Below, in pieces: positions 1 through 64,000 of a DNA stretch of 64,000 nucleotides. How positions within the stretch are numbered: the first letter of the stretch is position 1; the number at the start of each line of letters is the position of its first letter. The position numbers and the translations under genes are program-made. This DNA comes from Edaphobacter paludis (lineage in GTDB: Bacteria; Acidobacteriota; Terriglobia; Terriglobales; Acidobacteriaceae), in contig NZ_CP121194.1 of assembly GCF_039993895.1 (NCBI RefSeq), positions 3,658,001 through 3,722,000 of the forward strand. The letters run 5' to 3'. The notes under the pieces are model-generated. The model saw only the letters and a program-made list of their open reading frames with translations. It had not been told where the DNA came from and did no database searches.

Positions 1-1223
1 ATCGCCTTATTGATGATCTTCTTGGCCACCGACGGGTTCTGCTCCAGAAAACCGCCCAGCCGCTCGTTCACGAACGCCTGCACCGTTCCGGCGATGTCGG
101 AGTTCAGCTTGCCCTTCGTCTGCCCTTCAAACTGCGGCTGGCTCAGCTTCACGCTGATGACGACGACCAGACCTTCGCGCACGTCATCGCCGCTCAGGTT
201 CTCCTTTACGTCCTTGAATAGCCCAAGCGACTGCCCCGCCGCATTGATGGTCCTGGTCAGCGCCGTCTTGAAGCCCGAAAGATGCGTTCCGCCGTCGACC
301 GTGTTGATGTTGTTCGCAAACGTGAATACGGTCTCGGAGTAAGCGTCGTTGTACTGGAGTGCGATCTCCATGGCGACGTTGTCGCGCTCGGCCTCCATGT
401 AGATCGGCTTCTCGTGGAGTACCGCCTTGCCCTTGTTCAGATGCTTGATGAACTCTGCGATGCCGCCGACGTATTTGAACTCCTGGTGCTTGCTCTCGCC
501 CGTCTTCGTGTCGGTGGTGCGTTCATCCGTCAGGTGGATCTCCAGCCCTTTGTTCAGGAAGGCAAGCTCACGCAGCCGTTGAGCCAGCGTGTCGTAGCTG
601 AACTCGGTGACGGTAAAGATGCTCTTGTCCGGAAGAAAGTGGACCTTCGTTCCCTTGCGCTTGCTCGGCCCCATCTTGCGCAGCTTGCTGATCGGCGCAC
701 CCTTGGAATAGTCCTGCTCCCAGGCGAAACCGTCGCGCCAGATCTCGACGTCGAACTCTTCGGAGAGCGCGTTCACGCAGCTCACGCCGACGCCATGCAA
801 TCCACCCGAAACCTTATAGTTGGAGGCATCGAACTTGCCACCTGCATGGAGCATGGTTAAAACCACCTGCACCGCAGGCATCTTCTCTCCGTTGATGACC
901 TTATCGTCCACCGGAATACCGCGCCCATCATCGACCACGGTAATCGAGTTATCGACATGGATAGTAACGTCAATCCGGGTCGCATGGCCGCCGAGCGCCT
1001 CGTCCACGGAGTTATCGACTACCTCATATACAAGATGGTGCAGCCCCTGCTCTCCGGTCGAGCCGATATACATGGCCGGGCGCAGACGCACCGCCGCCAA
1101 TCCTTCCAGAACCGTAATGTTTTCAGCAGAATACCCGCCACCCTCTTTCCTGGGCGCCTCGGCTGCTGTATCTGCTTGCTGTGTCAAAAGGTCGGTCTCG
1201 GTGGGGATAGCCGTCGTTGCCAT
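1..1223 (-). CDS. gyrB: DNA gyrase subunit B (5' part, cut by window edge)
   Basis: This is the ATPase subunit of DNA gyrase, which introduces negative supercoils together with GyrA. Reading the minus strand from ATG at 1223 gives about 407 residues of the N-terminal half. Visible landmarks are the GHKL ATPase segment ([15 protein letters not shown]), the DDGRGIPV nucleotide-binding loop, the GGLHGVG lid motif and the [11 protein letters not shown] segment of the transducer domain. The TOPRIM and C-terminal parts lie outside the window. The start has GGAG five bases upstream. About 30 variable residues precede the conserved Y(S)[10 protein letters not shown] start of the domain, a normal length. 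gyrA is on the same strand about 13.5 kb away, so the two subunits are not an operon here. Confidence 0.97.
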
Positions 1224-1588
1224 GTAGCTCCATGCAGCCGTAGCTGAAATGCTCGGGAAAATGCTCGGAAACCCACTCGGAACGGTGCTGCTTCTAAATT
1301 CGCAAAAGCCGCGTCAATCCAGCACTTTGCTCACGTCCAGCCGTAGTTTTCGATATCTCAAGTATACCACGCCGGAAGGCCTTTCTCAGCGTTTTCAGAG
1401 TCGCATCGAGACAGTAATCTTGATCGCCTAACAACAGCATTTTGTTGACCTTACAGCCGCCACGCCGGAGCGCAAGGAAGGCGTAGAAGAATGTTCGCCA
1501 TAGCCATTAAAAAGAAGTCCCCCGAGAGGAGCGCCAGCGACGCTAAAAGAGACCCTAAAGGCGATGGCAGAACGCGATTCTATCTGGC
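1224..1588. other. intergenic region upstream of gyrB
   Basis: There is no convincing gene in these 365 bases. On the minus strand a TATACT hexamer at 1361-1366 would serve as the -10 element of a gyrB promoter, but the -35 region is weak (CTGAGA at about 17 bases). The rest shows no coding bias or strong palindrome. Confidence 0.4.
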
Positions 1589-1993
1589 TTACTGCAGATG
1601 TTGCTTGCTGAGATCCTCGTTCCGCTTTTCAATTTCTTCCTGAGCCTGAGGCGTCAGGCTGCGGAGAACCTCCAGCAGCTTCGCCGGATCGAATGACTCC
1701 AATAGATGATCTGCCCCGGGGCACTGAGGAGAAGACGGTCCGATAATGACAATCACAGGGAGGTCCGGCTGAAGCTGCTTAATCGCCTTTGTGACCTCCG
1801 CACAACTGATGTCTTCGAGCCCGCTATCGAGCACCACGCCGTGGACGGCCGGAAACCTTTTGAAAGTTTCCAACGCTTCCGCACCGCTGTAGGCCGTCAA
1901 TACATTGAACTTGGCTGTCTCGATTACGAGCTTGCGGGTAGAGATGCTTCCTGGAAACTCTCGATCAATGACGAGAAAACAGGGTCTGATCAT
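1589..1993 (-). CDS. receiver-like (CheY fold) single-domain protein, degenerate
   Basis: This is a 134-residue protein with the size and pattern of a stand-alone response-regulator receiver domain. The N-terminal strand FLVIDRE matches the usual acidic pocket, although the normal Asp-Asp pair is reduced to one Asp followed by Arg. VVLDSGLED carries a plausible phospho-acceptor Asp near residue 56. VIVIIGPSS sits where the conserved Thr/Ser should be. The invariant Lys before the last helix is not evident (LLESFDPAKLLEVL). The tail after residue 118 is charged (EEIEKRNEDLSKQ) and could be a short coiled coil. It is divergent from the RND operon, with 172 bases between. It may bind without being phosphorylated. 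No DNA-binding domain is present. Confidence 0.7.
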   Translation of the reverse strand: MIRPCFLVIDREFPGSISTRKLVIETAKFNVLTAYSGAEALETFKRFPAVHGVVLDSGLEDISCAEVTKAIKQLQPDLPVIVIIGPSSPQCPGADHLLESFDPAKLLEVLRSLTPQAQEEIEKRNEDLSKQHLQ

Positions 1994-2165
1994 GGATAAT
2001 TATTTCATGCCAGGAAATGGCCGCCAAGTTACGGTATACGCTCGAATACATCGATAATCGCGCAGTTTGCATATTTTTTGGTTGTAAGCATGTCTAACCC
2101 AATGTGCCGCAAAACTGACTTACCTATGACAACGCCGCCCGGCGGGCGTAAGAGGCTTTCTTCGA

Positions 2166-5100
2166 ATGTGGATCGTAAAATTAGCCCTTAATCGGCCCTA
2201 CACCTTCATCGTGCTGGCGATCCTCATCCTTATCGCGGCCCCGGTAGTCATTCTGCGTACGCCCACAGACATCTTTCCCAACATTGATATTCCGGTCGTC
2301 TCCGTGGCATGGAGCTACACCGGCCTCAACCCCGAGGAACTCGAAGGCCGCGTGACCACGCCGTTTGAGAAGGCCGTCACTGCTCTGGTCGACAACGTTC
2401 AACACATTGAATCCACCACCGTCCGCGGCTGGGTCGTTGTTAAAATCTATCTCCAGCCTGGCGCCAGTGTCGACACCGCCAACGCCCAGGTAAGCGCCGT
2501 CTCGGAATTCGAGCTCAAGTCGCTGCCTCCTGGCATCCTGCCACCTGAAATCATCAACTTCAGCGCCTCCAGCGTGCCCATCCTCCAGCTTGGCCTCTCC
2601 GGCAGAGGACTGTCGGAGCAGCAGCTAAACGATCTAGGCCTCAACTTTGTCCGCCCCCAGCTCATCACGATTCCCGGCGCCATCGTGCCGAACGTCTATG
2701 GAGGCAAACAACGCTCCGTCATGATCGACCTCAACCCCAAGCTTCTACAAGCCAAGGGGTTGTCGCCTATCGACGTGCTTAATGCCATGTCCCAGCAGAA
2801 TGTCGTCCAGCCGGGCGGGACGGCAAAGATCGGCAGGGACGAATACGACATTGTGCTCAACTCATCGCCGCTAACCATCGAAGGGATCAGCAATCTGCCC
2901 GTCCGCCAGGTGAACGGGTCAACCGTCTACATCCGCGATGTGGCTACCGTGAACGACGGCAGCATTCCGCAGACTAATATCGTCCGTCAGGACGGCCACC
3001 GCGGCGTTCTGCTTAGCGTCCTCAAATCGGGCAAGGCCTCGACCCTCAGCGTGGTCGGCGGAATCCGCGACCTGCTGCCACGTCTCAAAACAACGTTGCC
3101 GCCGGAGCTCAACATCCGGCCTATTGGCGACCAGTCGCTCTTCGTCCGTGCCTCCATCCAGGGGGTCATCCGCGAAGCCATCATCGCCGCCGTGCTGACC
3201 GGGCTGATGATTCTGCTCTTCCTCGGCAGTTGGCGGAGCACCGTCATCATCGCCGTTTCCATCCCGCTGTCGATCCTCACCTCGATCATCGTTCTCAGCT
3301 TCCTCGGCGAGACAATCAATATCATGACGCTCGGCGGTCTCGCCCTCGCCGTCGGTATCCTCGTCGACGACGCCACCGTCACCATCGAAAATATCGAGCG
3401 CTATCTCGAAGAAGGGCAGGGCCTCCACGAGGCCATCCTCAACGGCGCCTCTCAGATCGCCGTTCCCGCTCTCGTCTCCACGCTCTGCATCTGCATCGTC
3501 TTCCTGCCGATGTTCTTCCTGAGCGGCGTCTCCCGCTTCCTCTTCGTCCCACTTGCCGAAGCCGTCGTCTTCGCCATGCTCGCCTCCTATGTCCTGTCGC
3601 GGACCCTGGTGCCCACCATGGCGATGTACCTGCTCAAAGCACATGCCCACGTCGCCGTTCCCTCACGCAATATCTTCTCTCGTTTCCAGCGTGGCTTCGA
3701 GCGCGGCTTTGAAGGCATCCGCAGCACCTATCAGGATGTCCTTGGACGCCTCGTTGAGGCTCGACTACTCTTCGTTCCGTTGTTTCTCGTCCTTTGTCTC
3801 TGCGCATTCATTCTTCTGCCGTTCCTTGGGCAGAACTTCTTCCCCAGCACCGATAACGGTTCCTTCATCCTGCATGTCCGCGCTAAGAGCGGAACCCGCA
3901 TCGAAGAGACAGCGCGACTTTGCGATCTGGTCGAACAGTCGATCCGCAGGACAGTCCCCTCGTCGGAGCTGGACAATATCCTCGATAACATCGGCCTTCC
4001 CTACAGCCCGATGAACTTCCAGCACGCCACCTCCGGGCTCATCGGCTCAGGGGATGCCGACATCCTCGTCTCGCTCAAAGAGAAACACCATCCGACAGAC
4101 GACTACGTCCGCTCGCTGAGGGACAAGCTCTCCGGCGAATTTCCCGGCACCATCTTCTACTTCCTGCCATCGGACATCGTTACGCAGATCCTCAACTTCG
4201 GTCTGCCGTCCCCCATCGACGTGCAGGTGGAAGGTGCCGACATCACCGGCAACCGCAAAGTCGCCAACGAACTTCTGCGCCAGTTCCGCCAGGTCCCGGG
4301 TCTCGTCGATCTGCGCATCCAGCAGCCCGACGACTACCCCACCCTCAGGATCAACGTCGACCGCACCAAGGCCTCGCAGGGCGGCTACACCGAGCGCGAT
4401 GTCGGCGGCAGTATCGTCAACATCCTCAGCGGAAGCTCGCAGCTTAGCCCTATGTTCTTCCTGAATGCGAAGAACGGAGTCAACTACAGCATCGTCGCCC
4501 AGACCCCGGAGTACGACATTCAGTCGCTCAGCGATCTGCGCAACATCCCCATCTCCTCAGCTGGCATGAAGACGCCCGAGATCCTCGCCGACGTCGCCAG
4601 CATCCAGCGCGGGACCGAGATGGCTGTGGTGAATCACTACAATCTTCGCCGTGTGCTGGACATCTACGGCAACGTGCAGGACCGTGACCTCGGCTCCATC
4701 GCCCGCCAGATCGACAAGATCGTCGCCTCTAGCGAGAAGTCGCTGCCCCGCGGCAGCTTCCTTCGAGTGCGCGGCCAGATCGAAACCATGCGAACCTCCT
4801 ACATCGGCCTGCTCTCCGGCCTCGGTTTCGCCATCGTTCTGGTCTACCTGCTGATCGTCGTCAACTTTCAGTCCTGGCTCGATCCCTTCATCATCATCAC
4901 TGCCCTGCCTGCGGCCCTCGCCGGAATCGTCCTCTTCCTCTTCATCACGCATACGACGCTTAGCGTTCCCGCATTGATGGGTGCGATCATGTGCATGGGC
5001 GTGGCCACAGCCAACAGCATCCTCGTCGTCTCCTTCGCAAAGGAGCGGCTCGAATACCACGGAGAGGCAATCACCGCCGCGCTCGAAGCTGGAGCCACCC

Positions 5101-5339
5101 GCTTCCGCCCCGTCATTATGACCGCGCTCGCCATGATCATCGGCATGATTCCCATGGCCCTCGGTCTCGGCGAAGGCGGCGAGCAGAACGCGCCTCTGGG
5201 CCGTGCCGTCATCGGTGGCCTCACTTGCGCCACCGTCGCCACGCTGATCTTCGTCCCCGCAGTCTTCGCACTCCTTCATGGCCGACACAAACGCAACCCG
5301 GAGCCAGTACCCGGACAGGAATTTCAGGAGCTGGTATGA
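2166..5339 (+). CDS. RND efflux pump inner-membrane transporter (AcrB/HAE1-like)
   Basis: This proton-driven inner-membrane pump is the first gene of a tripartite efflux operon. The 1057 residues match the family length. TM1 starts at about residue 12 (FIVLAILILIAAPVV), and two large periplasmic loops each precede a set of TM helices, the usual duplicated RND layout. TM4 has the proton-relay acidic pair in GILVDDATVTIENIER near residue 400. The TM10 segment reads MGVATANSILVVSFAKE. The Lys that AcrB uses in its relay (SAKNAILIVEFAK) seems to be replaced here. GGEQNAPLGRAVIGG near residue 1005 is the usual C-terminal family segment. Its stop overlaps the start of the adaptor gene (ATGA), so the two are translationally coupled. 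The substrate cannot be read from sequence. Confidence 0.95.
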   Translation: MWIVKLALNRPYTFIVLAILILIAAPVVILRTPTDIFPNIDIPVVSVAWSYTGLNPEELEGRVTTPFEKAVTALVDNVQHIESTTVRGWVVVKIYLQPGASVDTANAQVSAVSEFELKSLPPGILPPEIINFSASSVPILQLGLSGRGLSEQQLNDLGLNFVRPQLITIPGAIVPNVYGGKQRSVMIDLNPKLLQAKGLSPIDVLNAMSQQNVVQPGGTAKIGRDEYDIVLNSSPLTIEGISNLPVRQVNGSTVYIRDVATVNDGSIPQTNIVRQDGHRGVLLSVLKSGKASTLSVVGGIRDLLPRLKTTLPPELNIRPIGDQSLFVRASIQGVIREAIIAAVLTGLMILLFLGSWRSTVIIAVSIPLSILTSIIVLSFLGETINIMTLGGLALAVGILVDDATVTIENIERYLEEGQGLHEAILNGASQIAVPALVSTLCICIVFLPMFFLSGVSRFLFVPLAEAVVFAMLASYVLSRTLVPTMAMYLLKAHAHVAVPSRNIFSRFQRGFERGFEGIRSTYQDVLGRLVEARLLFVPLFLVLCLCAFILLPFLGQNFFPSTDNGSFILHVRAKSGTRIEETARLCDLVEQSIRRTVPSSELDNILDNIGLPYSPMNFQHATSGLIGSGDADILVSLKEKHHPTDDYVRSLRDKLSGEFPGTIFYFLPSDIVTQILNFGLPSPIDVQVEGADITGNRKVANELLRQFRQVPGLVDLRIQQPDDYPTLRINVDRTKASQGGYTERDVGGSIVNILSGSSQLSPMFFLNAKNGVNYSIVAQTPEYDIQSLSDLRNIPISSAGMKTPEILADVASIQRGTEMAVVNHYNLRRVLDIYGNVQDRDLGSIARQIDKIVASSEKSLPRGSFLRVRGQIETMRTSYIGLLSGLGFAIVLVYLLIVVNFQSWLDPFIIITALPAALAGIVLFLFITHTTLSVPALMGAIMCMGVATANSILVVSFAKERLEYHGEAITAALEAGATRFRPVIMTALAMIIGMIPMALGLGEGGEQNAPLGRAVIGGLTCATVATLIFVPAVFALLHGRHKRNPEPVPGQEFQELV

Positions 5340-6559
5340 GTACCGAAATAAATACCGAAACGACCGCCCCATCACACTATCGGCCGACAACGCCCAACCC
5401 CACGCCTGAAAAGCGAGGCTTCTCCGCCGGCGTATGGATCACTCTGGCCATCGTCGCCATTGCCCTTGTGGTCGTGATCATTTTCGGCATCGTCTCCCGC
5501 TCTTCCGCCGAACACAATCTCGAGAAGCGCACCCAGGCCTCGGCCATCCCGACGGTCAACATCATCCACCCCTCCGCCGCGCCCCTTTCGCCCGAGATCT
5601 CCCTTCCGGGAAACACTCAGGCCTACATGGACACTCCCATTTACGCCCGAACCAGCGGCTACCTCAAGCACTGGTACTTCGATATCGGAGCCCATGTTCG
5701 CAAAGGTCAGTTGATGGCCGTCATCGAGACCCCTGAACTCGACCAGCAGCTACAGGTCGCCGAGGCCGACCTCAAGAGCACGCAAGCCAACCTCGATCTC
5801 GCCAATACCACCGCTGCCCGCTATATCAATCTGCTCAAGACCAACTCCGTCTCCAAACAGGAGACCGACCAGGCGACCGGCGATGAGGCCGCAAAAAAGG
5901 CTGCCGTCGACGCCGCTATGGCCAACGTCCGCCGGCTCCAGCAGTTGCAGTCGTTTGAGAAGGTCTACGCCCCCTTCGATGGCATCGTCACCGTCCGCAA
6001 CACCGATGTCGGCGCTCTGATTGACGCCGGGTCAAGCTCCACGCCTAAAGAGCTCTTCCACCTCGCGGCCATCGACAAGATTCGCGTCTACGTTCCCGTG
6101 CCCGAGGCCTATGCGGGTGACATCAAGAATGGTGGTAAGGCTACACTCACGCTCGACCAGTATCCGGGCCAGAAATTTGAAGGAACCATCACTCGCAACT
6201 CCAACATGATCGACGCCGCCTCCCGCACCCTTAATGTCGAGGTCGACGTCGACAATCCCAAAGGCCTGCTCCTTCCCGGCGCCTACGTCTTCGTCCACTT
6301 CAAAGTGCCAGAACGCATCGCCAACCTCACCATCCCCTCAAACACGCTCCTCTTCCGCAGCGAGGGCCTGCGCGTCGGTGTCGTCCGCGACGGTAAGGTC
6401 GATCTCGTGCCGATCACGATCACGCACGACGCGGGTCAGGTCGTCGAAGTCGCCGCCTCCGACCTCAAGCCAACCGACGAGGTCATTCTCGATCCCTCCG
6501 ACTCCCTCATCGACGGCCAGCAGGTCCACGTCAGTCAGCAGAAACAGGCGGGTGAATAA
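5336..6559 (+). CDS. RND efflux periplasmic adaptor (membrane fusion protein, HlyD/AcrA-like)
   Basis: This 407-residue adaptor links the inner-membrane pump to the outer-membrane channel. The start chosen is the ATG at 5336, inside the ATGA overlap with the pump stop. The longer upstream reading frame is only a shadow of the pump gene. A Pro-rich cytoplasmic leader is followed by one TM anchor at about residues 27-49 (WITLAIVAIALVVVIIFGIV). The lipoyl half-motif YARTSGYLKHWYFDIGAHV, an alpha-hairpin rich in Ala/Gln, the second lipoyl half (FEKVYAPFDGIVTVRNTDVG) and beta-barrel segments ending near residue 400 then follow. It is anchored by a TM segment rather than by lipid. The next gene starts on its stop codon. 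Confidence 0.94.
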   Translation: MSTEINTETTAPSHYRPTTPNPTPEKRGFSAGVWITLAIVAIALVVVIIFGIVSRSSAEHNLEKRTQASAIPTVNIIHPSAAPLSPEISLPGNTQAYMDTPIYARTSGYLKHWYFDIGAHVRKGQLMAVIETPELDQQLQVAEADLKSTQANLDLANTTAARYINLLKTNSVSKQETDQATGDEAAKKAAVDAAMANVRRLQQLQSFEKVYAPFDGIVTVRNTDVGALIDAGSSSTPKELFHLAAIDKIRVYVPVPEAYAGDIKNGGKATLTLDQYPGQKFEGTITRNSNMIDAASRTLNVEVDVDNPKGLLLPGAYVFVHFKVPERIANLTIPSNTLLFRSEGLRVGVVRDGKVDLVPITITHDAGQVVEVAASDLKPTDEVILDPSDSLIDGQQVHVSQQKQAGE

Positions 6560-8031
6560 TGACCCGATCCGCCATCGCGACCTCCAGCCTCGCTTTATTT
6601 GGTTCAGCCGCGCTGCTGCTCTCCGGCTGCATGGTCGGCCCCAAGTACGTCAAGCCGACAGTGCCACTTGCACCCACGTACAAGGAAGCCTCGCCCACTT
6701 CCAGCAACTTCAAAGAAGACGCCAACTGGCATCCTGCCCAGCCCGCCGACACTGTTCTCCGCGGAGACTGGTGGACGATCTTCGGCGACGACCAACTCAA
6801 CCAGCTTGAGCCAAAGATCGCCACGGAAAATCAAAACCTCAAGGCAGCCGAAGCCCGTTTCCGCCAGGCTCGCGCGCTCATTCAGTACAACCGCTCCAGC
6901 CTCTCCCCCACCCTCGGCGTCTCGCCCTTTGCAGGCGGTCTGCGCGACTCCAGCAATCGTCCCTATTTCAACGCCGCTAACGGCAATAACAACGCCGCCG
7001 ACCTTCAGCTCCCTCTCGACCTCAACTACGAGATCGACCTGTGGGGCCGCATCCGCCATGGCGTCAACGCCTCCCGCGAAGAGGCTCAGGCCAGTGCCGC
7101 CGACATGCAGACGGCACTCCTCAGCTTGCAGGCCGAACTCGCCATCGACTACTTCGAGGCGCGCACTGCCGACGCCGAAGAAAAACTCCTCAATGACACC
7201 GTCAAGGATTACGAAGATGCCTACCGCATCACCAATAACCGCTTCGTAGGCGGCGTCGCTCCGCAATCCGACGTCGATCAGGCCCGCACCCAACTTGAAG
7301 CAGCTCGCGTCGAAGCCAGCGACGTAACTCTGCTACGCGCGCAGTACGAGCACGCTATCGCCGTCCTGCTCGGCCAGGCCCCGGCGACGTTCACCCTCGC
7401 CGCAACCCCGCTCCACGCCCGCCCTCCTGCAATTCCCGTGGGCCTTCCCTCCGAGCTTCTTGAGCGCCGACCCGATATCGCCGCCGCCGAACGCCGCGTC
7501 GCCGAGGCCAACGACCGCATCGGCATCGCCCGCGCAGCCTACTTTCCCACGCTTTCGCTCAACGCCGCCGCCGGTTACGAATCCACCGCGCTCACCAGCC
7601 TGCTCAGCCGCTCCAGCTTCCTCTGGGCCGTCGGACCAACGCTGTCGCAGACCCTCTTCGACGCAGGCCGCCGCCGTTCTGTCTCCGAGCAGGCCAACGC
7701 AGCCTACGACGAAACCGTCGCCAACTATCGGCAAACATCGCTCACCGCCTTCCAGCAGGTCGAAGACAACCTCACCGCTCTTCGCGTCCTCAACCGGGAG
7801 GCGGCACACCAGCGCCAGGCCACGCAATCGGCACAGAGCGCACAGCAGATCTTCAACAATCGCTACGTCGGCGGCATCGACACCTATCTTCAGGTCGTCA
7901 CTGCGCAAACCACCGCCCTCGTCAACGAGCGCAACGACATCGACATCATGCGCCGTCAGATGGACGCCAGCGTCCTGCTCATCAAAGCCCTCGGCGGGGG
8001 CTGGAACACCACGAATTTACCCAAGCTCTGA
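6559..8031 (+). CDS. outer-membrane efflux lipoprotein (NodT/OprM family)
   Basis: This is the 490-residue TolC-like outer-membrane channel that completes the tripartite pump. The signal sequence ends in a lipobox, LLSGC, with Cys24 as the expected lipidation site. MVGPKYVKP directly after it is typical of the NodT family. Two repeated outer-membrane-efflux domains can be seen. DLWGRIRHGVNASREEAQAS is the usual coiled-coil helix, and ELLERRPDIAAAERRVAEAN marks the second repeat. NNRYVGGIDTYLQVVTAQT closes it. Its ATG overlaps the adaptor stop by one base (TAATG), so all three genes form one operon. A regulator is not evident, although the divergent receiver-like gene is adjacent. Confidence 0.94.
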   Translation: MTRSAIATSSLALFGSAALLLSGCMVGPKYVKPTVPLAPTYKEASPTSSNFKEDANWHPAQPADTVLRGDWWTIFGDDQLNQLEPKIATENQNLKAAEARFRQARALIQYNRSSLSPTLGVSPFAGGLRDSSNRPYFNAANGNNNAADLQLPLDLNYEIDLWGRIRHGVNASREEAQASAADMQTALLSLQAELAIDYFEARTADAEEKLLNDTVKDYEDAYRITNNRFVGGVAPQSDVDQARTQLEAARVEASDVTLLRAQYEHAIAVLLGQAPATFTLAATPLHARPPAIPVGLPSELLERRPDIAAAERRVAEANDRIGIARAAYFPTLSLNAAAGYESTALTSLLSRSSFLWAVGPTLSQTLFDAGRRRSVSEQANAAYDETVANYRQTSLTAFQQVEDNLTALRVLNREAAHQRQATQSAQSAQQIFNNRYVGGIDTYLQVVTAQTTALVNERNDIDIMRRQMDASVLLIKALGGGWNTTNLPKL

Positions 8032-8090
8032 TAAGAATCTCGGCGAACCCCTTTCTGGTCAGACCACTTTTCTGCTAGCATTGCTGGCCT

Positions 8091-9746
8091 ATGGACTCCT
8101 TCAACTCTGCCCGTCGCGATCTCCTCAAGTTTGGCGGAATGGGCCTGGCCGCAGCCGCAGCCACCATGCCTGCCTCTGCCTATGCCGCACCCCAGCCATC
8201 GTCCCACTCCACGCCTGGCATCTTTGACGTTCGCACCTATGGGGCCACAGGCGATGGCAAAATCGTCGACACCCCGGCCATTAATCGAGCGATCGAAGCC
8301 GCCGCAGCAGCAGGAGGAGGCACAGTTCTCTTCCCTGCCGGAACCTACCTCTGCTTCTCCATTCACCTGAAGAGCTACGTCGACCTTTTTCTCTCGCAGG
8401 GCTGCACCATCCTCGCGGCGGCCTCGCCGCTTCCCGGAGAGAGCACCGGCTACAACGGCGGCACCTACGATGCAGCCGAGCCCAACACCAGCTACGACGC
8501 CTATCAGGACTACGGGCACAACCACTGGCACAACTCTCTCATATGGGGCGAAGGCATCCACGACTTCAGCATTACCGGCCCGGGTCTCATCTATGGCAAG
8601 GGCCTCAGCTTCGGCGCTCGTCGCGTAGCTCGCGGCAACTATCCCATCTACATCGCCGAGCAAGCTGGCGTCGGCAACAAATCCATCTCCCTCAAAAATT
8701 GCCGCAACGTCATCCTCCGCGACTTCTCTATTCTCAAGGGCGGTCACTTTGGCCTGCTCCTCACCGGAGTCGACAACCTCACCATCGACAACCTCAAGAT
8801 CGACACCGATCGCGATGGCATGGACATCGACTGCTGCAAGAACGTTCACGTCTCCAACTGCACCGTCAACTCTCCGTGGGACGACGGCATCTGCCCCAAG
8901 TCCAGCTTCGCACTTGGCTACAACCGCGCCACCGAAAACCTCACCATCACCAACTGCTATGTCACCGGAACCTACGAGTTGGGCACCGTGCTCGACGGCA
9001 CGTTCAAGAAGTTCGCTCCCGGCACGAAGGGCGTAGGTTTCACTGGCCGCATCAAGTGTGGCACCGAATCGAACGGCGGCTTCAAGAACATCACCATCTC
9101 AAACTGCGTCTTTGAAGGTTGCCACGGTCTCGCGCTCGAGTCCGAAGACGGCGCCCTTTGCGAAGACATCACTATCTCCAACATCACCCAGCGCGACGTC
9201 GTCGAGTCACCCATCTTCTTCCGCCTCGGCGCCCGCCTTCGCGGCCCCAAGGGAACGGGGGACCAAAGCACCGTCGTCGGCACCTTGCAGCGCATCCTCG
9301 TCGACAACTTCGTCAGCTTCAACAACAACTCCCGCGTCTGCTCTATCCTCAGCGGCATCCCGGGCTATGCGATCAAGGACATCAAACTCTCGAACATCTA
9401 CATCCAGCACCAGGGCGGAGATTACGCCGACCTCGTCAACGTCGTCCCGCCCGAAAACGTAGAAAAATACCCCGACCCAGGTATGTTTGGCCCCATGCCC
9501 GCGCAGGGGTTCTTCTTCCGCCACGTCAACAACCTCGAGCTAAGCCACGTCGAAGTCGCTCCGATAAAAGCCGACCCGCGCCCATCCTTTTATCTTCAGG
9601 ACGTCAACCGCGCCGACTTCATCGCTGTCACCGCTCCCACTAATCCTGCTGCCTTCCGCCTCAACAAAGTGACCGACCTGCGCATCCTGCTCAGCAGGGC
9701 CGCAAAGGACACTCAGATGGAAAGCGCCGACAACAAGACGCTCTAG
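8091..9746 (+). CDS. glycoside hydrolase family 28 (polygalacturonase-like), Tat-exported
   Basis: This is a 551-residue exported right-handed beta-helix enzyme expected to hydrolyse galacturonan or a related pectic chain. The N-terminus has a twin-arginine signal (RRDLLKFGG, residues 8-16) and an Ala-rich h-region. Next comes the pectate-lyase/GH28 N-terminal repeat FDVRTYGATGDGKIVDTPA. The active-site region is recognisable: DRDGMDIDCCKNVHV, then WDDGICPKSS with the paired Asp, then GCHGLALESEDG (a G-H-G motif). Many N-x-x-I/V repeats fill the helix turns. No Shine-Dalgarno sequence is visible before the ATG, and a TAGCAT hexamer lies only about 10 bases upstream, so the message may be leaderless. 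It is separated from the efflux operon by 59 bases. Confidence 0.9.
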   Translation: MDSFNSARRDLLKFGGMGLAAAAATMPASAYAAPQPSSHSTPGIFDVRTYGATGDGKIVDTPAINRAIEAAAAAGGGTVLFPAGTYLCFSIHLKSYVDLFLSQGCTILAAASPLPGESTGYNGGTYDAAEPNTSYDAYQDYGHNHWHNSLIWGEGIHDFSITGPGLIYGKGLSFGARRVARGNYPIYIAEQAGVGNKSISLKNCRNVILRDFSILKGGHFGLLLTGVDNLTIDNLKIDTDRDGMDIDCCKNVHVSNCTVNSPWDDGICPKSSFALGYNRATENLTITNCYVTGTYELGTVLDGTFKKFAPGTKGVGFTGRIKCGTESNGGFKNITISNCVFEGCHGLALESEDGALCEDITISNITQRDVVESPIFFRLGARLRGPKGTGDQSTVVGTLQRILVDNFVSFNNNSRVCSILSGIPGYAIKDIKLSNIYIQHQGGDYADLVNVVPPENVEKYPDPGMFGPMPAQGFFFRHVNNLELSHVEVAPIKADPRPSFYLQDVNRADFIAVTAPTNPAAFRLNKVTDLRILLSRAAKDTQMESADNKTL

Positions 9747-9830
9747 CCACAGCAATTTCCAATATCCTGTGAAGCGAAAGAGCACTTCCTCTCGCGAGCA
9801 CAGCGGGCACTTCGGATTAAAAACTGCAGA

Positions 9831-9867
9831 AAAAAGACGTATCCAGTTTCAGTGGATACGTCTTTTT
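9831..9867. terminator. strong bidirectional rho-independent terminator
   Basis: A perfect 15-bp stem (9831-9845 paired with 9853-9867) with a 7-base loop has A-run and T-run arms, so it can terminate on both strands. It lies between the convergent GH28 gene and the small lipoprotein gene. Confidence 0.9.
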
Positions 9868-9896
9868 ATGTCTCGGTAATTCCCTAAGCTTTGCGC

Positions 9897-10385
9897 CTAT
9901 TTTGCCGGAGCAGGCTGGCCTACCTTCCGTACGGCCTCGTCGACTACAGCATAGAGAAGCTGGTCGTGATCGGCTTTAGCCTTGGTTTTGATCTCTTCAC
10001 CAACCTGTTGACCTGCGGCCTGAGACTCAGGGAGAGTGAGATTGCGATTCTGAGCGGAGATCGCAGCCAATTGCTGAACGATGTCGAAGAAGGTGTCCTC
10101 GCTCTTGTTAGCAAGGTGCCAGCACTGCGAGACGGTGCACGTGAGAATTTGCTGGTCGGTCCAGGAGTGGGACTCGGGAGCTTCGTTGGCGGCAGGGGTG
10201 ACGGAGACCGGTGATTGGCCTGGAACAGCGCTTTCGCTCGAAGCCGCTGGAGTAGTAGTGGTTGGGGATGGCGTTTTGGGATTGCAGCCGGCCGTAACCA
10301 GAAGAAACGCGGCGAGCGTAAGGGAGGTCAAGCAGGCGGGGAGCGGCTTCGAGATGATCGTTGTCATATTGTTCGGAGTCTTCAT
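9897..10385 (-). CDS. small lipoprotein, function unknown
   Basis: This 162-residue protein has a signal peptide ending in the lipobox LVTAGC, which predicts a lipid-anchored periplasmic or outer-membrane protein. A Ser/Thr/Pro-rich linker of about 35 residues follows. The C-terminal domain (about residues 75-162) has two Cys (ILTCTVSQCW) that could form a disulfide, and a helical rest (DIVQQLAAISAQNRNL). An in-frame ATG at codon 7 could be the real start. I do not recognise the family. It ends at the strong terminator shared with the GH28 gene, and the next gene downstream in reading order is unrelated. Confidence 0.75.
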   Translation of the reverse strand: MKTPNNMTTIISKPLPACLTSLTLAAFLLVTAGCNPKTPSPTTTTPAASSESAVPGQSPVSVTPAANEAPESHSWTDQQILTCTVSQCWHLANKSEDTFFDIVQQLAAISAQNRNLTLPESQAAGQQVGEEIKTKAKADHDQLLYAVVDEAVRKVGQPAPAK

Positions 10386-10417
10386 AAATCGAGTTCCCTT
10401 TCTTTCAGAAGATGGGG

Positions 10418-10843
10418 TTAGCGGCGTCGATGGTCGTCATAACGATAGTCATTATTGTTGCGCTCGTTGTCCTGGTGGGCCTTGCCCACAACCGCGCCGA
10501 TGCCAGCGCCAGCCGCGCCGCCGATGAGGGTTCCTTTCAAGCCGCCGCCGAAAAGCGCGCCGAGGAGGGCTCCGCCACCTGCTCCGATGAGCGCTCCCTT
10601 GCCGGGTCCGATGCCACCGTGATTACGGTTGCGGTCGTCATAGCGTCGGTTGTCGTTGTACTGGCCACCGCGACCGCCATTCCGTACTCCGTTATAGAAG
10701 TTGGAATTCCTGTTGGTCTGGTAGTTCTGACTCCTGTTGTTTTGATCCCTGTTGGTCTGGTAATTTCGATTCTGACCGCTGAGAGGAAGGACCATCGTCA
10801 GCATGAGGGGGGCGATGAGTATAGCGTTGCGTATCTTCATCAT
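10418..10843 (-). CDS. exported glycine-zipper protein with Asn/Arg/Tyr-rich repeats
   Basis: This 141-residue protein begins with a signal peptide (residues 1-23). A low-complexity stretch follows in which the motif NYQTNR and variants (NRDQNNRSQ) recur. A glycine-zipper segment (KGALIGAGGGALLGALFGG, then LIGGAAGAGIGAVVG) could insert in or span a membrane. The tail is again Asn/Asp/Arg-rich. The glycine zipper resembles the YMGG/OmpA-like glycine-zipper families found in outer-membrane or stress proteins, but no function can be given. It lies 33 bases upstream (minus strand) of the small lipoprotein gene, so the two may be cotranscribed. Confidence 0.75.
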   Translation of the reverse strand: MMKIRNAILIAPLMLTMVLPLSGQNRNYQTNRDQNNRSQNYQTNRNSNFYNGVRNGGRGGQYNDNRRYDDRNRNHGGIGPGKGALIGAGGGALLGALFGGGLKGTLIGGAAGAGIGAVVGKAHQDNERNNNDYRYDDHRRR

Positions 10844-10995
10844 CCGCAGTTAGATGCTGCTTTCGGTGACCACGGAAAGAGATTTTTTTGAGAACGCTGG
10901 CGCCCACCAATTCTTCGATTCGTGGAGAACTCGGGCCAGCTTCCAGGGCACTTCGTCTGGAACAGATCCAGCGAAGTTCTGTTGCAGGACAAGAG

Positions 10996-11032
10996 TGGCC
11001 CACCCCTTAGTCTTCGCGGTACGGGTGGGCCA
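10996..11032. repeat. inverted repeat, terminator or dispersed intergenic palindrome
   Basis: A 10-bp perfect stem (TGGCCCACCC at 10996-11005 with GGGTGGGCCA at 11023-11032) encloses a 17-base loop, just downstream of the SnoaL-like gene on the minus strand. There is no T-run, so it may be a repeat element rather than a classical terminator. A related CCCACCCC/GGGT structure recurs at 11680-11723. Confidence 0.55.
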
Positions 11033-11040
11033 GTTGCTGA

Positions 11041-11517
11041 TCAGGCATTTATCCGCGACTCGGCTTTCGAGGATTCAACCTGCGGAGCCATTGTGACTCC
11101 GAGCTGCTCCATCATCGACATCAGGTTCCAGTGCGCCCATGTTTCGGTAATCCTGGAGTTTTCGATCCGGAAGATGGAAGTGCCGGAGACTGTGGCCTTC
11201 CGGTTGGTCGGCGGCATGCCGAGGAATGTTCCGGTGTGAGTTCCGCGGGCTGTCCAGTGAATTACGACCTCGTTTCGTTCGGCGATGGTGTCGTCAATGG
11301 CGAACTTGAGGTCGGGGAAGCCCCTGCGGCAGGTCTCGATGTGGGCTTTGATGTTCTCCGCTCCTGAGGTAAGAGAAGGGAACACAGGATCGTGGAAACG
11401 ACATTTGTCTGCGACAAGTTCGTGGATGCTGTCGAGCTTTCCATGACTCCAGCACTCGTCCATGAACCTGCGTACGATTTGCTTGTTATCGGGTGGTTGC
11501 TTGTTGTGTGAGGACAT
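11041..11517 (-). CDS. SnoaL-like ester-cyclase-family protein
   Basis: This 158-residue protein has the SnoaL/NTF2-like pattern. The opening helix is NKQIVRRFMDECWSHGKLD, then HELVADKCRFHDPVFP, the AHIETCRRGFPDLKFAIDD helix-turn, VVIHWTARGTHTGTFLGMPPT, and the closing ITETWAHWNLMSMMEQLG. Known members of this group include polyketide cyclases and many uncharacterised enzymes, so the label gives the fold and not a substrate. The start has AAGGGGG about eight bases upstream. It is a single gene with no obvious partner. Confidence 0.85.
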   Translation of the reverse strand: MSSHNKQPPDNKQIVRRFMDECWSHGKLDSIHELVADKCRFHDPVFPSLTSGAENIKAHIETCRRGFPDLKFAIDDTIAERNEVVIHWTARGTHTGTFLGMPPTNRKATVSGTSIFRIENSRITETWAHWNLMSMMEQLGVTMAPQVESSKAESRINA

Positions 11518-11679
11518 TCGGAATCCCCCTTTCCATGGCTTGGAATTATAGGCCGGTTAGATTCCGGTTTACAGAGGGGGGCTAAAGCTATTGTGGCGTC
11601 AGATTTGGGCCACTTGATTGGCAGAATTTCCACAGCAGTGATCTGGCCGTGGGGTTGGAGCCGGTTCGTGGGCAGCACG

Positions 11680-11723
11680 AAGACCCACCCCACGACGATG
11701 AAGCCAGCGTGAAGATGGGTCTT
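11680..11723. repeat. inverted repeat in the SnoaL-DUF3606 gap
   Basis: AAGACCCA (11680-11687) pairs with TGGGTCTT (11716-11723) across a 28-base loop and is followed on the plus strand by T-rich sequence. It could act as a weak terminator. Its arms resemble the palindrome at 10996-11032. Confidence 0.35.
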
Positions 11724-11750
11724 TTGGGTTTTTCCGGGGTTAATTGTGGG

Positions 11751-11981
11751 TTAGGTTGACTTGTGCTGGTTGAGGGCAGCGCGGACCTTCTCGACGTGGG
11801 TGCCGTGGACGCGAATGGCTTCGTGGAGCTGGTCGCCGGTGACTCCGAACTCTTTGGCCCAGTAGGCGATGTCGGAGGACATCTTGGGGTTGATCTCTTT
11901 GGGATCGTGGGGGCCCTCGGTGTGTTCTTCGTGGATGGCGTGGGGTTCGTGGACTTTGGGTGCGTCGTGATGCTCAGACAT
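11751..11981 (-). CDS. DUF3606 small protein
   Basis: This 76-residue soluble protein has a His/Glu-rich first half (residues 3-30). Its C-terminal DUF3606 domain reads DIAYWAKEFGVTGDQLHEAI then VRAALN, a short three-helix fold also common in proteobacteria and acidobacteria. Its function is unknown. The start has a good ribosome-binding site (AAGAGGAAG about six bases upstream). The gap of 479 bases upstream of it probably holds its promoter. Confidence 0.85.
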   Translation of the reverse strand: MSEHHDAPKVHEPHAIHEEHTEGPHDPKEINPKMSSDIAYWAKEFGVTGDQLHEAIRVHGTHVEKVRAALNQHKST

Positions 11982-12460
11982 GGGGTGCTTCCTCTTTTCG
12001 GTTCTCTTAGGTGGATGAGAAAGCTGATATCGGGGATGTACCCACGGGTCAGTTTCGCGTCCGGTCTCGCCAGCTCCTTGCCTGTGAGAGGTACCCCCTC
12101 CCCGTACTCAAGTCTCAAAGCATTCGAATCATGGCACTTAGGCTTGGACTTTGAACGAAAGTCTCGATTTTCCTTGTGCAATTCCGCTAAAGTCCTGATT
12201 CCAGGTGAGAAGCTCGGCCTATTCCGGCGTCTCCCCGGTTTTAGCCCTGATTTAATTGTAACGAATGGAGAGGAACTGTTTTGCAATAGCTATGTTGCTG
12301 AGGGTCATGGGTTTAGGAGAGATTGGGGCTTGACAGATTTCTTCAGAGGGGATTCTGGAGAAGGGAAAGGGTTCGGATTGCCGGTTGGAAAGGGGCATTC
12401 GCACTTTGCGCGAATGCCCACATCTCAAAGCCGAGATATGGGGGCTCCGCCGACGTACCG
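11982..12460. other. intergenic region between DUF3606 and the OLD-type gene
   Basis: I see no gene in these 479 bases on either strand. The long plus-strand frame through it runs antisense into DUF3606 and has no ribosome-binding site. The region has mixed composition and includes a C-run tract near 12103-12114. At its right end is a 10-bp hairpin (12393-12402 with 12410-12419). Confidence 0.5.
12393..12419 (-). terminator. hairpin downstream of the OLD-type gene
   Basis: GGGCATTCGC and GCGAATGCCC form a perfect 10-bp stem with a 7-base loop, 42 bases past the minus-strand stop. Only a short pyrimidine tract (CTTTCC) follows, so termination is likely but not strong. Confidence 0.55.
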
Positions 12461-14689
12461 CTATGCCCCCGCGCCGAAACTTTTAAGTAGAGTTGCAATT
12501 TCGCCTTCTATCTCATTTGCCTCATAGAATGAGGCGAGTTTTGGCCCATCAGTTACTTTCTTAAATCTAACCCCAAATTGCTGGCAGGTTTTGTCAAGGA
12601 GTATGTCTCCTAATACCAAGTTGATCCACTGACTCTTCCAGTTCCCATCCACAAAGCGTCTCGACTGTTCTAGGACTGGACCGATGGCTGCTTCCTGAGC
12701 AGTTAGCTGCTCCCGGAGTCTCACGATTTCGCCTAGAATCTTTCCTTGAGCTTGATCCAGAACATCTTCTGCTGTCCACTCTACCGCTACATGAATACTA
12801 TTGAGAATGCTATGGGTAGCCCTCTTCATTGTGGAAAGAGGCCTCAGTTGGTCAGCGCTTCTAAGTAGCGCTGCGGTAACTACTTCATCAGTGATCTCAG
12901 CATCTGGTTTAATGCCAGAGACAGCTCTTTTGAAGATGATGAATTCCTTGAGCGGTCGTGACTTCACCATGAAGTTTTCGAGTTCACGTCTAGAAAGCAT
13001 GTGCAGGGAGGCTCGCTCTCCAAGACTCGCTTTCATCTTCAAAATCTCCGCGTCATCACGTTCGTCTTTGTCCAAAACAAACGTGCTTTTCACTTGACGC
13101 TTTGAAAGGAAAGAAAATGTTGCTTCGTTGGCAAAATATGAAAAATTTCGTGAGCCACCTATATGTATGAATCCGACATTTGCTTGACTCAAGTCGATTT
13201 TGAGACGAGCTGCAAATTCTCTCAGGACCAGCTCGTCACTTAGACCTTCTACAAAAACAAGACGGTCAAACATGAATAGAGAGCTGAGGCGAATGCCTAA
13301 GTCTTCTGGAATTTGACGCTCCGCCTCTCCAATTTCAAGCAGTTTTATTTCGCTGGCGGAGGTTTTTTTCGAGACAAAATACACATTTTGTGTACCGGCA
13401 AGATCTAAGAAATTAGTCGAGTGAGTAGAAACGAAAACCTGACAAGACTGACTCACCTCCCGGAGATAACGCATCATGTTTGTCTCAAGTGCAGGGTGAA
13501 GATGCACCTCCGGTTCTTCAACAAGCAGCAATGTCGGTTTTTTCAGTTCTACATCGAGGATTAAACGTAGAGCTTCCTTTACGCCAGAGCCATTGACCTC
13601 TAGCAAAAAATTGTCTACGTCCATTTCTGCTGTTCGCTCGTTCGATTCGTTTGCTCTGCTTTCAAATGCGTCTACTTTGACACCCAGCAGGCCTTCAATC
13701 TTCTGTTGAATGTCCTTTAGTGTTTCGGGTCCGCCTCGGGTGACTTTATAGTCTAACAATTGTTTTGCTTCAACTCTGCCAACGGGTTCACGTCTCTCTG
13801 CGAGGAACAAACGGCGTGTATTAACGACTCTGTGAAGCAAATCAAGGGCATAGGTTGGAGCAGTCGATTGTTCTCCAGAGAAGGTCTGAAGAAAATTTTT
13901 TAGCGGTTCACTTGCATTCTTCTTTGATTCGGAAACCAACTGATTGCGATAGGCAGTTGCAGTTGTCCGAAATTGCAAATAGGAATCAGAGCTTCTGAGT
14001 ATTTGTTCTATTTCTTGCAAACTACGGGATGACATTTCTATAAGTGAACGCCTCCCAGCCACTCGAAATCTCAAGAAAGCTCTAGTGTCATCCTCATCCT
14101 TTTTGATTCGAGTGAAATCATCAGAGTCAAAAGTTTCCAGGAATCTAGATATATCGTTGACGCTCTGATTTGACGCGCTTATCGCACGTTGGCGTGCAAC
14201 CAACTCCTGTGCCGCTACTGCATTTACATTCAATAGCGTGCGACTAGGTTCGGCGGCAGAGCCTTCTGTCCCAGAAAATTTGATTGACTTTACATACGCA
14301 TAATTATCAGGCAGCGCAGTAACTGCAACTGAAATTTCAATCAACAGGGAAGAATCGATGGCATCGATCACGTTTTTCAACTGCGGAGCTTCTCTTGCGA
14401 TCTCCTGCAGCAGGATCCTCCGTTCTTCTTCATCAAGAGCAAAAGCTAATGAAATGATTATCGGTTGATCGAGAATTTGTTTATAGAAATCAATCTTTCT
14501 GCCGAAAGGAGGAGCTAAAGAGACTAAACCTTCGCCACCTAGGCATTGAAAGAAGGCTTCTATTGCAAAGAGAGCAGTGGATTTTCCAGAATTATTTTTC
14601 CCAATTAGAACATTGAAATCATTGACATTCTTAAGCTGTACCAATTCCGCGCTTCGAAATCTTTCGATTCTCACATCCTGAATATTCAT
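12461..14689 (-). CDS. OLD-family ATPase/TOPRIM nuclease (probable phage defence)
   Basis: This 742-residue protein has the two-part layout of the OLD (overcoming lysogenisation defect) family. The N-terminal ABC-type ATPase begins VRIERFRSAELV, with Walker A GKNNSGKST at residues 30-38. A large variable coiled middle follows, then the LLLVEEPEVHLHPALE signature/Walker B and the VFVSTHSTNFLDL switch. The TOPRIM part begins DRLVFVEGLSDELVLREF, with FVLDKDERDD as the likely metal-binding DxD. It looks like a single-gene (class 1) OLD, because no UvrD-type helicase partner, as in Gabija, is next to it. It is visibly AT-richer than its neighbours gyrA and DUF3606, which suggests transfer. It starts only 67 bases downstream of the gyrA stop. 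Nuclease activity is inferred from the family. Confidence 0.88.
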   Translation of the reverse strand: MNIQDVRIERFRSAELVQLKNVNDFNVLIGKNNSGKSTALFAIEAFFQCLGGEGLVSLAPPFGRKIDFYKQILDQPIIISLAFALDEEERRILLQEIAREAPQLKNVIDAIDSSLLIEISVAVTALPDNYAYVKSIKFSGTEGSAAEPSRTLLNVNAVAAQELVARQRAISASNQSVNDISRFLETFDSDDFTRIKKDEDDTRAFLRFRVAGRRSLIEMSSRSLQEIEQILRSSDSYLQFRTTATAYRNQLVSESKKNASEPLKNFLQTFSGEQSTAPTYALDLLHRVVNTRRLFLAERREPVGRVEAKQLLDYKVTRGGPETLKDIQQKIEGLLGVKVDAFESRANESNERTAEMDVDNFLLEVNGSGVKEALRLILDVELKKPTLLLVEEPEVHLHPALETNMMRYLREVSQSCQVFVSTHSTNFLDLAGTQNVYFVSKKTSASEIKLLEIGEAERQIPEDLGIRLSSLFMFDRLVFVEGLSDELVLREFAARLKIDLSQANVGFIHIGGSRNFSYFANEATFSFLSKRQVKSTFVLDKDERDDAEILKMKASLGERASLHMLSRRELENFMVKSRPLKEFIIFKRAVSGIKPDAEITDEVVTAALLRSADQLRPLSTMKRATHSILNSIHVAVEWTAEDVLDQAQGKILGEIVRLREQLTAQEAAIGPVLEQSRRFVDGNWKSQWINLVLGDILLDKTCQQFGVRFKKVTDGPKLASFYEANEIEGEIATLLKSFGAGA

Positions 14690-14756
14690 GATTAACCAAC
14701 CGCAGAAAAAGCGGCCTAAGCATTAAATTTAGAAACAGTTGTTCAGTTGAACCATA

Positions 14757-17603
<2,847 letters not shown>

Positions 17604-17853
17604 GGTTTATCTCTCTATTATAGAGGGTTTGGCGAGTGGGCGACAGGTGTCCGTATAGCGCGGGATCGAAGGCAGAGTCGGGGTTTTGGCATTTCCGAAC
17701 GATTTAGGACAAAACACAATGGATCGCCTAATGAGCCCCTCTAGCCTCGATAGGCCGCAAACGAACTAAGCATATCGAAACAAAGGAGATAATCACTTGA
17801 ACGCAGTTCCCAATTAGCTTTGCAAGAAATATTGAGGATGCGCCCCTTTTGAA

Positions 17854-19146
17854 CTATCCGGCAAATGCCTTTTGAGCGGCTGCCAGAGCCAGATCGACTT
17901 CTGCCTGTCCATGCGCCATCGACACAAAGGCTGCTTCAAATTGTGACGGTGGCAACCAGATGCCGGACTCCATCATGGAGCGGTGGAAGCGGCCAAAGGC
18001 TTCGGTGTCAGAGGTTGCGGCGGAGGTGAAATCCGTCACCGGGTTGGAGGTAAAGAACCAGGTGAACATCGATCCGACCCGGTTGACCGTGAGAGGAACG
18101 CCTGCTTGCCGGGCAATCCGGGCGACACCGTCGGCGATTGCGGCGGTGGTTTTTTCGAGCGCGGGATAGATGGTTCCCTTTTTTGCGATCAGTTCGCGCA
18201 GGGTTGCGATCCCTGCGGCCATCGCGAGGGGGTTTCCGCTGAGGGTGCCTGCCTGATAGACCGGGCCGAGCGGCGCGAGGAAGTCCATCACGTCGGCCCG
18301 CCCGCCGAAGGCGCCGCAGGGCAGGCCTCCGCCGATGATCTTGCCCAGCGTGGTCAGGTCGGGGGTGACGCCATAGAGCTGCTGCGCTCCGCCGAGCGAG
18401 AGTCGGAAGCCAGTCATCACCTCGTCGAGGATGAGGAGAGCGCCGTGCTCCTTTGTCAGCGCCCGCAGGCCTTCGAGATAGCCTGCTGCTGGCTGGATGG
18501 TTCCAGCGTTGCCTACGACTGGCTCCACAATGATGCAGGCGATTGCGCCGGGGTAGGCCGCGAACGCCGCCTCGACCGCTGCCAGATCGTTGAAGGGGAG
18601 AGCCAGCGTGTGCTGTGCCGTCTCCGCCGGGACGCCTGCCGAACCGGGAATGCCCAGCGTCGCAACACCGGAGCCAGCCTTGACCAGCATGGCGTCGGAG
18701 TGACCGTGATAGCAGCCCTCGAACTTGATGATGAAATTGCGCCCGGTAAAGCCGCGCGCCAGCCGGATGGCGGACATGCAGGCCTCGGTGCCGGAGCTGA
18801 CGAAGCGCAGCTTTTCGACCGAGGGAAAGCACTGCGTAACCAGTTCGGCCAGGTCGGCCTCTGCCGCCGTGGATGCGCCAAAGCTGGCTCCCCGCGCTGC
18901 CGCCTGCTGAATGGCTTCGACCACAGGCGGAAAGGCGTGGCCGAGGATCATCGGGCCCCACGAACCGAAGAAGTCGAGGTAGCGGTTGCCGTCGGCGTCG
19001 AAAAGGTATGCGCCTTCAGCATGAGTCACGAATGGAGGTTCGCCGCCGACGGCGCGAAAGGCGCGGACTGGGGAGTCGACGCCTCCGGGAAGGAGTTTTT
19101 CGGCGCGTTGTTGCAGCTGGCGGGAGCGGGTGTGAAGTTGAGGCAT
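17854..19146 (-). CDS. hemL: glutamate-1-semialdehyde 2,1-aminomutase
   Basis: This 430-residue PLP enzyme converts glutamate-1-semialdehyde to 5-aminolevulinate, the last step of the C5 route to tetrapyrroles. It has the family landmarks [11 protein letters not shown] near the N-terminus, [42 protein letters not shown] and the PLP-binding Lys in [18 protein letters not shown]. Length is standard. It is a single transcription unit, divergent from purM. The remaining haem genes (hemE, hemH, hemY) are about 20 kb away in this window. Confidence 0.96.
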
Positions 19147-19298
19147 CTGGTTCAGTATAAAAGCGCTGGCGCCGGCTGCGATCTATTGCCAGACAAGAGC
19201 AATCCTCGACGCCGCGAAGAAAGGCGTTTCTACAAGCAATTATCCTCATCCTGCTAGACTGAAATTCTTCTTATTCAAGCGATAATTAACTTTGGAGC

Positions 19299-20489
19299 AT
19301 GACCTTGCCGGATGAGACCTTCCCCACGCACGCCACAACCCTAGCGGATGCCACCGCCCCAAGCCAACGGCCGACGGAGCAGACATTGTCTGAATCCCCT
19401 GCGCAAAAGAAAGCGGCCAAAGTAGCGGAGGCAGCCGGTAAACGCACTTCGACGGCGAAAAATAGCATAAGCTACGCCGATGCGGGCGTCGACATTACCA
19501 GCGCCGAGCGCAGCAAGCAGCGCATCAAAATGCTGGCGCGCAAGACCTTCAACCGGCAGGTGCTCAGCGAGATCGGCGGCTTTGGCGGCCTGTTCGCGCT
19601 GGACCTCGAAAAGTTTCCCAATCCTGTGCTGGTCTCTTCTGCCGACGGCGTTGGCACCAAGCTCAAGGTGGCTTTTGAGCTGGGCATCCACCATACGGTG
19701 GGTCAGGACCTCGTGAATCACTGCGTCAACGACATTGCAGTTCAGGGTGCCACACCGCTGTTTTTTCTGGATTACCTTGCCACCGGCAGGCTGGACAATT
19801 CGATCATCGAGACAGTAGTGCAGGGCATCAGCGAGGCCTGCCGCGCCAATGGCTGCGCACTGATTGGCGGCGAGACGGCGCAGATGCCGGGCTTTTATGC
19901 CGACGGCGAGTATGACCTTGCCGGAACCATCATCGGCGCGGTGAACCGGGACAAGATCATTAGCGGCGAGACGATTGAGGTAGGGGATGTGCTGGTCGGC
20001 CTGCCGTCGAATGGGTTGCATACAAACGGATACTCGCTGGCGCGCAAGCTGCTGTTTGAAGTGGCGAAGTACAGCCCCGACCACTACGTCAATGAGTTGA
20101 AGGACAAGGCTGGAGCGGCTTTGATGCGCACGCATCGCAGCTATCTTGCCATCATCAAGAAACTGACCGGGGCCGAGGTGGTGAGCGGCATGGCCCACAT
20201 CACCGGTGGTGGCATTACAGAGAATCTGCCGCGCATTCTGCCCAAGGGGATGGGCGCGCTGGTCGATCTCGCATCGTGGCAAGTGCCACCTCTCTTCGAG
20301 CACCTTCAAGCGCTGGGGAATGTCGAGCAGGATGAAATGCTGCGTACCTTCAACATGGGTATTGGCTTGATTGCCGTGGTTCCGGCGGAAAAGATTAAGA
20401 AGGCGAAGGCCATTCTTAATCGCGCCAACGAGCGCCATGTCATCATCGGGCGCGTCGTTCGCGGCGAGCGTAAGGTCAGCTACAACTAG
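19299..20489 (+). CDS. purM: phosphoribosylformylglycinamidine cyclo-ligase
   Basis: This enzyme makes AIR from FGAM in purine synthesis (step 5). The core starts at SISYADAGVDITSAERSKQR near residue 50. FSADGVGTK-type binding is seen as VSSADGVGTKLKVAFELG. GQDLVNHCVNDIAVQGATPL and GGETAQMPGFY are diagnostic. The first 48 residues are a Thr/Ala/Ser-rich extension not usual in PurM. A GGAG lies too close to the ATG at 19299. The in-frame TTG at 19305 has better spacing and is an alternative start. purN follows 105 bases downstream in the same direction, so they are probably cotranscribed. Confidence 0.96.
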   Translation: MTLPDETFPTHATTLADATAPSQRPTEQTLSESPAQKKAAKVAEAAGKRTSTAKNSISYADAGVDITSAERSKQRIKMLARKTFNRQVLSEIGGFGGLFALDLEKFPNPVLVSSADGVGTKLKVAFELGIHHTVGQDLVNHCVNDIAVQGATPLFFLDYLATGRLDNSIIETVVQGISEACRANGCALIGGETAQMPGFYADGEYDLAGTIIGAVNRDKIISGETIEVGDVLVGLPSNGLHTNGYSLARKLLFEVAKYSPDHYVNELKDKAGAALMRTHRSYLAIIKKLTGAEVVSGMAHITGGGITENLPRILPKGMGALVDLASWQVPPLFEHLQALGNVEQDEMLRTFNMGIGLIAVVPAEKIKKAKAILNRANERHVIIGRVVRGERKVSYN

Positions 20490-20594
20490 GCTAGTGTAGC
20501 TTCCGCATGATGGGCGGCGTCCAACAAGAAGAAGCGTGGCGTTTGCCGCGCAATGCGTTTTTACTCAGCGCAACCAAACTAAAAGGGGCATGGA

Positions 20595-21203
20595 GTGAAG
20601 CGGCTTGGAATCTTGCTATCGGGACGCGGGTCGAACTTTCTGGCGATTGCCAAGGCGATCCGCGAACAGCAGCTGCTGGGTGCTGAGATCGCCGTCGTGC
20701 TCTCGAACCGCGAAGATGCGGGCGGTCTGGAAGCGGCGCGGGAACTGAACATACCGGCCTTCTGCGTGCCTTCGTCCGGACGGAAACGCGCCGAGCACGA
20801 CGCCGAGATGATTGCCCGGCTGCATCAGCATCGCGTCGATCTGGTGTGCCTGGCAGGCTATATGCGCGTGCTCACGCCAGACTTTGTGCGGGCCTTTCCT
20901 GAGCGGATTCTCAATGTCCACCCGTCGCTGCTGCCCGCATTTCCCGGCCTGGATGCGCAGCGGCAGGCGCTGGAGTATGGCGCGAAGGTTGCCGGTTGTA
21001 CCGTGCACTTCGTAGACGAGGCGGTCGATCACGGCGTCATCATTCTGCAAAAGGCTGTCCAGGTGAAAGAGGATGACACCGCCGAGACCCTATCCGCGCG
21101 TGTGCTGCAGCAGGAACACGCCGCGTACCCTGAGGCGATTGGCCGCGTGCTCAGCGGACAATATGTAATTAGTGGGCGGCGCTACCTTCGCCGCGACAAG
21201 TAG
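20595..21203 (+). CDS. purN: phosphoribosylglycinamide formyltransferase
   Basis: This 202-residue folate-dependent enzyme transfers a formyl group to GAR (purine step 3). It has GRGSNFLAI for phosphate binding, the catalytic Asn and His in RILNVHPSLLPAFPG, and the catalytic Asp in VDEAVDHGVII. It starts with GTG at 20595, preceded by AAGGGG at eight bases. An ATG five bases upstream is out of frame. It follows purM and ends nine bases before the stop of the convergent HtrA gene. Confidence 0.96.
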   Translation: MKRLGILLSGRGSNFLAIAKAIREQQLLGAEIAVVLSNREDAGGLEAARELNIPAFCVPSSGRKRAEHDAEMIARLHQHRVDLVCLAGYMRVLTPDFVRAFPERILNVHPSLLPAFPGLDAQRQALEYGAKVAGCTVHFVDEAVDHGVIILQKAVQVKEDDTAETLSARVLQQEHAAYPEAIGRVLSGQYVISGRRYLRRDK

Positions 21204-21211
21204 ACGCTGCC

Positions 21212-22432
21212 TTAGGTTTGCTCTCCCGATTGGCTCTGCTGGTCTTTCGCGTCGCTCAAAGTCACCTTCACATCCATGCGCTTCTGGCCGCGGAATATGG
21301 TCAGCGTGACCACATCGCCAGCGTGATGAGAGTTCATGGCGGCGGAAAGGTCCTGCGCGTTGGCGATGTCCTGACCATCGAGCGCGACGATTAAATCACC
21401 GCCGACCATCACCGGGATGTTGCCCATATAGGCTCGCTGGTTGCCACCACGGAGCCCGGCGCGAGCAGCCGCACCGCCCGGCAATACATGGTCGATGAGG
21501 ATACCGTAGTCCGCCGGAAGGCCGAGTTGCTGCGCAATATCGGGGCCGATCGGCAGGGTAACGATGTCGAGCGAAGGCCGCCGCACGTAGCCATATTTTT
21601 CAAAGTCGCTTAGAACGGCCTTCGCCGTATCGATGGGAATCGCAAAACCTACGCCGGAGCTCTGGTCCGCGCCATTGCTGGCGATCATGGTGGTAATGCC
21701 GATGACCTCGCCGCGTGAGTTCAGCAGCGGACCGCCCGAGTTTCCGGGATTGACGGAAGCGTCGGTCTGGATGGCGTCTTCGATGGGGTTCTGCTCCGGG
21801 CCGCGAATAGAGCGGATGGCGGAGATGATTCCCCGAGTCATGGTGCCCTGCAAACCGAACGGATTGCCGATGGCATAGACTCTCTGGCCTACGACAAGCC
21901 CCTGCGAGGAAGCGAGCGTTACCGGGACAAGGTTTGGCACATTGTCGATCTTCAGCAGCGCCAGATCATGGCCCTTGTCCACAGCAAGAACTCTGGCCTT
22001 GTAGGTGTGTTTGTTCGAGAGCTTTACTTCGACGCGTTGAGCGTTATTGATGACGTGGTTGTTGGTAAGAATGAGGCCGTCTTTGTTGAGGATGAAGCCT
22101 GAGCCCTGACCTTGTTGCGGCACCGGACCATAAAAGAAGTCGTAGGCAACCGCAGTCGAAGTAATGTTGACGACCGACGGGAGAGCCTTCTTGTAGACGG
22201 CAATGTTCTGCTGCTCTTCGATGTCGAAGGCAGGAGCGGCTGCGGCCTCGGTCAGCTCGAGCGTCCCCATAGGCCCTCTCACCGTGGCGGGGCTTACATC
22301 AGGCGCGGCGGCCCGAGTAAAGACGTGATGCACCCAGGGTGCGAAGGTCCCGGTCGGCGCAAGATGCGTCGTCAGATAGTAGAAACCGGAAAGCAACAGA
22401 ATGACCAGAAGAACGGGGCGCAGTTTCATCAT
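21212..22432 (-). CDS. HtrA/DegP-type serine protease with one PDZ domain
   Basis: This 406-residue S1C protease is anchored or exported by an N-terminal hydrophobic segment (residues 5-22). The catalytic triad is visible: His in ILTNNHVINNAQ, Asp in KGHDLALLKID and Ser in NPGNSGGPLLNS. A single PDZ domain occupies about residues 300-395 (DYGILIDHVLPGGAAARAG). The family degrades or holds misfolded periplasmic proteins. One PDZ rather than two is the DegS/HhoA-like layout. It lies downstream of coaE on the same strand, with a 126-base gap, and could be a separate unit. Confidence 0.93.
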   Translation of the reverse strand: MMKLRPVLLVILLLSGFYYLTTHLAPTGTFAPWVHHVFTRAAAPDVSPATVRGPMGTLELTEAAAAPAFDIEEQQNIAVYKKALPSVVNITSTAVAYDFFYGPVPQQGQGSGFILNKDGLILTNNHVINNAQRVEVKLSNKHTYKARVLAVDKGHDLALLKIDNVPNLVPVTLASSQGLVVGQRVYAIGNPFGLQGTMTRGIISAIRSIRGPEQNPIEDAIQTDASVNPGNSGGPLLNSRGEVIGITTMIASNGADQSSGVGFAIPIDTAKAVLSDFEKYGYVRRPSLDIVTLPIGPDIAQQLGLPADYGILIDHVLPGGAAARAGLRGGNQRAYMGNIPVMVGGDLIVALDGQDIANAQDLSAAMNSHHAGDVVTLTIFRGQKRMDVKVTLSDAKDQQSQSGEQT

Positions 22433-22558
22433 GGAGACCCTTGATTCCTTTAAGCCGAGCAGATCGGACGTCTACCGTAATTGTAGCGAGATCAGGCCGC
22501 CGCGGTACAAATTGGCACGGTGCGATACATTTTTGTATCTTTTATCGTCCTGTCTCTT

Positions 22559-23212
22559 TTATCTGGCCGCTATTCGCAAAATCGGCCATAGTTGATCGAC
22601 CTGCCATTCGAGCTCGGTCACGGCGCCATCATTCGTAAGAACGTAATCGCATAGAGGCATCTTCTGGTCGTCGGGCATCTGACGCGCCAGCCGACGGGCT
22701 GCTTCTGCCTCAAGCTCTTCTCGCTGTGCTTCCGTCAGTTTCCTGTCGTCGGCACATCGCCGGACGAAGCGGGCAATCTTCATCTCTTCAGGCGCGGTCA
22801 CCAGAATAATGCGGTCGAACCGCTGCTGCCATTGGGCGCCATCGCCGTGCGCTGCCTCAAAGATCAAGGCGGACTCAACCATCACCACCGCTGCGGGATT
22901 ACGCAGGGCGATGTCTTCGATGAGGTCTTTCTGGCGCGCGATCACCGCGGGATGGATGATCGCGTTCAACTCCTCAACGCGGCCCTCAGCAAAGGCGATG
23001 CGGGCGAGCGCGGAACGGTCTAGCTGGCCGTCCGGCAGCACGACCTCGTTGCCAAAGTGGGCAACGATTCTGGCATGAACGTCCTGCCCCGGCTCCATCA
23101 GCTCGCGACCGATGGCGTCGGACTGGAGCACATGCGCGCCATGGGCAGCAAATAGCCCGGCCACGGTGGACTTACCGCTACCCAACCCGCCTGTGAGGCC
23201 GACGCGCAGCAT
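22559..23212 (-). CDS. coaE: dephospho-CoA kinase
   Basis: This 217-residue kinase phosphorylates the 3'-OH of dephospho-CoA, the last step of CoA synthesis. It starts with the P-loop GLTGGLGSGKSTVAGLF and has DAIGRELMEPGQ, the HPAVIARQKDLI helix, VMVESALIFEA (with the usual D/E-x-P-L-L-F replaced) and the VTAPEEMKIARFVRR lid segment. It begins four bases after the folD stop, so the two genes share a transcript. Confidence 0.95.
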   Translation of the reverse strand: MLRVGLTGGLGSGKSTVAGLFAAHGAHVLQSDAIGRELMEPGQDVHARIVAHFGNEVVLPDGQLDRSALARIAFAEGRVEELNAIIHPAVIARQKDLIEDIALRNPAAVVMVESALIFEAAHGDGAQWQQRFDRIILVTAPEEMKIARFVRRCADDRKLTEAQREELEAEAARRLARQMPDDQKMPLCDYVLTNDGAVTELEWQVDQLWPILRIAAR

Positions 23213-23216
23213 ACCG

Positions 23217-24164
23217 CTAGTCCTTTTCCGTGGAGAGGCCGCGCCGCAACTTCGCCGCAGTCACCGTATTTTTCATCAGCATAGCGATCGTCAGCGCTCC
23301 TACACCGCCCGGGACGGGCGTATACGCGCCGGAGACCGCAAAGGCTGCGGGGTGGATGTCGCCCACAACCACTGAGCTGCGTTTAGCGAAGGTGGCTGCC
23401 CGCGCTGCATCGCCGGGAAAGAAGCCTTCGACCTCGGCGGCGTCTGTCACGCGGTTGATGCCTACGTCGATCAACGTTGCTCCGGGCTTCACCATATCCG
23501 CCGTCACAAACCCCGGACGGCCAATCGCTGCGACCAGCAGGTCAGCTTCGCGGGTGAACCTGGCCAGGTCTTTCGTCTTGCTGTGGCAGACCGTCACTGT
23601 CGCCGAAGCGTTGAGGAGCATCATGGCTGCTGGTTTGCCTACGATGTCCGAACGGCCCACGACTACGGCATTCTGGCCTGCAATGGGCAGATTGCTGCGC
23701 TTCAAAATCTCGATGATTCCAGCGGGCGTGCAGGGAGCAAGGCCGGGCTGGCCGCTTTGTAGACGGCCCACATTTACCGGGTGAAACCCATCGACGTCCT
23801 TATCGGGCGAGACCGCTTCGAGCAGCCGCTTGGTGTCTACGTGCCTGGGCAAGGGCAACTGGATGAGGATTCCGTCGATGTCCTCACGGGCGTTCAGATC
23901 GGCCACCAGGGCCAGCATCTCCTCGGTTGTGATGCTCTCTGGAGGTGTCAGCATTTCGCTGTAGATTCCCAATTCGCCGCAGGTTTTGACCTTGCTGCGA
24001 ACGTAGATCTGGGAGGCTGGCACCTCGCCTACGAGAATTACTGCCAGCCCGGGAGTGATTCCGCGGACTGCAAGTTCTTTGACTTCACCTGCGACCTCAG
24101 CCTTGATCTCGGCGGCGATCGCGACGCCATCTAGAATTCGTGGAGTATTTGTCATCTGCTTCAT
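23217..24164 (-). CDS. folD: bifunctional methylene-THF dehydrogenase / methenyl-THF cyclohydrolase
   Basis: This 315-residue enzyme interconverts methylene-, methenyl- and 10-formyl-THF with NADP. The latter is the formyl donor used by PurN, encoded nearby. Signatures are IYVRSKVKTCGELGI with the catalytic Lys, IDGILIQLPLPRHVD, DKDVDGFHPVNVG, the nucleotide loop VVGRSDIVGKPAAMML and the C-terminal PGGVGALTIAMLMKNT. The ATG at codon 4 (24155) is an equally good start. It is first in the folD-coaE operon. Confidence 0.96.
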   Translation of the reverse strand: MKQMTNTPRILDGVAIAAEIKAEVAGEVKELAVRGITPGLAVILVGEVPASQIYVRSKVKTCGELGIYSEMLTPPESITTEEMLALVADLNAREDIDGILIQLPLPRHVDTKRLLEAVSPDKDVDGFHPVNVGRLQSGQPGLAPCTPAGIIEILKRSNLPIAGQNAVVVGRSDIVGKPAAMMLLNASATVTVCHSKTKDLARFTREADLLVAAIGRPGFVTADMVKPGATLIDVGINRVTDAAEVEGFFPGDAARAATFAKRSSVVVGDIHPAAFAVSGAYTPVPGGVGALTIAMLMKNTVTAAKLRRGLSTEKD

Positions 24165-24220
24165 GGTACCGTGGCAGGCGAATAGCTCCTAAATCTGAGG
24201 CAAATCGCTAAGATGGAAAG

Positions 24221-24385
24221 ATGAGCACAAGGCCAATGACACCCGAGGATCTCCGCTGGATCGTCTGTCCCGTCTGCCACCATCCGCTGGAACCTGGGCC
24301 CGACAGCGTCCTGTGCACAGGCTGTGGGCGTCGTTATCCTTTCATCGACGGCATCCCTGTGCTGCTTGCGGATCGTGCTCTCTAA
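24221..24385 (+). CDS. Trm112-family zinc-ribbon mini protein
   Basis: A 54-residue protein is read from ATG at 24221. It has the two Cys pairs of the Trm112 fold (CPVC at residues 16-19 and CTGC at 32-35) and the closing YPFIDGIPVLLADRAL typical of the family. In eukaryotes Trm112 activates several methyltransferases. The short bacterial form is common, and its partners are mostly undefined. A weak GGAAAG precedes the start. It lies between divergent folD and a small unknown gene. Confidence 0.88.
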   Translation: MSTRPMTPEDLRWIVCPVCHHPLEPGPDSVLCTGCGRRYPFIDGIPVLLADRAL

Positions 24386-24562
24386 CCCTAGGACTGGCGG
24401 AACTTTGCCCTTCTCCGCTGCGTAGAAATAAAAGCGGCGGCGGACGCGCATTGATGAATAAAGTTATTTATAAAGGTTGGGCTGCAACATTCGGCGACTT
24501 TTCGCATCATATATATAGCGAACCGTCAAATGGATGGCCGCGCGGAGATGAGGAAAGGGATC

Positions 24563-24808
24563 ATGACAGGCAGTCAGAAAAACCAGATCGAACAGTTCCA
24601 CATAGCAGACCTTAATGGCCTGCGCGAAGAGTTACGGAAATCCAGCCTCGATTCCTGGCAGTCTGCCGACCTCATCAGTAACTTCCTTGCGGGACGCGGT
24701 TACGGCGTTTCTACAGATGCGGCGCGGATCGCAGCGTCGCGTATCGAATCGGTTGCCTCGCTGCAATTGATGCAGGAAGAACTTGAGAAACTTGCGCTGG
24801 TAATGTAA
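24563..24808 (+). CDS. small conserved-looking protein, function unknown
   Basis: This 81-residue protein starts at the ATG at 24563, chosen because GGAAAGGGA lies just upstream. Upstream in-frame ATG codons at 24530 and 24548 lack a good site. The sequence is mainly helical (IADLNGLREELRKSSLDSWQ, then ARIAASRIESVASLQLMQEELEKLALVM) without TM segments or Cys. A clear terminator follows 25 bases after the stop, which supports it being an expressed gene. I do not recognise the family. Confidence 0.65.
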   Translation: MTGSQKNQIEQFHIADLNGLREELRKSSLDSWQSADLISNFLAGRGYGVSTDAARIAASRIESVASLQLMQEELEKLALVM

Positions 24809-24832
24809 CGAAGTCAGGATTGCTAAGGCTAG

Positions 24833-24860
24833 AAGCGCCCATTGAGGGCGCTTTTTATTT
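24833..24860 (+). terminator. rho-independent terminator
   Basis: AAGCGCCC (24833-24840) pairs with GGGCGCTT (24846-24853) in an 8-bp stem with a 5-base loop, followed by TTTTTATTT. It ends the small gene at 24563 before ppc begins. Confidence 0.9.
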
Positions 24861-24967
24861 CTTCCCATAACGACAACTCGACTCTTTTTCCAGGCAAAAA
24901 TGCCCGGCGGCCCGTTGTGACAAGCAGTCTTCCCAGCAAGGGCGCGCGATTGATTTATGGTTGAAGT

Positions 24968-27838
24968 ATGCCGTCCCTTTGGACTCCTCCCAACTGGCCT
25001 CAACGTCTTGCCGAACTCCAGGCACCGACTGGGGATCTGAAAGAAGCACCTCTCCGCCGCGATGTTCGCTCGCTTGGCATCCTGCTTGGAAGCGTTCTGC
25101 GCGAGCAGGCTGGCGACCCACTGTACGACGCCGTCGAAGCCCTTCGCCGCACCGCCATCGCCCGTCGAGAAGCCGATGCGAAGGAGGAAACCGAAGCCGC
25201 TGCCTCGCATCTGCAACAGGCGCTTTGCCGGGTCGGCGCGCTGGAACTCTCGGCTGCCTATCAGCTTGCCCGCGCCTTTGGGTTTTATTTCGAGTTGATC
25301 AATCTCGCCGAAACCAATCACCGCAAGCGTCGCCGGCTGGCCATCCAGCTTGACCAGAACGCCGCACCTCAGCGCGGCGATCTTCGCGGGACGCTGCGCC
25401 GCCTGCGCGAGGCCGGTGTCGATGCGGCTCAGGCCCACGAGTTGCTGAAGCGCATCTGCATTACGCCTGTCTTCACCGCGCATCCTACTGAAGTCGCGCG
25501 GCGCTCGGTCATGTTCAAGCGGAGGCGCATCTCTGACCTGCTTGAACAGCTTGACCGCATTCCTGTACCCACTCCCCACCTGGAGTCTCTGGAGCGGGAC
25601 CTTACCGCCGAGATTACCGCTCTGTGGCAGACCGACGACGTTCGCAGCGCGCGGCCTACGGTGCGCGATGAGATCCGCATGGCACTCGATTATTACGAGA
25701 CCAGCCTGTTCGATACGCTCCCCGTCCTCTACTCGGAGGTAGCGGCTGCTCTGGCCGCCGAATACCCTCAACCGAATGCGGATTCGCAGCCAGTTGCAAT
25801 CTCCGAGCTGCCGCAGCTGGTCAGCTTTGGCTCGTGGATTGGGGGCGACCGCGATGGCAATCCCTTCGTCGTTCCCGAGGTTACGCGGGAAGCGCTCGCC
25901 ATGGCGCACACCTTGCTGCTGAACCACTATCGCCGGCGCCTGCAGAACGTCTTTGAACAGCTTGGCAGCTCTATCCAGCAGGTGCCTGTCTCCGCCGAGG
26001 TCACTGCCCTGCTCGACCACTATCTCGGCAAGCTTCGTGCTGCCGGACAGACAGCGGTGGAACAGCGCTTCCACTACGAACATCTGCGGCTGCTGATCGC
26101 GTGCATCATGATGCGGCTTGGAGCAACGCCGCAGTCGGGCCTGCCGCTGCCTGCCGATCCGGCGCTTACGCCCTACACCCGCGCCGCTGATCTGCTCTCC
26201 GACCTCACCATTCTCCGCGCCAGCCTCGCCGAGAATCACGGCCACCGTCTGGCGCAGATGCTCATCGACCCGTTGCTGCTGGAGGTCCGTACTTACGGAC
26301 TGCATTTGCAGACGCTCGATATTCGGCAGCACGCGCGGGTGCATGCCGCTGCCGTGACCGAGATCTCCGCATGGCAAGCGCCGTCGGGCGCGACTTCGCT
26401 GACGTCGGAACTTCATCTTCCTCCGGCGCTTTCGCCCCAGACACAGGAAGTTCTGGACACCTTCCGCACCATTGCCGAGCTGAAGCAGACCTATGCGCCT
26501 GAGTCCATCCGGCAATACGTTATCAGCGGAGCTACGAGCTCAGAAGATGTGTTGCACGTGCTGTGGCTGGCGCGTCTGGGGGGCGTCAAGGTGGAGGCCG
26601 ACGAGGCGACGCACGATCCTGGGTTGCAGCCGGTTCCGCTGTTTGAGTCCATCGAAGATCTGCAGAATGCTCCTGCTGTCTGCCGCCAGCTTTGGACCAG
26701 CGAGGTCTATCGGCCGCTGCTCAAAAGCTGGAAGCACCGTCAGGAGGTCATGCTCGGCTACTCCGACTCAAACAAAGACGGCGGCATGATTACCAGCACA
26801 TGGGAGATCTATAAAGCCCACCGTGCGCTGCATGAAGTGGCCCGTGAGTGCGGGGTTACTCTGCAACTTTTCCATGGCCGTGGAGGGACAGTGGGACGCG
26901 GCGGCGGACCTACGCATCGCGCCATCTTCGCCCAGCCTATCGACAGCTTTACCGGGGAGCTTCGACTTACCGAGCAGGGCGAGGTGCTCAACTGGAAGTA
27001 CTCCGACGTTGTGCTTGCCGAGCGCAATCTTGAGTTGATGATTGCGGCCAGCCTGGATGCGCTTGCCCGGCCCGATGCCATCCTGCAACAGGGCACGATG
27101 CCTCCGCACCTTACGGGCGAGATTCTGCCGGAGTGGGAGGCCGCGTTTGACCAGCTCTCGGCCACGTCGTATGAGTTCTACCGCGAGCATATCGTGGACA
27201 ATCCGGAAACCTTCACATATTTCGAGCAGGCCACGCCGGTGGCTGAGCTTGAGCATGCCCGGCTTGGCTCCCGTCCAGCCAAGCGTGGCGGCAAGAAGTC
27301 CATGGCCGACCTACGAGCCATTCCGTGGGTCTTTGGCTGGATGCAGTCGCGGCAGCTTGTGCCTGCCTTCTTTGGCGTGGGTCATGCGCTTGACCGTTTC
27401 GTGAAGGAGAATCCCGGAGGGCTTGCGCTGCTTCAGACCATGGCGCGGGACTTCCCGCTGTTCCTCGACATCATTCGCAATGTGGAGATGGCGCTCGCCA
27501 AGGCCGACTTCGGCATCGCGCGGCTCTATGCCTCATTGGTGGAAGACGAAGCCCTGCGCGACCGTGTCTTTGCCACGCTGGAGGCGGAGTTCAATCTTAC
27601 TCACCGCATGCTCCTCGAGATTACCCAGCAGAAGGCGCTGTTGGAGAACAATCCTGTGCTGGAGCGTTCGATTCGGCTGCGCAATCCGTATGTCGACCCC
27701 ATGTCGCTGATTCAGGTGGAGCTGATCCGGCGCAAGCGCGCCGCGATTGCGGAAGGCAAGCCGGATTCACCGGAGCTGAACCGTGCTATTTCGGCCACAA
27801 TCAATGGCATCAGCGCGGGATTGCGCAATACGGGTTGA
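24968..27838 (+). CDS. ppc: phosphoenolpyruvate carboxylase
   Basis: This 956-residue anaplerotic enzyme carboxylates PEP to oxaloacetate. Its catalytic motifs are VFTAHPTEVARRSVMFKRRR (catalytic His), SWIGGDRDGNPFV, MLGYSDSNKDGGMITS and LFHGRGGTVGRGGGPTHRAI. The C-terminus QVELIRRKR...AISATINGISAGLRNTG matches the family end. Length is standard for bacterial PEPC. A long open frame on the opposite strand is only its shadow. It is preceded by a terminator and so has its own promoter. Confidence 0.97.
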   Translation: MPSLWTPPNWPQRLAELQAPTGDLKEAPLRRDVRSLGILLGSVLREQAGDPLYDAVEALRRTAIARREADAKEETEAAASHLQQALCRVGALELSAAYQLARAFGFYFELINLAETNHRKRRRLAIQLDQNAAPQRGDLRGTLRRLREAGVDAAQAHELLKRICITPVFTAHPTEVARRSVMFKRRRISDLLEQLDRIPVPTPHLESLERDLTAEITALWQTDDVRSARPTVRDEIRMALDYYETSLFDTLPVLYSEVAAALAAEYPQPNADSQPVAISELPQLVSFGSWIGGDRDGNPFVVPEVTREALAMAHTLLLNHYRRRLQNVFEQLGSSIQQVPVSAEVTALLDHYLGKLRAAGQTAVEQRFHYEHLRLLIACIMMRLGATPQSGLPLPADPALTPYTRAADLLSDLTILRASLAENHGHRLAQMLIDPLLLEVRTYGLHLQTLDIRQHARVHAAAVTEISAWQAPSGATSLTSELHLPPALSPQTQEVLDTFRTIAELKQTYAPESIRQYVISGATSSEDVLHVLWLARLGGVKVEADEATHDPGLQPVPLFESIEDLQNAPAVCRQLWTSEVYRPLLKSWKHRQEVMLGYSDSNKDGGMITSTWEIYKAHRALHEVARECGVTLQLFHGRGGTVGRGGGPTHRAIFAQPIDSFTGELRLTEQGEVLNWKYSDVVLAERNLELMIAASLDALARPDAILQQGTMPPHLTGEILPEWEAAFDQLSATSYEFYREHIVDNPETFTYFEQATPVAELEHARLGSRPAKRGGKKSMADLRAIPWVFGWMQSRQLVPAFFGVGHALDRFVKENPGGLALLQTMARDFPLFLDIIRNVEMALAKADFGIARLYASLVEDEALRDRVFATLEAEFNLTHRMLLEITQQKALLENNPVLERSIRLRNPYVDPMSLIQVELIRRKRAAIAEGKPDSPELNRAISATINGISAGLRNTG

Positions 27839-28053
27839 TCGGGCTGGTTCGGCTGCCTTCCCTTCGCTGCAAGCCAGAGATGGCGGCGAGGGGCCTGTAA
27901 GTGTTAGAATTTTCTCTAACGCATTCTGACACGGTAGAGAGTAAGCGGATTCGGTTCCGCTCGTGCCTACCACCTCTGTGAGCCGCTCAGTTCGTCAGAC
28001 TCGAACTGTTGAAATCCAGAAGTCTCTGCGAATCAAGATTGGGAGCATCAGTC

Positions 28054-28242
28054 ATGGCACAAAAATGTGATCTTTGCGGCAAAGGCCCGCAGTTCGGTAA
28101 TAACATCTCGCACGCCCACAACACCACGCGGCGTCGTTGGAACGTAAACCTGCAGCCCGTCAAGGCTAAGACCGTCGGCGGCAGCAAGCGTATGCGCGTG
28201 TGCACCAGCTGCATCAAGACCGGCAAAGTCGTCAAAGGCTAA
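28054..28242 (+). CDS. rpmB: 50S ribosomal protein L28
   Basis: This 62-residue ribosomal protein starts at the ATG at 28054, with GGGAG eight bases upstream. The earlier in-frame start at 28009 is not needed. It reads [20 protein letters not shown] and includes the [11 protein letters not shown] strand. It has the Cys pairs CDLC and CTSC, so this is a zinc-binding (C+) form. It is flanked by a leader with small hairpins and by a strong terminator, as expected for a monocistronic r-protein gene. Confidence 0.97.
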
Positions 28243-28294
28243 GCCCGACAGAGTTTTCAAGAGTTAAGGTTTAAAAAGCATTTAGAAATAGAAC

Positions 28295-28327
28295 GCCCCA
28301 GCCGTGCAATAGGCGGCTGGGGCTTTT
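28295..28327 (+). terminator. rpmB terminator
   Basis: GCCCCAGCCG (28295-28304) pairs with CGGCTGGGGC (28314-28323), a perfect 10-bp GC-rich stem with a 9-base loop, followed by TTTT. It also lies at the end of the convergent msrB gene. Confidence 0.92.
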
Positions 28328-28357
28328 CCTGTTTTTCTACTGCTTCGTAGATCCGCT

Positions 28358-28768
28358 CTACTGTTTTGAAAAGCCCAGCGAGGCACTGTTGATGCAATAG
28401 CGCATGCCGGTTGGCCGGGGGCCGTCCGGGAATAGATGGCCAAGGTGGGCTCCGCAGCGGGCGCAGGTCACTTCCACCCGCTTCATCCCCAGCGTGTTGT
28501 CCTCGTGCGCTTCAATCGCCTCGGCAGATACCGGCAACCAGAAGCTGGGCCAGCCGCTGCCCGACTCGAACTTTTTGTCCGAGGTGAACAGAGGCGCATT
28601 GCAGGCGGCGCAGTGATAGACCCCCTCTTCATGATTATTCAGCAGAGCTCCGGTAAATGGGGCTTCGGTACCCTTCTCACGTGTTACATGAAACTGCTCG
28701 GGCGTCAGCAGTTCGCGCCACTCCGCTTCGGTCTTATGAATTTTCTCGATCTTCTCTGTCTCAGCCAT
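28358..28768 (-). CDS. msrB: peptide-methionine (R)-S-oxide reductase
   Basis: This 136-residue enzyme repairs oxidised methionine (R form) in proteins. It has the zinc pairs in YHCAACNAP and [17 protein letters not shown], and the catalytic Cys in [13 protein letters not shown]. The start [23 protein letters not shown] and the stretch [19 protein letters not shown] match the family. No signal peptide is present, so it is cytoplasmic. It is followed upstream (minus strand) by ridA, which lies 38 bases away. Confidence 0.95.
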
Positions 28769-28806
28769 GAAATTAGTCCTCTCTTTATGAGACGCTCGCC
28801 GACGGT

Positions 28807-29217
28807 TTAAGCTCCAACCGTTCCCTTTACGATCACTTCGACCTCCACCAGAGCGTCTTTGGGGAGGCCTGCGACGGCAACCGTAGACCGCGCCGGAGGC
28901 ACTACGCCGGACGGAGCAAGATATTGTGCGTAGATCTCGTTCATCGCGGCGAAGTCGCTCATGTTTTTCAGGAAGACCGTCGTTTTGACGACCTGGGACA
29001 GATCGACTCCCGCCGCGCCCAAAACGGCTTTGATGTTCTCAAAAACCTGCCTGGTCTGCTCAACGATTCCGCCGTCGACGATCTGACCGGTGGCGGGATC
29101 GAGGCCCACCTGGCCGGAGGCAAACAACATGTCACCAACCCGCACTGCCTGCGAGTATGGGCCAATAGCGGCGGGTGCATCCTTGGTTGAAATTACAGTC
29201 TTGATTTGGTCGCTCAT
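28807..29217 (-). CDS. ridA: RidA-family enamine/imine deaminase
   Basis: This 136-residue trimeric protein of the RidA/YjgF family hydrolyses reactive 2-aminoacrylate-type imines from PLP enzymes. It opens with [21 protein letters not shown] and has the usual centre [26 protein letters not shown]. The active-site Arg is present in [21 protein letters not shown], so it should be a true deaminase rather than an inactive paralogue. It probably shares a transcript with msrB. Confidence 0.94.
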
Positions 29218-29358
29218 CGTGCCTCAAGTCTATCGCCATATTGATCCGACGCAAATTCAATCCAACTAGCGCGACAAGCGACGTGAATAGCTGATAAAAC
29301 CAATCGCACACAGAAGGCTTGGCAACAAGATCCATCTGATTTCGCATTGAGGTGCGTT

Positions 29359-29766
29359 ATGGGTATTTTGGACTCGATCCAGTCTCTGGCTGGACAGGTT
29401 GGACAGAACTCTCAAAGCGACCAGGCCAAGGTGGCCGGCGGCTTCATCCAGGCGTTGACACAGCATCCCGAAGGTATTCAGGGCATATTGAACAGCTTCA
29501 GCCAGAATGGAATGGCGCAGCATGTTGAAGCTTGGAGTAATGGCCAGAATGCGACCGCAACCCCCGATCAGGTACAACAAGGACTTGCCGGAACCGGTCT
29601 CATCGAGAAGACGGCCGAGCACGCCGGAGTCTCGCCGCAAGTGGTGCAGGCTGCACTGACGACTGTTCTTCCGATGATCATTCAGCACTTCGCGCCCGGT
29701 GGTCAGGCAGCGCCGCAAAGCTCACTGGGTGGATTGGCAACACAATTCCTGGGCCGCTTCGCATAG
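29359..29766 (+). CDS. YidB/DUF937-like protein
   Basis: This is a 135-residue soluble protein. The ATG at 29359 is chosen because GAGG lies seven bases upstream. The TTG-initiated frame at 29347 overlaps that site. It begins MGILDSIQSLAGQ and carries GMAQHVEAWSNGQN...TPDQVQQGLAGTGLIEKTAEHAGVS and the closing VLPMIIQHFAPGG, the pattern of the YidB/DUF937 family. Its role is unknown. It is a single gene between divergent ridA and the convergent secreted protein gene. Confidence 0.8.
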   Translation: MGILDSIQSLAGQVGQNSQSDQAKVAGGFIQALTQHPEGIQGILNSFSQNGMAQHVEAWSNGQNATATPDQVQQGLAGTGLIEKTAEHAGVSPQVVQAALTTVLPMIIQHFAPGGQAAPQSSLGGLATQFLGRFA

Positions 29767-29806
29767 GCAGTCGAACGGCATCGCGACCTCATAAACACAG
29801 AGGTTT

Positions 29807-31519
29807 TCAGGATATCTGCGTCATCAGCATTCGGAGTGCGCCCCGTTTCCCAGCAATGATGTGAGTGCCATCTGCGGTTTTCGAAGCGACCCCGTTGACT
29901 ACAAGTACGCTGTAGTCGAAGTTGCGGAAGCGATAGTTCAGCCGATCAGCAAACACTTCTGTCAACGCACTGCGCTCGGCCACCCATTCAAACATCAGGC
30001 CGAGTCGTACATGCGACGGTGCTCCCATCAGGCTGAACGCGATCTCTCGCTCGTGAAACGCGCATATGAGCTTCCCGCCGCCCGATAGAGGCACAGTGGT
30101 CTGTAGCATCGAACCCGTCTCACTGACGGTGGGTAGACCAGCCATGGCGAGCGGCGTGCTCCCGCCATCTTCTCCAATCAAAACAAACCGGCCCATGGCG
30201 CGGACACCACTGCGGCCTGCGCGCACTTCGTCGTCGCTCCAGTGATATCCATCGAGCACGGCAAGCAAGCGCTGCTCAATGCCATGCTGGCGCACAGGCT
30301 CCGTCAGATAAGGCTGCGGAAACCGATCGTTGTAAACATGAAGATCGCGCAGATAAAACTGGTTGTCACGAAAATGCAGATTCGCACGGAAGTACTTGCT
30401 TTGATACCAGACGGTCCGCTGTGGCGCATGAGCCTTGCCAAATGGATCCTTCAGCATCACCTGCGCCTGCGTTGGTGTCGATTTGAAGGATCGCTTAAAG
30501 CGCCGCCCAGTCTCGCCCATCGTTTCGACGACCAGACCTCCCTCGCTAAGCGCCTGTGCAAGCTTATCCATCTGCATCGGGTAAGCTTTGCGCATCGTCG
30601 GCCAACCGAAACTGTTTTCCTGCCCGAGTTGGCCGTAGGCAAGAGATTGGGTTGGAGCGTGAGCGATCATATTGAGGAAGCTGTCGACGAACGTCTCCGA
30701 TTGACCCGACGGCCAGACGGGCTCCATCGTGTCTGGATAGGGAACCTGATTGTCGTAGTAGTAGACCGGGTCCTGCCCCAACAGACGAAACATTGGAGTC
30801 GATATCTGATTCTTCTCCTCTACCGCAGGACTCCACGCGTTCTCGCGATTTGGATAGTAAGCGGCGATAGGCGCGCCCCAGATAGTGAAACCATCTGTAG
30901 CCAACTGATCGCGGCAATTGCCGAAGGCGTCGATGCCATAGTGGTCGGAGAGGTGCCCGATGGTGACCGCATCCAGGTTCCACGAAGCTACGGTTTTGGC
31001 ATCGTGCCCAAAGATGCGTCTGAAGGTCGCCATGGCAGTATCGGCGAGTTTGCGTCGCTCATCGGGCGTGTAGCCGATCGCATAGGCGACCGGCACGTGG
31101 TAATCCCACTCCCACTTCGGATTGCCGCGCCAGGCAATTCCGGCATCGTTACAGATCTTCCGATTCATCTCGAACCAGATACCGGTCTCGTGATCCGGAG
31201 GCATTTCAGTCTTAAGGAACTCAACAAACGGCCCCTCGACCAGCGCATCGTACTGCAGCAGCCAAGTGGCTGGAAATTTATGCTTCTTGATCAGCGCCAT
31301 CTGCTCGCGCACTGGCTGGAAGAGGTCCATGCTTTCGCGCGGCTCCTCCGCGCGGATGAAATTCATGATGTTGATGGCCCGCCTGGAGGCGCCTGGTGTG
31401 AACGCCTCTGCCGACAGGGAAGGCAGTACGCTCGAAACAACCACCGTCTTCAAGGCGCCGATCATTATTTCTCGTCGCGTCAGAGTTTTCTGCTTATGCT
31501 TTGCGGATATCTTCGTCAT
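29807..31519 (-). CDS. exported protein of unknown function (Tat-like signal)
   Basis: I start this 570-residue protein at the ATG at 31519, which has GGGATGG upstream. An in-frame ATG four codons earlier lacks a site. The N-terminus LTRREIMIGALKTVVVSSVL is a Tat-type signal ending near SAEA. The mature part begins with INIMNFIRAEEPRESMDLFQPVREQM, which resembles the opening of a TIM-barrel or polysaccharide-deacetylase-like domain. It has many Trp/Tyr residues (TWLLQYDALVEGPF, GNPKWEWDYHVPVAYAIGYT, DPVYYYDNQ), as in carbohydrate-active proteins. The last 170 residues look like beta-strands. I cannot name the family. It stands alone. Confidence 0.75.
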   Translation of the reverse strand: MTKISAKHKQKTLTRREIMIGALKTVVVSSVLPSLSAEAFTPGASRRAINIMNFIRAEEPRESMDLFQPVREQMALIKKHKFPATWLLQYDALVEGPFVEFLKTEMPPDHETGIWFEMNRKICNDAGIAWRGNPKWEWDYHVPVAYAIGYTPDERRKLADTAMATFRRIFGHDAKTVASWNLDAVTIGHLSDHYGIDAFGNCRDQLATDGFTIWGAPIAAYYPNRENAWSPAVEEKNQISTPMFRLLGQDPVYYYDNQVPYPDTMEPVWPSGQSETFVDSFLNMIAHAPTQSLAYGQLGQENSFGWPTMRKAYPMQMDKLAQALSEGGLVVETMGETGRRFKRSFKSTPTQAQVMLKDPFGKAHAPQRTVWYQSKYFRANLHFRDNQFYLRDLHVYNDRFPQPYLTEPVRQHGIEQRLLAVLDGYHWSDDEVRAGRSGVRAMGRFVLIGEDGGSTPLAMAGLPTVSETGSMLQTTVPLSGGGKLICAFHEREIAFSLMGAPSHVRLGLMFEWVAERSALTEVFADRLNYRFRNFDYSVLVVNGVASKTADGTHIIAGKRGALRMLMTQIS

Positions 31520-31780
31520 GTACCATCCCATTTTTTCGCTCGCTGAAGACTAAGGAGTCCACAACGCAGGTTCCTATTATGAATGGGAAGCTGGGGAGAA
31601 GACGAAGGGTTGAGTTGCGCGGGCTGAGCGAGTCCCTGCGGCGGCTGGACCTCGGGCTGGCGGTACCGAAGGGGTCGCACGCGCTGCTGCTGCGGAGCGG
31701 GGTGCTATTTTGTTCGACCGGGGTTACGCGCCACAAAGAAGCCATGGAGGTCGAATTGACCACCGCGATTGAGCACACTT

Positions 31781-34240
31781 TCACTGTTCCGGTTGCGGCG
31801 GGGGCTCATCGGGTGGCGCCGTGCTATGCAGATCAATAGCCATCATTACTGAATTTGCTATCGAAGTCAGCATGTCTTTCTGCTGTTCTGATATCTGTCG
31901 CGGTCGCGTATCCAGCACGCACAGCGATCCGATAATCTCTCCATCGTGTGCCTTCAGCGGAGCTCCTGCATAAAACCTTATCCCCTTCGCCTTCAGAAAG
32001 GGGTCATTCGCAAACTGTTCCTCCTCCGCCGTGTCTGCGATCACAAGGCTCGCATCGGAAAACACGATTCTGCTGCAGATCGAAAGGTCCTGTTCGCGCT
32101 CGGTCATTGTCAGCGTGTCCTCCGGGAAGCCACACTGGGCCTCCCAGAAGCGCCTTTGCCCATTCGCCACAGTAATCAATGCAATAGGCGCGTCAAACGA
32201 CCTCGCCAGATTGGTGGCAAGCCGGTTGAAGACATCCTCCTCGGGGCCATCCAAAACATCTGTCTGTTGTATCTCCTGCACCGTCTCGCTGATCGCATCG
32301 CTCGACTTTGTGTCCCTCTCAGGCGCAGCAGGCTCTTCCGCGAGAAGCGCTTCGGGATGCAGCAGCGACGTTAGGTATTCCTTCATCAACAGCAGCGAGC
32401 ACACCACGTGCTGCGCATCGTCCATAGGTATCCGGCTCCGCAGGTTCGAGAGGTCGCCTTCCTTCCTCAGCACACATGCCACCACGACAGCATCGGGAAA
32501 GCGTGCGCGAATCTGGTGACATCGCAATCGTATATGCCGTATCGCACTTGGCGGAACGCCAACCACGCAAATTACGTCGGCCTTTCCATTCTCGAGCGAT
32601 TGCAGCAGGTCCTGTGTGGAAGTATCCGCGGAGATCACCCGCGTCGAAGCTGTCTCCGCAAGGACTTGCAGGGCCAGTTGGCAGGCCACTTCATCGGCAA
32701 AGTCTCTTGCAGGCACACATGCCACACGCTTGGCTGGCTTCACCTCTGCGACCGTCGCCGCTCTGCTGGTTACATCTTCGGCCAGTTCCTCGACCGCCTG
32801 TAACACCTGCTCCGCGCGCGCTCCTGTCATGTTCTCGGCGTGCCGTGCTTCTTCGATCATCGAAAGTGCCGGCACCAGGACGCAATCGTAGACCTCCTCC
32901 CTCGACTTCGTCTTCAACATTTCTTCAAGCAACATCCTCGCCTCGATAACATGCGAGGAAAGCATCCGCTGATAGAACCGCTCTGGAGGAGGCAGTGCCG
33001 CCTCCTCCCCAAACAGCACATCCAGATAGTAAAGATGCGGCACCTGCCGTCCGATCACGACCAGGCACACCGTCAGTGGAGTCGACAGCAGCAGCCCCGG
33101 CAATCCCCACAGCAGGGTCCAGAAAATCGCCGCAATCAGAATCGCGATGGCAGAGATTCCCGTCGAAGCACCATAGAGCATCGGCTCGACGAAGTTACCC
33201 GTTATCAGCTCAAGCACGAGATACATCACCGTGATCCAGATCAACTGGTTCCAGTGCGGCGAAACCGCAATCGAGAGCATCAGCGGTCCCGCCGCCGCCA
33301 TCAGAATTCCGATATACGGCACAAAGCGCAGCAGACACGTCAGTACCCCCCACAACAGCGGATTGGGAATTCCAATCCACCACAGCAGCAGGCCGACGAC
33401 CACTCCGTAACAAAGGTTCACCACCAGTTGCATCTGCAGATAGCGGCTCACGCGACGACTGGCATCTTCGATCGCTGTCGTCGTCAGATGCATTCGCCCG
33501 CTCCCCGCAAGCCTGAGGCCACGGTCGCGCAGACCCTCTCGGCCCAGCAGCATAAACACGAGAAAGATCACCACGATGAATGTCGTCGTCAGTGGATGCA
33601 CGAGCGGGATCATCGTCCGTCCTGCTACCGCCAGCATCGACTGCTCAGGCTCCTCAACCCGCACTACCACCGGCTGCGCAGTCTTGTTTGTCACGGGGCT
33701 AGGGACGGAGTGACTGGAAGCCCGCCTGCGCGGTGTCACCGATACGATCGGGGGCGCCTCCGTCCCGCCTTGGATTTGCTTGCCCACACTCGCCAGCATC
33801 GCCACCGTGCTGGTCAGCCTTCCCGCCGAGTTGAGATGCAGTGTCTCGATCTTTCCCGTAAGATTCTGCTGATACTGCGGCAGTTCCACCGCAAGGTTAT
33901 AGATCTGTCCCAGCATCACCCAGCCCAGAACGCCCGCTCCTGTAAGGGACAGAAAAATTACCAGCAGAGCGGCTGGCGCTCTTTTTACTCCCCATCGCTC
34001 TAGCCGTACCGCCGCCGGTGCCATCAAAAATGCCAGCAGTCCCGCCAGCGCCAGAGGAACAAATACCTCACGCGCAAAGTACAGTACCGCGATAACGAGA
34101 ATTCCTGTCACCAGCCCACTGTTTCTTTCGCTCAAGTTGTCGCGGGCTTCATTCAACACTCTGGCACCCACCGTCAATCCTATCTTTTGATTTGTCCATC
34201 GCAGCGAGAAATAATACGCCCCGGAAGCACCGCAGGGCAC
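31781..34240 (-). CDS. AI-2E-type permease fused to cobalamin-binding-like and GAF domains
   Basis: An 819-residue multidomain protein. Residues 40-400 form an AI-2E (PerM/YdiK-type) permease of about eight TM segments, with the usual LLRFVPYIGILMAAAGPLML and TGNFVEPMLYG motifs. Residues 420-640 include a helical part (YQRMLSSHVIEARMLLEEML) and an alpha/beta part (RVACVPARDFADEVACQLAL, then GKADVICVVGVPP) resembling the four-helix plus B12-binding pair of MerR/corrinoid sensors. The DxHxxG cobalamin motif is absent. Residues 660-800 are a GAF domain (DLSICSRIVFSDASLVIADT, APLKAHDGEIIGSLCVLDT). The GTG start at 34240 is uncertain, and a later start near residue 25 is possible. The fusion suggests a sensory or regulated transporter. 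Confidence 0.85.
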   Translation of the reverse strand: MPCGASGAYYFSLRWTNQKIGLTVGARVLNEARDNLSERNSGLVTGILVIAVLYFAREVFVPLALAGLLAFLMAPAAVRLERWGVKRAPAALLVIFLSLTGAGVLGWVMLGQIYNLAVELPQYQQNLTGKIETLHLNSAGRLTSTVAMLASVGKQIQGGTEAPPIVSVTPRRRASSHSVPSPVTNKTAQPVVVRVEEPEQSMLAVAGRTMIPLVHPLTTTFIVVIFLVFMLLGREGLRDRGLRLAGSGRMHLTTTAIEDASRRVSRYLQMQLVVNLCYGVVVGLLLWWIGIPNPLLWGVLTCLLRFVPYIGILMAAAGPLMLSIAVSPHWNQLIWITVMYLVLELITGNFVEPMLYGASTGISAIAILIAAIFWTLLWGLPGLLLSTPLTVCLVVIGRQVPHLYYLDVLFGEEAALPPPERFYQRMLSSHVIEARMLLEEMLKTKSREEVYDCVLVPALSMIEEARHAENMTGARAEQVLQAVEELAEDVTSRAATVAEVKPAKRVACVPARDFADEVACQLALQVLAETASTRVISADTSTQDLLQSLENGKADVICVVGVPPSAIRHIRLRCHQIRARFPDAVVVACVLRKEGDLSNLRSRIPMDDAQHVVCSLLLMKEYLTSLLHPEALLAEEPAAPERDTKSSDAISETVQEIQQTDVLDGPEEDVFNRLATNLARSFDAPIALITVANGQRRFWEAQCGFPEDTLTMTEREQDLSICSRIVFSDASLVIADTAEEEQFANDPFLKAKGIRFYAGAPLKAHDGEIIGSLCVLDTRPRQISEQQKDMLTSIANSVMMAIDLHSTAPPDEPPPQPEQ

Positions 34241-34669
34241 CCCTGCTAAGAAGGTCCGAGCGATGCATCTCAGTACGATGCCGAAATCTGTCGAACCAGC
34301 TAACCGCCGCTCTTATCGGAAATCATTGGCCTCCACTTTACTTGCCGATGCAAAAGGTGCTGAATATCAGGTGGGGAATGTTTTCGGGGGGTCGTAGCGC
34401 CGGTGAGGGTATCAAGCGATCGCAGCGATTCGTAGAGATCGAGCGGGAGCAACTCGTGGGGAACGACTGCACTCACGGCTCGATGCGCCCGGTAAGAGCT
34501 ATTTTTTCCGTAGCAACGGGCGCAAAACTGCGCTTACCATTGCTCATTTTGATGTGGAGATGGAGTCGGACTTCCATGCCGGCCTCAAAGGTAGATACCG
34601 TTTGGGCAAGGCTGACCGCCGGGATCAGTAAACAGGTTAGTGAACAAGCCTGTAAGTGATTGAAAAGGA
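34241..34669. other. region between the AI-2E fusion gene and tRNA-Pro, possible gene remnants
   Basis: No intact gene is convincing in these 429 bases. Reading the minus strand away from the tRNA, two short coding-like stretches in different frames abut. One runs from about 34639 to a TGA at 34473-34475 and includes VSLAQTVSTFEAGMEV. The other is GTG-initiated, 34476-34300, 58 residues, with VVPHELLPLDLYESLRSLD. Both have the GC-rich third positions of local genes. They could be remnants of a gene decayed beside the tRNA 3' end. Confidence 0.35.
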
Positions 34670-34746
<77 letters not shown>

Positions 34747-34787
34747 ACTCGTTTTAGTTTAGCGCATCCGCTCCGCCGCGGCCCGCA

Positions 34788-35336
34788 CTACCTTGCAAAC
34801 AGTCCATGCATGTCTGTGCCAATCGATCTCAGTACATGGCCGGTCAGCCACGCGAACAGCAACATCGGCAACAGTACCAGGCCGGAAAGCAGGACGCAGA
34901 GCCCGATCAGAAATATCCAACTTTGGATCGTATGTTTTCGCGGCTCCGCCAGGCTGCCCGCCAGCAGCGCGTAATTGCGACGGTTCGCTCGCCACGCGAT
35001 GTCAAACATATCTCCAACAATGGGGATTGATCCCACCACTACCTCGATGCCGACATTGGCCACCATGCGCGCCACCGTCACGTACGGCACGCCGCGCATC
35101 CAGGCCGCGACGATGATGATGCATGAAGCGATGCCGCCAATGAGATCGCCGATTCCCGGGATCACGCCGACGATTCCATCGAGGCCAAAGCGAATCGAGG
35201 TTCCGGGAATCTTCAGAAAGTCGTCGAGAATATGCGACAGCAGATCAAGGTTCTCGTCATCGAAGAGTTTTCCGCCCAGCTTTCCACCGCGCTTCCGGCG
35301 TGGGGGCAGAACCTCGGGCTTTACAGTAAATTCCAT
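34788..35336 (-). CDS. DUF4112 membrane protein
   Basis: This 182-residue protein has a basic N-terminus (PPRRKRGGKLGGK) and the DUF4112 core: ILDDFLKIPGTSIRFGLDGI, GVIPGIGDLIGGIASCIIIV (a membrane-inserted segment), VVVGSIPIVGDMFDIAWRAN, and a C-terminal TM segment of about 30 residues (WIFLIGLCVLLSGLVLLPML). The function is unknown. It lies between tRNA-Pro (same strand) and tRNA-His (opposite strand). Confidence 0.88.
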   Translation of the reverse strand: MEFTVKPEVLPPRRKRGGKLGGKLFDDENLDLLSHILDDFLKIPGTSIRFGLDGIVGVIPGIGDLIGGIASCIIIVAAWMRGVPYVTVARMVANVGIEVVVGSIPIVGDMFDIAWRANRRNYALLAGSLAEPRKHTIQSWIFLIGLCVLLSGLVLLPMLLFAWLTGHVLRSIGTDMHGLFAR

Positions 35337-35356
35337 CGCGCTTTCCCGTCCGGTGC

Positions 35357-35362
35357 TATAAT
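35357..35362 (+). promoter_or_regulatory. extended -10 promoter of tRNA-His
   Basis: TGCTATAAT is a perfect TATAAT with an upstream TG, 11 bases before the mature tRNA 5' end at 35374. No good -35 hexamer is seen, consistent with an extended -10 promoter. Confidence 0.7.
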
Positions 35363-35373
35363 TCTGAGTATAC

Positions 35374-35449
35374 GGCGGCTATAGTTCAGTGGCAGAACGC
35401 CGCTCTGTGGCAGCGGATGTCGTGGGTTCGAAACCCACTAGCCGCCCCA
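35374..35449 (+). tRNA. tRNA-His (GUG)
   Basis: GGCGGCTA pairs with TAGCCGCC when the histidine-specific extra G at position -1 (35374) is paired with C73. The anticodon loop CTGTGGC gives GUG. The T-loop is GTTCGAAAC and the 3' CCA is encoded at 35447-35449. Confidence 0.96.
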
Positions 35450-35494
35450 AAATCTTCTCTTCCTGAAAACGTAACTCCTGGTTCCCGATCCGTC

Positions 35495-36256
35495 GTGGTT
35501 TCCGTCCAAGCCCAAACTCGCATCTACGCCGGAACCTCCGGCTGGGCTTACCCTACCTGGAAACCGGAATTTTATCCTGCCGGTACGGCAGCGAAGAAAT
35601 TCCTGGAGTTTTACGCCTCTCAACTCACCTCGGTCGAGGTCAATTACACCTTCCGCGCATTGCCCACGGCAAAGATGCTCGAAGGTTGGCTCGCGGCCAC
35701 TCCTCCCCACTTCCGCTTCAGCTTCAAGGCCCCGCAGCGCATCACGCACTTCAAGCGCCTCCGCGACTGCGACGCAGATGTGGCCCAGTTCATCGCCGCG
35801 CTCGAACCGGTTCGGCATGCCAACAAGCTCGGCCTCCTGCTCTTTCAACTCCCGCCAAACTTCAAGGCGGATGGTGGACTGCTCACGGCATTCCTCACCA
35901 CGCCCGCATTGCAGACGCCGAACGCCCTCCGAATAGCGTTTGAGTTCCGCCATGACTCCTGGTTCAGCGAAGAAATTTATACCGTCCTGCGCCAACACGA
36001 AGCCGCGCTTTGTATCGCAGAAAGCGAAGACCTGCTTACGCCGGAGATCCATACGGCTGCCGGATTCACCTGTTTCCGCTTGCGCCGCAGCGGCGGCTAC
36101 TCGACCGTCGAACTCGACTCCTTTGCCAAACGCTTCACCGCACTCGCGCAGAAGCGCGATGTGTACGCTTACTTCAAGCACGAGGACGAACCCACCGGCG
36201 CACTGAATGCCAAGGCCTTCCTTGACCGCACCTTTGCTATCGAGGATAAGGACTGA
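35495..36256 (+). CDS. DUF72 (YecE-like) protein
   Basis: This protein of about 253 residues has the DUF72 TIM-barrel pattern: IYAGTSGWAYPTWKPEFYPAG at the start, ASQLTSVEVNYTFRALPT, FRFSFKAPQRITHFKRL, LGLLLFQLPPNF and DVYAYFKHEDEPTGALNAK. The biochemical role of the family is unsettled. The open frame extends upstream into the tRNA, so the GTG at 35495 is taken as the start. No clear Shine-Dalgarno sequence is seen. Its stop overlaps the start of the YheT-like hydrolase gene by one base, which shows an operon. Confidence 0.9.
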   Translation: MVSVQAQTRIYAGTSGWAYPTWKPEFYPAGTAAKKFLEFYASQLTSVEVNYTFRALPTAKMLEGWLAATPPHFRFSFKAPQRITHFKRLRDCDADVAQFIAALEPVRHANKLGLLLFQLPPNFKADGGLLTAFLTTPALQTPNALRIAFEFRHDSWFSEEIYTVLRQHEAALCIAESEDLLTPEIHTAAGFTCFRLRRSGGYSTVELDSFAKRFTALAQKRDVYAYFKHEDEPTGALNAKAFLDRTFAIEDKD

Positions 36257-37341
36257 TGGCCCCGGCGACTCACAATAAAAATGCCGTTCAATCCGCCGAC
36301 TTTCATCCCCGGCGTTTATTGCGCAGCGGGCACCTGCAAACTGTCTTCGGCAACTATCTGCCGCGTGCCAACAGCTTACCGCCCGCGGAAGAGCAACTCG
36401 TCGAAGTCTCGCCTGCGACGGAACATCAAATCTCCAGCCAGGTGCTCTGCCACTGCCACTGGCAACCTGAAGACGTCCGCGCCGCACGGCCCACCGTCAT
36501 CATCGTGCATGGACTCGAAGGTTCATCCGGATCGCAGTACGTCATCGGCAACTCCGACAAGCTATGGCAGGCCGGCTGCAATATCGTTCGCATGAACATG
36601 CGTAACTGCTGTGGGACCGAGGCGCTTACCCCAACGCTCTATCACTCCGGCCTCTCGGGAGACGTAGACGCCGTCATGCGCTTCTTCGTGGACCTGCACC
36701 ATTTGCAATCGATCGCTCTGATCGGCTACTCCATGGGCGGCAACCTCGTCCTCAAACTCACGGGCGAACTGGGCAAAGACCCGCCGCCGCAACTCCGTTC
36801 CGTTGTCGGCGTCTCCCCGGTCATCGACCTTGCACCGTCGTCTGCCGCTCTTCATCTGCTGCAAAACCGCGTCTACGAGATGAAGTTTGTCCGGGCGATG
36901 CTTCGCCGTTTTCGCCGCAAGGCATCCCTCTTTCCTCGTGCATTCGATCCGAACCGCGCCATTGGAATCAGCTCGCTCCGCGACTTCGATGAGCGCATCA
37001 TCGCACTCTATTCGGGCTTCGCGGGTGCGGAGGACTACTACTATCGAGTAGCTGCAGCTCGCGTCATCGACGAAATCACCGTTCCGACACTCATTCTGAA
37101 CTCTCTTGACGATCCCTTCATCCGGCTCGCCCCGGACACGCGCGACAAGATCATCGCGAACCCGAATATCACCTTCCTCGAAACCGCCCAGGGTGGGCAC
37201 TGCGCCTTCCTCGCGCAGCCTGACCCGGCCACGGGATACGACGGCTATTGGGCCGAACACACTCTCGTCCGTTTCATTCTTGCCAACAGTAAAGCCGCTC
37301 CTGAACGCGTTGCCGCTAAGATAGACATTGATGCTCGCTGA
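36256..37341 (+). CDS. YheT-family alpha/beta hydrolase
   Basis: This 361-residue esterase-like enzyme has the oxyanion segment VIIVHGLEGSSGSQYV, the nucleophile elbow GYSMGGN (Ser), the acid in LNSLDDPFI and the His in GGHCAFL, so the catalytic triad is complete. The N-terminal SGHLQTVFGNYLPR is typical of the YheT (UPF0017) branch, for which carboxylesterase activity is the usual inference. It is coupled to the DUF72 gene (TGATG overlap), and the next gene begins 11 bases before its stop. Confidence 0.92.
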   Translation: MAPATHNKNAVQSADFHPRRLLRSGHLQTVFGNYLPRANSLPPAEEQLVEVSPATEHQISSQVLCHCHWQPEDVRAARPTVIIVHGLEGSSGSQYVIGNSDKLWQAGCNIVRMNMRNCCGTEALTPTLYHSGLSGDVDAVMRFFVDLHHLQSIALIGYSMGGNLVLKLTGELGKDPPPQLRSVVGVSPVIDLAPSSAALHLLQNRVYEMKFVRAMLRRFRRKASLFPRAFDPNRAIGISSLRDFDERIIALYSGFAGAEDYYYRVAAARVIDEITVPTLILNSLDDPFIRLAPDTRDKIIANPNITFLETAQGGHCAFLAQPDPATGYDGYWAEHTLVRFILANSKAAPERVAAKIDIDAR

Positions 37342-37951
37342 ATGGTCCGTCGAATCGTCCGCAGAAGATCCCGTCCTGGTCATTCCCTGGTCTGACCCCT
37401 CAGACCCTACGGGCAACCGCCGTTTCGTCGACCTGCGCGAAAATCCCTACGACCTCGACCATCTTCCTGAAGCCGAGCTTTATCCCCCGTTGATGCACGC
37501 TCTGCGCGCCCTCAACGCGCCGCGTTCGCCTGTGTTCACCGCTAAATGCGATGCGTGGCGGCTCAGCCCCAAAGAAGATGCGGACGAGCTGGAACAGCTC
37601 CGCCTCAACCTCGATATCTTCGATGACGCCTCCAGCGATGCCTCTCACGGCTTTGTCAGCTACATCGACATTCTCTGGCGCGAGCGTTCCATCTTCACCT
37701 CGTTTCACCAGCATGAGCAGCTGCTCCATCGCCTCACCCGGCACGCAGCTCCACTCAGCTATCCGTATGCGATTCTGGACTGCGTTCTGCGGCCTGCCCT
37801 CGTCGACCTTACCGGCCCACAGGAGGGCTTCGCACTCAGTCTCTACATCAAGGCGCTTGGCCACGACCCGCAATCTGCTGAAGAGAACTGGGCCACCGCA
37901 CTCGATGCCGTCGTGGGTCTGGTCCGCAGCAAGGATCTCTCCTTCGCCTGA
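37331..37951 (+). CDS. conserved hypothetical acidic protein
   Basis: This 206-residue soluble protein starts at the ATG at 37331, overlapping the previous gene. It contains VIPWSDPSDPTGNRRFVDLR, an acidic centre (KEDADELEQLRLNLDIFDDA) and LLHRLTRHAAPLSYPYAILDC. There is no signal or TM segment. It is probably translationally coupled to the hydrolase gene, the third member of a DUF72-hydrolase-hypothetical operon. I do not recognise the family, and no metal or nucleotide motif stands out. Confidence 0.8.
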   Translation: MLAEWSVESSAEDPVLVIPWSDPSDPTGNRRFVDLRENPYDLDHLPEAELYPPLMHALRALNAPRSPVFTAKCDAWRLSPKEDADELEQLRLNLDIFDDASSDASHGFVSYIDILWRERSIFTSFHQHEQLLHRLTRHAAPLSYPYAILDCVLRPALVDLTGPQEGFALSLYIKALGHDPQSAEENWATALDAVVGLVRSKDLSFA

Positions 37952-38026
37952 CTGTTTTTCCGGTTCGCGGTCTCGGCTTTTCCGGTTCGCCGTCCCACCC
38001 GCTACAATCAAGTCTGAGACGTGCAC

Positions 38027-38102
38027 GGGCGAGTAGCTCAATGGATAGAGCATCAGCCTTCTAAGCTGACGGTTGCAGGTTCGAGCCCTGCCTCGCTCAC
38101 CA
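38027..38102 (+). tRNA. tRNA-Arg (UCU)
   Basis: The acceptor GGGCGAG pairs with CTCGCTC (one G-U pair). The D-arm is GCTCAATGGATAGAGC, the anticodon loop CTTCTAA gives UCU, the T-loop is GTTCGAGCC and the 3' ACCA is encoded. A TACAAT hexamer at 38003-38008 is a plausible -10 element. Confidence 0.96.
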
Positions 38103-38154
38103 CCCCGCGCGTTTTACCTTTGCAGGCCGGACGACTCCGGCGGCAGATGAAAGT

Positions 38155-38178
38155 GGGCCGCCAGGATTTCAGCGGCCC
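38155..38178 (-). terminator. hairpin at the ppa 3' end
   Basis: GGGCCGC and GCGGCCC form a 7-bp stem with a 10-base loop, 25 bases past the minus-strand ppa stop. It is followed on that strand by a short T-containing run (ACTTTC). It also lies downstream of tRNA-Arg. Confidence 0.5.
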
Positions 38179-38202
38179 TCAAATTCTTCGTTTGCACTTC
38201 AA

Positions 38203-38760
38203 TTACTTTTGAGCAAGAACTTTGGCGTGAGTCTTCGCCTTGTTGTCGATAAAGGCCTGCTGCGCTTCGAGGACTTTGTCGCGGGCAAAAGAGGCATCGC
38301 GCCAGCCTTTGACCTCGACTCGTTTTCCCTCGAGATCCTTGTAAATGGCGAAGAAGTGCGTGATCTCCTTGAGCATATGAGGGTAGATCTCGGAGTAGTT
38401 CCAGACGTCCTGATAGCGGGGATTGTTTTTGCCCACGCAGAGAACCTTCTCATCGGCTACGCCCTGGTCGAGCATTTCAAGCACGCCGATGGGACGAACC
38501 TCCTGAACGCAGCCGGAAAAACTAGGCGTATCGACAAGCACCAGCACGTCCAGCGGGTCACCGTCGGCCGCGAGCGTGCTGGGGATAAAGCCATAGTCGC
38601 CGGGATAGTGGACGGGCGAGTAAAGATTGCGGTCTAGCCGGAAGACATGCAGTTTCTTGTCATACTCATACTTGTTGATGCCTTCAGAGGGAATCTCAAT
38701 AACGGCATTGATTACCTCAGGGGCCTTTTCTCCGATGGGTAGCTCAAGATAGTTCGGCAT
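38203..38760 (-). CDS. ppa: inorganic pyrophosphatase (family I)
   Basis: This 185-residue cytoplasmic enzyme hydrolyses PPi and so drives biosynthetic reactions. The metal-binding signature DGDPLDVLVL is present, with YPGDYGFIPSTLAADGD before it. INAVIEIPSEGINKYEYDK and the later KDLEGKRVEVKGWRD match the family. It is a single gene, convergent with the tRNA-Arg region and divergent from purS. Confidence 0.96.
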   Translation of the reverse strand: MPNYLELPIGEKAPEVINAVIEIPSEGINKYEYDKKLHVFRLDRNLYSPVHYPGDYGFIPSTLAADGDPLDVLVLVDTPSFSGCVQEVRPIGVLEMLDQGVADEKVLCVGKNNPRYQDVWNYSEIYPHMLKEITHFFAIYKDLEGKRVEVKGWRDASFARDKVLEAQQAFIDNKAKTHAKVLAQK

Positions 38761-38872
38761 AAAGTCTGGAATCTCTTCTCGTGTGCGAAATTTTGCGGCG
38801 TATGGCGTGCGATCGTAGCTGCCCTGGGCGATGCTTCCTGTCCGTTTTTAGGAAGGAAAGCGGTACCTTGTC

Positions 38873-38878
38873 TATAAT
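38873..38878 (+). promoter_or_regulatory. -10 element close to the purS start codon
   Basis: A perfect TATAAT ends only eight bases before the purS ATG (38887). Transcription would then begin at or just before the start codon, with no room for a ribosome-binding site. The -35 region is weak. Confidence 0.5.
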
Positions 38879-38886
38879 CAGGCAGA

Positions 38887-39132
38887 ATGAAGGCTCATGT
38901 CTATGTCACGCTGAAACGAACGGTACTGGATGCCCAGGGGCAGACAGTCGCGGATGCACTGCGGCGAATGGAATATCGCGGAATTGCTGACGTGCGGCAG
39001 GGAAAGTACTTCCTGCTGACTCTGGAAGATGGAATAGATCAGAACGCGGCGCAGGCCGAGGTGGAACGGATCGCGCGCGAGGTGCTGACCAATCCGGTAA
39101 TCGAAGAGTTTACCTTCCGGCTGGAGCCTTAA
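38887..39132 (+). CDS. purS: phosphoribosylformylglycinamidine synthase subunit PurS
   Basis: This 81-residue subunit of the three-part FGAM synthase (PurS/PurQ/PurL) is used by bacteria that lack the single long PurL. It reads AHVYVTLKRTVLDAQGQTVADALRRM and ends EVLTNPVIEEFTFRLEP, the normal pattern and length. PurQ and PurL are not in this window. The start lies almost directly after a TATAAT, which suggests a leaderless message. Confidence 0.94.
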   Translation: MKAHVYVTLKRTVLDAQGQTVADALRRMEYRGIADVRQGKYFLLTLEDGIDQNAAQAEVERIAREVLTNPVIEEFTFRLEP

Positions 39133-39218
39133 ACCCGTCGGTTTGACGGTTTTGCGTCAAAATCGATCGCGGCGGCTGGAAGCGGTTGGCGGCTGGTGCT
39201 AGGCTCAGAAGCATAGCA

Positions 39219-40331
39219 ATGGAGAACCCTTTGAGCCCTGCGTCCGTGGAGCAAGTAAAGGCGATTCAGCCTACAGGAACAGCGACAGCCGGAAGCAGAT
39301 TTGTCCGCGCATGCCTTCGTCAGCCGGTCGACCGCACCCCAGTCTGGCTTCTGCGCCAGGCCGGACGATACATGCCCGAATATATGGCGGTGCGCAAGCA
39401 CCATTCCCTATTGGACATCTGCCGCACTCCCGATATCGCCGCTGAAGTGACCATCACTGCCGCCGAACGTCTGGGTGTCGACGCCGCAATTATCTTTGCG
39501 GACCTGCTGCTTCCGTTTACACCGATGGGGTTGGATTTCGAATTCCTCGCCGGCGAGGGACCAGTAGTGCATGTGCCCGTGCGTACCGTGGAACAGGTTC
39601 GCGCTCTGCGTACCGATCGCATCGACGAGCTAAGCTATGTGGCGCGCGCGATCGAGAAAGTAACCGCTCACTTCTCTGCCCCGCGGGCGGATGGCGATCA
39701 GCTTGGCATCATCGGCTTCTGCGGCGCACCATTTACGCTGGCCAGTTACATGATCGAAGGCGGCTCTTCGCGGAATTACATCGAGACCAAAAAGCTGATG
39801 TACGGAGACGACATCGCCTGGCCGATGCTGATGGAAAAACTGGTGACAGTGCTCGTCGGTTATGCGCAGCAGCAGGTCGAGGCCGGAGCCGACGTTATTC
39901 AGATATTCGATAGCTGGGTTGGCGCCCTGGGCGTGACCGACTACCGCCGCTACTGCCTGCCCTCAGTGACGGAGCTTGTCCGGCGAATTCAGTCGCTGGG
40001 CGTTCCGGTCATTTATTTTGGCGTGGACACTGCCTCCCTGCTGTCGGCCATGAGCGAGACGAAAGCCGATGTTATCGGGCTCGACTGGCGCATTCCTCTG
40101 GACGAAGGATGGAAGGCCGTCGGTGCGGGCTGTGCCGTGCAGGGTAACCTCGACCCCATCACCCTGTTTGCCCCCCAAGATGTGCTGAAGGATCGAGTAC
40201 GCGAGGTACTGGCTGCAGCGGGCGGCCGTCCCGGACACATCTTCAACCTGGGCCATGGCATCGTACCCGGCACTCCTGTCGAAAACGTCATCAAGGTCAT
40301 CGAGTGGGTAAAGGAGTACGGAGCGCAATGA
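39219..40331 (+). CDS. hemE: uroporphyrinogen decarboxylase
   Basis: This enzyme of about 370 residues decarboxylates uroporphyrinogen III to coproporphyrinogen III. It has the signature TPVWLLRQAGRYMPEYMA, the catalytic Asp in AAIIFADLLLPFTPMG, GFCGAPFTLASYMIEGG, IQIFDSWVGALG and FNLGHGIVPGTPVENV. I start at the ATG at 39219. The frame extends to a TTG at 39186. Its stop overlaps the hemH start, so it leads the hemE-hemH-hemY run. Confidence 0.96.
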   Translation: MENPLSPASVEQVKAIQPTGTATAGSRFVRACLRQPVDRTPVWLLRQAGRYMPEYMAVRKHHSLLDICRTPDIAAEVTITAAERLGVDAAIIFADLLLPFTPMGLDFEFLAGEGPVVHVPVRTVEQVRALRTDRIDELSYVARAIEKVTAHFSAPRADGDQLGIIGFCGAPFTLASYMIEGGSSRNYIETKKLMYGDDIAWPMLMEKLVTVLVGYAQQQVEAGADVIQIFDSWVGALGVTDYRRYCLPSVTELVRRIQSLGVPVIYFGVDTASLLSAMSETKADVIGLDWRIPLDEGWKAVGAGCAVQGNLDPITLFAPQDVLKDRVREVLAAAGGRPGHIFNLGHGIVPGTPVENVIKVIEWVKEYGAQ

Positions 40332-41344
40332 TCGAAAAGACAGGCCGAAGCGCTGTTCTGCTGCTTGCGCACGGAACCCCGGACGTGCTCGGCGAGATGG
40401 CCGAATATCTCAACAAAGTGACGGGTGGGCGGGCGCTTCCGCAGGAAGTTGTGGAAGAGTTGCAGCATCGGTATCGAGAGATCGGCCTCGGCGAGACGCC
40501 GGGAACGCTGGCTCCGCCGCTGACCAGGTGGACTCTCATTCAAGCGCATCTGCTCGAGCGTGCCCTGGATCGGCTGGGGGATTCCGACACCAGAGTTTAT
40601 GTGGGAATGCGAAACTGGCATCCGTATATCGCGGAGACTGTCGCGCGGATGCGGCTCGATGGTGTAACCCACATCAAGGCGATTTGCCTCGCTCCGCAAA
40701 ACTCGCGAACAAGCGTTGGGCTCTATCGCAAAGCTGTTCTGGCCGCCTCTGCTGGGATGGAGGTGGATTTTGTCGCCGGATGGGCTGAACATCCACTGTT
40801 GGCGCAGGCATTTGCCGAACGTCTGTGGCCGGTATGGGCGCTGGCATGTGCGCAGTCGGGGCGGCGGGTTCCGGTGTTGTTTACAGCGCACAGCGTTCCC
40901 TGCCGAACGATCATGACAAGTGGAACTCCGGTTCAATCCTCTCCAGATACCTATCCGGTGGAAGCCAAGCGTACGGCGGAGCTAGTGGCCCAGCGTCTGG
41001 CCGTCGTCGGGCTTGGGAATGATGACTGGTACTTCGCCTTCCAGAGTCAGGGCGTCAGCGGCGGACCATGGATTGGCCCAACGGTAGAAGACACGCTGAA
41101 GGCCATCAAGGAAGCAGGTCATGTCGGCGTCGTGATGCAGCCGATTGGATTTCTCTGCGACCACGTCGAGATCCTGTACGACATCGACATTGCCTTTGCC
41201 GAAAAAGCGCGTGAGCTTGGCCTGAAGCTGTGGCGAGCAGAGAGCCTGAACGATTCGGACGTACTGATAAAGGCGTTGGCGGAGATCGCATCGGGCCAAT
41301 ATATCGCCGATGGCGATGAAGCAACTGTTTTAGCGCCGGTTTAG
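40328..41344 (+). CDS. hemH: ferrochelatase
   Basis: This enzyme of 338 residues inserts iron into a porphyrin to make haem or coprohaem. The ATG at 40328 overlaps the hemE stop (ATGA). It has the N-terminal LLLAHGTPDVLGEMAEYL, the active-site His in VLFTAHSVPCR, WYFAFQSQGVSGGPWIGPT, and the metal-site region IGFLCDHVEILYDIDI. The family cannot be divided into protoporphyrin and coproporphyrin users by eye. No chlorite-dismutase-like HemQ is visible in the window to settle the route. Confidence 0.93.
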   Translation: MIEKTGRSAVLLLAHGTPDVLGEMAEYLNKVTGGRALPQEVVEELQHRYREIGLGETPGTLAPPLTRWTLIQAHLLERALDRLGDSDTRVYVGMRNWHPYIAETVARMRLDGVTHIKAICLAPQNSRTSVGLYRKAVLAASAGMEVDFVAGWAEHPLLAQAFAERLWPVWALACAQSGRRVPVLFTAHSVPCRTIMTSGTPVQSSPDTYPVEAKRTAELVAQRLAVVGLGNDDWYFAFQSQGVSGGPWIGPTVEDTLKAIKEAGHVGVVMQPIGFLCDHVEILYDIDIAFAEKARELGLKLWRAESLNDSDVLIKALAEIASGQYIADGDEATVLAPV

Positions 41345-41404
41345 GCTTTCGTAGGCGGAGCGGACGCGGAGGTCTGGCTCTCCGCATTCTTATTTGGAGA
41401 CTGG

Positions 41405-42787
41405 ATGAAACGAATAGCGATCGTCGGGGGTGGCATCGCAGGGTTGACGGCCGCGTATGAGTTGTCGCGCCTGGCGAGCAGCGGAGTCGCAGTAGAAGCG
41501 ACGCTCTTCGAGGCCTCGCCGCGGCTGGGAGGGATTGTCGAAACCGTGCGCGAAGGCGGCTTCGTCATCGAGTGCGGCCCTGATGCCTGGGTGACAGAAA
41601 AACCCTGGGCTCGTGAGCTTGCAGAAGAACTCGGCCTGGGCGATGAGATCATGCCGTCTAACGATGCGACGCGGAAGACCTATGTCCTGATGGACCGCCA
41701 GCTCAAAGCGATGCCGGACGGAATGAGGATGATGGTCCCGTCCAATCTCGCTGCTCTCGACCATTCAGACTTATTCAGCGCAGAGGCCAAGCGGGCTTAC
41801 CACGATGAGGTAAATCGAGCAGCAGAACTAAAGGCCAGTCCACCCCAACAAGACGAGAGCGTTGCGGAGTTTGTGCAGCGGCATTTTGGCACCGAGGTAC
41901 TTGAAAAAATCGGCGCACCGTTGCTGCGCGGTGTCTTTGGCGGAGACGTGGCGAAGCTGAGCGTAAATGCGGTCATGGCTCCCTTCGTCGCGATGGAGCG
42001 CGAGCACGGAAGCTTGATCTCCGCGATGCAGATTCGTGCCGCTGCAAAAGAAAGCAATGAGGATGCAGTATTCACCACGCTCCAGAGTGGATTGGGAACG
42101 CTCGTGGATCGTATGATCGCAGCTATTCCGAAGGCTTGGATTCACCTGGGAACCGCAATCCATTCCATCGCGCGCGACGGCGATAGCTGGAACGTAAAGA
42201 CGTCCAGTACTCAGGAAGCATTCGATGCCATCCTTATAGCTGCGCCCGTACATGTAGCGCGCACGCTGCTACAGCCGACCGATGCGCGTGCCGCAGAACT
42301 CATGGAGATGGATGCAAGCTCCGCAGTCATCGTAGCCTTTGGATTTCCAGAAGCTACAGAGTTTTCCACTCCCCCGGGCTTCGGCTTTCTTGTGCCCCAG
42401 GATTCCGGGAGCCGCCTGCTGGCGTGTACCTTCGTGGATCAAAAGTTTGCAAGCCGCGTGCCGAAGAATGGGAAGCTGGTTCGCGCCTTCTTCGGCGGAG
42501 ACGCCGCCGAGCGCTTGATGCGCTGCGGAAATGATGAAGTTGCCTCCGTGGCGCGGCTCGAACTGGCACCTATCCTCGGCCCACTGCCTGAACCGCAGGT
42601 CACTGTGGTCCGGCGTTGGCCAAAGAGCCTTCCGCAGTACGCCGTCGGCCATATCGAGCGGATGAAGGAACTGGATGAGCGGCTGCTGAAGATCCCTGGA
42701 TTATCGTTGCTGGGCAATGGATATCGCGGCGTCGGGCTACCCGATTTAATCAGAGACGCTCGGACTGCTGCGCGCCAGATCGCATAA
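41405..42787 (+). CDS. hemY: protoporphyrinogen/coproporphyrinogen III oxidase (HemY/HemG FAD type)
   Basis: This 460-residue FAD enzyme oxidises protoporphyrinogen IX or coproporphyrinogen III. The N-terminus is a Rossmann dinucleotide motif, AIVGGGIAGLTAAYELSR, followed by ASPRLGGIVETVREGGFVIE and GPDAWVTEKPWARELAEELG. The C-terminal LPQYAVGHIERMKELDERL and LLGNGYRGVGLPDLIRDARTA complete the family pattern. It follows hemH by 60 bases on the same strand. The substrate (copro- or proto-) remains open. Confidence 0.93.
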   Translation: MKRIAIVGGGIAGLTAAYELSRLASSGVAVEATLFEASPRLGGIVETVREGGFVIECGPDAWVTEKPWARELAEELGLGDEIMPSNDATRKTYVLMDRQLKAMPDGMRMMVPSNLAALDHSDLFSAEAKRAYHDEVNRAAELKASPPQQDESVAEFVQRHFGTEVLEKIGAPLLRGVFGGDVAKLSVNAVMAPFVAMEREHGSLISAMQIRAAAKESNEDAVFTTLQSGLGTLVDRMIAAIPKAWIHLGTAIHSIARDGDSWNVKTSSTQEAFDAILIAAPVHVARTLLQPTDARAAELMEMDASSAVIVAFGFPEATEFSTPPGFGFLVPQDSGSRLLACTFVDQKFASRVPKNGKLVRAFFGGDAAERLMRCGNDEVASVARLELAPILGPLPEPQVTVVRRWPKSLPQYAVGHIERMKELDERLLKIPGLSLLGNGYRGVGLPDLIRDARTAARQIA

Positions 42788-42824
42788 CCGGAGCGCATAA
42801 CCCGTCGCATAAAAGGAGCAACCG

Positions 42825-43403
42825 ATGAGCATCGCAACAACCCATGGTGATAGCGGACAGACGGGTCTGGCCGGCGGGGTACGCGTCTCCAAAGCAGACC
42901 TGCGTGTAGAGGCTTACGGCTCCGTCGATGAGTTGAATACGGTGCTCGGCTTCGCCCGCAGCATCTGCCACCACAAGGAAATCTGTGCCTGGACCGAAGA
43001 TATTCAGCGGACGCTCTTCCGTGTGGGGGGTGCGCTCGCTACGCCTCCCGAGAACCGGAAGAATGCTCCTGTCATCTCACTCGACGATGTCGATGCGCTG
43101 ACAAAACTCGTTCATCAGATCGAAGCAACCGAAGGCATCCTCTCCGATTGGTCGCTGCCCGGAGCGCACACTGAATCGGCAGCCTACGAAATTGCTCGCA
43201 CCGTGTGCCGCCGCGCCGAGCGCAACGCCGTCCGGCTCGCGGAGAGCGGCGTGGAGGTCGCGCCTGAGATCATCGCCTACCTCAACCGGCTCTCCGACCT
43301 CATCTGGCTCTTCGGTCGGTTGATCGAATTAACCGCCGGCATCGACGCTCGCCTCCGCACCGGTGAGACCGAGGGGCCCCAATGGTCTCGCGCATGGAAA
43401 TAA
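42825..43403 (+). CDS. PduO-type cob(I)alamin adenosyltransferase
   Basis: This 192-residue protein forms adenosylcobalamin from ATP and cob(I)alamin. The PduO (not CobA) fold is shown by GDSGQTGLAGGVRVSKADLRVEAYGSVDELN, the Arg-rich TVCRRAERNAVRLAE and LNRLSDLIWLFGRLIEL. It is 37 bases downstream of hemY in the same direction, so it probably shares that transcript. It links haem-type genes with cobalamin use, although no other cobalamin gene is seen here. Confidence 0.93.
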   Translation: MSIATTHGDSGQTGLAGGVRVSKADLRVEAYGSVDELNTVLGFARSICHHKEICAWTEDIQRTLFRVGGALATPPENRKNAPVISLDDVDALTKLVHQIEATEGILSDWSLPGAHTESAAYEIARTVCRRAERNAVRLAESGVEVAPEIIAYLNRLSDLIWLFGRLIELTAGIDARLRTGETEGPQWSRAWK

Positions 43404-43450
43404 GAAAATAAGGTTCCCGGTTTATCATCCGTCTGCGGCCGCCTGCCATA

Positions 43451-45016
43451 ATGGCTTTCATGACACTATTTTCCTCTGGATGTCCGAAGCCGAATCTGCA
43501 ACAAAATTCCTCCTGCTTACCTGCCCGGCTTGTGACCCTTGCCGTCATAATCTTTCTCATCGCCGGCGGAGCTTCCTCCACCTGCTTCGCGCAGAAGAGT
43601 TCTTCCGACCTGGATCTGCACGGGACCATCACCTATGCCAATCGCCAGACCTACGTTGAGGTTCCGTTTGAAGTACCCAAAGATGTAACTCGCGTGACAG
43701 TGAAGTTCTCTTATACCGAGCGCGATAAGCACACCGCCATCGACCTGGGCATGTTCGACGGCGAACACTTTCGCGGATGGAGTGGAGGCAATAAGTCGAC
43801 CTTTACCGTCTCCGCCACCGACGCAACCCCATCCTATCTTCCCGGTCCTATACGTCCAGGAAAGTGGAAGTTGATACTGGGAGTTCCCAGCATCAGAGAA
43901 GGCGTGCGTTCCGAGTACGAAGCGAAGATCCATTTCTCGCGCGCCGGAGACAGGCCAGCCGTTTCCACCTTTAGCGAGGCTCCTTTGCGTAGCGGCCCAG
44001 CATGGTATCGCGGCGACCTGCACATGCACGACGCACACAGCGACGGCTCATGCCTCAGCCAGTCCGGCAAGAAAGTTCCCTGCCCTCTCTATAAGACCGT
44101 CGAGACCGCAGCGGACCGGGGCCTCGACTTCATCGCCATCAGCGACCACAACACCATCTCGCAGTATGACGATATGCGCGAGCTACAACCCTACTTCGAT
44201 CGTCTGCTCCTGATCCCCGGACGCGAGATCACTACTTTCCAGGGACACGCCAACGTATTCGGGCCCACGGACTTCATCGATTTTCGTTTGACCAGTCCGC
44301 ACGTCCCCAACTTCAATCGTCTACTTGACGAAGTTCAAAGCCTGCACGGCATACTTTCCATCAACCATCCCGGCATCCCGTCCGGCGAATCCTGTATGGG
44401 CTGTGGCTGGACAGTTCCCGATACTGACTTCAGCAGAGTAACTGCCATTGAAGTGATCAACGGAGGGGCCGCAGGCGGGCCGCACTCCGGAATCCCGCTA
44501 TGGCAGCAGCAGTTGAACAATGGCTTTCGACTTACTGCGCTCGGTGGCAGCGACAATCACAACGCAGATATCAAAGCTCAAACTTCTTCAGCCATCGGTC
44601 ATCCCACAACAGTGATCTATGCGGATAACTTATCCGAGAACGCCATCCTCGATGCGATTCGCGCGGGACACGTCTTTGTCGATGCTGAGGGTTCAAAAGA
44701 TCGGATCATCGAATTCACAGCGAAGACGACCACGGGCGCGGCATCCATGGGAGATGAAATTCAATCTCCCGCAGGCCAGCAAGTACACTTCACGCTCAAG
44801 ATGATCGCGCTCGCTGGCGACCACCCGGAGGTTATTCTGGATGGCCAGCCAAGCACGTTACTGGATGCCTCAGCAATAAAGCAGAGCGAAGAAACAAGAG
44901 ATTTCGACTATCAAAGCGATGGAAAGAGACATTGGCTCCGTGTGAACATCCGGTCACAGAGTGGTGCTCTTCTCATTGTGGGAAATCCTGTTTACTTGAA
45001 TTTCGCCAAACGATAA
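43451..45016 (+). CDS. exported CehA/McbA-like PHP-domain metallohydrolase
   Basis: This 521-residue protein has an N-terminal hydrophobic signal (VTLAVIIFLIAGGASSTCFA). A beta-rich domain (about residues 50-180) is followed by a PHP phosphoesterase/amidohydrolase-type barrel: WYRGDLHMHDAHSDGSC with the metal-binding His/Asp set, FIAISDHNTISQYDD, LIPGREITTFQGHANV and LSINHPGIPSGE, then LGGSDNHNADIK. The CehA/McbA branch hydrolyses aryl esters such as carbaryl in some members, but the natural substrate is unknown. It is the last gene before the convergent PI-PLC-like gene. Confidence 0.85.
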   Translation: MAFMTLFSSGCPKPNLQQNSSCLPARLVTLAVIIFLIAGGASSTCFAQKSSSDLDLHGTITYANRQTYVEVPFEVPKDVTRVTVKFSYTERDKHTAIDLGMFDGEHFRGWSGGNKSTFTVSATDATPSYLPGPIRPGKWKLILGVPSIREGVRSEYEAKIHFSRAGDRPAVSTFSEAPLRSGPAWYRGDLHMHDAHSDGSCLSQSGKKVPCPLYKTVETAADRGLDFIAISDHNTISQYDDMRELQPYFDRLLLIPGREITTFQGHANVFGPTDFIDFRLTSPHVPNFNRLLDEVQSLHGILSINHPGIPSGESCMGCGWTVPDTDFSRVTAIEVINGGAAGGPHSGIPLWQQQLNNGFRLTALGGSDNHNADIKAQTSSAIGHPTTVIYADNLSENAILDAIRAGHVFVDAEGSKDRIIEFTAKTTTGAASMGDEIQSPAGQQVHFTLKMIALAGDHPEVILDGQPSTLLDASAIKQSEETRDFDYQSDGKRHWLRVNIRSQSGALLIVGNPVYLNFAKR

Positions 45017-45022
45017 TAGCAA

Positions 45023-45052
45023 GCCTCCTGTCAGCGTGCGCTGATAGGAGGC
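45023..45052. terminator. bidirectional hairpin between PHP and PI-PLC-like genes
   Basis: A 13-bp stem with one G-U pair (45023-45035 with 45040-45052) and a GTGC loop lies six bases past the PHP gene stop. It overlaps the last codons of the PI-PLC-like gene. Confidence 0.6.
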
Positions 45053-46185
45053 GCCAACAATTTATCCACGCAGCCAGCAGGTTTTGTCACGGGGTTGCAT
45101 CTCGCTACAAGGCCATTGGGAAGCTCAACAACATACTTCGTCCACCGCGAAGGCTCCGACGCCGGATAGTCCGTGCTGATCATCTGCGCGCCACTTGAAA
45201 GCGCAAGATCGCGTCTCGTCGTATCATCCGTGCGCGCCTGATCCGTGCTCTCATCCGAACGCGTCCGCACAAGATAGCCCTGCTTCACGAGCGCATCAAT
45301 CTCTGCAAGAGAACCGTCATTTTCTTCCGTGAACGCCGCATCGGGAGCGCCCGGCTCAGCATTCGTAAAGAGCACTCGCCCACGCAGCGATGGATGCCCT
45401 TCGGTATAGATAGGTTCCACATGTCTCTGGTCCATCAGAAAGATGACCTTGCCGCGAGCCTCGGCCAGAGTTGGCCATTTGCCTGCGTGCACAGCTTCTA
45501 CCAGAGTTGCCGAATTGCCCCGCACATCATCCGGCGTAATCATCTCCTTCGGCTTGAAGACCGATCGGATCTCCTTATCCAGGGCATCGAACACAGGCGC
45601 AGTAAATGGCTCCGGAGTCGTTGACGTTGGAAGCTCAGGCTTTCCTTCTTTCGTCTCAATCAAAATAAAAATTGGAAGATGCTGAGGATGTTGCTTCGAC
45701 CAGCTACGAACATCAGTAAGGCAGGCAATCAGCGTCATACAGGTGCTGCGCACATCGATATCCTGCACGTGCAGCACCTTGAATCCGGGCTTGTCCATCA
45801 CATGATGAGGATCGAACTCCGGGTCCGCCGGCAATCCCGCCTTTGCCACCATGTTCAGAATTGCCGGATGCGCGTAGCGGCCTCCCTTGGTATCGGCGTA
45901 TACGTCGATCTCTATCTGCCGCACCCCGCCCGATAGTTGATCGGCCAGCGGAGCATGCTGATAGTCGAGGCCGTGTAGTCCCTTGGGATTCTTCATCTCC
46001 ATCAGCTTTCTTGCGCTCGGCGGAAAGCCCGCGTGATAGCTGTTATGCGAACCAATCACCTGAATCTCATTCACGTGGACTCGCTGGTCCTGCTGGGCTG
46101 CCGTCATTTGCTGTGCCAACGCTGATCCACCCATGGCGAAAAGCGCCAAGGCTAAGGAGATTCCGGTTACCTTACTGATGGTCAT
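45031..46185 (-). CDS. exported calcium-dependent phosphoinositide phospholipase C-like protein
   Basis: This protein of about 384 residues (ATG at 46185; an in-frame ATG six codons earlier is less likely) starts with a signal peptide (VTGISLALALFAMGGSALAQ). It has the phosphodiesterase signature of the PI-PLC superfamily: VNEIQVIGSHNSYHAGFP with the catalytic His, LSGGVRQIEIDVYAD, the second His region FKVLHVQDIDV, LPIFILIETKEG and KVIFLMDQRHVEPIY. The pattern fits the Ca2+-dependent PLC1-like group of secreted bacterial enzymes. It should cleave inositol phospholipid or glycosylphosphoinositide outside the cytoplasm. Together with the downstream inositol genes, this makes an inositol substrate plausible. 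Confidence 0.82.
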   Translation of the reverse strand: MTISKVTGISLALALFAMGGSALAQQMTAAQQDQRVHVNEIQVIGSHNSYHAGFPPSARKLMEMKNPKGLHGLDYQHAPLADQLSGGVRQIEIDVYADTKGGRYAHPAILNMVAKAGLPADPEFDPHHVMDKPGFKVLHVQDIDVRSTCMTLIACLTDVRSWSKQHPQHLPIFILIETKEGKPELPTSTTPEPFTAPVFDALDKEIRSVFKPKEMITPDDVRGNSATLVEAVHAGKWPTLAEARGKVIFLMDQRHVEPIYTEGHPSLRGRVLFTNAEPGAPDAAFTEENDGSLAEIDALVKQGYLVRTRSDESTDQARTDDTTRRDLALSSGAQMISTDYPASEPSRWTKYVVELPNGLVARCNPVTKPAGCVDKLLAPPISAR

Positions 46186-46259
46186 AATTGTCCCGTGTTC
46201 CAATCTGAATTTTATTGTTCAACGAGCCCAGCCTATCGCTGAGGCGGATTGAAACAACC

Positions 46260-46293
46260 ACACGGCGCTGATCGAGAGGACTCAGCGCCGTGT
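46260..46293 (-). terminator. strong hairpin after the TonB-dependent receptor gene
   Basis: ACACGGCGCTGA (46260-46271) and TCAGCGCCGTGT (46282-46293) form a perfect 12-bp stem with a 10-base loop. A further CAAC/GTTG pairs outside one mismatch. It lies 42 bases past the minus-strand receptor stop. No long T-run follows. Confidence 0.6.
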
Positions 46294-46334
46294 AGTTGCC
46301 GTACTTGGGTAACTTCGACGCGTCTTGAGCTCCA

Positions 46335-49300
46335 CTAAAAGATAATCTTAGCGGCTAACTGTAGCTGACGCGCAGGAAAGGCAGACGTGATGGAACCATA
46401 GGTCGAATTACTGACATTCCCGTCCGGCGCCTGGTAGTTGACCTTGTTGAGAACGTTGAACGCCTCAGCACGGAAGTCAAAGGTTGAACCCTCTCTCCAG
46501 AGCGGAAACGCTTTATGCAGGCCGAGGTCCGCCTGATAGAAAGCCGGCGACATCACCATATTGCGTTGCGCATTGCCGAAAGGATTACCCGTAGTAGGAA
46601 CATAAGCGCCAGCAACTCCCGGCCCGGTCGACTTCAACAGGTAGCCCGTAAGAGCGGTCTTTGTCTTCGTACGATTCGATGATGGAGCTACCGGATTTCC
46701 GATCACATTCGGCCTATATGTATAAAGATCGGTCACATTCGTGCCAGTTGATGTGCTGTTGGAGTAATTGAGATTCGTCGGAAGACCACTGGTCATGCTG
46801 TTGATAAGAGTTACCTGCCACCCACCCAGCAGGGCGTCCATCAAATACGAGGAACTGCCCCCGAAGTGACGGCCGCGTCCATACGGCAGATCGTAGATGA
46901 CGGCAGTGGTGTTATTCAGCGGCTGGTCATAGTTCGACCGGCCATAATCGCTGCTTGGATTGGCAAAGTTCACACGCGAGTTATCGCCGTTGCTCGTCTC
47001 CAGGTGCCCGGCGGACAAGTCAAAGGTGCGACCCCACGTAAAGGAGTTCAGAAGATACAAACCATTGCCGTAGCGCTTCTCGACCTTGAACTGCAACGCG
47101 TTGTAGTTCGAGGTTCCCCCGCCGTACGCAATCTCGATATCGCCAAAGGTTGAGACAGGACGCCGAGACGCCAGGGAAGCTTTGCAGTTCGTCGCCAATG
47201 CTTGAGTGCATATTGATGCCTGGTTGTAGTCTGCAAGAATCTGAAGATGTCTGCCTGCGTTGCCGACATATGCCACATCCATTACAACTTGGCCAGGAAG
47301 CTGATGCTGTATCGAAAGATGGTAGCTCTGCACATATCCGGTCTTGGTGTTCTTCGGTATGTAGCGCGACGTCACCAACGCCGGATTGAATGCAGAAGGA
47401 GCAGTCAGGTTGACCGAATAGCCTTGCTGCGTCTGCCGGAAGCATTTCGTCTGGTCCTGCGTGTCATTCTGGCAGAGCGTTGTCGGGCTCGGCGCAAAGT
47501 TGTTGATCGTTGCGTTCACAACATTAGGACCATTGTAAGTGAGGTTGTTCTCTCCGCCCGCGCGATTGAACTGCGTATAGCTGATTCCATAGCCTGAACG
47601 AATGACCGTATTCGGTGTCGCACTATAGGAGAGTCCGAAACGCGGCCCAACGTTAGTTAACGGCATGTTGACGAGAGCACGGTTGTAAATCGAACCGTCC
47701 TTTGCCTGAATCAACGATTTGGTCGTCGGATCGAAGTTAGCCAGCTTGTTGTGCGCTTCATACTGCGGGGTCGCCAGTTCGTAACGCACGCCCGCGTTGA
47801 TCGTCAGGTTCGGCATCAGCTTGATGTCGTCCTGAAAGTACATGAAGTTCATCCGCTGACGCACAGAGGCGATAAAGAAGTTAGTAAGTGAATAAGAGCT
47901 GCGGTTCCCTAATAGAAAGTCCGCGAGGTTGTGCGCTTCCTGTAGTTGGCCAAAGGCGTCCGCTGGAGTGTTTGGAGCAGTGGAATACTGTCCAGCGTAA
48001 TTATCCTGTCCATAGCTCGGGTTGTAGTCATTGATCTGTGTGTTGATCGCCTGGTACTCATAGCCGAGCTTCATCGATTGCTTGCCGTGGACCAGCGTGT
48101 AGTTCACCTTCGGGTTCAGAACAGAAGGGTTCTGGAACTGAGGACTCGCCGACTGGGTTCCGAACTGCGAGAACCCTGTAACGCTCTGCGCATTCAGGCT
48201 GCGCACGATAATAGGATCGGTCGGAATTCCATCCGTGATTCCATTCGCCGTCAGCAGGCTTGGGTTGCCAAGGCCATAGGGCGACTTACCGCCTTCGTTG
48301 TGGCCGATGCCAATGCGGAAATCCAATAGCGACGCCGGTGTAACCACCCATGTCGTACCAAGAGCAATCTGGCGATTGTAGAGATGGACATTGGCATTTG
48401 CATTGCCACCAGCTGCTCCGCCAAACGTCGGCGGATCGAAGATGGCCGTCTGATGCTGGCTGTATACGCCAAAGATACTGAGTTTCTGGTTAAAGGTATG
48501 GTCGATACGAATATCGCCCTTGTCATCATTAATGGTGCCGCGAGGAAATGCAGAGAAGTTATTGGCATACGCCGCGGCAGTATTCAGCGTAGCCCCATTG
48601 TTTGCCTGCGGCAGCGCCGCCATCACAGCCCGCGCGAATGGCGTCTGATCTGCCGTAGGAATAACTCCGTCGGCATAGACCTTTCCAGTAATCGGATTCT
48701 GCAAAGGAATAGGTGAGGTCGAACCGTTGGCATTGTGCAGCAGGAAGGTGCCAACGCGCTGCTCCGTCGTCGGCAAGGTCGCAGTTCCGTACGAGAGCGC
48801 AATTTGACGAACGCCTTCATAGTCCATAAAGAAGAACGTGTGGTCGCGCCAGATTGGGCCTCCGAAGGTGCCACCAAATTGATTGCGGATGAAGCTGGGC
48901 TTCACTCCCGAGGCAGGCGCGAACGGCCCAATGGCATTGAATACAGTATTGCGGTTATAGTCCCAGGCGCGCCCATGAAACTGATTCGTTCCGCGGCGAA
49001 TACTTGCGTTAATCACCGCACCGGATGCCCGACCATACTCCGCGCTGTAGTTGTCCGTCTCCAGCCGAAACTCCGAGACCGCATCCGGCGATGGAGGAAT
49101 ATTTTCGTTCGCAAATCCCTGGTTCGACGTCCCGTAAGAGTTGTTGTCCAAACCATCCAGCAGGAAGTTGTTGAACGCGCTTCGCTGCCCATTCACGTTG
49201 AACGATGCTTCGCGGCTTGTCGTGGACTGGTTCTCCAGAAACGACTTCCGCACACCCGGAGCAAGCAGCGCAAGATCGGCATACGACCGGCCGTTGAGTG

Positions 49301-49796
49301 GTAGATTCTCAATCTCCCGCGTGCCGACGACCTGACCGCGAGAACTCGTCTCCGTCTCCAGCACCGACGGTGCGGCCGATACCGTCACCGCCTCCGTCAC
49401 CGATCCCGGCTTCAATGCAACATCGACGCGCTGACGAGAGGCCGTCGTCAGAGTAAAAGGCTCCGTCTCCGACCGCTGGAAGCCAGTAGCTTCCGTAGCG
49501 ACGCGATAACGTCCGATGGGCACACTCGAAAATTCATAGCGGCCATCTGCATCCGTCGTCGCCGTCTGCTTGATGCTCGTCGCAACATTGGTAAGCGTCA
49601 CCGTGCTGTTGGGGATTGCAGCGTTCGTCGTGTCCCTGACATAACCCAGCACCGAGGCCGACTCGAACTGCCCGTAGCATTGAAGCGCCGGCAGAAGCAG
49701 CAGAATCGCCAGCACCAAACGCAGCCATGCGAATCCGGGACCAGCAATCAAGGCCTCTGAATGAGCGGCTTTTCCCGCTTGTATGTTTTGCATCAT
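46335..49796 (-). CDS. Oar-like TonB-dependent receptor with carboxypeptidase-regulatory domain
   Basis: This 1153-residue outer-membrane protein has a signal sequence (LVLAILLLLPALQCYGQ). Next is a carboxypeptidase-regulatory-like beta domain (ASVLGYVRDTTNAAIPNSTVTLTN). The plug domain starts VGTREIENLPLNGRSYADLA and has the long-receptor segment NVNGQRSAFNNFLLDGLDNNSYG. A large Oar-type barrel follows. Such receptors are abundant in Acidobacteriota and are thought to import large or glycosylated substrates. It starts at the ATG at 49796 with AGGGG nine bases upstream. Its promoter TTGACA (49921-49926) and TAGTGT (49897-49902) is well spaced (18 bp). Confidence 0.95.
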   Translation of the reverse strand: MMQNIQAGKAAHSEALIAGPGFAWLRLVLAILLLLPALQCYGQFESASVLGYVRDTTNAAIPNSTVTLTNVATSIKQTATTDADGRYEFSSVPIGRYRVATEATGFQRSETEPFTLTTASRQRVDVALKPGSVTEAVTVSAAPSVLETETSSRGQVVGTREIENLPLNGRSYADLALLAPGVRKSFLENQSTTSREASFNVNGQRSAFNNFLLDGLDNNSYGTSNQGFANENIPPSPDAVSEFRLETDNYSAEYGRASGAVINASIRRGTNQFHGRAWDYNRNTVFNAIGPFAPASGVKPSFIRNQFGGTFGGPIWRDHTFFFMDYEGVRQIALSYGTATLPTTEQRVGTFLLHNANGSTSPIPLQNPITGKVYADGVIPTADQTPFARAVMAALPQANNGATLNTAAAYANNFSAFPRGTINDDKGDIRIDHTFNQKLSIFGVYSQHQTAIFDPPTFGGAAGGNANANVHLYNRQIALGTTWVVTPASLLDFRIGIGHNEGGKSPYGLGNPSLLTANGITDGIPTDPIIVRSLNAQSVTGFSQFGTQSASPQFQNPSVLNPKVNYTLVHGKQSMKLGYEYQAINTQINDYNPSYGQDNYAGQYSTAPNTPADAFGQLQEAHNLADFLLGNRSSYSLTNFFIASVRQRMNFMYFQDDIKLMPNLTINAGVRYELATPQYEAHNKLANFDPTTKSLIQAKDGSIYNRALVNMPLTNVGPRFGLSYSATPNTVIRSGYGISYTQFNRAGGENNLTYNGPNVVNATINNFAPSPTTLCQNDTQDQTKCFRQTQQGYSVNLTAPSAFNPALVTSRYIPKNTKTGYVQSYHLSIQHQLPGQVVMDVAYVGNAGRHLQILADYNQASICTQALATNCKASLASRRPVSTFGDIEIAYGGGTSNYNALQFKVEKRYGNGLYLLNSFTWGRTFDLSAGHLETSNGDNSRVNFANPSSDYGRSNYDQPLNNTTAVIYDLPYGRGRHFGGSSSYLMDALLGGWQVTLINSMTSGLPTNLNYSNSTSTGTNVTDLYTYRPNVIGNPVAPSSNRTKTKTALTGYLLKSTGPGVAGAYVPTTGNPFGNAQRNMVMSPAFYQADLGLHKAFPLWREGSTFDFRAEAFNVLNKVNYQAPDGNVSNSTYGSITSAFPARQLQLAAKIIF

Positions 49797-50191
49797 CTGA
49801 ACTGTCCCCTCGAAAAATTGAACTTCACTTGATACAGCGCGGCGGCATCATCCGCATTTGCGCTTCACAACTCTGCTGTATGTACGGACGCAAAGAACAC
49901 TACGCATCCCCAAGTGTGCCTGTCAATCAAAAAGTCGCTAACGGCACCGCTAACGTAAATTACCCTATGCATAGTGCATGACGCTGTATGCAAAGGGTTT
50001 ACATAAATTGAACTCCAATATTTAGCGAAAACGGAAACGACCAGAAAAACAGGACCACGAAAGGCACAGCATCATCATGCTGTCCTTCTATGAATTCAAG
50101 GTAAACAACCAGTGACGCCCCCATAAACATCGGCGGCCGTTAGCTCTGGGGCCATCTCAAACCAGCCTGAACGTGACTAGGACAGCACTGC
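49797..50191. other. promoter region of the TonB-dependent receptor and gap before iolB stop
   Basis: These 395 bases hold no gene. On the minus strand a TTGACA/TAGTGT promoter (49897-49926) drives the receptor, with a directly repeated LacI-like box upstream. A palindrome CTATGCATAG (49965-49974) follows. I see no coding bias in the rest, up to the iolB-like stop at 50192. Confidence 0.65.
49936..49955. promoter_or_regulatory. LacI-type operator candidate before the receptor
   Basis: CGCTAACG occurs twice in tandem (49936-49943 and 49948-49955), 12 bases apart, and includes ACCGCTAAC (49946-49954). The same nine-base core is at the MIOX promoter (51970-51978). The site is upstream of the -35 element, so it may act as an activator or looping site rather than a direct block. 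Confidence 0.5.
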
Positions 50192-50959
50192 TTAAGCGAA
50201 TCGAGCGTCGACCGTCACCACGCCCCACTGGCGATCCACCACCTCGCGATGCGCAGCCATAATCCACACAAAATTCAGCGTACTACCCGGAATCGCCACA
50301 TTCGGATGATAGCCTTCGGGCAACAACACCGCGTCGCCATCGCGCACCACCTCCACGTCGGCCGCCGTGATCCCGTCCGTATAAACCAGTTGCAGACCAA
50401 ATGCAGGCTCCGGCATATCAAAGAAGACATAGATCTCTTCGAGCATCGCCGCATGCTCATGCGGAGGCCAGCTCGTCCAGTTGCCCGGCAGAGAACTCGT
50501 TACCCCCACCACCAGCCGCCCCGCCTTTACATTGGTCCCCAGCATAATATTGATCTCACGCTTCGAACTCTCGTTGCCCGCAACGAAGTGCAGCTTCTCA
50601 TCTGCCCGCACGCTAGCATATGGGACGAACTGCACAGGATACTCCCCGTCCACCCCGGCAGAGCACTCCACCAGATCAACCTCCCCCGAAGTCTCAACCG
50701 TAACCGGCAGCCCCTTCGAAACATACAGCGAGTCTTTAGCCTGCAGCGCAAACCGCTCCTCCCCTACCGTGACCGTTGCCATACCACTCAGGCAGACCAG
50801 TCCCGTCTCCTGCCCCTCATTGGTAAAGCTCACACGCCGCAACTCTGCACCGAGCCGAATCCGACCATAGCTCATCTCACGCATCGAACTATTGCCCGGA
50901 TGAATGAAGATATTCCGCCCCTGCAACTCCGCTGTACCGCGGATTAAACGCTTCGACAT
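50192..50959 (-). CDS. iolB: IolB-like 5-deoxy-glucuronate isomerase
   Basis: This 255-residue double-cupin protein matches the IolB family. It has the IFIHPG start motif, ETGLVCLSGMATVTVGEERF, the metal-binding cupin region SWPPHEHAAMLEEIYVFF and the closing DGDAVLLPEGYHPNVAIPGS. In classic inositol catabolism IolB converts 5-deoxy-glucuronate to the 2-ketogluconate form. Here it is beside an inositol oxygenase that makes D-glucuronate, and no iolG, iolE or iolD is present. A role as a uronate isomerase is a reasonable inference. It begins after a terminator that follows MIOX. Confidence 0.88.
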   Translation of the reverse strand: MSKRLIRGTAELQGRNIFIHPGNSSMREMSYGRIRLGAELRRVSFTNEGQETGLVCLSGMATVTVGEERFALQAKDSLYVSKGLPVTVETSGEVDLVECSAGVDGEYPVQFVPYASVRADEKLHFVAGNESSKREINIMLGTNVKAGRLVVGVTSSLPGNWTSWPPHEHAAMLEEIYVFFDMPEPAFGLQLVYTDGITAADVEVVRDGDAVLLPEGYHPNVAIPGSTLNFVWIMAAHREVVDRQWGVVTVDARFA

Positions 50960-50997
50960 TTGCCTCTCCCTGTCCGGCTTTCGCCTCGTATCAGATC

Positions 50998-51038
50998 AAA
51001 AAAAATAGCCCCGAAAAAGCTCTCGCAATCTCGGGGCT
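50998..51038 (-). terminator. terminator between MIOX and iolB
   Basis: On the minus strand AGCCCCGA (complement of 51031-51038) pairs with TCGGGGCT (complement of 51007-51014) across a 16-base loop, followed by A then eight T residues. It lies 31 bases past the MIOX stop. Confidence 0.85.
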
Positions 51039-51068
51039 GCTCAGTGGAAACTCTTGGAAGGCCGTCCG

Positions 51069-51929
51069 CTACCAGGCAATCTTCGCCGGAAAGAACTCGG
51101 CAAACAGATCGTCGTAGTAGGGCTTCAGCTCCTTCAAATTTGGCTTCGTATGTCCCTTCGAGTACAGGTCATATACGTTGAACTTGTTCACCCACTCCAG
51201 CATCTCGACATCGTGATCGCTCATCAGGTGCCGGTAAGCTCCATGCCGGTGCGCCGAGTAGAACGAGTGATATCGCAGCATGTACAGCGACTCTTCCGGC
51301 ATGTAATTCTTCATCACCTCACCGATATAGCCGTCATGTCCAAACGACATGTGCACCTTGCTCAGCCCACAGTTCGGCTCGTAGATGCCGTACTTCGTCT
51401 GGTACAGCGGATTGTTGATATCGGGATTCGCCTTGAAGTACTGCGGAAAAACGATCTGGTCGGAGTAAGCGCAACCGACGGGGAACGTATCACCTACTAC
51501 GCCCCACTGAGGCTCGCCCCACAGGCATAGCACCTTGCCCAGGTCGTGAATAAACCCGGTCAACACAAACCATCGCGGATGCCCGTCCTTGCGGATCGCC
51601 TCCGAGGTCTGCAACAGATGTTCAATCTGGGTCAGGTCCGTATCCGGATCGCTGTCATCGACCAGCGTGTTGAGAAACTCGGCCGCCTCCCAGATGCTCT
51701 TCTCGCCCTTGTCGAGGCCAAAGTATTGCTTCTCCTTCGCCATCACGTAGTCGTAGGTCTGGTACTGGTGGTTCAGGCGATAAAACTCTGCGACCCCGGG
51801 AGTCGCCTCTTCGTCATACTGCCGGAACTGCTCCTGGCTCTTGCCTTCCTGGTAGCGTCCAGTCAAAAACTCATCCCACTCATCCATGTCCTTCAGTGGG
51901 GCATCTGTCGAAGTTACTGTCGTTGCCAT
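51069..51929 (-). CDS. myo-inositol oxygenase (MIOX)
   Basis: This protein of 286 residues (ATG at 51929 chosen for GGAGAAATTCCG upstream; the frame runs to 51959) oxidatively cleaves myo-inositol to D-glucuronate. All six diiron ligands of the mammalian enzyme are visible by motif: the first His in [12 protein letters not shown], His-Asp in GFIHDLGKV, His in SFGHDGYIG, His in [10 protein letters not shown] and Asp in [10 protein letters not shown]. It also keeps PNCGLSKV and [15 protein letters not shown] is best known in eukaryotes and is sparse in bacteria. It has a promoter with LacI-like operator and shares a locus with IolB, a LacI regulator and a sugar permease. Confidence 0.95.
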
Positions 51930-51966
51930 CGGAATTTCTCCTTCGGCGCGAAAATTCACGGCTCGC

Positions 51967-51978
51967 GTTACCGCTAAC
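51967..51978. promoter_or_regulatory. LacI-type operator at the MIOX promoter
   Basis: GTTACCGCTAAC is a near-perfect palindrome with a central CG, as in many LacI operators. It lies directly downstream of a -10 (TAGTAT, spaced 18 bp from TTGCCA on the minus strand), the usual place for a repressor. Confidence 0.6.
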
Positions 51979-52024
51979 TATACTAGACCTTGAAATGCCA
52001 CCATGGCAAGTGACATACTTCGCC

Positions 52025-53047
52025 CTATTTCACAGCGGCAGCGCCGACCGTCGACTGCCGCACCACCAAAGTCGATTCCAGCAGAACACTGCGCGGCGGT
52101 TGCTCCGGGTTCGAACATAGATCGAGGGCAAACTCTCCCGCGATCCGTCCCAGTTCCGCCGTCCCATGGTCGATCGAGCTCAGCGGGACCCGCAGATAAT
52201 CCGCATAGCGGAGGTTTCCGCAGCCGATAAAGGCAATATCCTCGGGCACCCTCAGGCCCGCCCGCAGGGTCGCTTCCATCGCGCCAATGGCCGTCAAGTC
52301 GTTGTAGCAGAACACCGCATCAGGCCGCGGATCCAGCCGCAGCAACTCCTGCATCGCCTGAAACCCTGCGGCATCTCCCGCCTCTTCAACGCGTTCCCGT
52401 ACCAGCACATAACTCTCCGGTACGGCCAGGCCATGTTCCGCCATGACACCCCGGTAACCACGTAAGCGATCAAAGGACGGGCTGGTGTTCTTCCCGCCGA
52501 TATGGGCAATCCGCTTTCGGCCAATCTCGATCAAATGCCGAGTGGCCATCTCGCCAACTTTCACATCGTCCGTTCCCACAAAATGCGCCGCCAGATGGGG
52601 AAAGTTCCGATCAAAGAGCAAATAGGGGGTCCGCACATCGCCCAGCTCATAGAAGTTGCGCAGGCTCGCCTGGCACGAAGCAATCAGCAGAACATCGATC
52701 CCCCGGCTCAGCAACGTTCGGATCTCCTGCTGCTCTACCTCGGGGTCTTCCTCCGACGAAGCCAGAATCAGCGCGCGCTTACTCGTCCGCAGTACTCCGC
52801 TCAGCGATTTGGCAAACTCGGCAAAAAATGGATGCACCAGGTCCGGCACTACCAACCCCACCGTGTAAGTGCGTCCGCTGGCCAGCCCGCGCGCCATCAT
52901 GTTGGGCTGATAGTTCAACTCCTTCATTCGCTTCAGCACCCGCCGCCGCGTCTCTTCTCCTATATCGGTATTGCCCCGCAACACCTTCGACACAGTTACG
53001 ACAGACACACCAAGATCACGCGCAATATCTTTCAGTCTTACAGCCAT
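52025..53047 (-). CDS. LacI-family transcriptional regulator
   Basis: This 340-residue regulator has the DNA-binding start VRLKDIARDLGVSVVTVSKV and hinge helix YQPNMMARGLASGRTYTVGL. A periplasmic-binding-protein-like effector domain follows, with LFDRNFPHLAAHFVGTDDVK and HIGGKNTSPSFDRLRGYRGV. It lies between the MIOX and permease genes. Its likely operators are the palindromes at 51967 and 54710, and possibly 49936. The inducer cannot be told by eye, although inositol or glucuronate would fit the neighbours. Confidence 0.93.
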   Translation of the reverse strand: MAVRLKDIARDLGVSVVTVSKVLRGNTDIGEETRRRVLKRMKELNYQPNMMARGLASGRTYTVGLVVPDLVHPFFAEFAKSLSGVLRTSKRALILASSEEDPEVEQQEIRTLLSRGIDVLLIASCQASLRNFYELGDVRTPYLLFDRNFPHLAAHFVGTDDVKVGEMATRHLIEIGRKRIAHIGGKNTSPSFDRLRGYRGVMAEHGLAVPESYVLVRERVEEAGDAAGFQAMQELLRLDPRPDAVFCYNDLTAIGAMEATLRAGLRVPEDIAFIGCGNLRYADYLRVPLSSIDHGTAELGRIAGEFALDLCSNPEQPPRSVLLESTLVVRQSTVGAAAVK

Positions 53048-53169
53048 GTCCGCTCCTCAAACTACCCGCATCTGAAGCATACCCAAACTCAATCATCTCC
53101 GTTGCCTCTGCCTTTGCTGTCATCCTTCTGCGAAGCGAGCGGACCTGCCATTCCGTTGCCTGGTGCAAA

Positions 53170-54423
53170 CTACGAGAACCGTGTCCGCCGCCACAAACTC
53201 CAGGTCCCCGCCACCAGACTCAGCAGCAAAACTCCACCCAGCGCAGCAATCCAGCGAACATTCATCGCCAGCGGAGGAACCACCGCCCGCACTCCAAGCC
53301 AGATGAACACTCCCGTAGCGGCAGCAATAATCGCGTAGTCCCACCACCGCCGCCGTTCGTTTCGCGTGCCAAACTCATCGCCGGCCATCGCCATCAACGT
53401 GCGGTTGTAATCGAGCCCATATCGCTCACACTCCCGCAGCACCGCCTCATTGGTCGAGGTCTGCTCCTTCGATGACGCCACCGCCGTACTGATCGCCAAC
53501 GCTCCCAGAATCATCACTACCGACCCCGTCACCACCAGCAGCTTATGGCGATGGTCCGCCGCCGCCAGTTCACCAAACACCAGCGCGCCCCACGCCAGTC
53601 CCCAGAGCTGATTCGTATTCGAGAGCGGAATTCCCCGCCCAATCCCGACGTACTTCGTAGCAAACTGCTGAAACAAATCGCCGATCACCCATACGAACCC
53701 GCCGAGAAACAGCCAGAACACCATTCCTCTCAGGTGGAACAACTGAAACGAAGGCGAATGCAGACCGCCATCCAGCGCCAGCGTCAGCGCAAACACCGTA
53801 CTCAGCTCGCCCACCGTAAAGGCCGTAACAAACGACAGCGGGTTCATACCGCTCAAGTAAGCCTTCCGGTATGGAACATACATCGTCCCCCACATCAAAC
53901 TCGCCCCAGCCGCCGCCAGTATGCCGCCCACGGCATGGTGGGTCGTGGCCGTCCCTCCGTGCAGCGTACTGAAACCCAGCATCACCGCCGCAGACACAAT
54001 GGCCACCGTTCCCAATACCACCTTGCCAATGTTCTTTGCGCTGGCCCCTTCCAGCTCACGGAATAGCAGCCGTCCCCACAGAAGTCCAATCAGTGAATTC
54101 GTATTCCAAAGCGGAAACGCCACCGCCAGTCCGACGTCGCGAATCGCAAACACCGTCAGCGTATTCGCCACCGCCCAAAGCGCCCCCGCCAGCAGTGCCC
54201 ACACAATTAAATGCTTCTTATCAAAAAGATCAGCGAAGACATAGCTCGTGCCCTTCAGCAGCGTCGGAAAGGTCCACCGCGCCGTAAACACTCCCGCCAC
54301 CATGCACAACGAAATCGCAAACGGAGAGAAACCCGCGTTCACCAGCTTCGTTGGTGCCTCTGCGGCCCCCAGCCAGACGCCCGCTGTCAGCCCGCAAACC
54401 ACGCCCAGGCGATGCAGCGACAT
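53170..54423 (-). CDS. GRP/RhaT-like sugar permease with C-terminal extension
   Basis: This protein of about 417 residues (ATG at 54423; the frame runs to TTG at 54486) has ten TM segments in the DMT/GRP pattern. It begins LGVVCGLTAGVWLGAAEAPTK, then LNxFAIxDVGLAVAFPLW-type TM pairs, with SNTNQLWGLAWGALVFGELA near the end of the fold. It ends with two more hydrophobic segments (YAIIAAATGVFIWLGVRAV, then IAALGGVLLLSLVAGTW) after a charged linker, which normal 340-residue RhaT lacks. It probably imports the sugar or polyol of this locus. Its promoter and operator lie upstream of the 34-residue peptide gene. Confidence 0.85.
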   Translation of the reverse strand: MSLHRLGVVCGLTAGVWLGAAEAPTKLVNAGFSPFAISLCMVAGVFTARWTFPTLLKGTSYVFADLFDKKHLIVWALLAGALWAVANTLTVFAIRDVGLAVAFPLWNTNSLIGLLWGRLLFRELEGASAKNIGKVVLGTVAIVSAAVMLGFSTLHGGTATTHHAVGGILAAAGASLMWGTMYVPYRKAYLSGMNPLSFVTAFTVGELSTVFALTLALDGGLHSPSFQLFHLRGMVFWLFLGGFVWVIGDLFQQFATKYVGIGRGIPLSNTNQLWGLAWGALVFGELAAADHRHKLLVVTGSVVMILGALAISTAVASSKEQTSTNEAVLRECERYGLDYNRTLMAMAGDEFGTRNERRRWWDYAIIAAATGVFIWLGVRAVVPPLAMNVRWIAALGGVLLLSLVAGTWSLWRRTRFS

Positions 54424-54484
54424 CCCCTCTTTCTGCCGATTGGTAACCGCGCTTCCCACAATTTTCTCCACGCTCGAAACGAGC

Positions 54485-54498
54485 AATTCTTAAGAATT
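54485..54498. repeat. 14-bp perfect palindrome
   Basis: AATTCTTAAGAATT overlaps the stop codon of the 34-residue peptide gene, just before the permease gene. It could be a small-hairpin, attenuator or dimeric-regulator site. Confidence 0.5.
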
Positions 54499-54601
54499 AG
54501 TGCAAGGCGACCAGAAGGGCAATCCCCGCGATCAGCACAAAAAACGGCACCAGAAAATGACTGTCTGTGACAATCGTCCTCACGCCACGCAGAAAATCCA
54601 T
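54497..54601 (-). CDS. 34-residue single-TM small membrane protein
   Basis: On the minus strand an ATG at 54601 with GGGAGG seven bases upstream opens a frame that ends at TAA at 54497-54499. The peptide starts MDFLRGVRTIVTDSHFLVPF and continues with a hydrophobic stretch of about 20 residues (FLVPFFVLIAGIALLVALH). It lies between the LacI-operator promoter and the permease gene, in the same direction. Small TM peptides next to permeases can stabilise or tune the transporter, but no function is shown. No similar known family is recognised. Confidence 0.6.
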   Translation of the reverse strand: MDFLRGVRTIVTDSHFLVPFFVLIAGIALLVALH

Positions 54602-54709
54602 CTCAACCTCCCGAAAGCTTCCCTTACGCACAACCGCACATCATCTCGACCGAACTCTGAGCGCAGTTGAAGAGACCCCTGCATTGTCTACCGTGTAATG
54701 GCTGCCCTA

Positions 54710-54721
54710 GTAAGCGGTTAC
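54710..54721. promoter_or_regulatory. LacI-type operator at the permease promoter
   Basis: GTAAGCGGTTAC is a near-perfect palindrome with a central CG. It lies just downstream of TTGACA (54755-54760, complement) and TACGGT (54731-54736, complement) with 18-bp spacing on the minus strand, the same place as in the MIOX promoter. Confidence 0.6.
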
Positions 54722-54796
54722 GTTGCAGCAACCGTACATGCCGCCGCAAAGGCCTGTCAACAGTTCACCACCGGCTGAGGCGATCCCGACCCTCGC

Positions 54797-54823
54797 AAAA
54801 AAGCCCCGGAGATTCCCAGGGCC
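54797..54823 (-). terminator. bamD-like gene terminator
   Basis: On the minus strand GCCC and GGGC arms with an inner GGA/TCC pair form an imperfect stem followed by TTTTTT. It lies 25 bases past the stop of the TPR protein gene. Confidence 0.8.
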
Positions 54824-54847
54824 TTCTGAGATTCGTTTCGTTTGAGC

Positions 54848-56578
54848 CTAGAACGGATTGAGCTTATCAAGCCCCTTCTTCTTCTTGTGCTTGCTAGACG
54901 ATTCATCCGACTTGTCGAACCCAGGATTCGTCTTCTTGCCCTTCGGATTCGGAGCCTGTGCCGCCGGCTCGGTGCCCGGCTTCACGTCATTCACCGCGTC
55001 CGGAGCATCGCCAGCCTTCTCCACCGGAGGGAGAGGCGCAGTGTTTTCCGGCCCCACAGCCTTCAACCCATTCGTGCCGCTGTCTTTTGGAGTAGCCGAC
55101 GAAGGCGAGACAATCTCAACACCCATCGAATTCGTAGCCGCTCCGGACGACGTATCGCTCGTCGTGCTCGTCGCTCCCGGAACGCTTGTCTGCACCGCCG
55201 AGCCATTATCGACACCGCTCGTCGCCGTAGGCACATCATGGAACGCCAGAGGAGCCGCAGGTGCCGCAGGCGCAGCCTCAGCCGGTGCTTCCGCCGTCGT
55301 CGTCGCCGATGCGGGCTTTGCCGCTGTCGTCTTCGCCGCCGTCTCCGGATGCATGGAGGTATTGAAGTCCGAAATAATCTTCCGCGTAACATCGGGAGCC
55401 AGCGTCGGCTTCGGGTCGCTCAGCGACGGATCGCCCACATGGGCCGCCATCACCGTGTCCGGCCTATGCATCACCAGCAGCATCGCCCTGTCCTTCAGGT
55501 TGTATCCCGAACGGCTGTTCTCCAACGCCTCGCTCGCCGCCACCTGCTCAGCCGTAGGCTTCGGAATCGGCAGGTCCATCGCCGCCAGCCGGTCTCGCGC
55601 GTCTTCTACGTGCGGCGAGGCCGAGTGCTCCAGCACTACCTTGCGGTACGCATCCGCCGCCTGGTCGTCATAGATATGTTCCAGCCGAGCCTTCGCCGCC
55701 TCCGGCAACCGGATCGAGCGGACATACCGCGCCTCCGCCTCGTAAGCATCCCCCAGCCCTACCAGCACATCATCCATGTGGCTGTACTCGGGATACGTAT
55801 CCACCACAGTCTGCAGCCGCGCAATCGTCGCCGGCCAGTTATTGTGGGTGGCATAGAAGTCGCCGATCTCCGCCTCGCGCGCAGCCAGCACCTCCTGCAC
55901 CTCGCGCAGCCGCTGCTTGGCCTGTGGCACCAGCGACGACTCCGGGAACTGTTGCAGCATCAACCGGTACTCTTCCTCAGCATGAGTGGCTTTCGTGTAG
56001 TCCCGGTCGGGCTTGTCCATCTGCCGGAAGTAGATATCGCCCACACGCATCTGCGCCTCGGCTGCCTCAGGAGCGTTCGGGAAGAAGGTAATAAAGTCCT
56101 TGTACTCGCTCTCGGCCTGCATCAACGCAGCCGTGCCGCCCTCTTTGTACCAGCTCTCGGCAATCGCCAGCTTTGCCCGCATCTGAAACTGTGAATCGGG
56201 ATAAGTATTCAGCAACGTCTGCAGATCCAGCCGCGCTACGTCGAAGTGACCCTTTTTGGTTGCCAGAACAGCCTTGTCGTAAAGCTCCTTATCGGGCAGC
56301 TTGGCATCCTGTTCGGCGATGGGGGTGAGGGTCTTCTCCTTCCGCATCTCTTTCTTGGTGTCCTTCGACTGGATCACCTTTTCCTTTTTCTCCTTGTGCT
56401 TCTTGCCGGAAGTCGACAGCGTGACGCTCTCCTGCTGCTGTCCATTGGCATCGGTCGTCGTCTGCGACGAGCCCGTCACCTGTGCCCCAGCTATCATCGA
56501 AGACGTCAGCAAAACCGCTACTGCCACGCCGGCCAGCGCACTGGCCTTCAAACTTGGAAAAAAGGAACGCTCACTCAT
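54848..56578 (-). CDS. BamD-like TPR outer-membrane-biogenesis protein (no lipobox)
   Basis: This protein of about 576 residues (ATG at 56578; the frame extends a further 39 codons upstream without need) has a signal peptide (SALAGVAVAVLLTSSMIAGA). A Lys/Glu-rich segment follows. The TPR-type repeats then resemble BamD, with ELYDKAVLATKKGHFDVARL, LLNTYPDSQFQMRAKLAIAE, YKDFITFFPNAPEAAEAQMR and LMLQQFPESSLVPQAKQRL. The last 200 residues are low-complexity Ala/Thr/Pro and end SSSKHKKKKGLDKLNPF. No lipobox Cys follows the signal, unlike E. coli BamD. It lies downstream of rpe. Confidence 0.8.
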   Translation of the reverse strand: MSERSFFPSLKASALAGVAVAVLLTSSMIAGAQVTGSSQTTTDANGQQQESVTLSTSGKKHKEKKEKVIQSKDTKKEMRKEKTLTPIAEQDAKLPDKELYDKAVLATKKGHFDVARLDLQTLLNTYPDSQFQMRAKLAIAESWYKEGGTAALMQAESEYKDFITFFPNAPEAAEAQMRVGDIYFRQMDKPDRDYTKATHAEEEYRLMLQQFPESSLVPQAKQRLREVQEVLAAREAEIGDFYATHNNWPATIARLQTVVDTYPEYSHMDDVLVGLGDAYEAEARYVRSIRLPEAAKARLEHIYDDQAADAYRKVVLEHSASPHVEDARDRLAAMDLPIPKPTAEQVAASEALENSRSGYNLKDRAMLLVMHRPDTVMAAHVGDPSLSDPKPTLAPDVTRKIISDFNTSMHPETAAKTTAAKPASATTTAEAPAEAAPAAPAAPLAFHDVPTATSGVDNGSAVQTSVPGATSTTSDTSSGAATNSMGVEIVSPSSATPKDSGTNGLKAVGPENTAPLPPVEKAGDAPDAVNDVKPGTEPAAQAPNPKGKKTNPGFDKSDESSSKHKKKKGLDKLNPF

Positions 56579-56669
56579 CCTGCCGTGTACCCCATAAGCC
56601 TCGCGCATCGGCGCACAGGCTGGCTTCCATTCTAGTCTTTCCTGCCCGCGTTGTCCTCGGAGAACTTGG

Positions 56670-57419
56670 CTACTTCTCGTCGGACGCGGCGGCACGTGCA
56701 GTCTTCAAAAACTCCTGCGCGTTCTGCTCCGTCCTGCCAGGGCTGAAGATGGCCGAGCCGGCAACCAGCATATCCGCTCCTGCTTCGACCACGCTACCCA
56801 CCGTATCGTGAGCAACGCCACCGTCCACCTCGATGCGGAAATTCAATCCCATTTCCTCCCGCAACTCGGCCAGATACGCGATCTTCTCGAGCGCAAGCGG
56901 CAGAAACTTCTGCCCGCCAAATCCCGGATTCACACTCATCACCAGCACATAATGCACCATCGGAAGCACTTCGATCAGCGTATCTACTGGCGTCCCCGGA
57001 TTTATCACGACACCGGGCAGCATCCCATGCTGCTCAATCAACTGGAGCGTTCGGTGCAGGTGTCGGCAAACCTCCTGCTGCACGCTCAGCATGTCCGCTC
57101 CGGCCTCGGCAAACGCCGGAATAAACGCATCGGGATTCTCGACCATCAGATGGCAGTCCAGCGGCAGCTTTGTCACCGGACGCAGCGCCTTGACCATGGG
57201 CGGACCGAACGTAATATTCGGCACAAAATGCCCATCCATCACGTCCACGTGGACGATCGTCCCACCACCGCGCTCCGCCGCTGCTACTTCATCGGCCAGA
57301 TGCGCGAAGTCCGACGCCAGTATCGAAAATGCCAGTTCAATCAAGTGAAATTCACCCCTGCCAGCAAGTTTACCAGCGCCGCCAAACTTGGCTGCTTCTC
57401 TTCGCCCTTCAAAATTCAC
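56670..57419 (-). CDS. rpe: ribulose-phosphate 3-epimerase
   Basis: This TIM-barrel enzyme interconverts ribulose-5-P and xylulose-5-P in the pentose-phosphate pathway. It has ELAFSILASDFAHLADEVAA, the metal-site VHVDVMDGHFVPNITFGPPM, PLDCHLMVENPD, VLVMSVNPGFGGQKF and the closing DMLVAGSAIFS. GTG at 57419 has GGTGGG upstream and gives a 25-residue extension. TTG at 57344 with AGGGG upstream gives the usual family length. It is between the UvrC-like and BamD-like genes on one strand. Confidence 0.94.
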   Translation of the reverse strand: MNFEGRREAAKFGGAGKLAGRGEFHLIELAFSILASDFAHLADEVAAAERGGGTIVHVDVMDGHFVPNITFGPPMVKALRPVTKLPLDCHLMVENPDAFIPAFAEAGADMLSVQQEVCRHLHRTLQLIEQHGMLPGVVINPGTPVDTLIEVLPMVHYVLVMSVNPGFGGQKFLPLALEKIAYLAELREEMGLNFRIEVDGGVAHDTVGSVVEAGADMLVAGSAIFSPGRTEQNAQEFLKTARAAASDEK

Positions 57420-57520
57420 ATCATCCCACCGAAGCGAAGTGGAGAGACCCCTGTATTGCCTTTGGTCGAAGGAAAACCGAAATGCCCTGCCGTAGCTCGA
57501 TCCCGCCTACCGCGACAACA

Positions 57521-58888
57521 CTAATCGAGCTTCTCTCTCTTATCAGCCACCACAACCACCCGCTCGACGTCAGGCCTGCCTTCATGCAGAATCTTCGTCT
57601 TCGCGCCCTTCGCGGCCTCCCGCTGCGTCTCCGCCATCTTCTTCGGCTCGCCCAGCGCCGCTCTCGCGGCTCCACGCAGAATTCGCCGCATCGGCCAGCC
57701 TCCATCGGCGTTCGGCAGAAACACCTCGCCCGTCCGCTGCTTCTCCGGCCTGTAATACCACCGCTTGAACAGCGACAGATGATCGCTCAACAGCGCCAGA
57801 TCGTTCACTTTCCCCACCCTGGCCTCAAGCACTGCCAGCACCGCCGCAGCCCTCACCTCAGGCGAGTCCGCAGGCGTACCCGCCTCTCCCTCCAGCGGCA
57901 CCGCCTGCAACATCAATGGCTGCGCAAACAATGAGCTGCCCACGCTCGTCTGCTCCTTCACCGCCCTTACCCCCAGTGTCGAAAGCCGCTCCGGCCCGGC
58001 AATGCATCCACCCTCCAGCAAAAACAGCGCTGCCTGCTCCGGCCGCTCTCTATCCTCGGCGGCTGCCTGCACGATCAACGCTCGCAGCTTCGGAATCGGC
58101 TGCACCATCTCGTCCGCCAGCGCCGCCGCGGCCTTTACCTTCTGCCACAGACCATGCAGCGCCGCCGCCTTCTCAAACTCCATCTCCGCCGAAGCCTGTT
58201 CGCGCTCCTGCTCGATCACCGCCAGCCTGCTCTCGCCGTGCGTGTCGAAGAACGCCTCCACCGCCCGCGCCTCCGCCGCATACTCCTCCGGTGTGCAAGC
58301 CTGCTTGCAGGGCTCCATGCACTTCTTCATCTCGCCATAGACGCACCCGGGATGTCCCGGATATGGCTCCAGGTCCTCCCAGCACCGGCGCAGCTTAAAG
58401 AGATCGAGCACCGCATCGCAGTACCGTTCCGCAGCCGCACGCGAAGGAAACGGCCCATACAGATGTGGCAGCCCACGCTTGCTGAGACGGTTGGTCGAGT
58501 ACACCCGCGGATACGCATTCTCCATCGTCAACCGCAAAAAATAAGGAGTATGCAGCTTCAGCCTGCGCCGAGCCTCCGTATAGCCGAACAAAGCTACCGC
58601 CGCCTGATACAGCACCAGCGACGACTCAAACTCCGATCCGGTAACGCAATACTCGATCCGCGCCACCTTCTCCCGCAGATTCAGTCGCTTCGACTGCGAC
58701 TCCGGAGGATCGAGCAGCCGCCGCATGCGCCGCCGCAAGTCCGCCGTGCGCGTCAGATAAGGCTCATCGCCCTCTCGCGCGCCACATAACGCAAAGACCC
58801 CGGGAAGCGCAGGAACCGCACGCAGAATCTCTTCGGCGCGCTCTGGCTCAAAGGGTACGATATGGTCGAAATGGAAGGTCAATCCCAC
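57521..58888 (-). CDS. UvrC-like protein lacking the C-terminal nuclease half
   Basis: This 455-residue protein resembles the N-terminal half of excinuclease subunit UvrC. A GIY-YIG-like domain (about residues 25-115) has PGVFALCGAREGDEPYLTRT and keeps the Arg in TADLRRRMRRL. The conserved Tyr of the first motif is Phe. The metal-binding Glu expected in the SEFESSLVLYQ helix seems to be lost. The middle has four Cys (CWEDLEPYPGHPGCVYGE, KKCMEPCKQACTPEEY) like the UvrC iron-sulfur site, then a UVR-type helix (EQERE...EKAAALHGLW). The EndoV-like domain and HhH are absent. It could be a Cho-like or regulatory relative. It leads a run with rpe. Confidence 0.78.
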   Translation of the reverse strand: MGLTFHFDHIVPFEPERAEEILRAVPALPGVFALCGAREGDEPYLTRTADLRRRMRRLLDPPESQSKRLNLREKVARIEYCVTGSEFESSLVLYQAAVALFGYTEARRRLKLHTPYFLRLTMENAYPRVYSTNRLSKRGLPHLYGPFPSRAAAERYCDAVLDLFKLRRCWEDLEPYPGHPGCVYGEMKKCMEPCKQACTPEEYAAEARAVEAFFDTHGESRLAVIEQEREQASAEMEFEKAAALHGLWQKVKAAAALADEMVQPIPKLRALIVQAAAEDRERPEQAALFLLEGGCIAGPERLSTLGVRAVKEQTSVGSSLFAQPLMLQAVPLEGEAGTPADSPEVRAAAVLAVLEARVGKVNDLALLSDHLSLFKRWYYRPEKQRTGEVFLPNADGGWPMRRILRGAARAALGEPKKMAETQREAAKGAKTKILHEGRPDVERVVVVADKREKLD

Positions 58889-59169
58889 ACTCGGATTGTA
58901 GATTCTTCCAGCCGTTCACGGCTCTTCATCCTCACATTTGCCGTGAACGCCATCACATGCGTTTCAGCCAGATCGCGTCGCCGCAGAAACGTTCATTTGC
59001 ACAACAGCTTCCGGTCAAGCGAAGTTGCCGAAATTTCCGCGAAAATCTTTCGCCAATACGAAGAAGACAACCTTCCAGCGCAAGGCTGTCTAGCTAGCGG
59101 CGCAGAATGAGGTATAGCGAGACTTTGGACACACCATACTTGAGGAATCACGGGCGGGGTGTGCGATGA

Positions 59170-60033
59170 TTGTCCGTCGTCACTCCGGGGTGGTGTCCCC
59201 TATTCGACTTGCTGAAATTTAACGCTCACGATTTCGTCACGATAGCGCGAAAAATATCATGGATCGAAACGATGGCAGAACAGTTCCGATCAGATCGTTC
59301 CGAAAGAATGCATCTGGTCGTCCCCGATGAAATCTTTCAAGAGGCGGTTTCATCGGGCGCGTTTACGGAGCTGAGGGATAGTTTCCACGTCCTTTTATTA
59401 GATTCCGCCGAGGATCAGATGAATCGGCTGATAAAGATGTTCGCCTCCAAGCCAACAATAGAACAAGTAGCTAGCGGCTTGACCGAACTGCAAAACAGAG
59501 TGGATGACCAACTTGCCCGGCGTTCGTTTTATCAACTTAGGCCGGAGACAGCGGACTTCTTTGAAGTCCAAAATCCGTTTGGAGAAAGCGTAGCTGTTTG
59601 CTTTCCTAGTGCCTCTCACGATATAGCGGAAGCGTGTAAGTGTTTTGCGTGTGACCGATTCGATGCGACCATTTATCACCTGATGCGGGCAATGGAGGTA
59701 GCTTTATGCTGCTTAGCGAAGAGAGTACGTGTCCGCTACTCCCCGAGTTGGATGACGTATCTCGACCAGATTGATAAAGTCCTCAGATCAAAGGTTAAGA
59801 AAAGCGCATCTAGAAAAGCTCGATTGCGATTCTTGAGTAACGCATCGGCGCTTTTGCGCGCCGTAAAGGAAGCGTGGCGAGATGACACGATGCACATTGC
59901 AGGAAAGTATGGATCAGACCAGACTCGCGATATTCTGCTGTCTGTAAAAGCGTTCATGATTCACCTCTCCTTAGAATTATCAGAAAAGAAGGGGGATATG
60001 GTGAAATCTAATCGAATAAGACAACTTCAATAA
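59170..60033 (+). CDS. HEPN-like orphan protein
   Basis: This 287-residue protein is AT-richer than its neighbours. The frame starts with TTG at 59170, with GGGGTG upstream. The ATG at 59272 gives 253 residues and lacks a ribosome-binding site. The N-terminal half is helical (DSAEDQMNRLIKMFASKPT, EQVASGLTELQNRVDDQLAR). The C-terminal half reads HDIAEACKCFACDRFDATIY, HLMRAMEVALCCLAKRV and then AWRDDTMHIAGKYGSDQTRD. This looks like a HEPN fold (DUF4145-like), and RDDTMH fits the Rx4-6H RNase motif. It stands alone on the plus strand between minus-strand genes, which suggests later insertion. Any link to defence is inference. Confidence 0.65.
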   Translation: MSVVTPGWCPLFDLLKFNAHDFVTIARKISWIETMAEQFRSDRSERMHLVVPDEIFQEAVSSGAFTELRDSFHVLLLDSAEDQMNRLIKMFASKPTIEQVASGLTELQNRVDDQLARRSFYQLRPETADFFEVQNPFGESVAVCFPSASHDIAEACKCFACDRFDATIYHLMRAMEVALCCLAKRVRVRYSPSWMTYLDQIDKVLRSKVKKSASRKARLRFLSNASALLRAVKEAWRDDTMHIAGKYGSDQTRDILLSVKAFMIHLSLELSEKKGDMVKSNRIRQLQ

Positions 60034-60192
60034 GACTATGGCGAAACCACTGATTTATTTCCTTTATTTTCGATCCATTCCGACGAAAGCAAAGTATTGA
60101 ATCAAAATACTTACTCCGAGATACATTTAGGGGGGCGACCCTCTCGAACGGAGTATCACCGGTAGCTCTATAGGCGAAGGTCAAGAAATAAG

Positions 60193-61572
60193 TTAGGCTC
60201 CAGCGATGGTCATGCCTTCGATGCGAATGGTCGGCGCAGCACTCGATCCGCGGAAGACAAGGTCGTTGCCAATTGCAACGATGTTCTTGTACATGTCCTT
60301 GAGATTGCCCGCGATGGTAATCTCCTCAACCGGATAAGCCAGCTCGCCGTTCTCAATCCACATGCCACTCGCCCCCTGCGAGTAGTCGCCAGTGACAAGG
60401 TTCACGCCGAATCCCATGGTCTCAGTAACGTAAAGGCCGTTCTTCACATCGCCGATCAGTTGCTCGGGAGTCAGCGTGCCGGGCTCGAGATAGAAGTTCC
60501 CCGCACCGATGCCCGGATTTCCCGCAAGCCCCCGTGAGGCGTTGCCGGTGGACTTCATGCCCAGCTTCCTGGCAGTGTAGGTGTTCAAAACGTAGTTCTT
60601 CAGAATGCCGTTTTCGATCAGGACAGTTCTCCGCGTCGGCAAACCCTCACCATCAAACGGAGATGTTCCGAAGCCGCCGATACCATCAAAGATCATGGTG
60701 CCGTCATCGACGACAGTAATGTTCTCCCCCGCAACCTGCTGCCCAAGCTGATCGCAAAAGAAGCTGGCATTGCGATAGATGGAGTCGCCATTCGCCGCCT
60801 CGAAGATATTGCCGATGATCGACCGCGCAATCTCCGGCGAAAACACCACAGGGGCCTTCTGCGTCTTCACCTGCCGCGCACCGAGCCGGGCAAGAGTCCG
60901 CCGAGCAGCCTCGTGGCCGATCTCTTCCGGAGATTCGAGCTTGCGCGTCGTCCGCGCAGCCGAGTACCAGTAATTCCGCTGCATCCCGCCCTTCTCATCG
61001 ACCGCGATGGGCATCGCCGAGAAGCCGCAGTACGACCGGCGGTACTCGCCAACGAAGCCCCGCGAGTTGACGAGAATCTTGTGCGAGGTCGCGGTGTCGA
61101 AGTCGCCGCCGCCGGAGTTCTGAATGCGGGTGTCATAATCCATCGCCGCGGCCTCAACCCGGCGCGCTGTCTCGATCCGCTCTGCCGGAGGCATCTCGTT
61201 GACGTCTTCAAAATAAAGACCCTGATCGCCCTCGACCTGGCCGAATTCATCGGCCTCAGGCAGTCCCGCAAATGGATCTTCGCTGGTGATCTTCGCCAGC
61301 GTGATGGCTCCATCAACCAGCCGCTTAATGGACTCTGCGGAGAAATCTGACGACGATGTGCTCGCCGTTCTCTGGCCAACAAAGACGCGCAGCCCAATGG
61401 CACGCGAGCCCGATTCCTTCAGCGTCTCGACCTGCCCCAGACGTACCAGCGCAGAGAACTCGTCGCCCTCGTAGACGACAGCTTCAGCGTCGGTCGCCCC
61501 GGCTTTGAGGGCCTTGGCGAGAACGTGGGAGGCGAGGACTTTCAGGTCGGAAGCAATTTGTTCAGCGTGCAA
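60193..61572 (-). CDS. pmbA: TldE/PmbA metalloprotease-family protein
   Basis: This 459-residue protein is the non-catalytic (TldE/PmbA) partner of the TldD/TldE peptidase, which in E. coli trims leader peptides (microcin B17) and degrades antitoxin CcdA. It has the N-terminal LKAGATDAEAVVYEGDEFSA, the RIQNSGGGDFDTATSHKILV region, GQQVAGENITVVDDGTMIFD, GFGTSPFDGEGLPTRRTVLI and KSTGNASRGLAGNPG. The HExxH zinc motif of TldD is absent, as expected for this subunit. It follows tldD and a small zinc-ribbon gene. Confidence 0.93.
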   Translation of the reverse strand: MHAEQIASDLKVLASHVLAKALKAGATDAEAVVYEGDEFSALVRLGQVETLKESGSRAIGLRVFVGQRTASTSSSDFSAESIKRLVDGAITLAKITSEDPFAGLPEADEFGQVEGDQGLYFEDVNEMPPAERIETARRVEAAAMDYDTRIQNSGGGDFDTATSHKILVNSRGFVGEYRRSYCGFSAMPIAVDEKGGMQRNYWYSAARTTRKLESPEEIGHEAARRTLARLGARQVKTQKAPVVFSPEIARSIIGNIFEAANGDSIYRNASFFCDQLGQQVAGENITVVDDGTMIFDGIGGFGTSPFDGEGLPTRRTVLIENGILKNYVLNTYTARKLGMKSTGNASRGLAGNPGIGAGNFYLEPGTLTPEQLIGDVKNGLYVTETMGFGVNLVTGDYSQGASGMWIENGELAYPVEEITIAGNLKDMYKNIVAIGNDLVFRGSSAAPTIRIEGMTIAGA

Positions 61573-61627
61573 TGTTGGGTCCCTTTAGTAGCTATGGTGA
61601 CGCAGAAAAACCCGTGCCCGAAGATCG

Positions 61628-61662
61628 GACGCGGGGCCCCCTGTTTGGTTAAGCCCCGTGTC
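61628..61662 (-). terminator. hairpin between the zinc-ribbon gene and pmbA
   Basis: GACGCGGGGC (61628-61637) pairs with GCCCCGTGTC (61653-61662) with one G-U pair and a 15-base loop. It lies 15 bases past the zinc-ribbon gene. There is no T-run, so termination is uncertain. Confidence 0.4.
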
Positions 61663-61676
61663 TGCTCCCATTCAAC

Positions 61677-61985
61677 TTAATGCACAGGAGACTGCGAAGG
61701 TCGTGCCTCGCGGCCATCCGTGGCCTTAAGGAAGTGCATCCCGGCAGCGCAGTATTCCGAGTCGCTCTTCAGCTTGTGCTCGACGTGCGGAGGCGGCGCA
61801 TTCTCTATGTTGCGACGAAACACCTTCAACGGACCACCGCAGCTCTTGCAGCGGAACTCGGTATCGTTGTCGACCAGCGCATCGGCAATCATCTTTACCT
61901 TCCAGAACGGCTCGTAGCCGCCGGTGGCCTTTACACGCCGACGCTTCACTTCACACTCATAAAATTTTTCGCGTTCGACTGCCAT
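61677..61985 (-). CDS. small zinc-ribbon-like protein between tldD and tldE
   Basis: This 102-residue soluble protein starts MAVEREKFYECEVKRRRVKA. It has Cys at FYECEV, a CKSCGG pair and a fourth Cys at SEYCAAG, enough for one zinc site. ALVDNDTEFRCKSCGGPLKV resembles a zinc ribbon. The N-terminus is basic, which would suit nucleic-acid binding. It lies in the same direction between tldD and pmbA, so it is probably cotranscribed. Its function is unknown. Confidence 0.75.
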   Translation of the reverse strand: MAVEREKFYECEVKRRRVKATGGYEPFWKVKMIADALVDNDTEFRCKSCGGPLKVFRRNIENAPPPHVEHKLKSDSEYCAAGMHFLKATDGREARPSQSPVH

Positions 61986-62054
61986 GATTTACCTCGATGT
62001 AGTGCCTGGTGCGGTGCGCATGGGTTCGATTCCATGAGTTTGGGGCCCGAAAAA

Positions 62055-63500
<1,446 letters not shown>

Positions 63501-63670
63501 ATTCCATTATAGGCTTCACGGGAGAACGCACCGGAAATTGAGCAGTATCCTGCCCCGTCCACGATGCTTCGAAGCGCATCATTTCGACCGGCGTTGCGCA
63601 GTGGCATGCCTGTATTTGTCGTTGCCGCCCCTACTTTCTCCCAACGAAACTTCACGCAGATTCGCGGCCT

Positions 63671-64000
63671 TCAACGACCGTGCGATGGATCAGGTGAAGC
63701 GGAGGTGTTGAGATCGATGAAGAGACCGGGCAGGCCCGGAGCATGACAATTACCGTCAGCAGCATAGCTCTGGGCGCAGGCTGCGGTGATGGAGTTGCGG
63801 CGGGGAGACTGGGCATATTGCCAGACCATGGCCTCCGGCGTTCCGCTGGCTGCCAGCGGCGGGGGTTGCAGGGTGCAGCCGTTCGATGGCGGGCAGGCAT
63901 CCTGCGCAACCCAGAGAGCTATCTCGTGGAGATGCTGAGTGGCGACGTGGCTGCGGATGTCCTGAGCAGTGGTGATGGTGTGGCCATGGCCCTCGTTGAC
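63671..64000 (-). CDS. probable DUF1906 glycosidase-like protein (3' part only)
   Basis: The last 109 residues of a minus-strand protein are cut by the window edge. They read AQDIRSHVATQHLHEIALWVAQDACPPSNGC, then MVWQYAQSPRRNSITAACAQ, YAADGNCHAPGLPG and FIDLNTSASPDPSHGR. The WQYAQSPRR segment and four paired Cys resemble the end of secreted DUF1906 (Rv2525c-like) glycosidase-type barrels. The start and catalytic residues are outside the window, so the name is tentative. Confidence 0.55.
   Translation of the reverse strand, partial: VNEGHGHTITTAQDIRSHVATQHLHEIALWVAQDACPPSNGCTLQPPPLAASGTPEAMVWQYAQSPRRNSITAACAQSYAADGNCHAPGLPGLFIDLNTSASPDPSHGR

Follow-up and report, generated by a model that had tools for sequence, protein, structure and literature searches.

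The canonical iol pathway (IolG-IolE-IolD-IolB-IolC) catabolises inositol under the control of a local regulator. The locus described here resembles it in its predicted inositol catabolism beside a regulator, and two canonical operons carry the same permease and micropeptide, but oxidation to glucuronate by myo-inositol oxygenase (MIOX) would replace the IolG/E/D route, and no IolD over the cut-off was found in the whole genome (best match 226 bits, cut-off 715). It lies within a 64,000-nucleotide stretch of Edaphobacter paludis DNA, referred to as the window. Its MIOX belongs to the same enzyme family as that of the animal and plant pathway, with the metal ligands kept, but is placed in a bacterial, putatively repressor-controlled locus from which glucuronate would probably pass to UxaC-type catabolism. 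Its phospholipase belongs by sequence to the family of the Ca2+-dependent bacterial PI-PLCs (3H4W, 5FYO), but is tied to MIOX, to a TonB-dependent receptor (TBDR) and, in relatives, to GH92. Like polysaccharide utilization loci, the system would place a TBDR and predicted exported hydrolases, along with a sugar regulator, under a common operator; unlike them, it would act on inositol lipids, and no SusD-family gene occurs among the nine minus-strand proteins scanned (45031-58888). Its cupin shares the fold and metal-site region of the KduI/IolB isomerases, but it scores below the cut-offs of both named members; its subfamily occurs with uronate operons and, in this locus, with MIOX.

We propose that the locus probably belongs to a LacI-controlled regulon for feeding on inositol phospholipids, and soil Acidobacteria of one group seem to use inositol-containing membrane lipids as food. 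Support at the level of sequence comes from the genes, their linkage, a shared operator, gene fusions and co-occurrence across genomes, from which we infer the substrates, the transport, the repression and its effector, and the isomerase step.

Genes of the locus and their order

Every gene named in the first-pass annotation was confirmed on the minus strand at 45031..54721, in the order PI-PLC, TBDR, KduI/IolB-family cupin, MIOX, LacI, DMT/RhaT-like permease and 34-aa membrane peptide (Table 1). The permease-LacI-MIOX-TBDR-PLC order recurs in relatives, as that annotation had proposed to check.

Table 1. Features of the putative inositol locus, with positions in the window
Feature	Position	Strand	Evidence
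PI-PLC-C1 family phospholipase C	45031..46203	-	PF16670, 469 bits
TonB-dependent receptor (TBDR)	46335..49796	-	PF25183, 734 bits
Degenerate operator GTTAGCGGTGCC upstream of TBDR	49943..49954	.	2 mismatches to pattern, weak alone
KduI/IolB-family cupin, probable uronate ketol-isomerase	50192..50959	-	PF04962, 133 bits
MIOX, myo-inositol oxygenase	51069..51929	-	PF05153, 346 bits
Operator GTTAGCGGTAAC upstream of MIOX	51967..51978	.	exact
LacI-family regulator	52025..53047	-	PF00356, 59 bits; PF13377, 122 bits
DMT-fold permease (RhaT/GRP/TMEM144-like), probable myo-inositol importer	53170..54486	-	PF06800, 50 bits; TIGR00776, 48 bits
34-aa single-helix membrane micropeptide, probable small permease partner	54497..54601	-	conserved in 45 loci
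Operator GTAAGCGGTTAC (palindrome) upstream of micropeptide and permease	54710..54721	.	exact match to GTWASCGSTWAC

The PI-PLC far exceeds the cut-off of its family profile (29.9 bits) and gives partial matches to the solved PI-PLCs 5FYO and 3H4W. Read by eye, its sequence begins with a hydrophobic N-terminus ending ALA-QQ, and the enzyme is likely exported. A TBDR of the same type adjoins PLC within MIOX loci as well as within unlinked modules.

MIOX is well above the PF05153 cut-off of 25 bits and aligns to the solved MIOX 2HUO (E 8.5e-74) with all six of the residues that we take to be the diiron ligands kept. Its start is most likely the ATG at 51929, downstream of GAAGGAG, which gives a protein of 286 aa; an upstream GTG is disfavoured. 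The gene was found in 38 of 297 sampled Acidobacteriota genomes and in 44 of 160 from the family Acidobacteriaceae, and the first-pass description of MIOX as rare in bacteria does not carry over to this phylum, where it is not very rare.

Predicted uronate entry and inositol import

Neither IolG nor IolE was detected in a profile scan of the locus proteins, so the reported lack of IolG, IolE and IolD in the locus held and, for IolD over the cut-off, extends to the whole genome. Uronate genes, a class that the annotation had suggested looking for, are present elsewhere in the genome, which has a uronate operon and encodes UxaC; UxaC occurs in 42 of the 44 MIOX genomes. We considered whether MIOX and IolD exclude each other, and found no significant exclusion among the 160 genomes (both in 2, against 44 and 18 singly; p 0.16).

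The cupin scores over the PF04962 cut-off (23.9 bits), and its best fold matches are 2QJV and 1XRU, in a search that does not separate IolB from KduI. Against the IolB profile TIGR04378 it reaches 102 bits, half of the cut-off of 205, while the IolB of locus L182 reaches 304 bits; against the KduI profile NF002091 it reaches 55.5 bits (cut-off 250). We therefore regard it as a member of the KduI/IolB family and not as a demonstrated IolB, the name it had first been given; a plain IolB would also need a substrate supplied by IolD. Homologs of the cupin sit in uronate operons, and a KduI-like uronate isomerase is a likelier identity for it than IolB. By genome, its co-occurrence with MIOX is not beyond chance (6 genomes with both, p 1.0).

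The permease has a DMT fold according to an AF2 model and a fold match, and no solved structure matched it by sequence. Its score against TIGR00776 is far below the RhaT/GlcU symporter cut-off of 319.6 bits. The accompanying micropeptide, already named in the first-pass annotation, is a genuine gene: it is found in 45 loci (window included), with mismatches of 0.36/0.18/0.61 by codon position. It accompanies 28 of the 30 best permease loci. Because permease and micropeptide are shared with two canonical iol operons of the family, each of which ends with the permease, the pair is most likely an inositol importer.

A LacI-family regulator and its probable operator

The palindrome GTTAGCGGTAAC, or a sequence near it, lies upstream of MIOX, where 31 of the 34 promoters compared match the pattern exactly. 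The signal is weaker at permease promoters (15 of 30 exact) and at TBDR-PLC; the loci are related to one another, and kinship inflates these operator counts as well as those for linkage. TBDR promoters carry the exact operator in 2 of 19 cases and a site within two mismatches in 17 of 19, against 9% of shuffles, and shuffled controls gave no exact match to the pattern. No exact operator was found upstream of PLC itself (0/21) and none upstream of the cupin (0/5); PLC would be transcribed from the TBDR promoter. The operator is exact in 26 of 27 MIOX loci that have a LacI ortholog of at least 64%, compared with 7 of 78 in which no ortholog was found. With LacI-family domains in the protein and an operator that tracks its ortholog, this protein seems to be the regulator, a repressor whose effector is probably inositol or a compound closely derived from it.

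Copies of the operator also lie at an unlinked glpK-glpD pair in the window's own genome and, in relatives, at an unlinked TBDR-phosphatase-PLC module (G445) and an unlinked permease-LacI pair (G289). Among glpK promoters, 5 of 27 have a site within one mismatch, and the site is missing in most. We regard the MIOX operon as the centre of a larger LacI regulon, to which glpK-glpD seems to belong. Genome-wide the operator is not in excess, with 61 sites for the pattern and 103 for its reversed form, so the argument depends on where the sites lie. Operators before GH89 (L039) and GH92 (L044, L129) are the sites of divergent permease promoters and were not counted as independent evidence.

Proposed source of the inositol

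Outside the cell, the TBDR-linked PI-PLC would cleave the phosphoinositol head group; the permease and micropeptide would bring inositol in; MIOX would oxidise it to D-glucuronate; and UxaC, with probably the KduI-like cupin, would isomerise this into the uronate pathway. Lipid-derived glycerol could enter through GlpK-GlpD, whose genes carry the same operator. The original proposal that lipid inositol is converted to glucuronate is partly supported. Comparison backs an oxidative route linked to a probably secreted PI-PLC and a TBDR: the gene order is conserved, no IolD exceeds the cut-off and uronate genes are present. What changes is the identity of IolB, the extent of the system, which seems to go beyond a single operon, and the food, which relatives suggest is more than phosphatidylinositol. 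If the proposal is correct, soil Acidobacteria would gain access to carbon contained in fungal, plant and actinobacterial inositol lipids, there would be a reason for bacteria to keep an animal-type MIOX, and the candidate inositol importer, with its tiny conserved partner, would offer a clean test of the roles of membrane micropeptides.

An operon for free inositol, with TBDR and PI-PLC as neighbours that scavenge phosphate or lipid outside the inositol pathway, is unlikely, even though linkage to MIOX across 83 loci is far wider for the permease (43) than for PLC (14) and PLC and TBDR are missing from the neighbourhood of many MIOX loci in other genera. PLC lies within 10 kb of MIOX in 14 of 36 cases, within 10 kb of GH92 in 8 of 36 and away from MIOX in 22 of 36, and the linkage p values, calculated with genomes treated as independent and a mean genome of 4.9 Mb, overstate certainty because one genus group supplies many of the loci. 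This alternative does not sit well with the LacI operator common to TBDR promoters, including that of the unlinked module in G445, nor with the presence of MIOX in 19 of 24 PI-PLC genomes (p 1e-8). It is improbable, too, that the permease carries a uronate or other sugar while MIOX draws its inositol from elsewhere. That view draws on the best named families of the permease (RhaT, GlcU, RbsU; all scoring far below cut-off), on 12 of 63 genomes with the permease that lack both MIOX and an over-cut-off IolD, and on the IolD loci fetched, of which only 2 in 16 contain the permease. However, the other 51 of the 63 have MIOX or IolD (p 6e-21), the permease still tracks IolD in MIOX-free genomes (p 4e-6), and it ends two operons of the canonical iol route, which to our knowledge does not pass through glucuronate.

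Phytate or other inositol phosphates are very unlikely to be the main source, with PI-PLC in a minor role. Some loci do contain phosphatases (PF00149, PF01663), and in four relatives the gene before MIOX encodes a metallo-beta-lactamase fold, which can have phytase activity (PMC6584368); the published phytases belong to PF12706. We did not adopt a phytase assignment for this gene, which matches PF00753 and stays below the PF12706 cut-off (21 of 27 bits); no phytase family was found among the neighbours scanned, and the linkage of PLC, GH92 and GlpK suits lipids better.

Within the preferred reading, in which membrane lipids supply the inositol, loci of relatives add GH92, GH125, GH89, an HGSNAT-like gene, phosphatases and GlpKD. 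GH92, GH125 and GH89 are absent from the window's own locus, and GH89 from its genome. These additions suggest that the food of the relatives includes mannosylated and GlcN-bearing inositol lipids, beyond phosphatidylinositol. Given the alpha-mannosidases (GH92, GH125), GH89 with the HGSNAT-like acetyltransferase and the phosphatases, it is likely a glycosylated inositol phospholipid, such as GIPC of fungi or plants, GPI, or PIM of actinobacteria. We tentatively raise the possibility of an undescribed, dedicated system for such lipids, governed by one inositol-sensing LacI, in which alpha-mannosidases would strip mannose, the HGSNAT-like enzyme would acetylate GlcN and so enable GH89 to remove it, PI-PLC and phosphatases would free inositol, and a new two-part importer (DMT permease and 34-aa subunit) would carry it inward for MIOX to convert to glucuronate. 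Two relatives encode GH92-PI-PLC fusions, which are concrete enzyme candidates for GPI, GIPC and PIM.

The MIOX locus and its distribution

The locus under study, a candidate LacI-controlled inositol-lipid regulon around myo-inositol oxygenase (MIOX), lies in the window, G000:C1:3658001-3722000, within a genome of 4.04 Mb. The first-pass annotation had placed genes for a PI-PLC (PLC), a TonB-dependent receptor (TBDR), MIOX, a LacI-family regulator, a permease and a membrane micropeptide on one strand, and all are indeed encoded on the minus strand (45031-54601). It had also credited MIOX with its diiron ligands; alignment with the solved MIOX 2HUO (E 8.5e-74) keeps the residues that we take to be the metal ligands. 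The name IolB given to the cupin was not upheld, since this protein scores under the curated cut-offs of both IolB and KduI in a profile search.

Genes of the MIOX locus in order of transcription
Order	Gene	Position	Strand
1	Membrane micropeptide (34 aa)	54497-54601	minus
2	Permease	53170-54486	minus
3	LacI	52025-53047	minus
4	MIOX	51069-51929	minus
5	KduI/IolB-family cupin	50192-50959	minus
6	TBDR	46335-49796	minus
7	PI-PLC	45031-46203	minus

Of 297 Acidobacteriota genomes sampled, 38 have MIOX (37 above the Pfam cut-off); for the family, sampled at 160 genomes, the count is 44. The 60 MIOX loci in named genomes are mostly from Acidobacteriota, with others from Verrucomicrobiota, Armatimonadota and Hydrogenedentota; the nearest relatives of the window's MIOX among them belong to Acidobacteriaceae, for example Granulicella and Edaphobacter. 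For locus comparison, the named-genome loci up to L065 were combined with further fetched loci and the window, minus three duplicates (n = 83; MIOX assigned in 82), and genes were clustered at 38% identity. The permease cluster occurs in 43 of these loci, LacI in 28, the TBDR in 18 (one, in L038, antisense and divergent), PLC in 14, GlpK and GlpD in seven each, the cupin in five, a metallophosphatase and an HGSNAT-like protein in four each, GH92 in four with a second GH92 cluster in three, and GH89 in three; kinship among the loci inflates these and the later counts. Gene order in relatives had been proposed as a check: the window's genus and its close kin show the order permease-LacI-MIOX-TBDR-PLC, if with gaps. 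In other genera, many loci have permease and MIOX only, or MIOX without any other of these genes.

Two contigs labelled Planctomycetaceae (L034) and Rhodanobacteraceae (L065) carry MIOX loci 89-90% identical to that of the window, and are probably mis-binned Acidobacteriaceae contigs. A PF00753 metallo-beta-lactamase-fold gene lies directly 5′ of MIOX (~1 kb) in L045, L091, L093 and L101.

Occurrence of a putative LacI operator

Promoters were scored for exact or mismatched copies of the palindromic pattern GTWASCGSTWAC, a putative operator assigned to the LacI-family regulator. Exact copies are present in 31 of 34 MIOX promoters and 15/30 permease promoters (25/30 with at most two mismatches); TBDR promoters carry the site exactly in 2/19, with at most one mismatch in 9/19 and with at most two in 17/19. 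Exact sites also occur at 1/7 GlpK, 2/9 GH92 and 1/4 GH89 promoters, those of GH92 and GH89 being the same sites as in the divergent permease promoters, and at none of 27 LacI, 21 PLC, six metallophosphatase and five cupin promoters. Dinucleotide shuffles gave no exact match, and 3-13% with at most two mismatches.

The association with LacI was tallied by hand over 107 MIOX promoters from family members and outsiders, the ortholog being sought in the same stretch. With an ortholog of at least 64% identity, the operator is exact at 26 of 27 promoters and has one mismatch at the remaining one; it is exact at neither of the two with an ortholog at 63%, and at seven of the 78 for which no ortholog was found in the stretch. 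Among these seven, the LacI of L101 is encoded at another place in its genome (L161), and that of L034 is cut by the contig end.

There was no genome-wide excess of the operator in 14 genomes (61 sites vs 103 for the reversed control). By hand tally, 24 of the 61 sites are accounted for by 14 MIOX promoters, eight permease promoters, that of an unlinked TBDR-phosphatase-PLC set in genome G445 and that of a glpK near MIOX in G442. A 25th, GTTACCGGTAAC, lies directly 5′ of an unlinked glpK-glpD in the window's genome, where the other four sites are 5′ of other TBDRs (three) or within a called gene (one). Five of 27 glpK promoters (window's genome, G437, G049, G289 and G442) have the site with at most one mismatch, two of them exactly.

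An operator-like GTTACCGGTAAC also stands directly 5′ of another TBDR in the window's genome (L173:3320; G000:C1:297319), after which come two large proteins bearing domains of the PIG-L type (GlcNAc-PI de-N-acetylase family); this stretch is possibly a further inositol-glycan locus. Another, GTAACCGGTTAC, lies 5′ of a TBDR at L174:17612 (G000:C1:3473611); a GH125-like gene in the same stretch has 57% identity to the GH125 of L146.

Predicted accessory lipid and glycan enzymes in relatives

Accessory genes named by Pfam in relatives' loci encode GH92, an FGGY kinase, a DAO-type GlpD-like enzyme, a calcineurin-type phosphoesterase, HGSNAT_cat, NAGLU (GH89), a PF01663 phosphodiesterase and GH125; GlpK scores over its NCBIfam cut-off and the GlpD-like protein under its own. 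One locus (L152) reads permease-LacI-MIOX-cupin-TBDR-GH92-phosphodiesterase (antisense)-GH89-HGSNAT. This glycan extension belongs to the relatives' loci, not to the window's own. In 26 MIOX-bearing genomes, GH89 gave 12 matches in ten genomes, four of the matches within about 11 kb of MIOX (0.05 expected), and GH92 gave 137 matches, fragments counted, with copies within 10 kb of MIOX in seven genomes (0.56 expected). Above its cut-off, PI-PLC was matched 36 times across 24 genomes, two of the matches being partial; a hand tally puts 14 of the matches at most 10 kb from MIOX, where 0.15 were expected, and eight at most 10 kb from a GH92, against an expectation of 0.77.

A GH92 alpha-mannosidase and a PI-PLC-C1 domain share a single open frame in two different genomes, at L149:293-3760 (GH92 307-758, PI-PLC 808-1139) and at L153:6961-10344 (BLAST matches to both). 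A TBDR-(phosphatase)-PLC-(GH92-GH125) set unlinked to MIOX is found in L146, L157 and L158; at the unlinked PLC copies L154, L155 and L156 none of these genes adjoins, L155 having only a distant TBDR-like frame.

Open-access literature searches returned no paper on MIOX in Acidobacteria, on PIM with GH92, or on a small membrane protein with an inositol transporter in an operon, and by title none on bacterial MIOX among the best matches for inositol oxygenase. The best matches for GPI, alpha-mannosidase, PI-PLC and GH92 deal with fungi, by title; the best matches for a bacterial GIPC catabolism or utilization locus lack the GIPC term, and the sole match for PI, TBDR, inositol, PLC and Acidobacteri deals with Aeromonas. 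Within these searches, such a locus is absent from print. A sequence-based survey of MIOX homologs was reportedly made by Marques in 2020.

Permease, micropeptide and uronate genes

The micropeptide is present in 45 loci (window counted, known duplicates excluded), in most with the core TD-x-[H/Q]-F-x-x-P, and its mismatch by codon position (0.36/0.18/0.61; 990 pairs) points to coding constraint. Of the 30 permease loci that match best, 28 also encode it. Across the micropeptide loci, its end is mostly 0-190 bp 5′ of the permease (the distance is 1.1-1.3 kb in L113, L114 and L117); in L122 it is present with no permease matched. MIOX or IolD scores over the cut-off in 51 of 63 permease genomes, and the permease is absent from four of 44 MIOX genomes. 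In its AF2 model (pLDDT 78, pTM 0.80; other four models 37-72) the permease has a predicted DMT fold, with the choline importer LicB as top structural match.

Among the 16 IolD loci that were fetched, the permease is encoded in only two: L182, ordered IolG-IolE-(gene)-IolC-(LacI)-IolD-IolB-micropeptide-permease, and L184, with IolB, IolD, IolE, IolG, micropeptide and permease. Cut-offs are exceeded in L182 by IolC_N, IolD and IolB, and in L184 by IolG, IolD and IolB; both IolE matches and the L182 IolG (354.8 vs 355) fall under. L190 is a third IolD locus with the micropeptide, here lacking an adjacent permease; the peptide (9572-9646) lies 3′ of IolB in an iol operon, and the gene after it (354 aa) matches no NCBIfam model.

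The first-pass annotation had noted no IolG, IolE or IolD in the locus; the window's whole genome has no IolD over the cut-off. A search for uronate genes had also been proposed there, and the genome holds a UxaC-family gene, scoring 298 bits, that is grouped with genes for UxaE, a PfkB kinase, an SDR and a LarA-like protein. A UxaC-family match occurs in 42 of 44 MIOX genomes (absent from G300 and G371).

A further 21 of the 160 genomes encode homologs of the cupin (49-57% identity), and 17 of these lack MIOX. A KduD-like SDR lies at most two genes away in four of six fetched homolog loci, and some of these four also have a KdgK-like kinase, UxaE, UxaC or GH88; L178 and L179 have no recognised uronate gene. 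Canonical, high-scoring UxaC is present in 17 of 23 cupin genomes (p 8e-13). This company and co-occurrence make a hexuronate or deoxyuronate isomerase the likelier identity of the cupin, as judged from sequence. KduI of E. coli facilitates glucuronate breakdown (PMC3578941).

In the uronate operon of the window's genome (G000:C1, ~2.10 Mb), the LarA-like PF09861 gene (L145:8007-9287) lies between UxaC and UxaE, and perhaps encodes an unusual uronate step.
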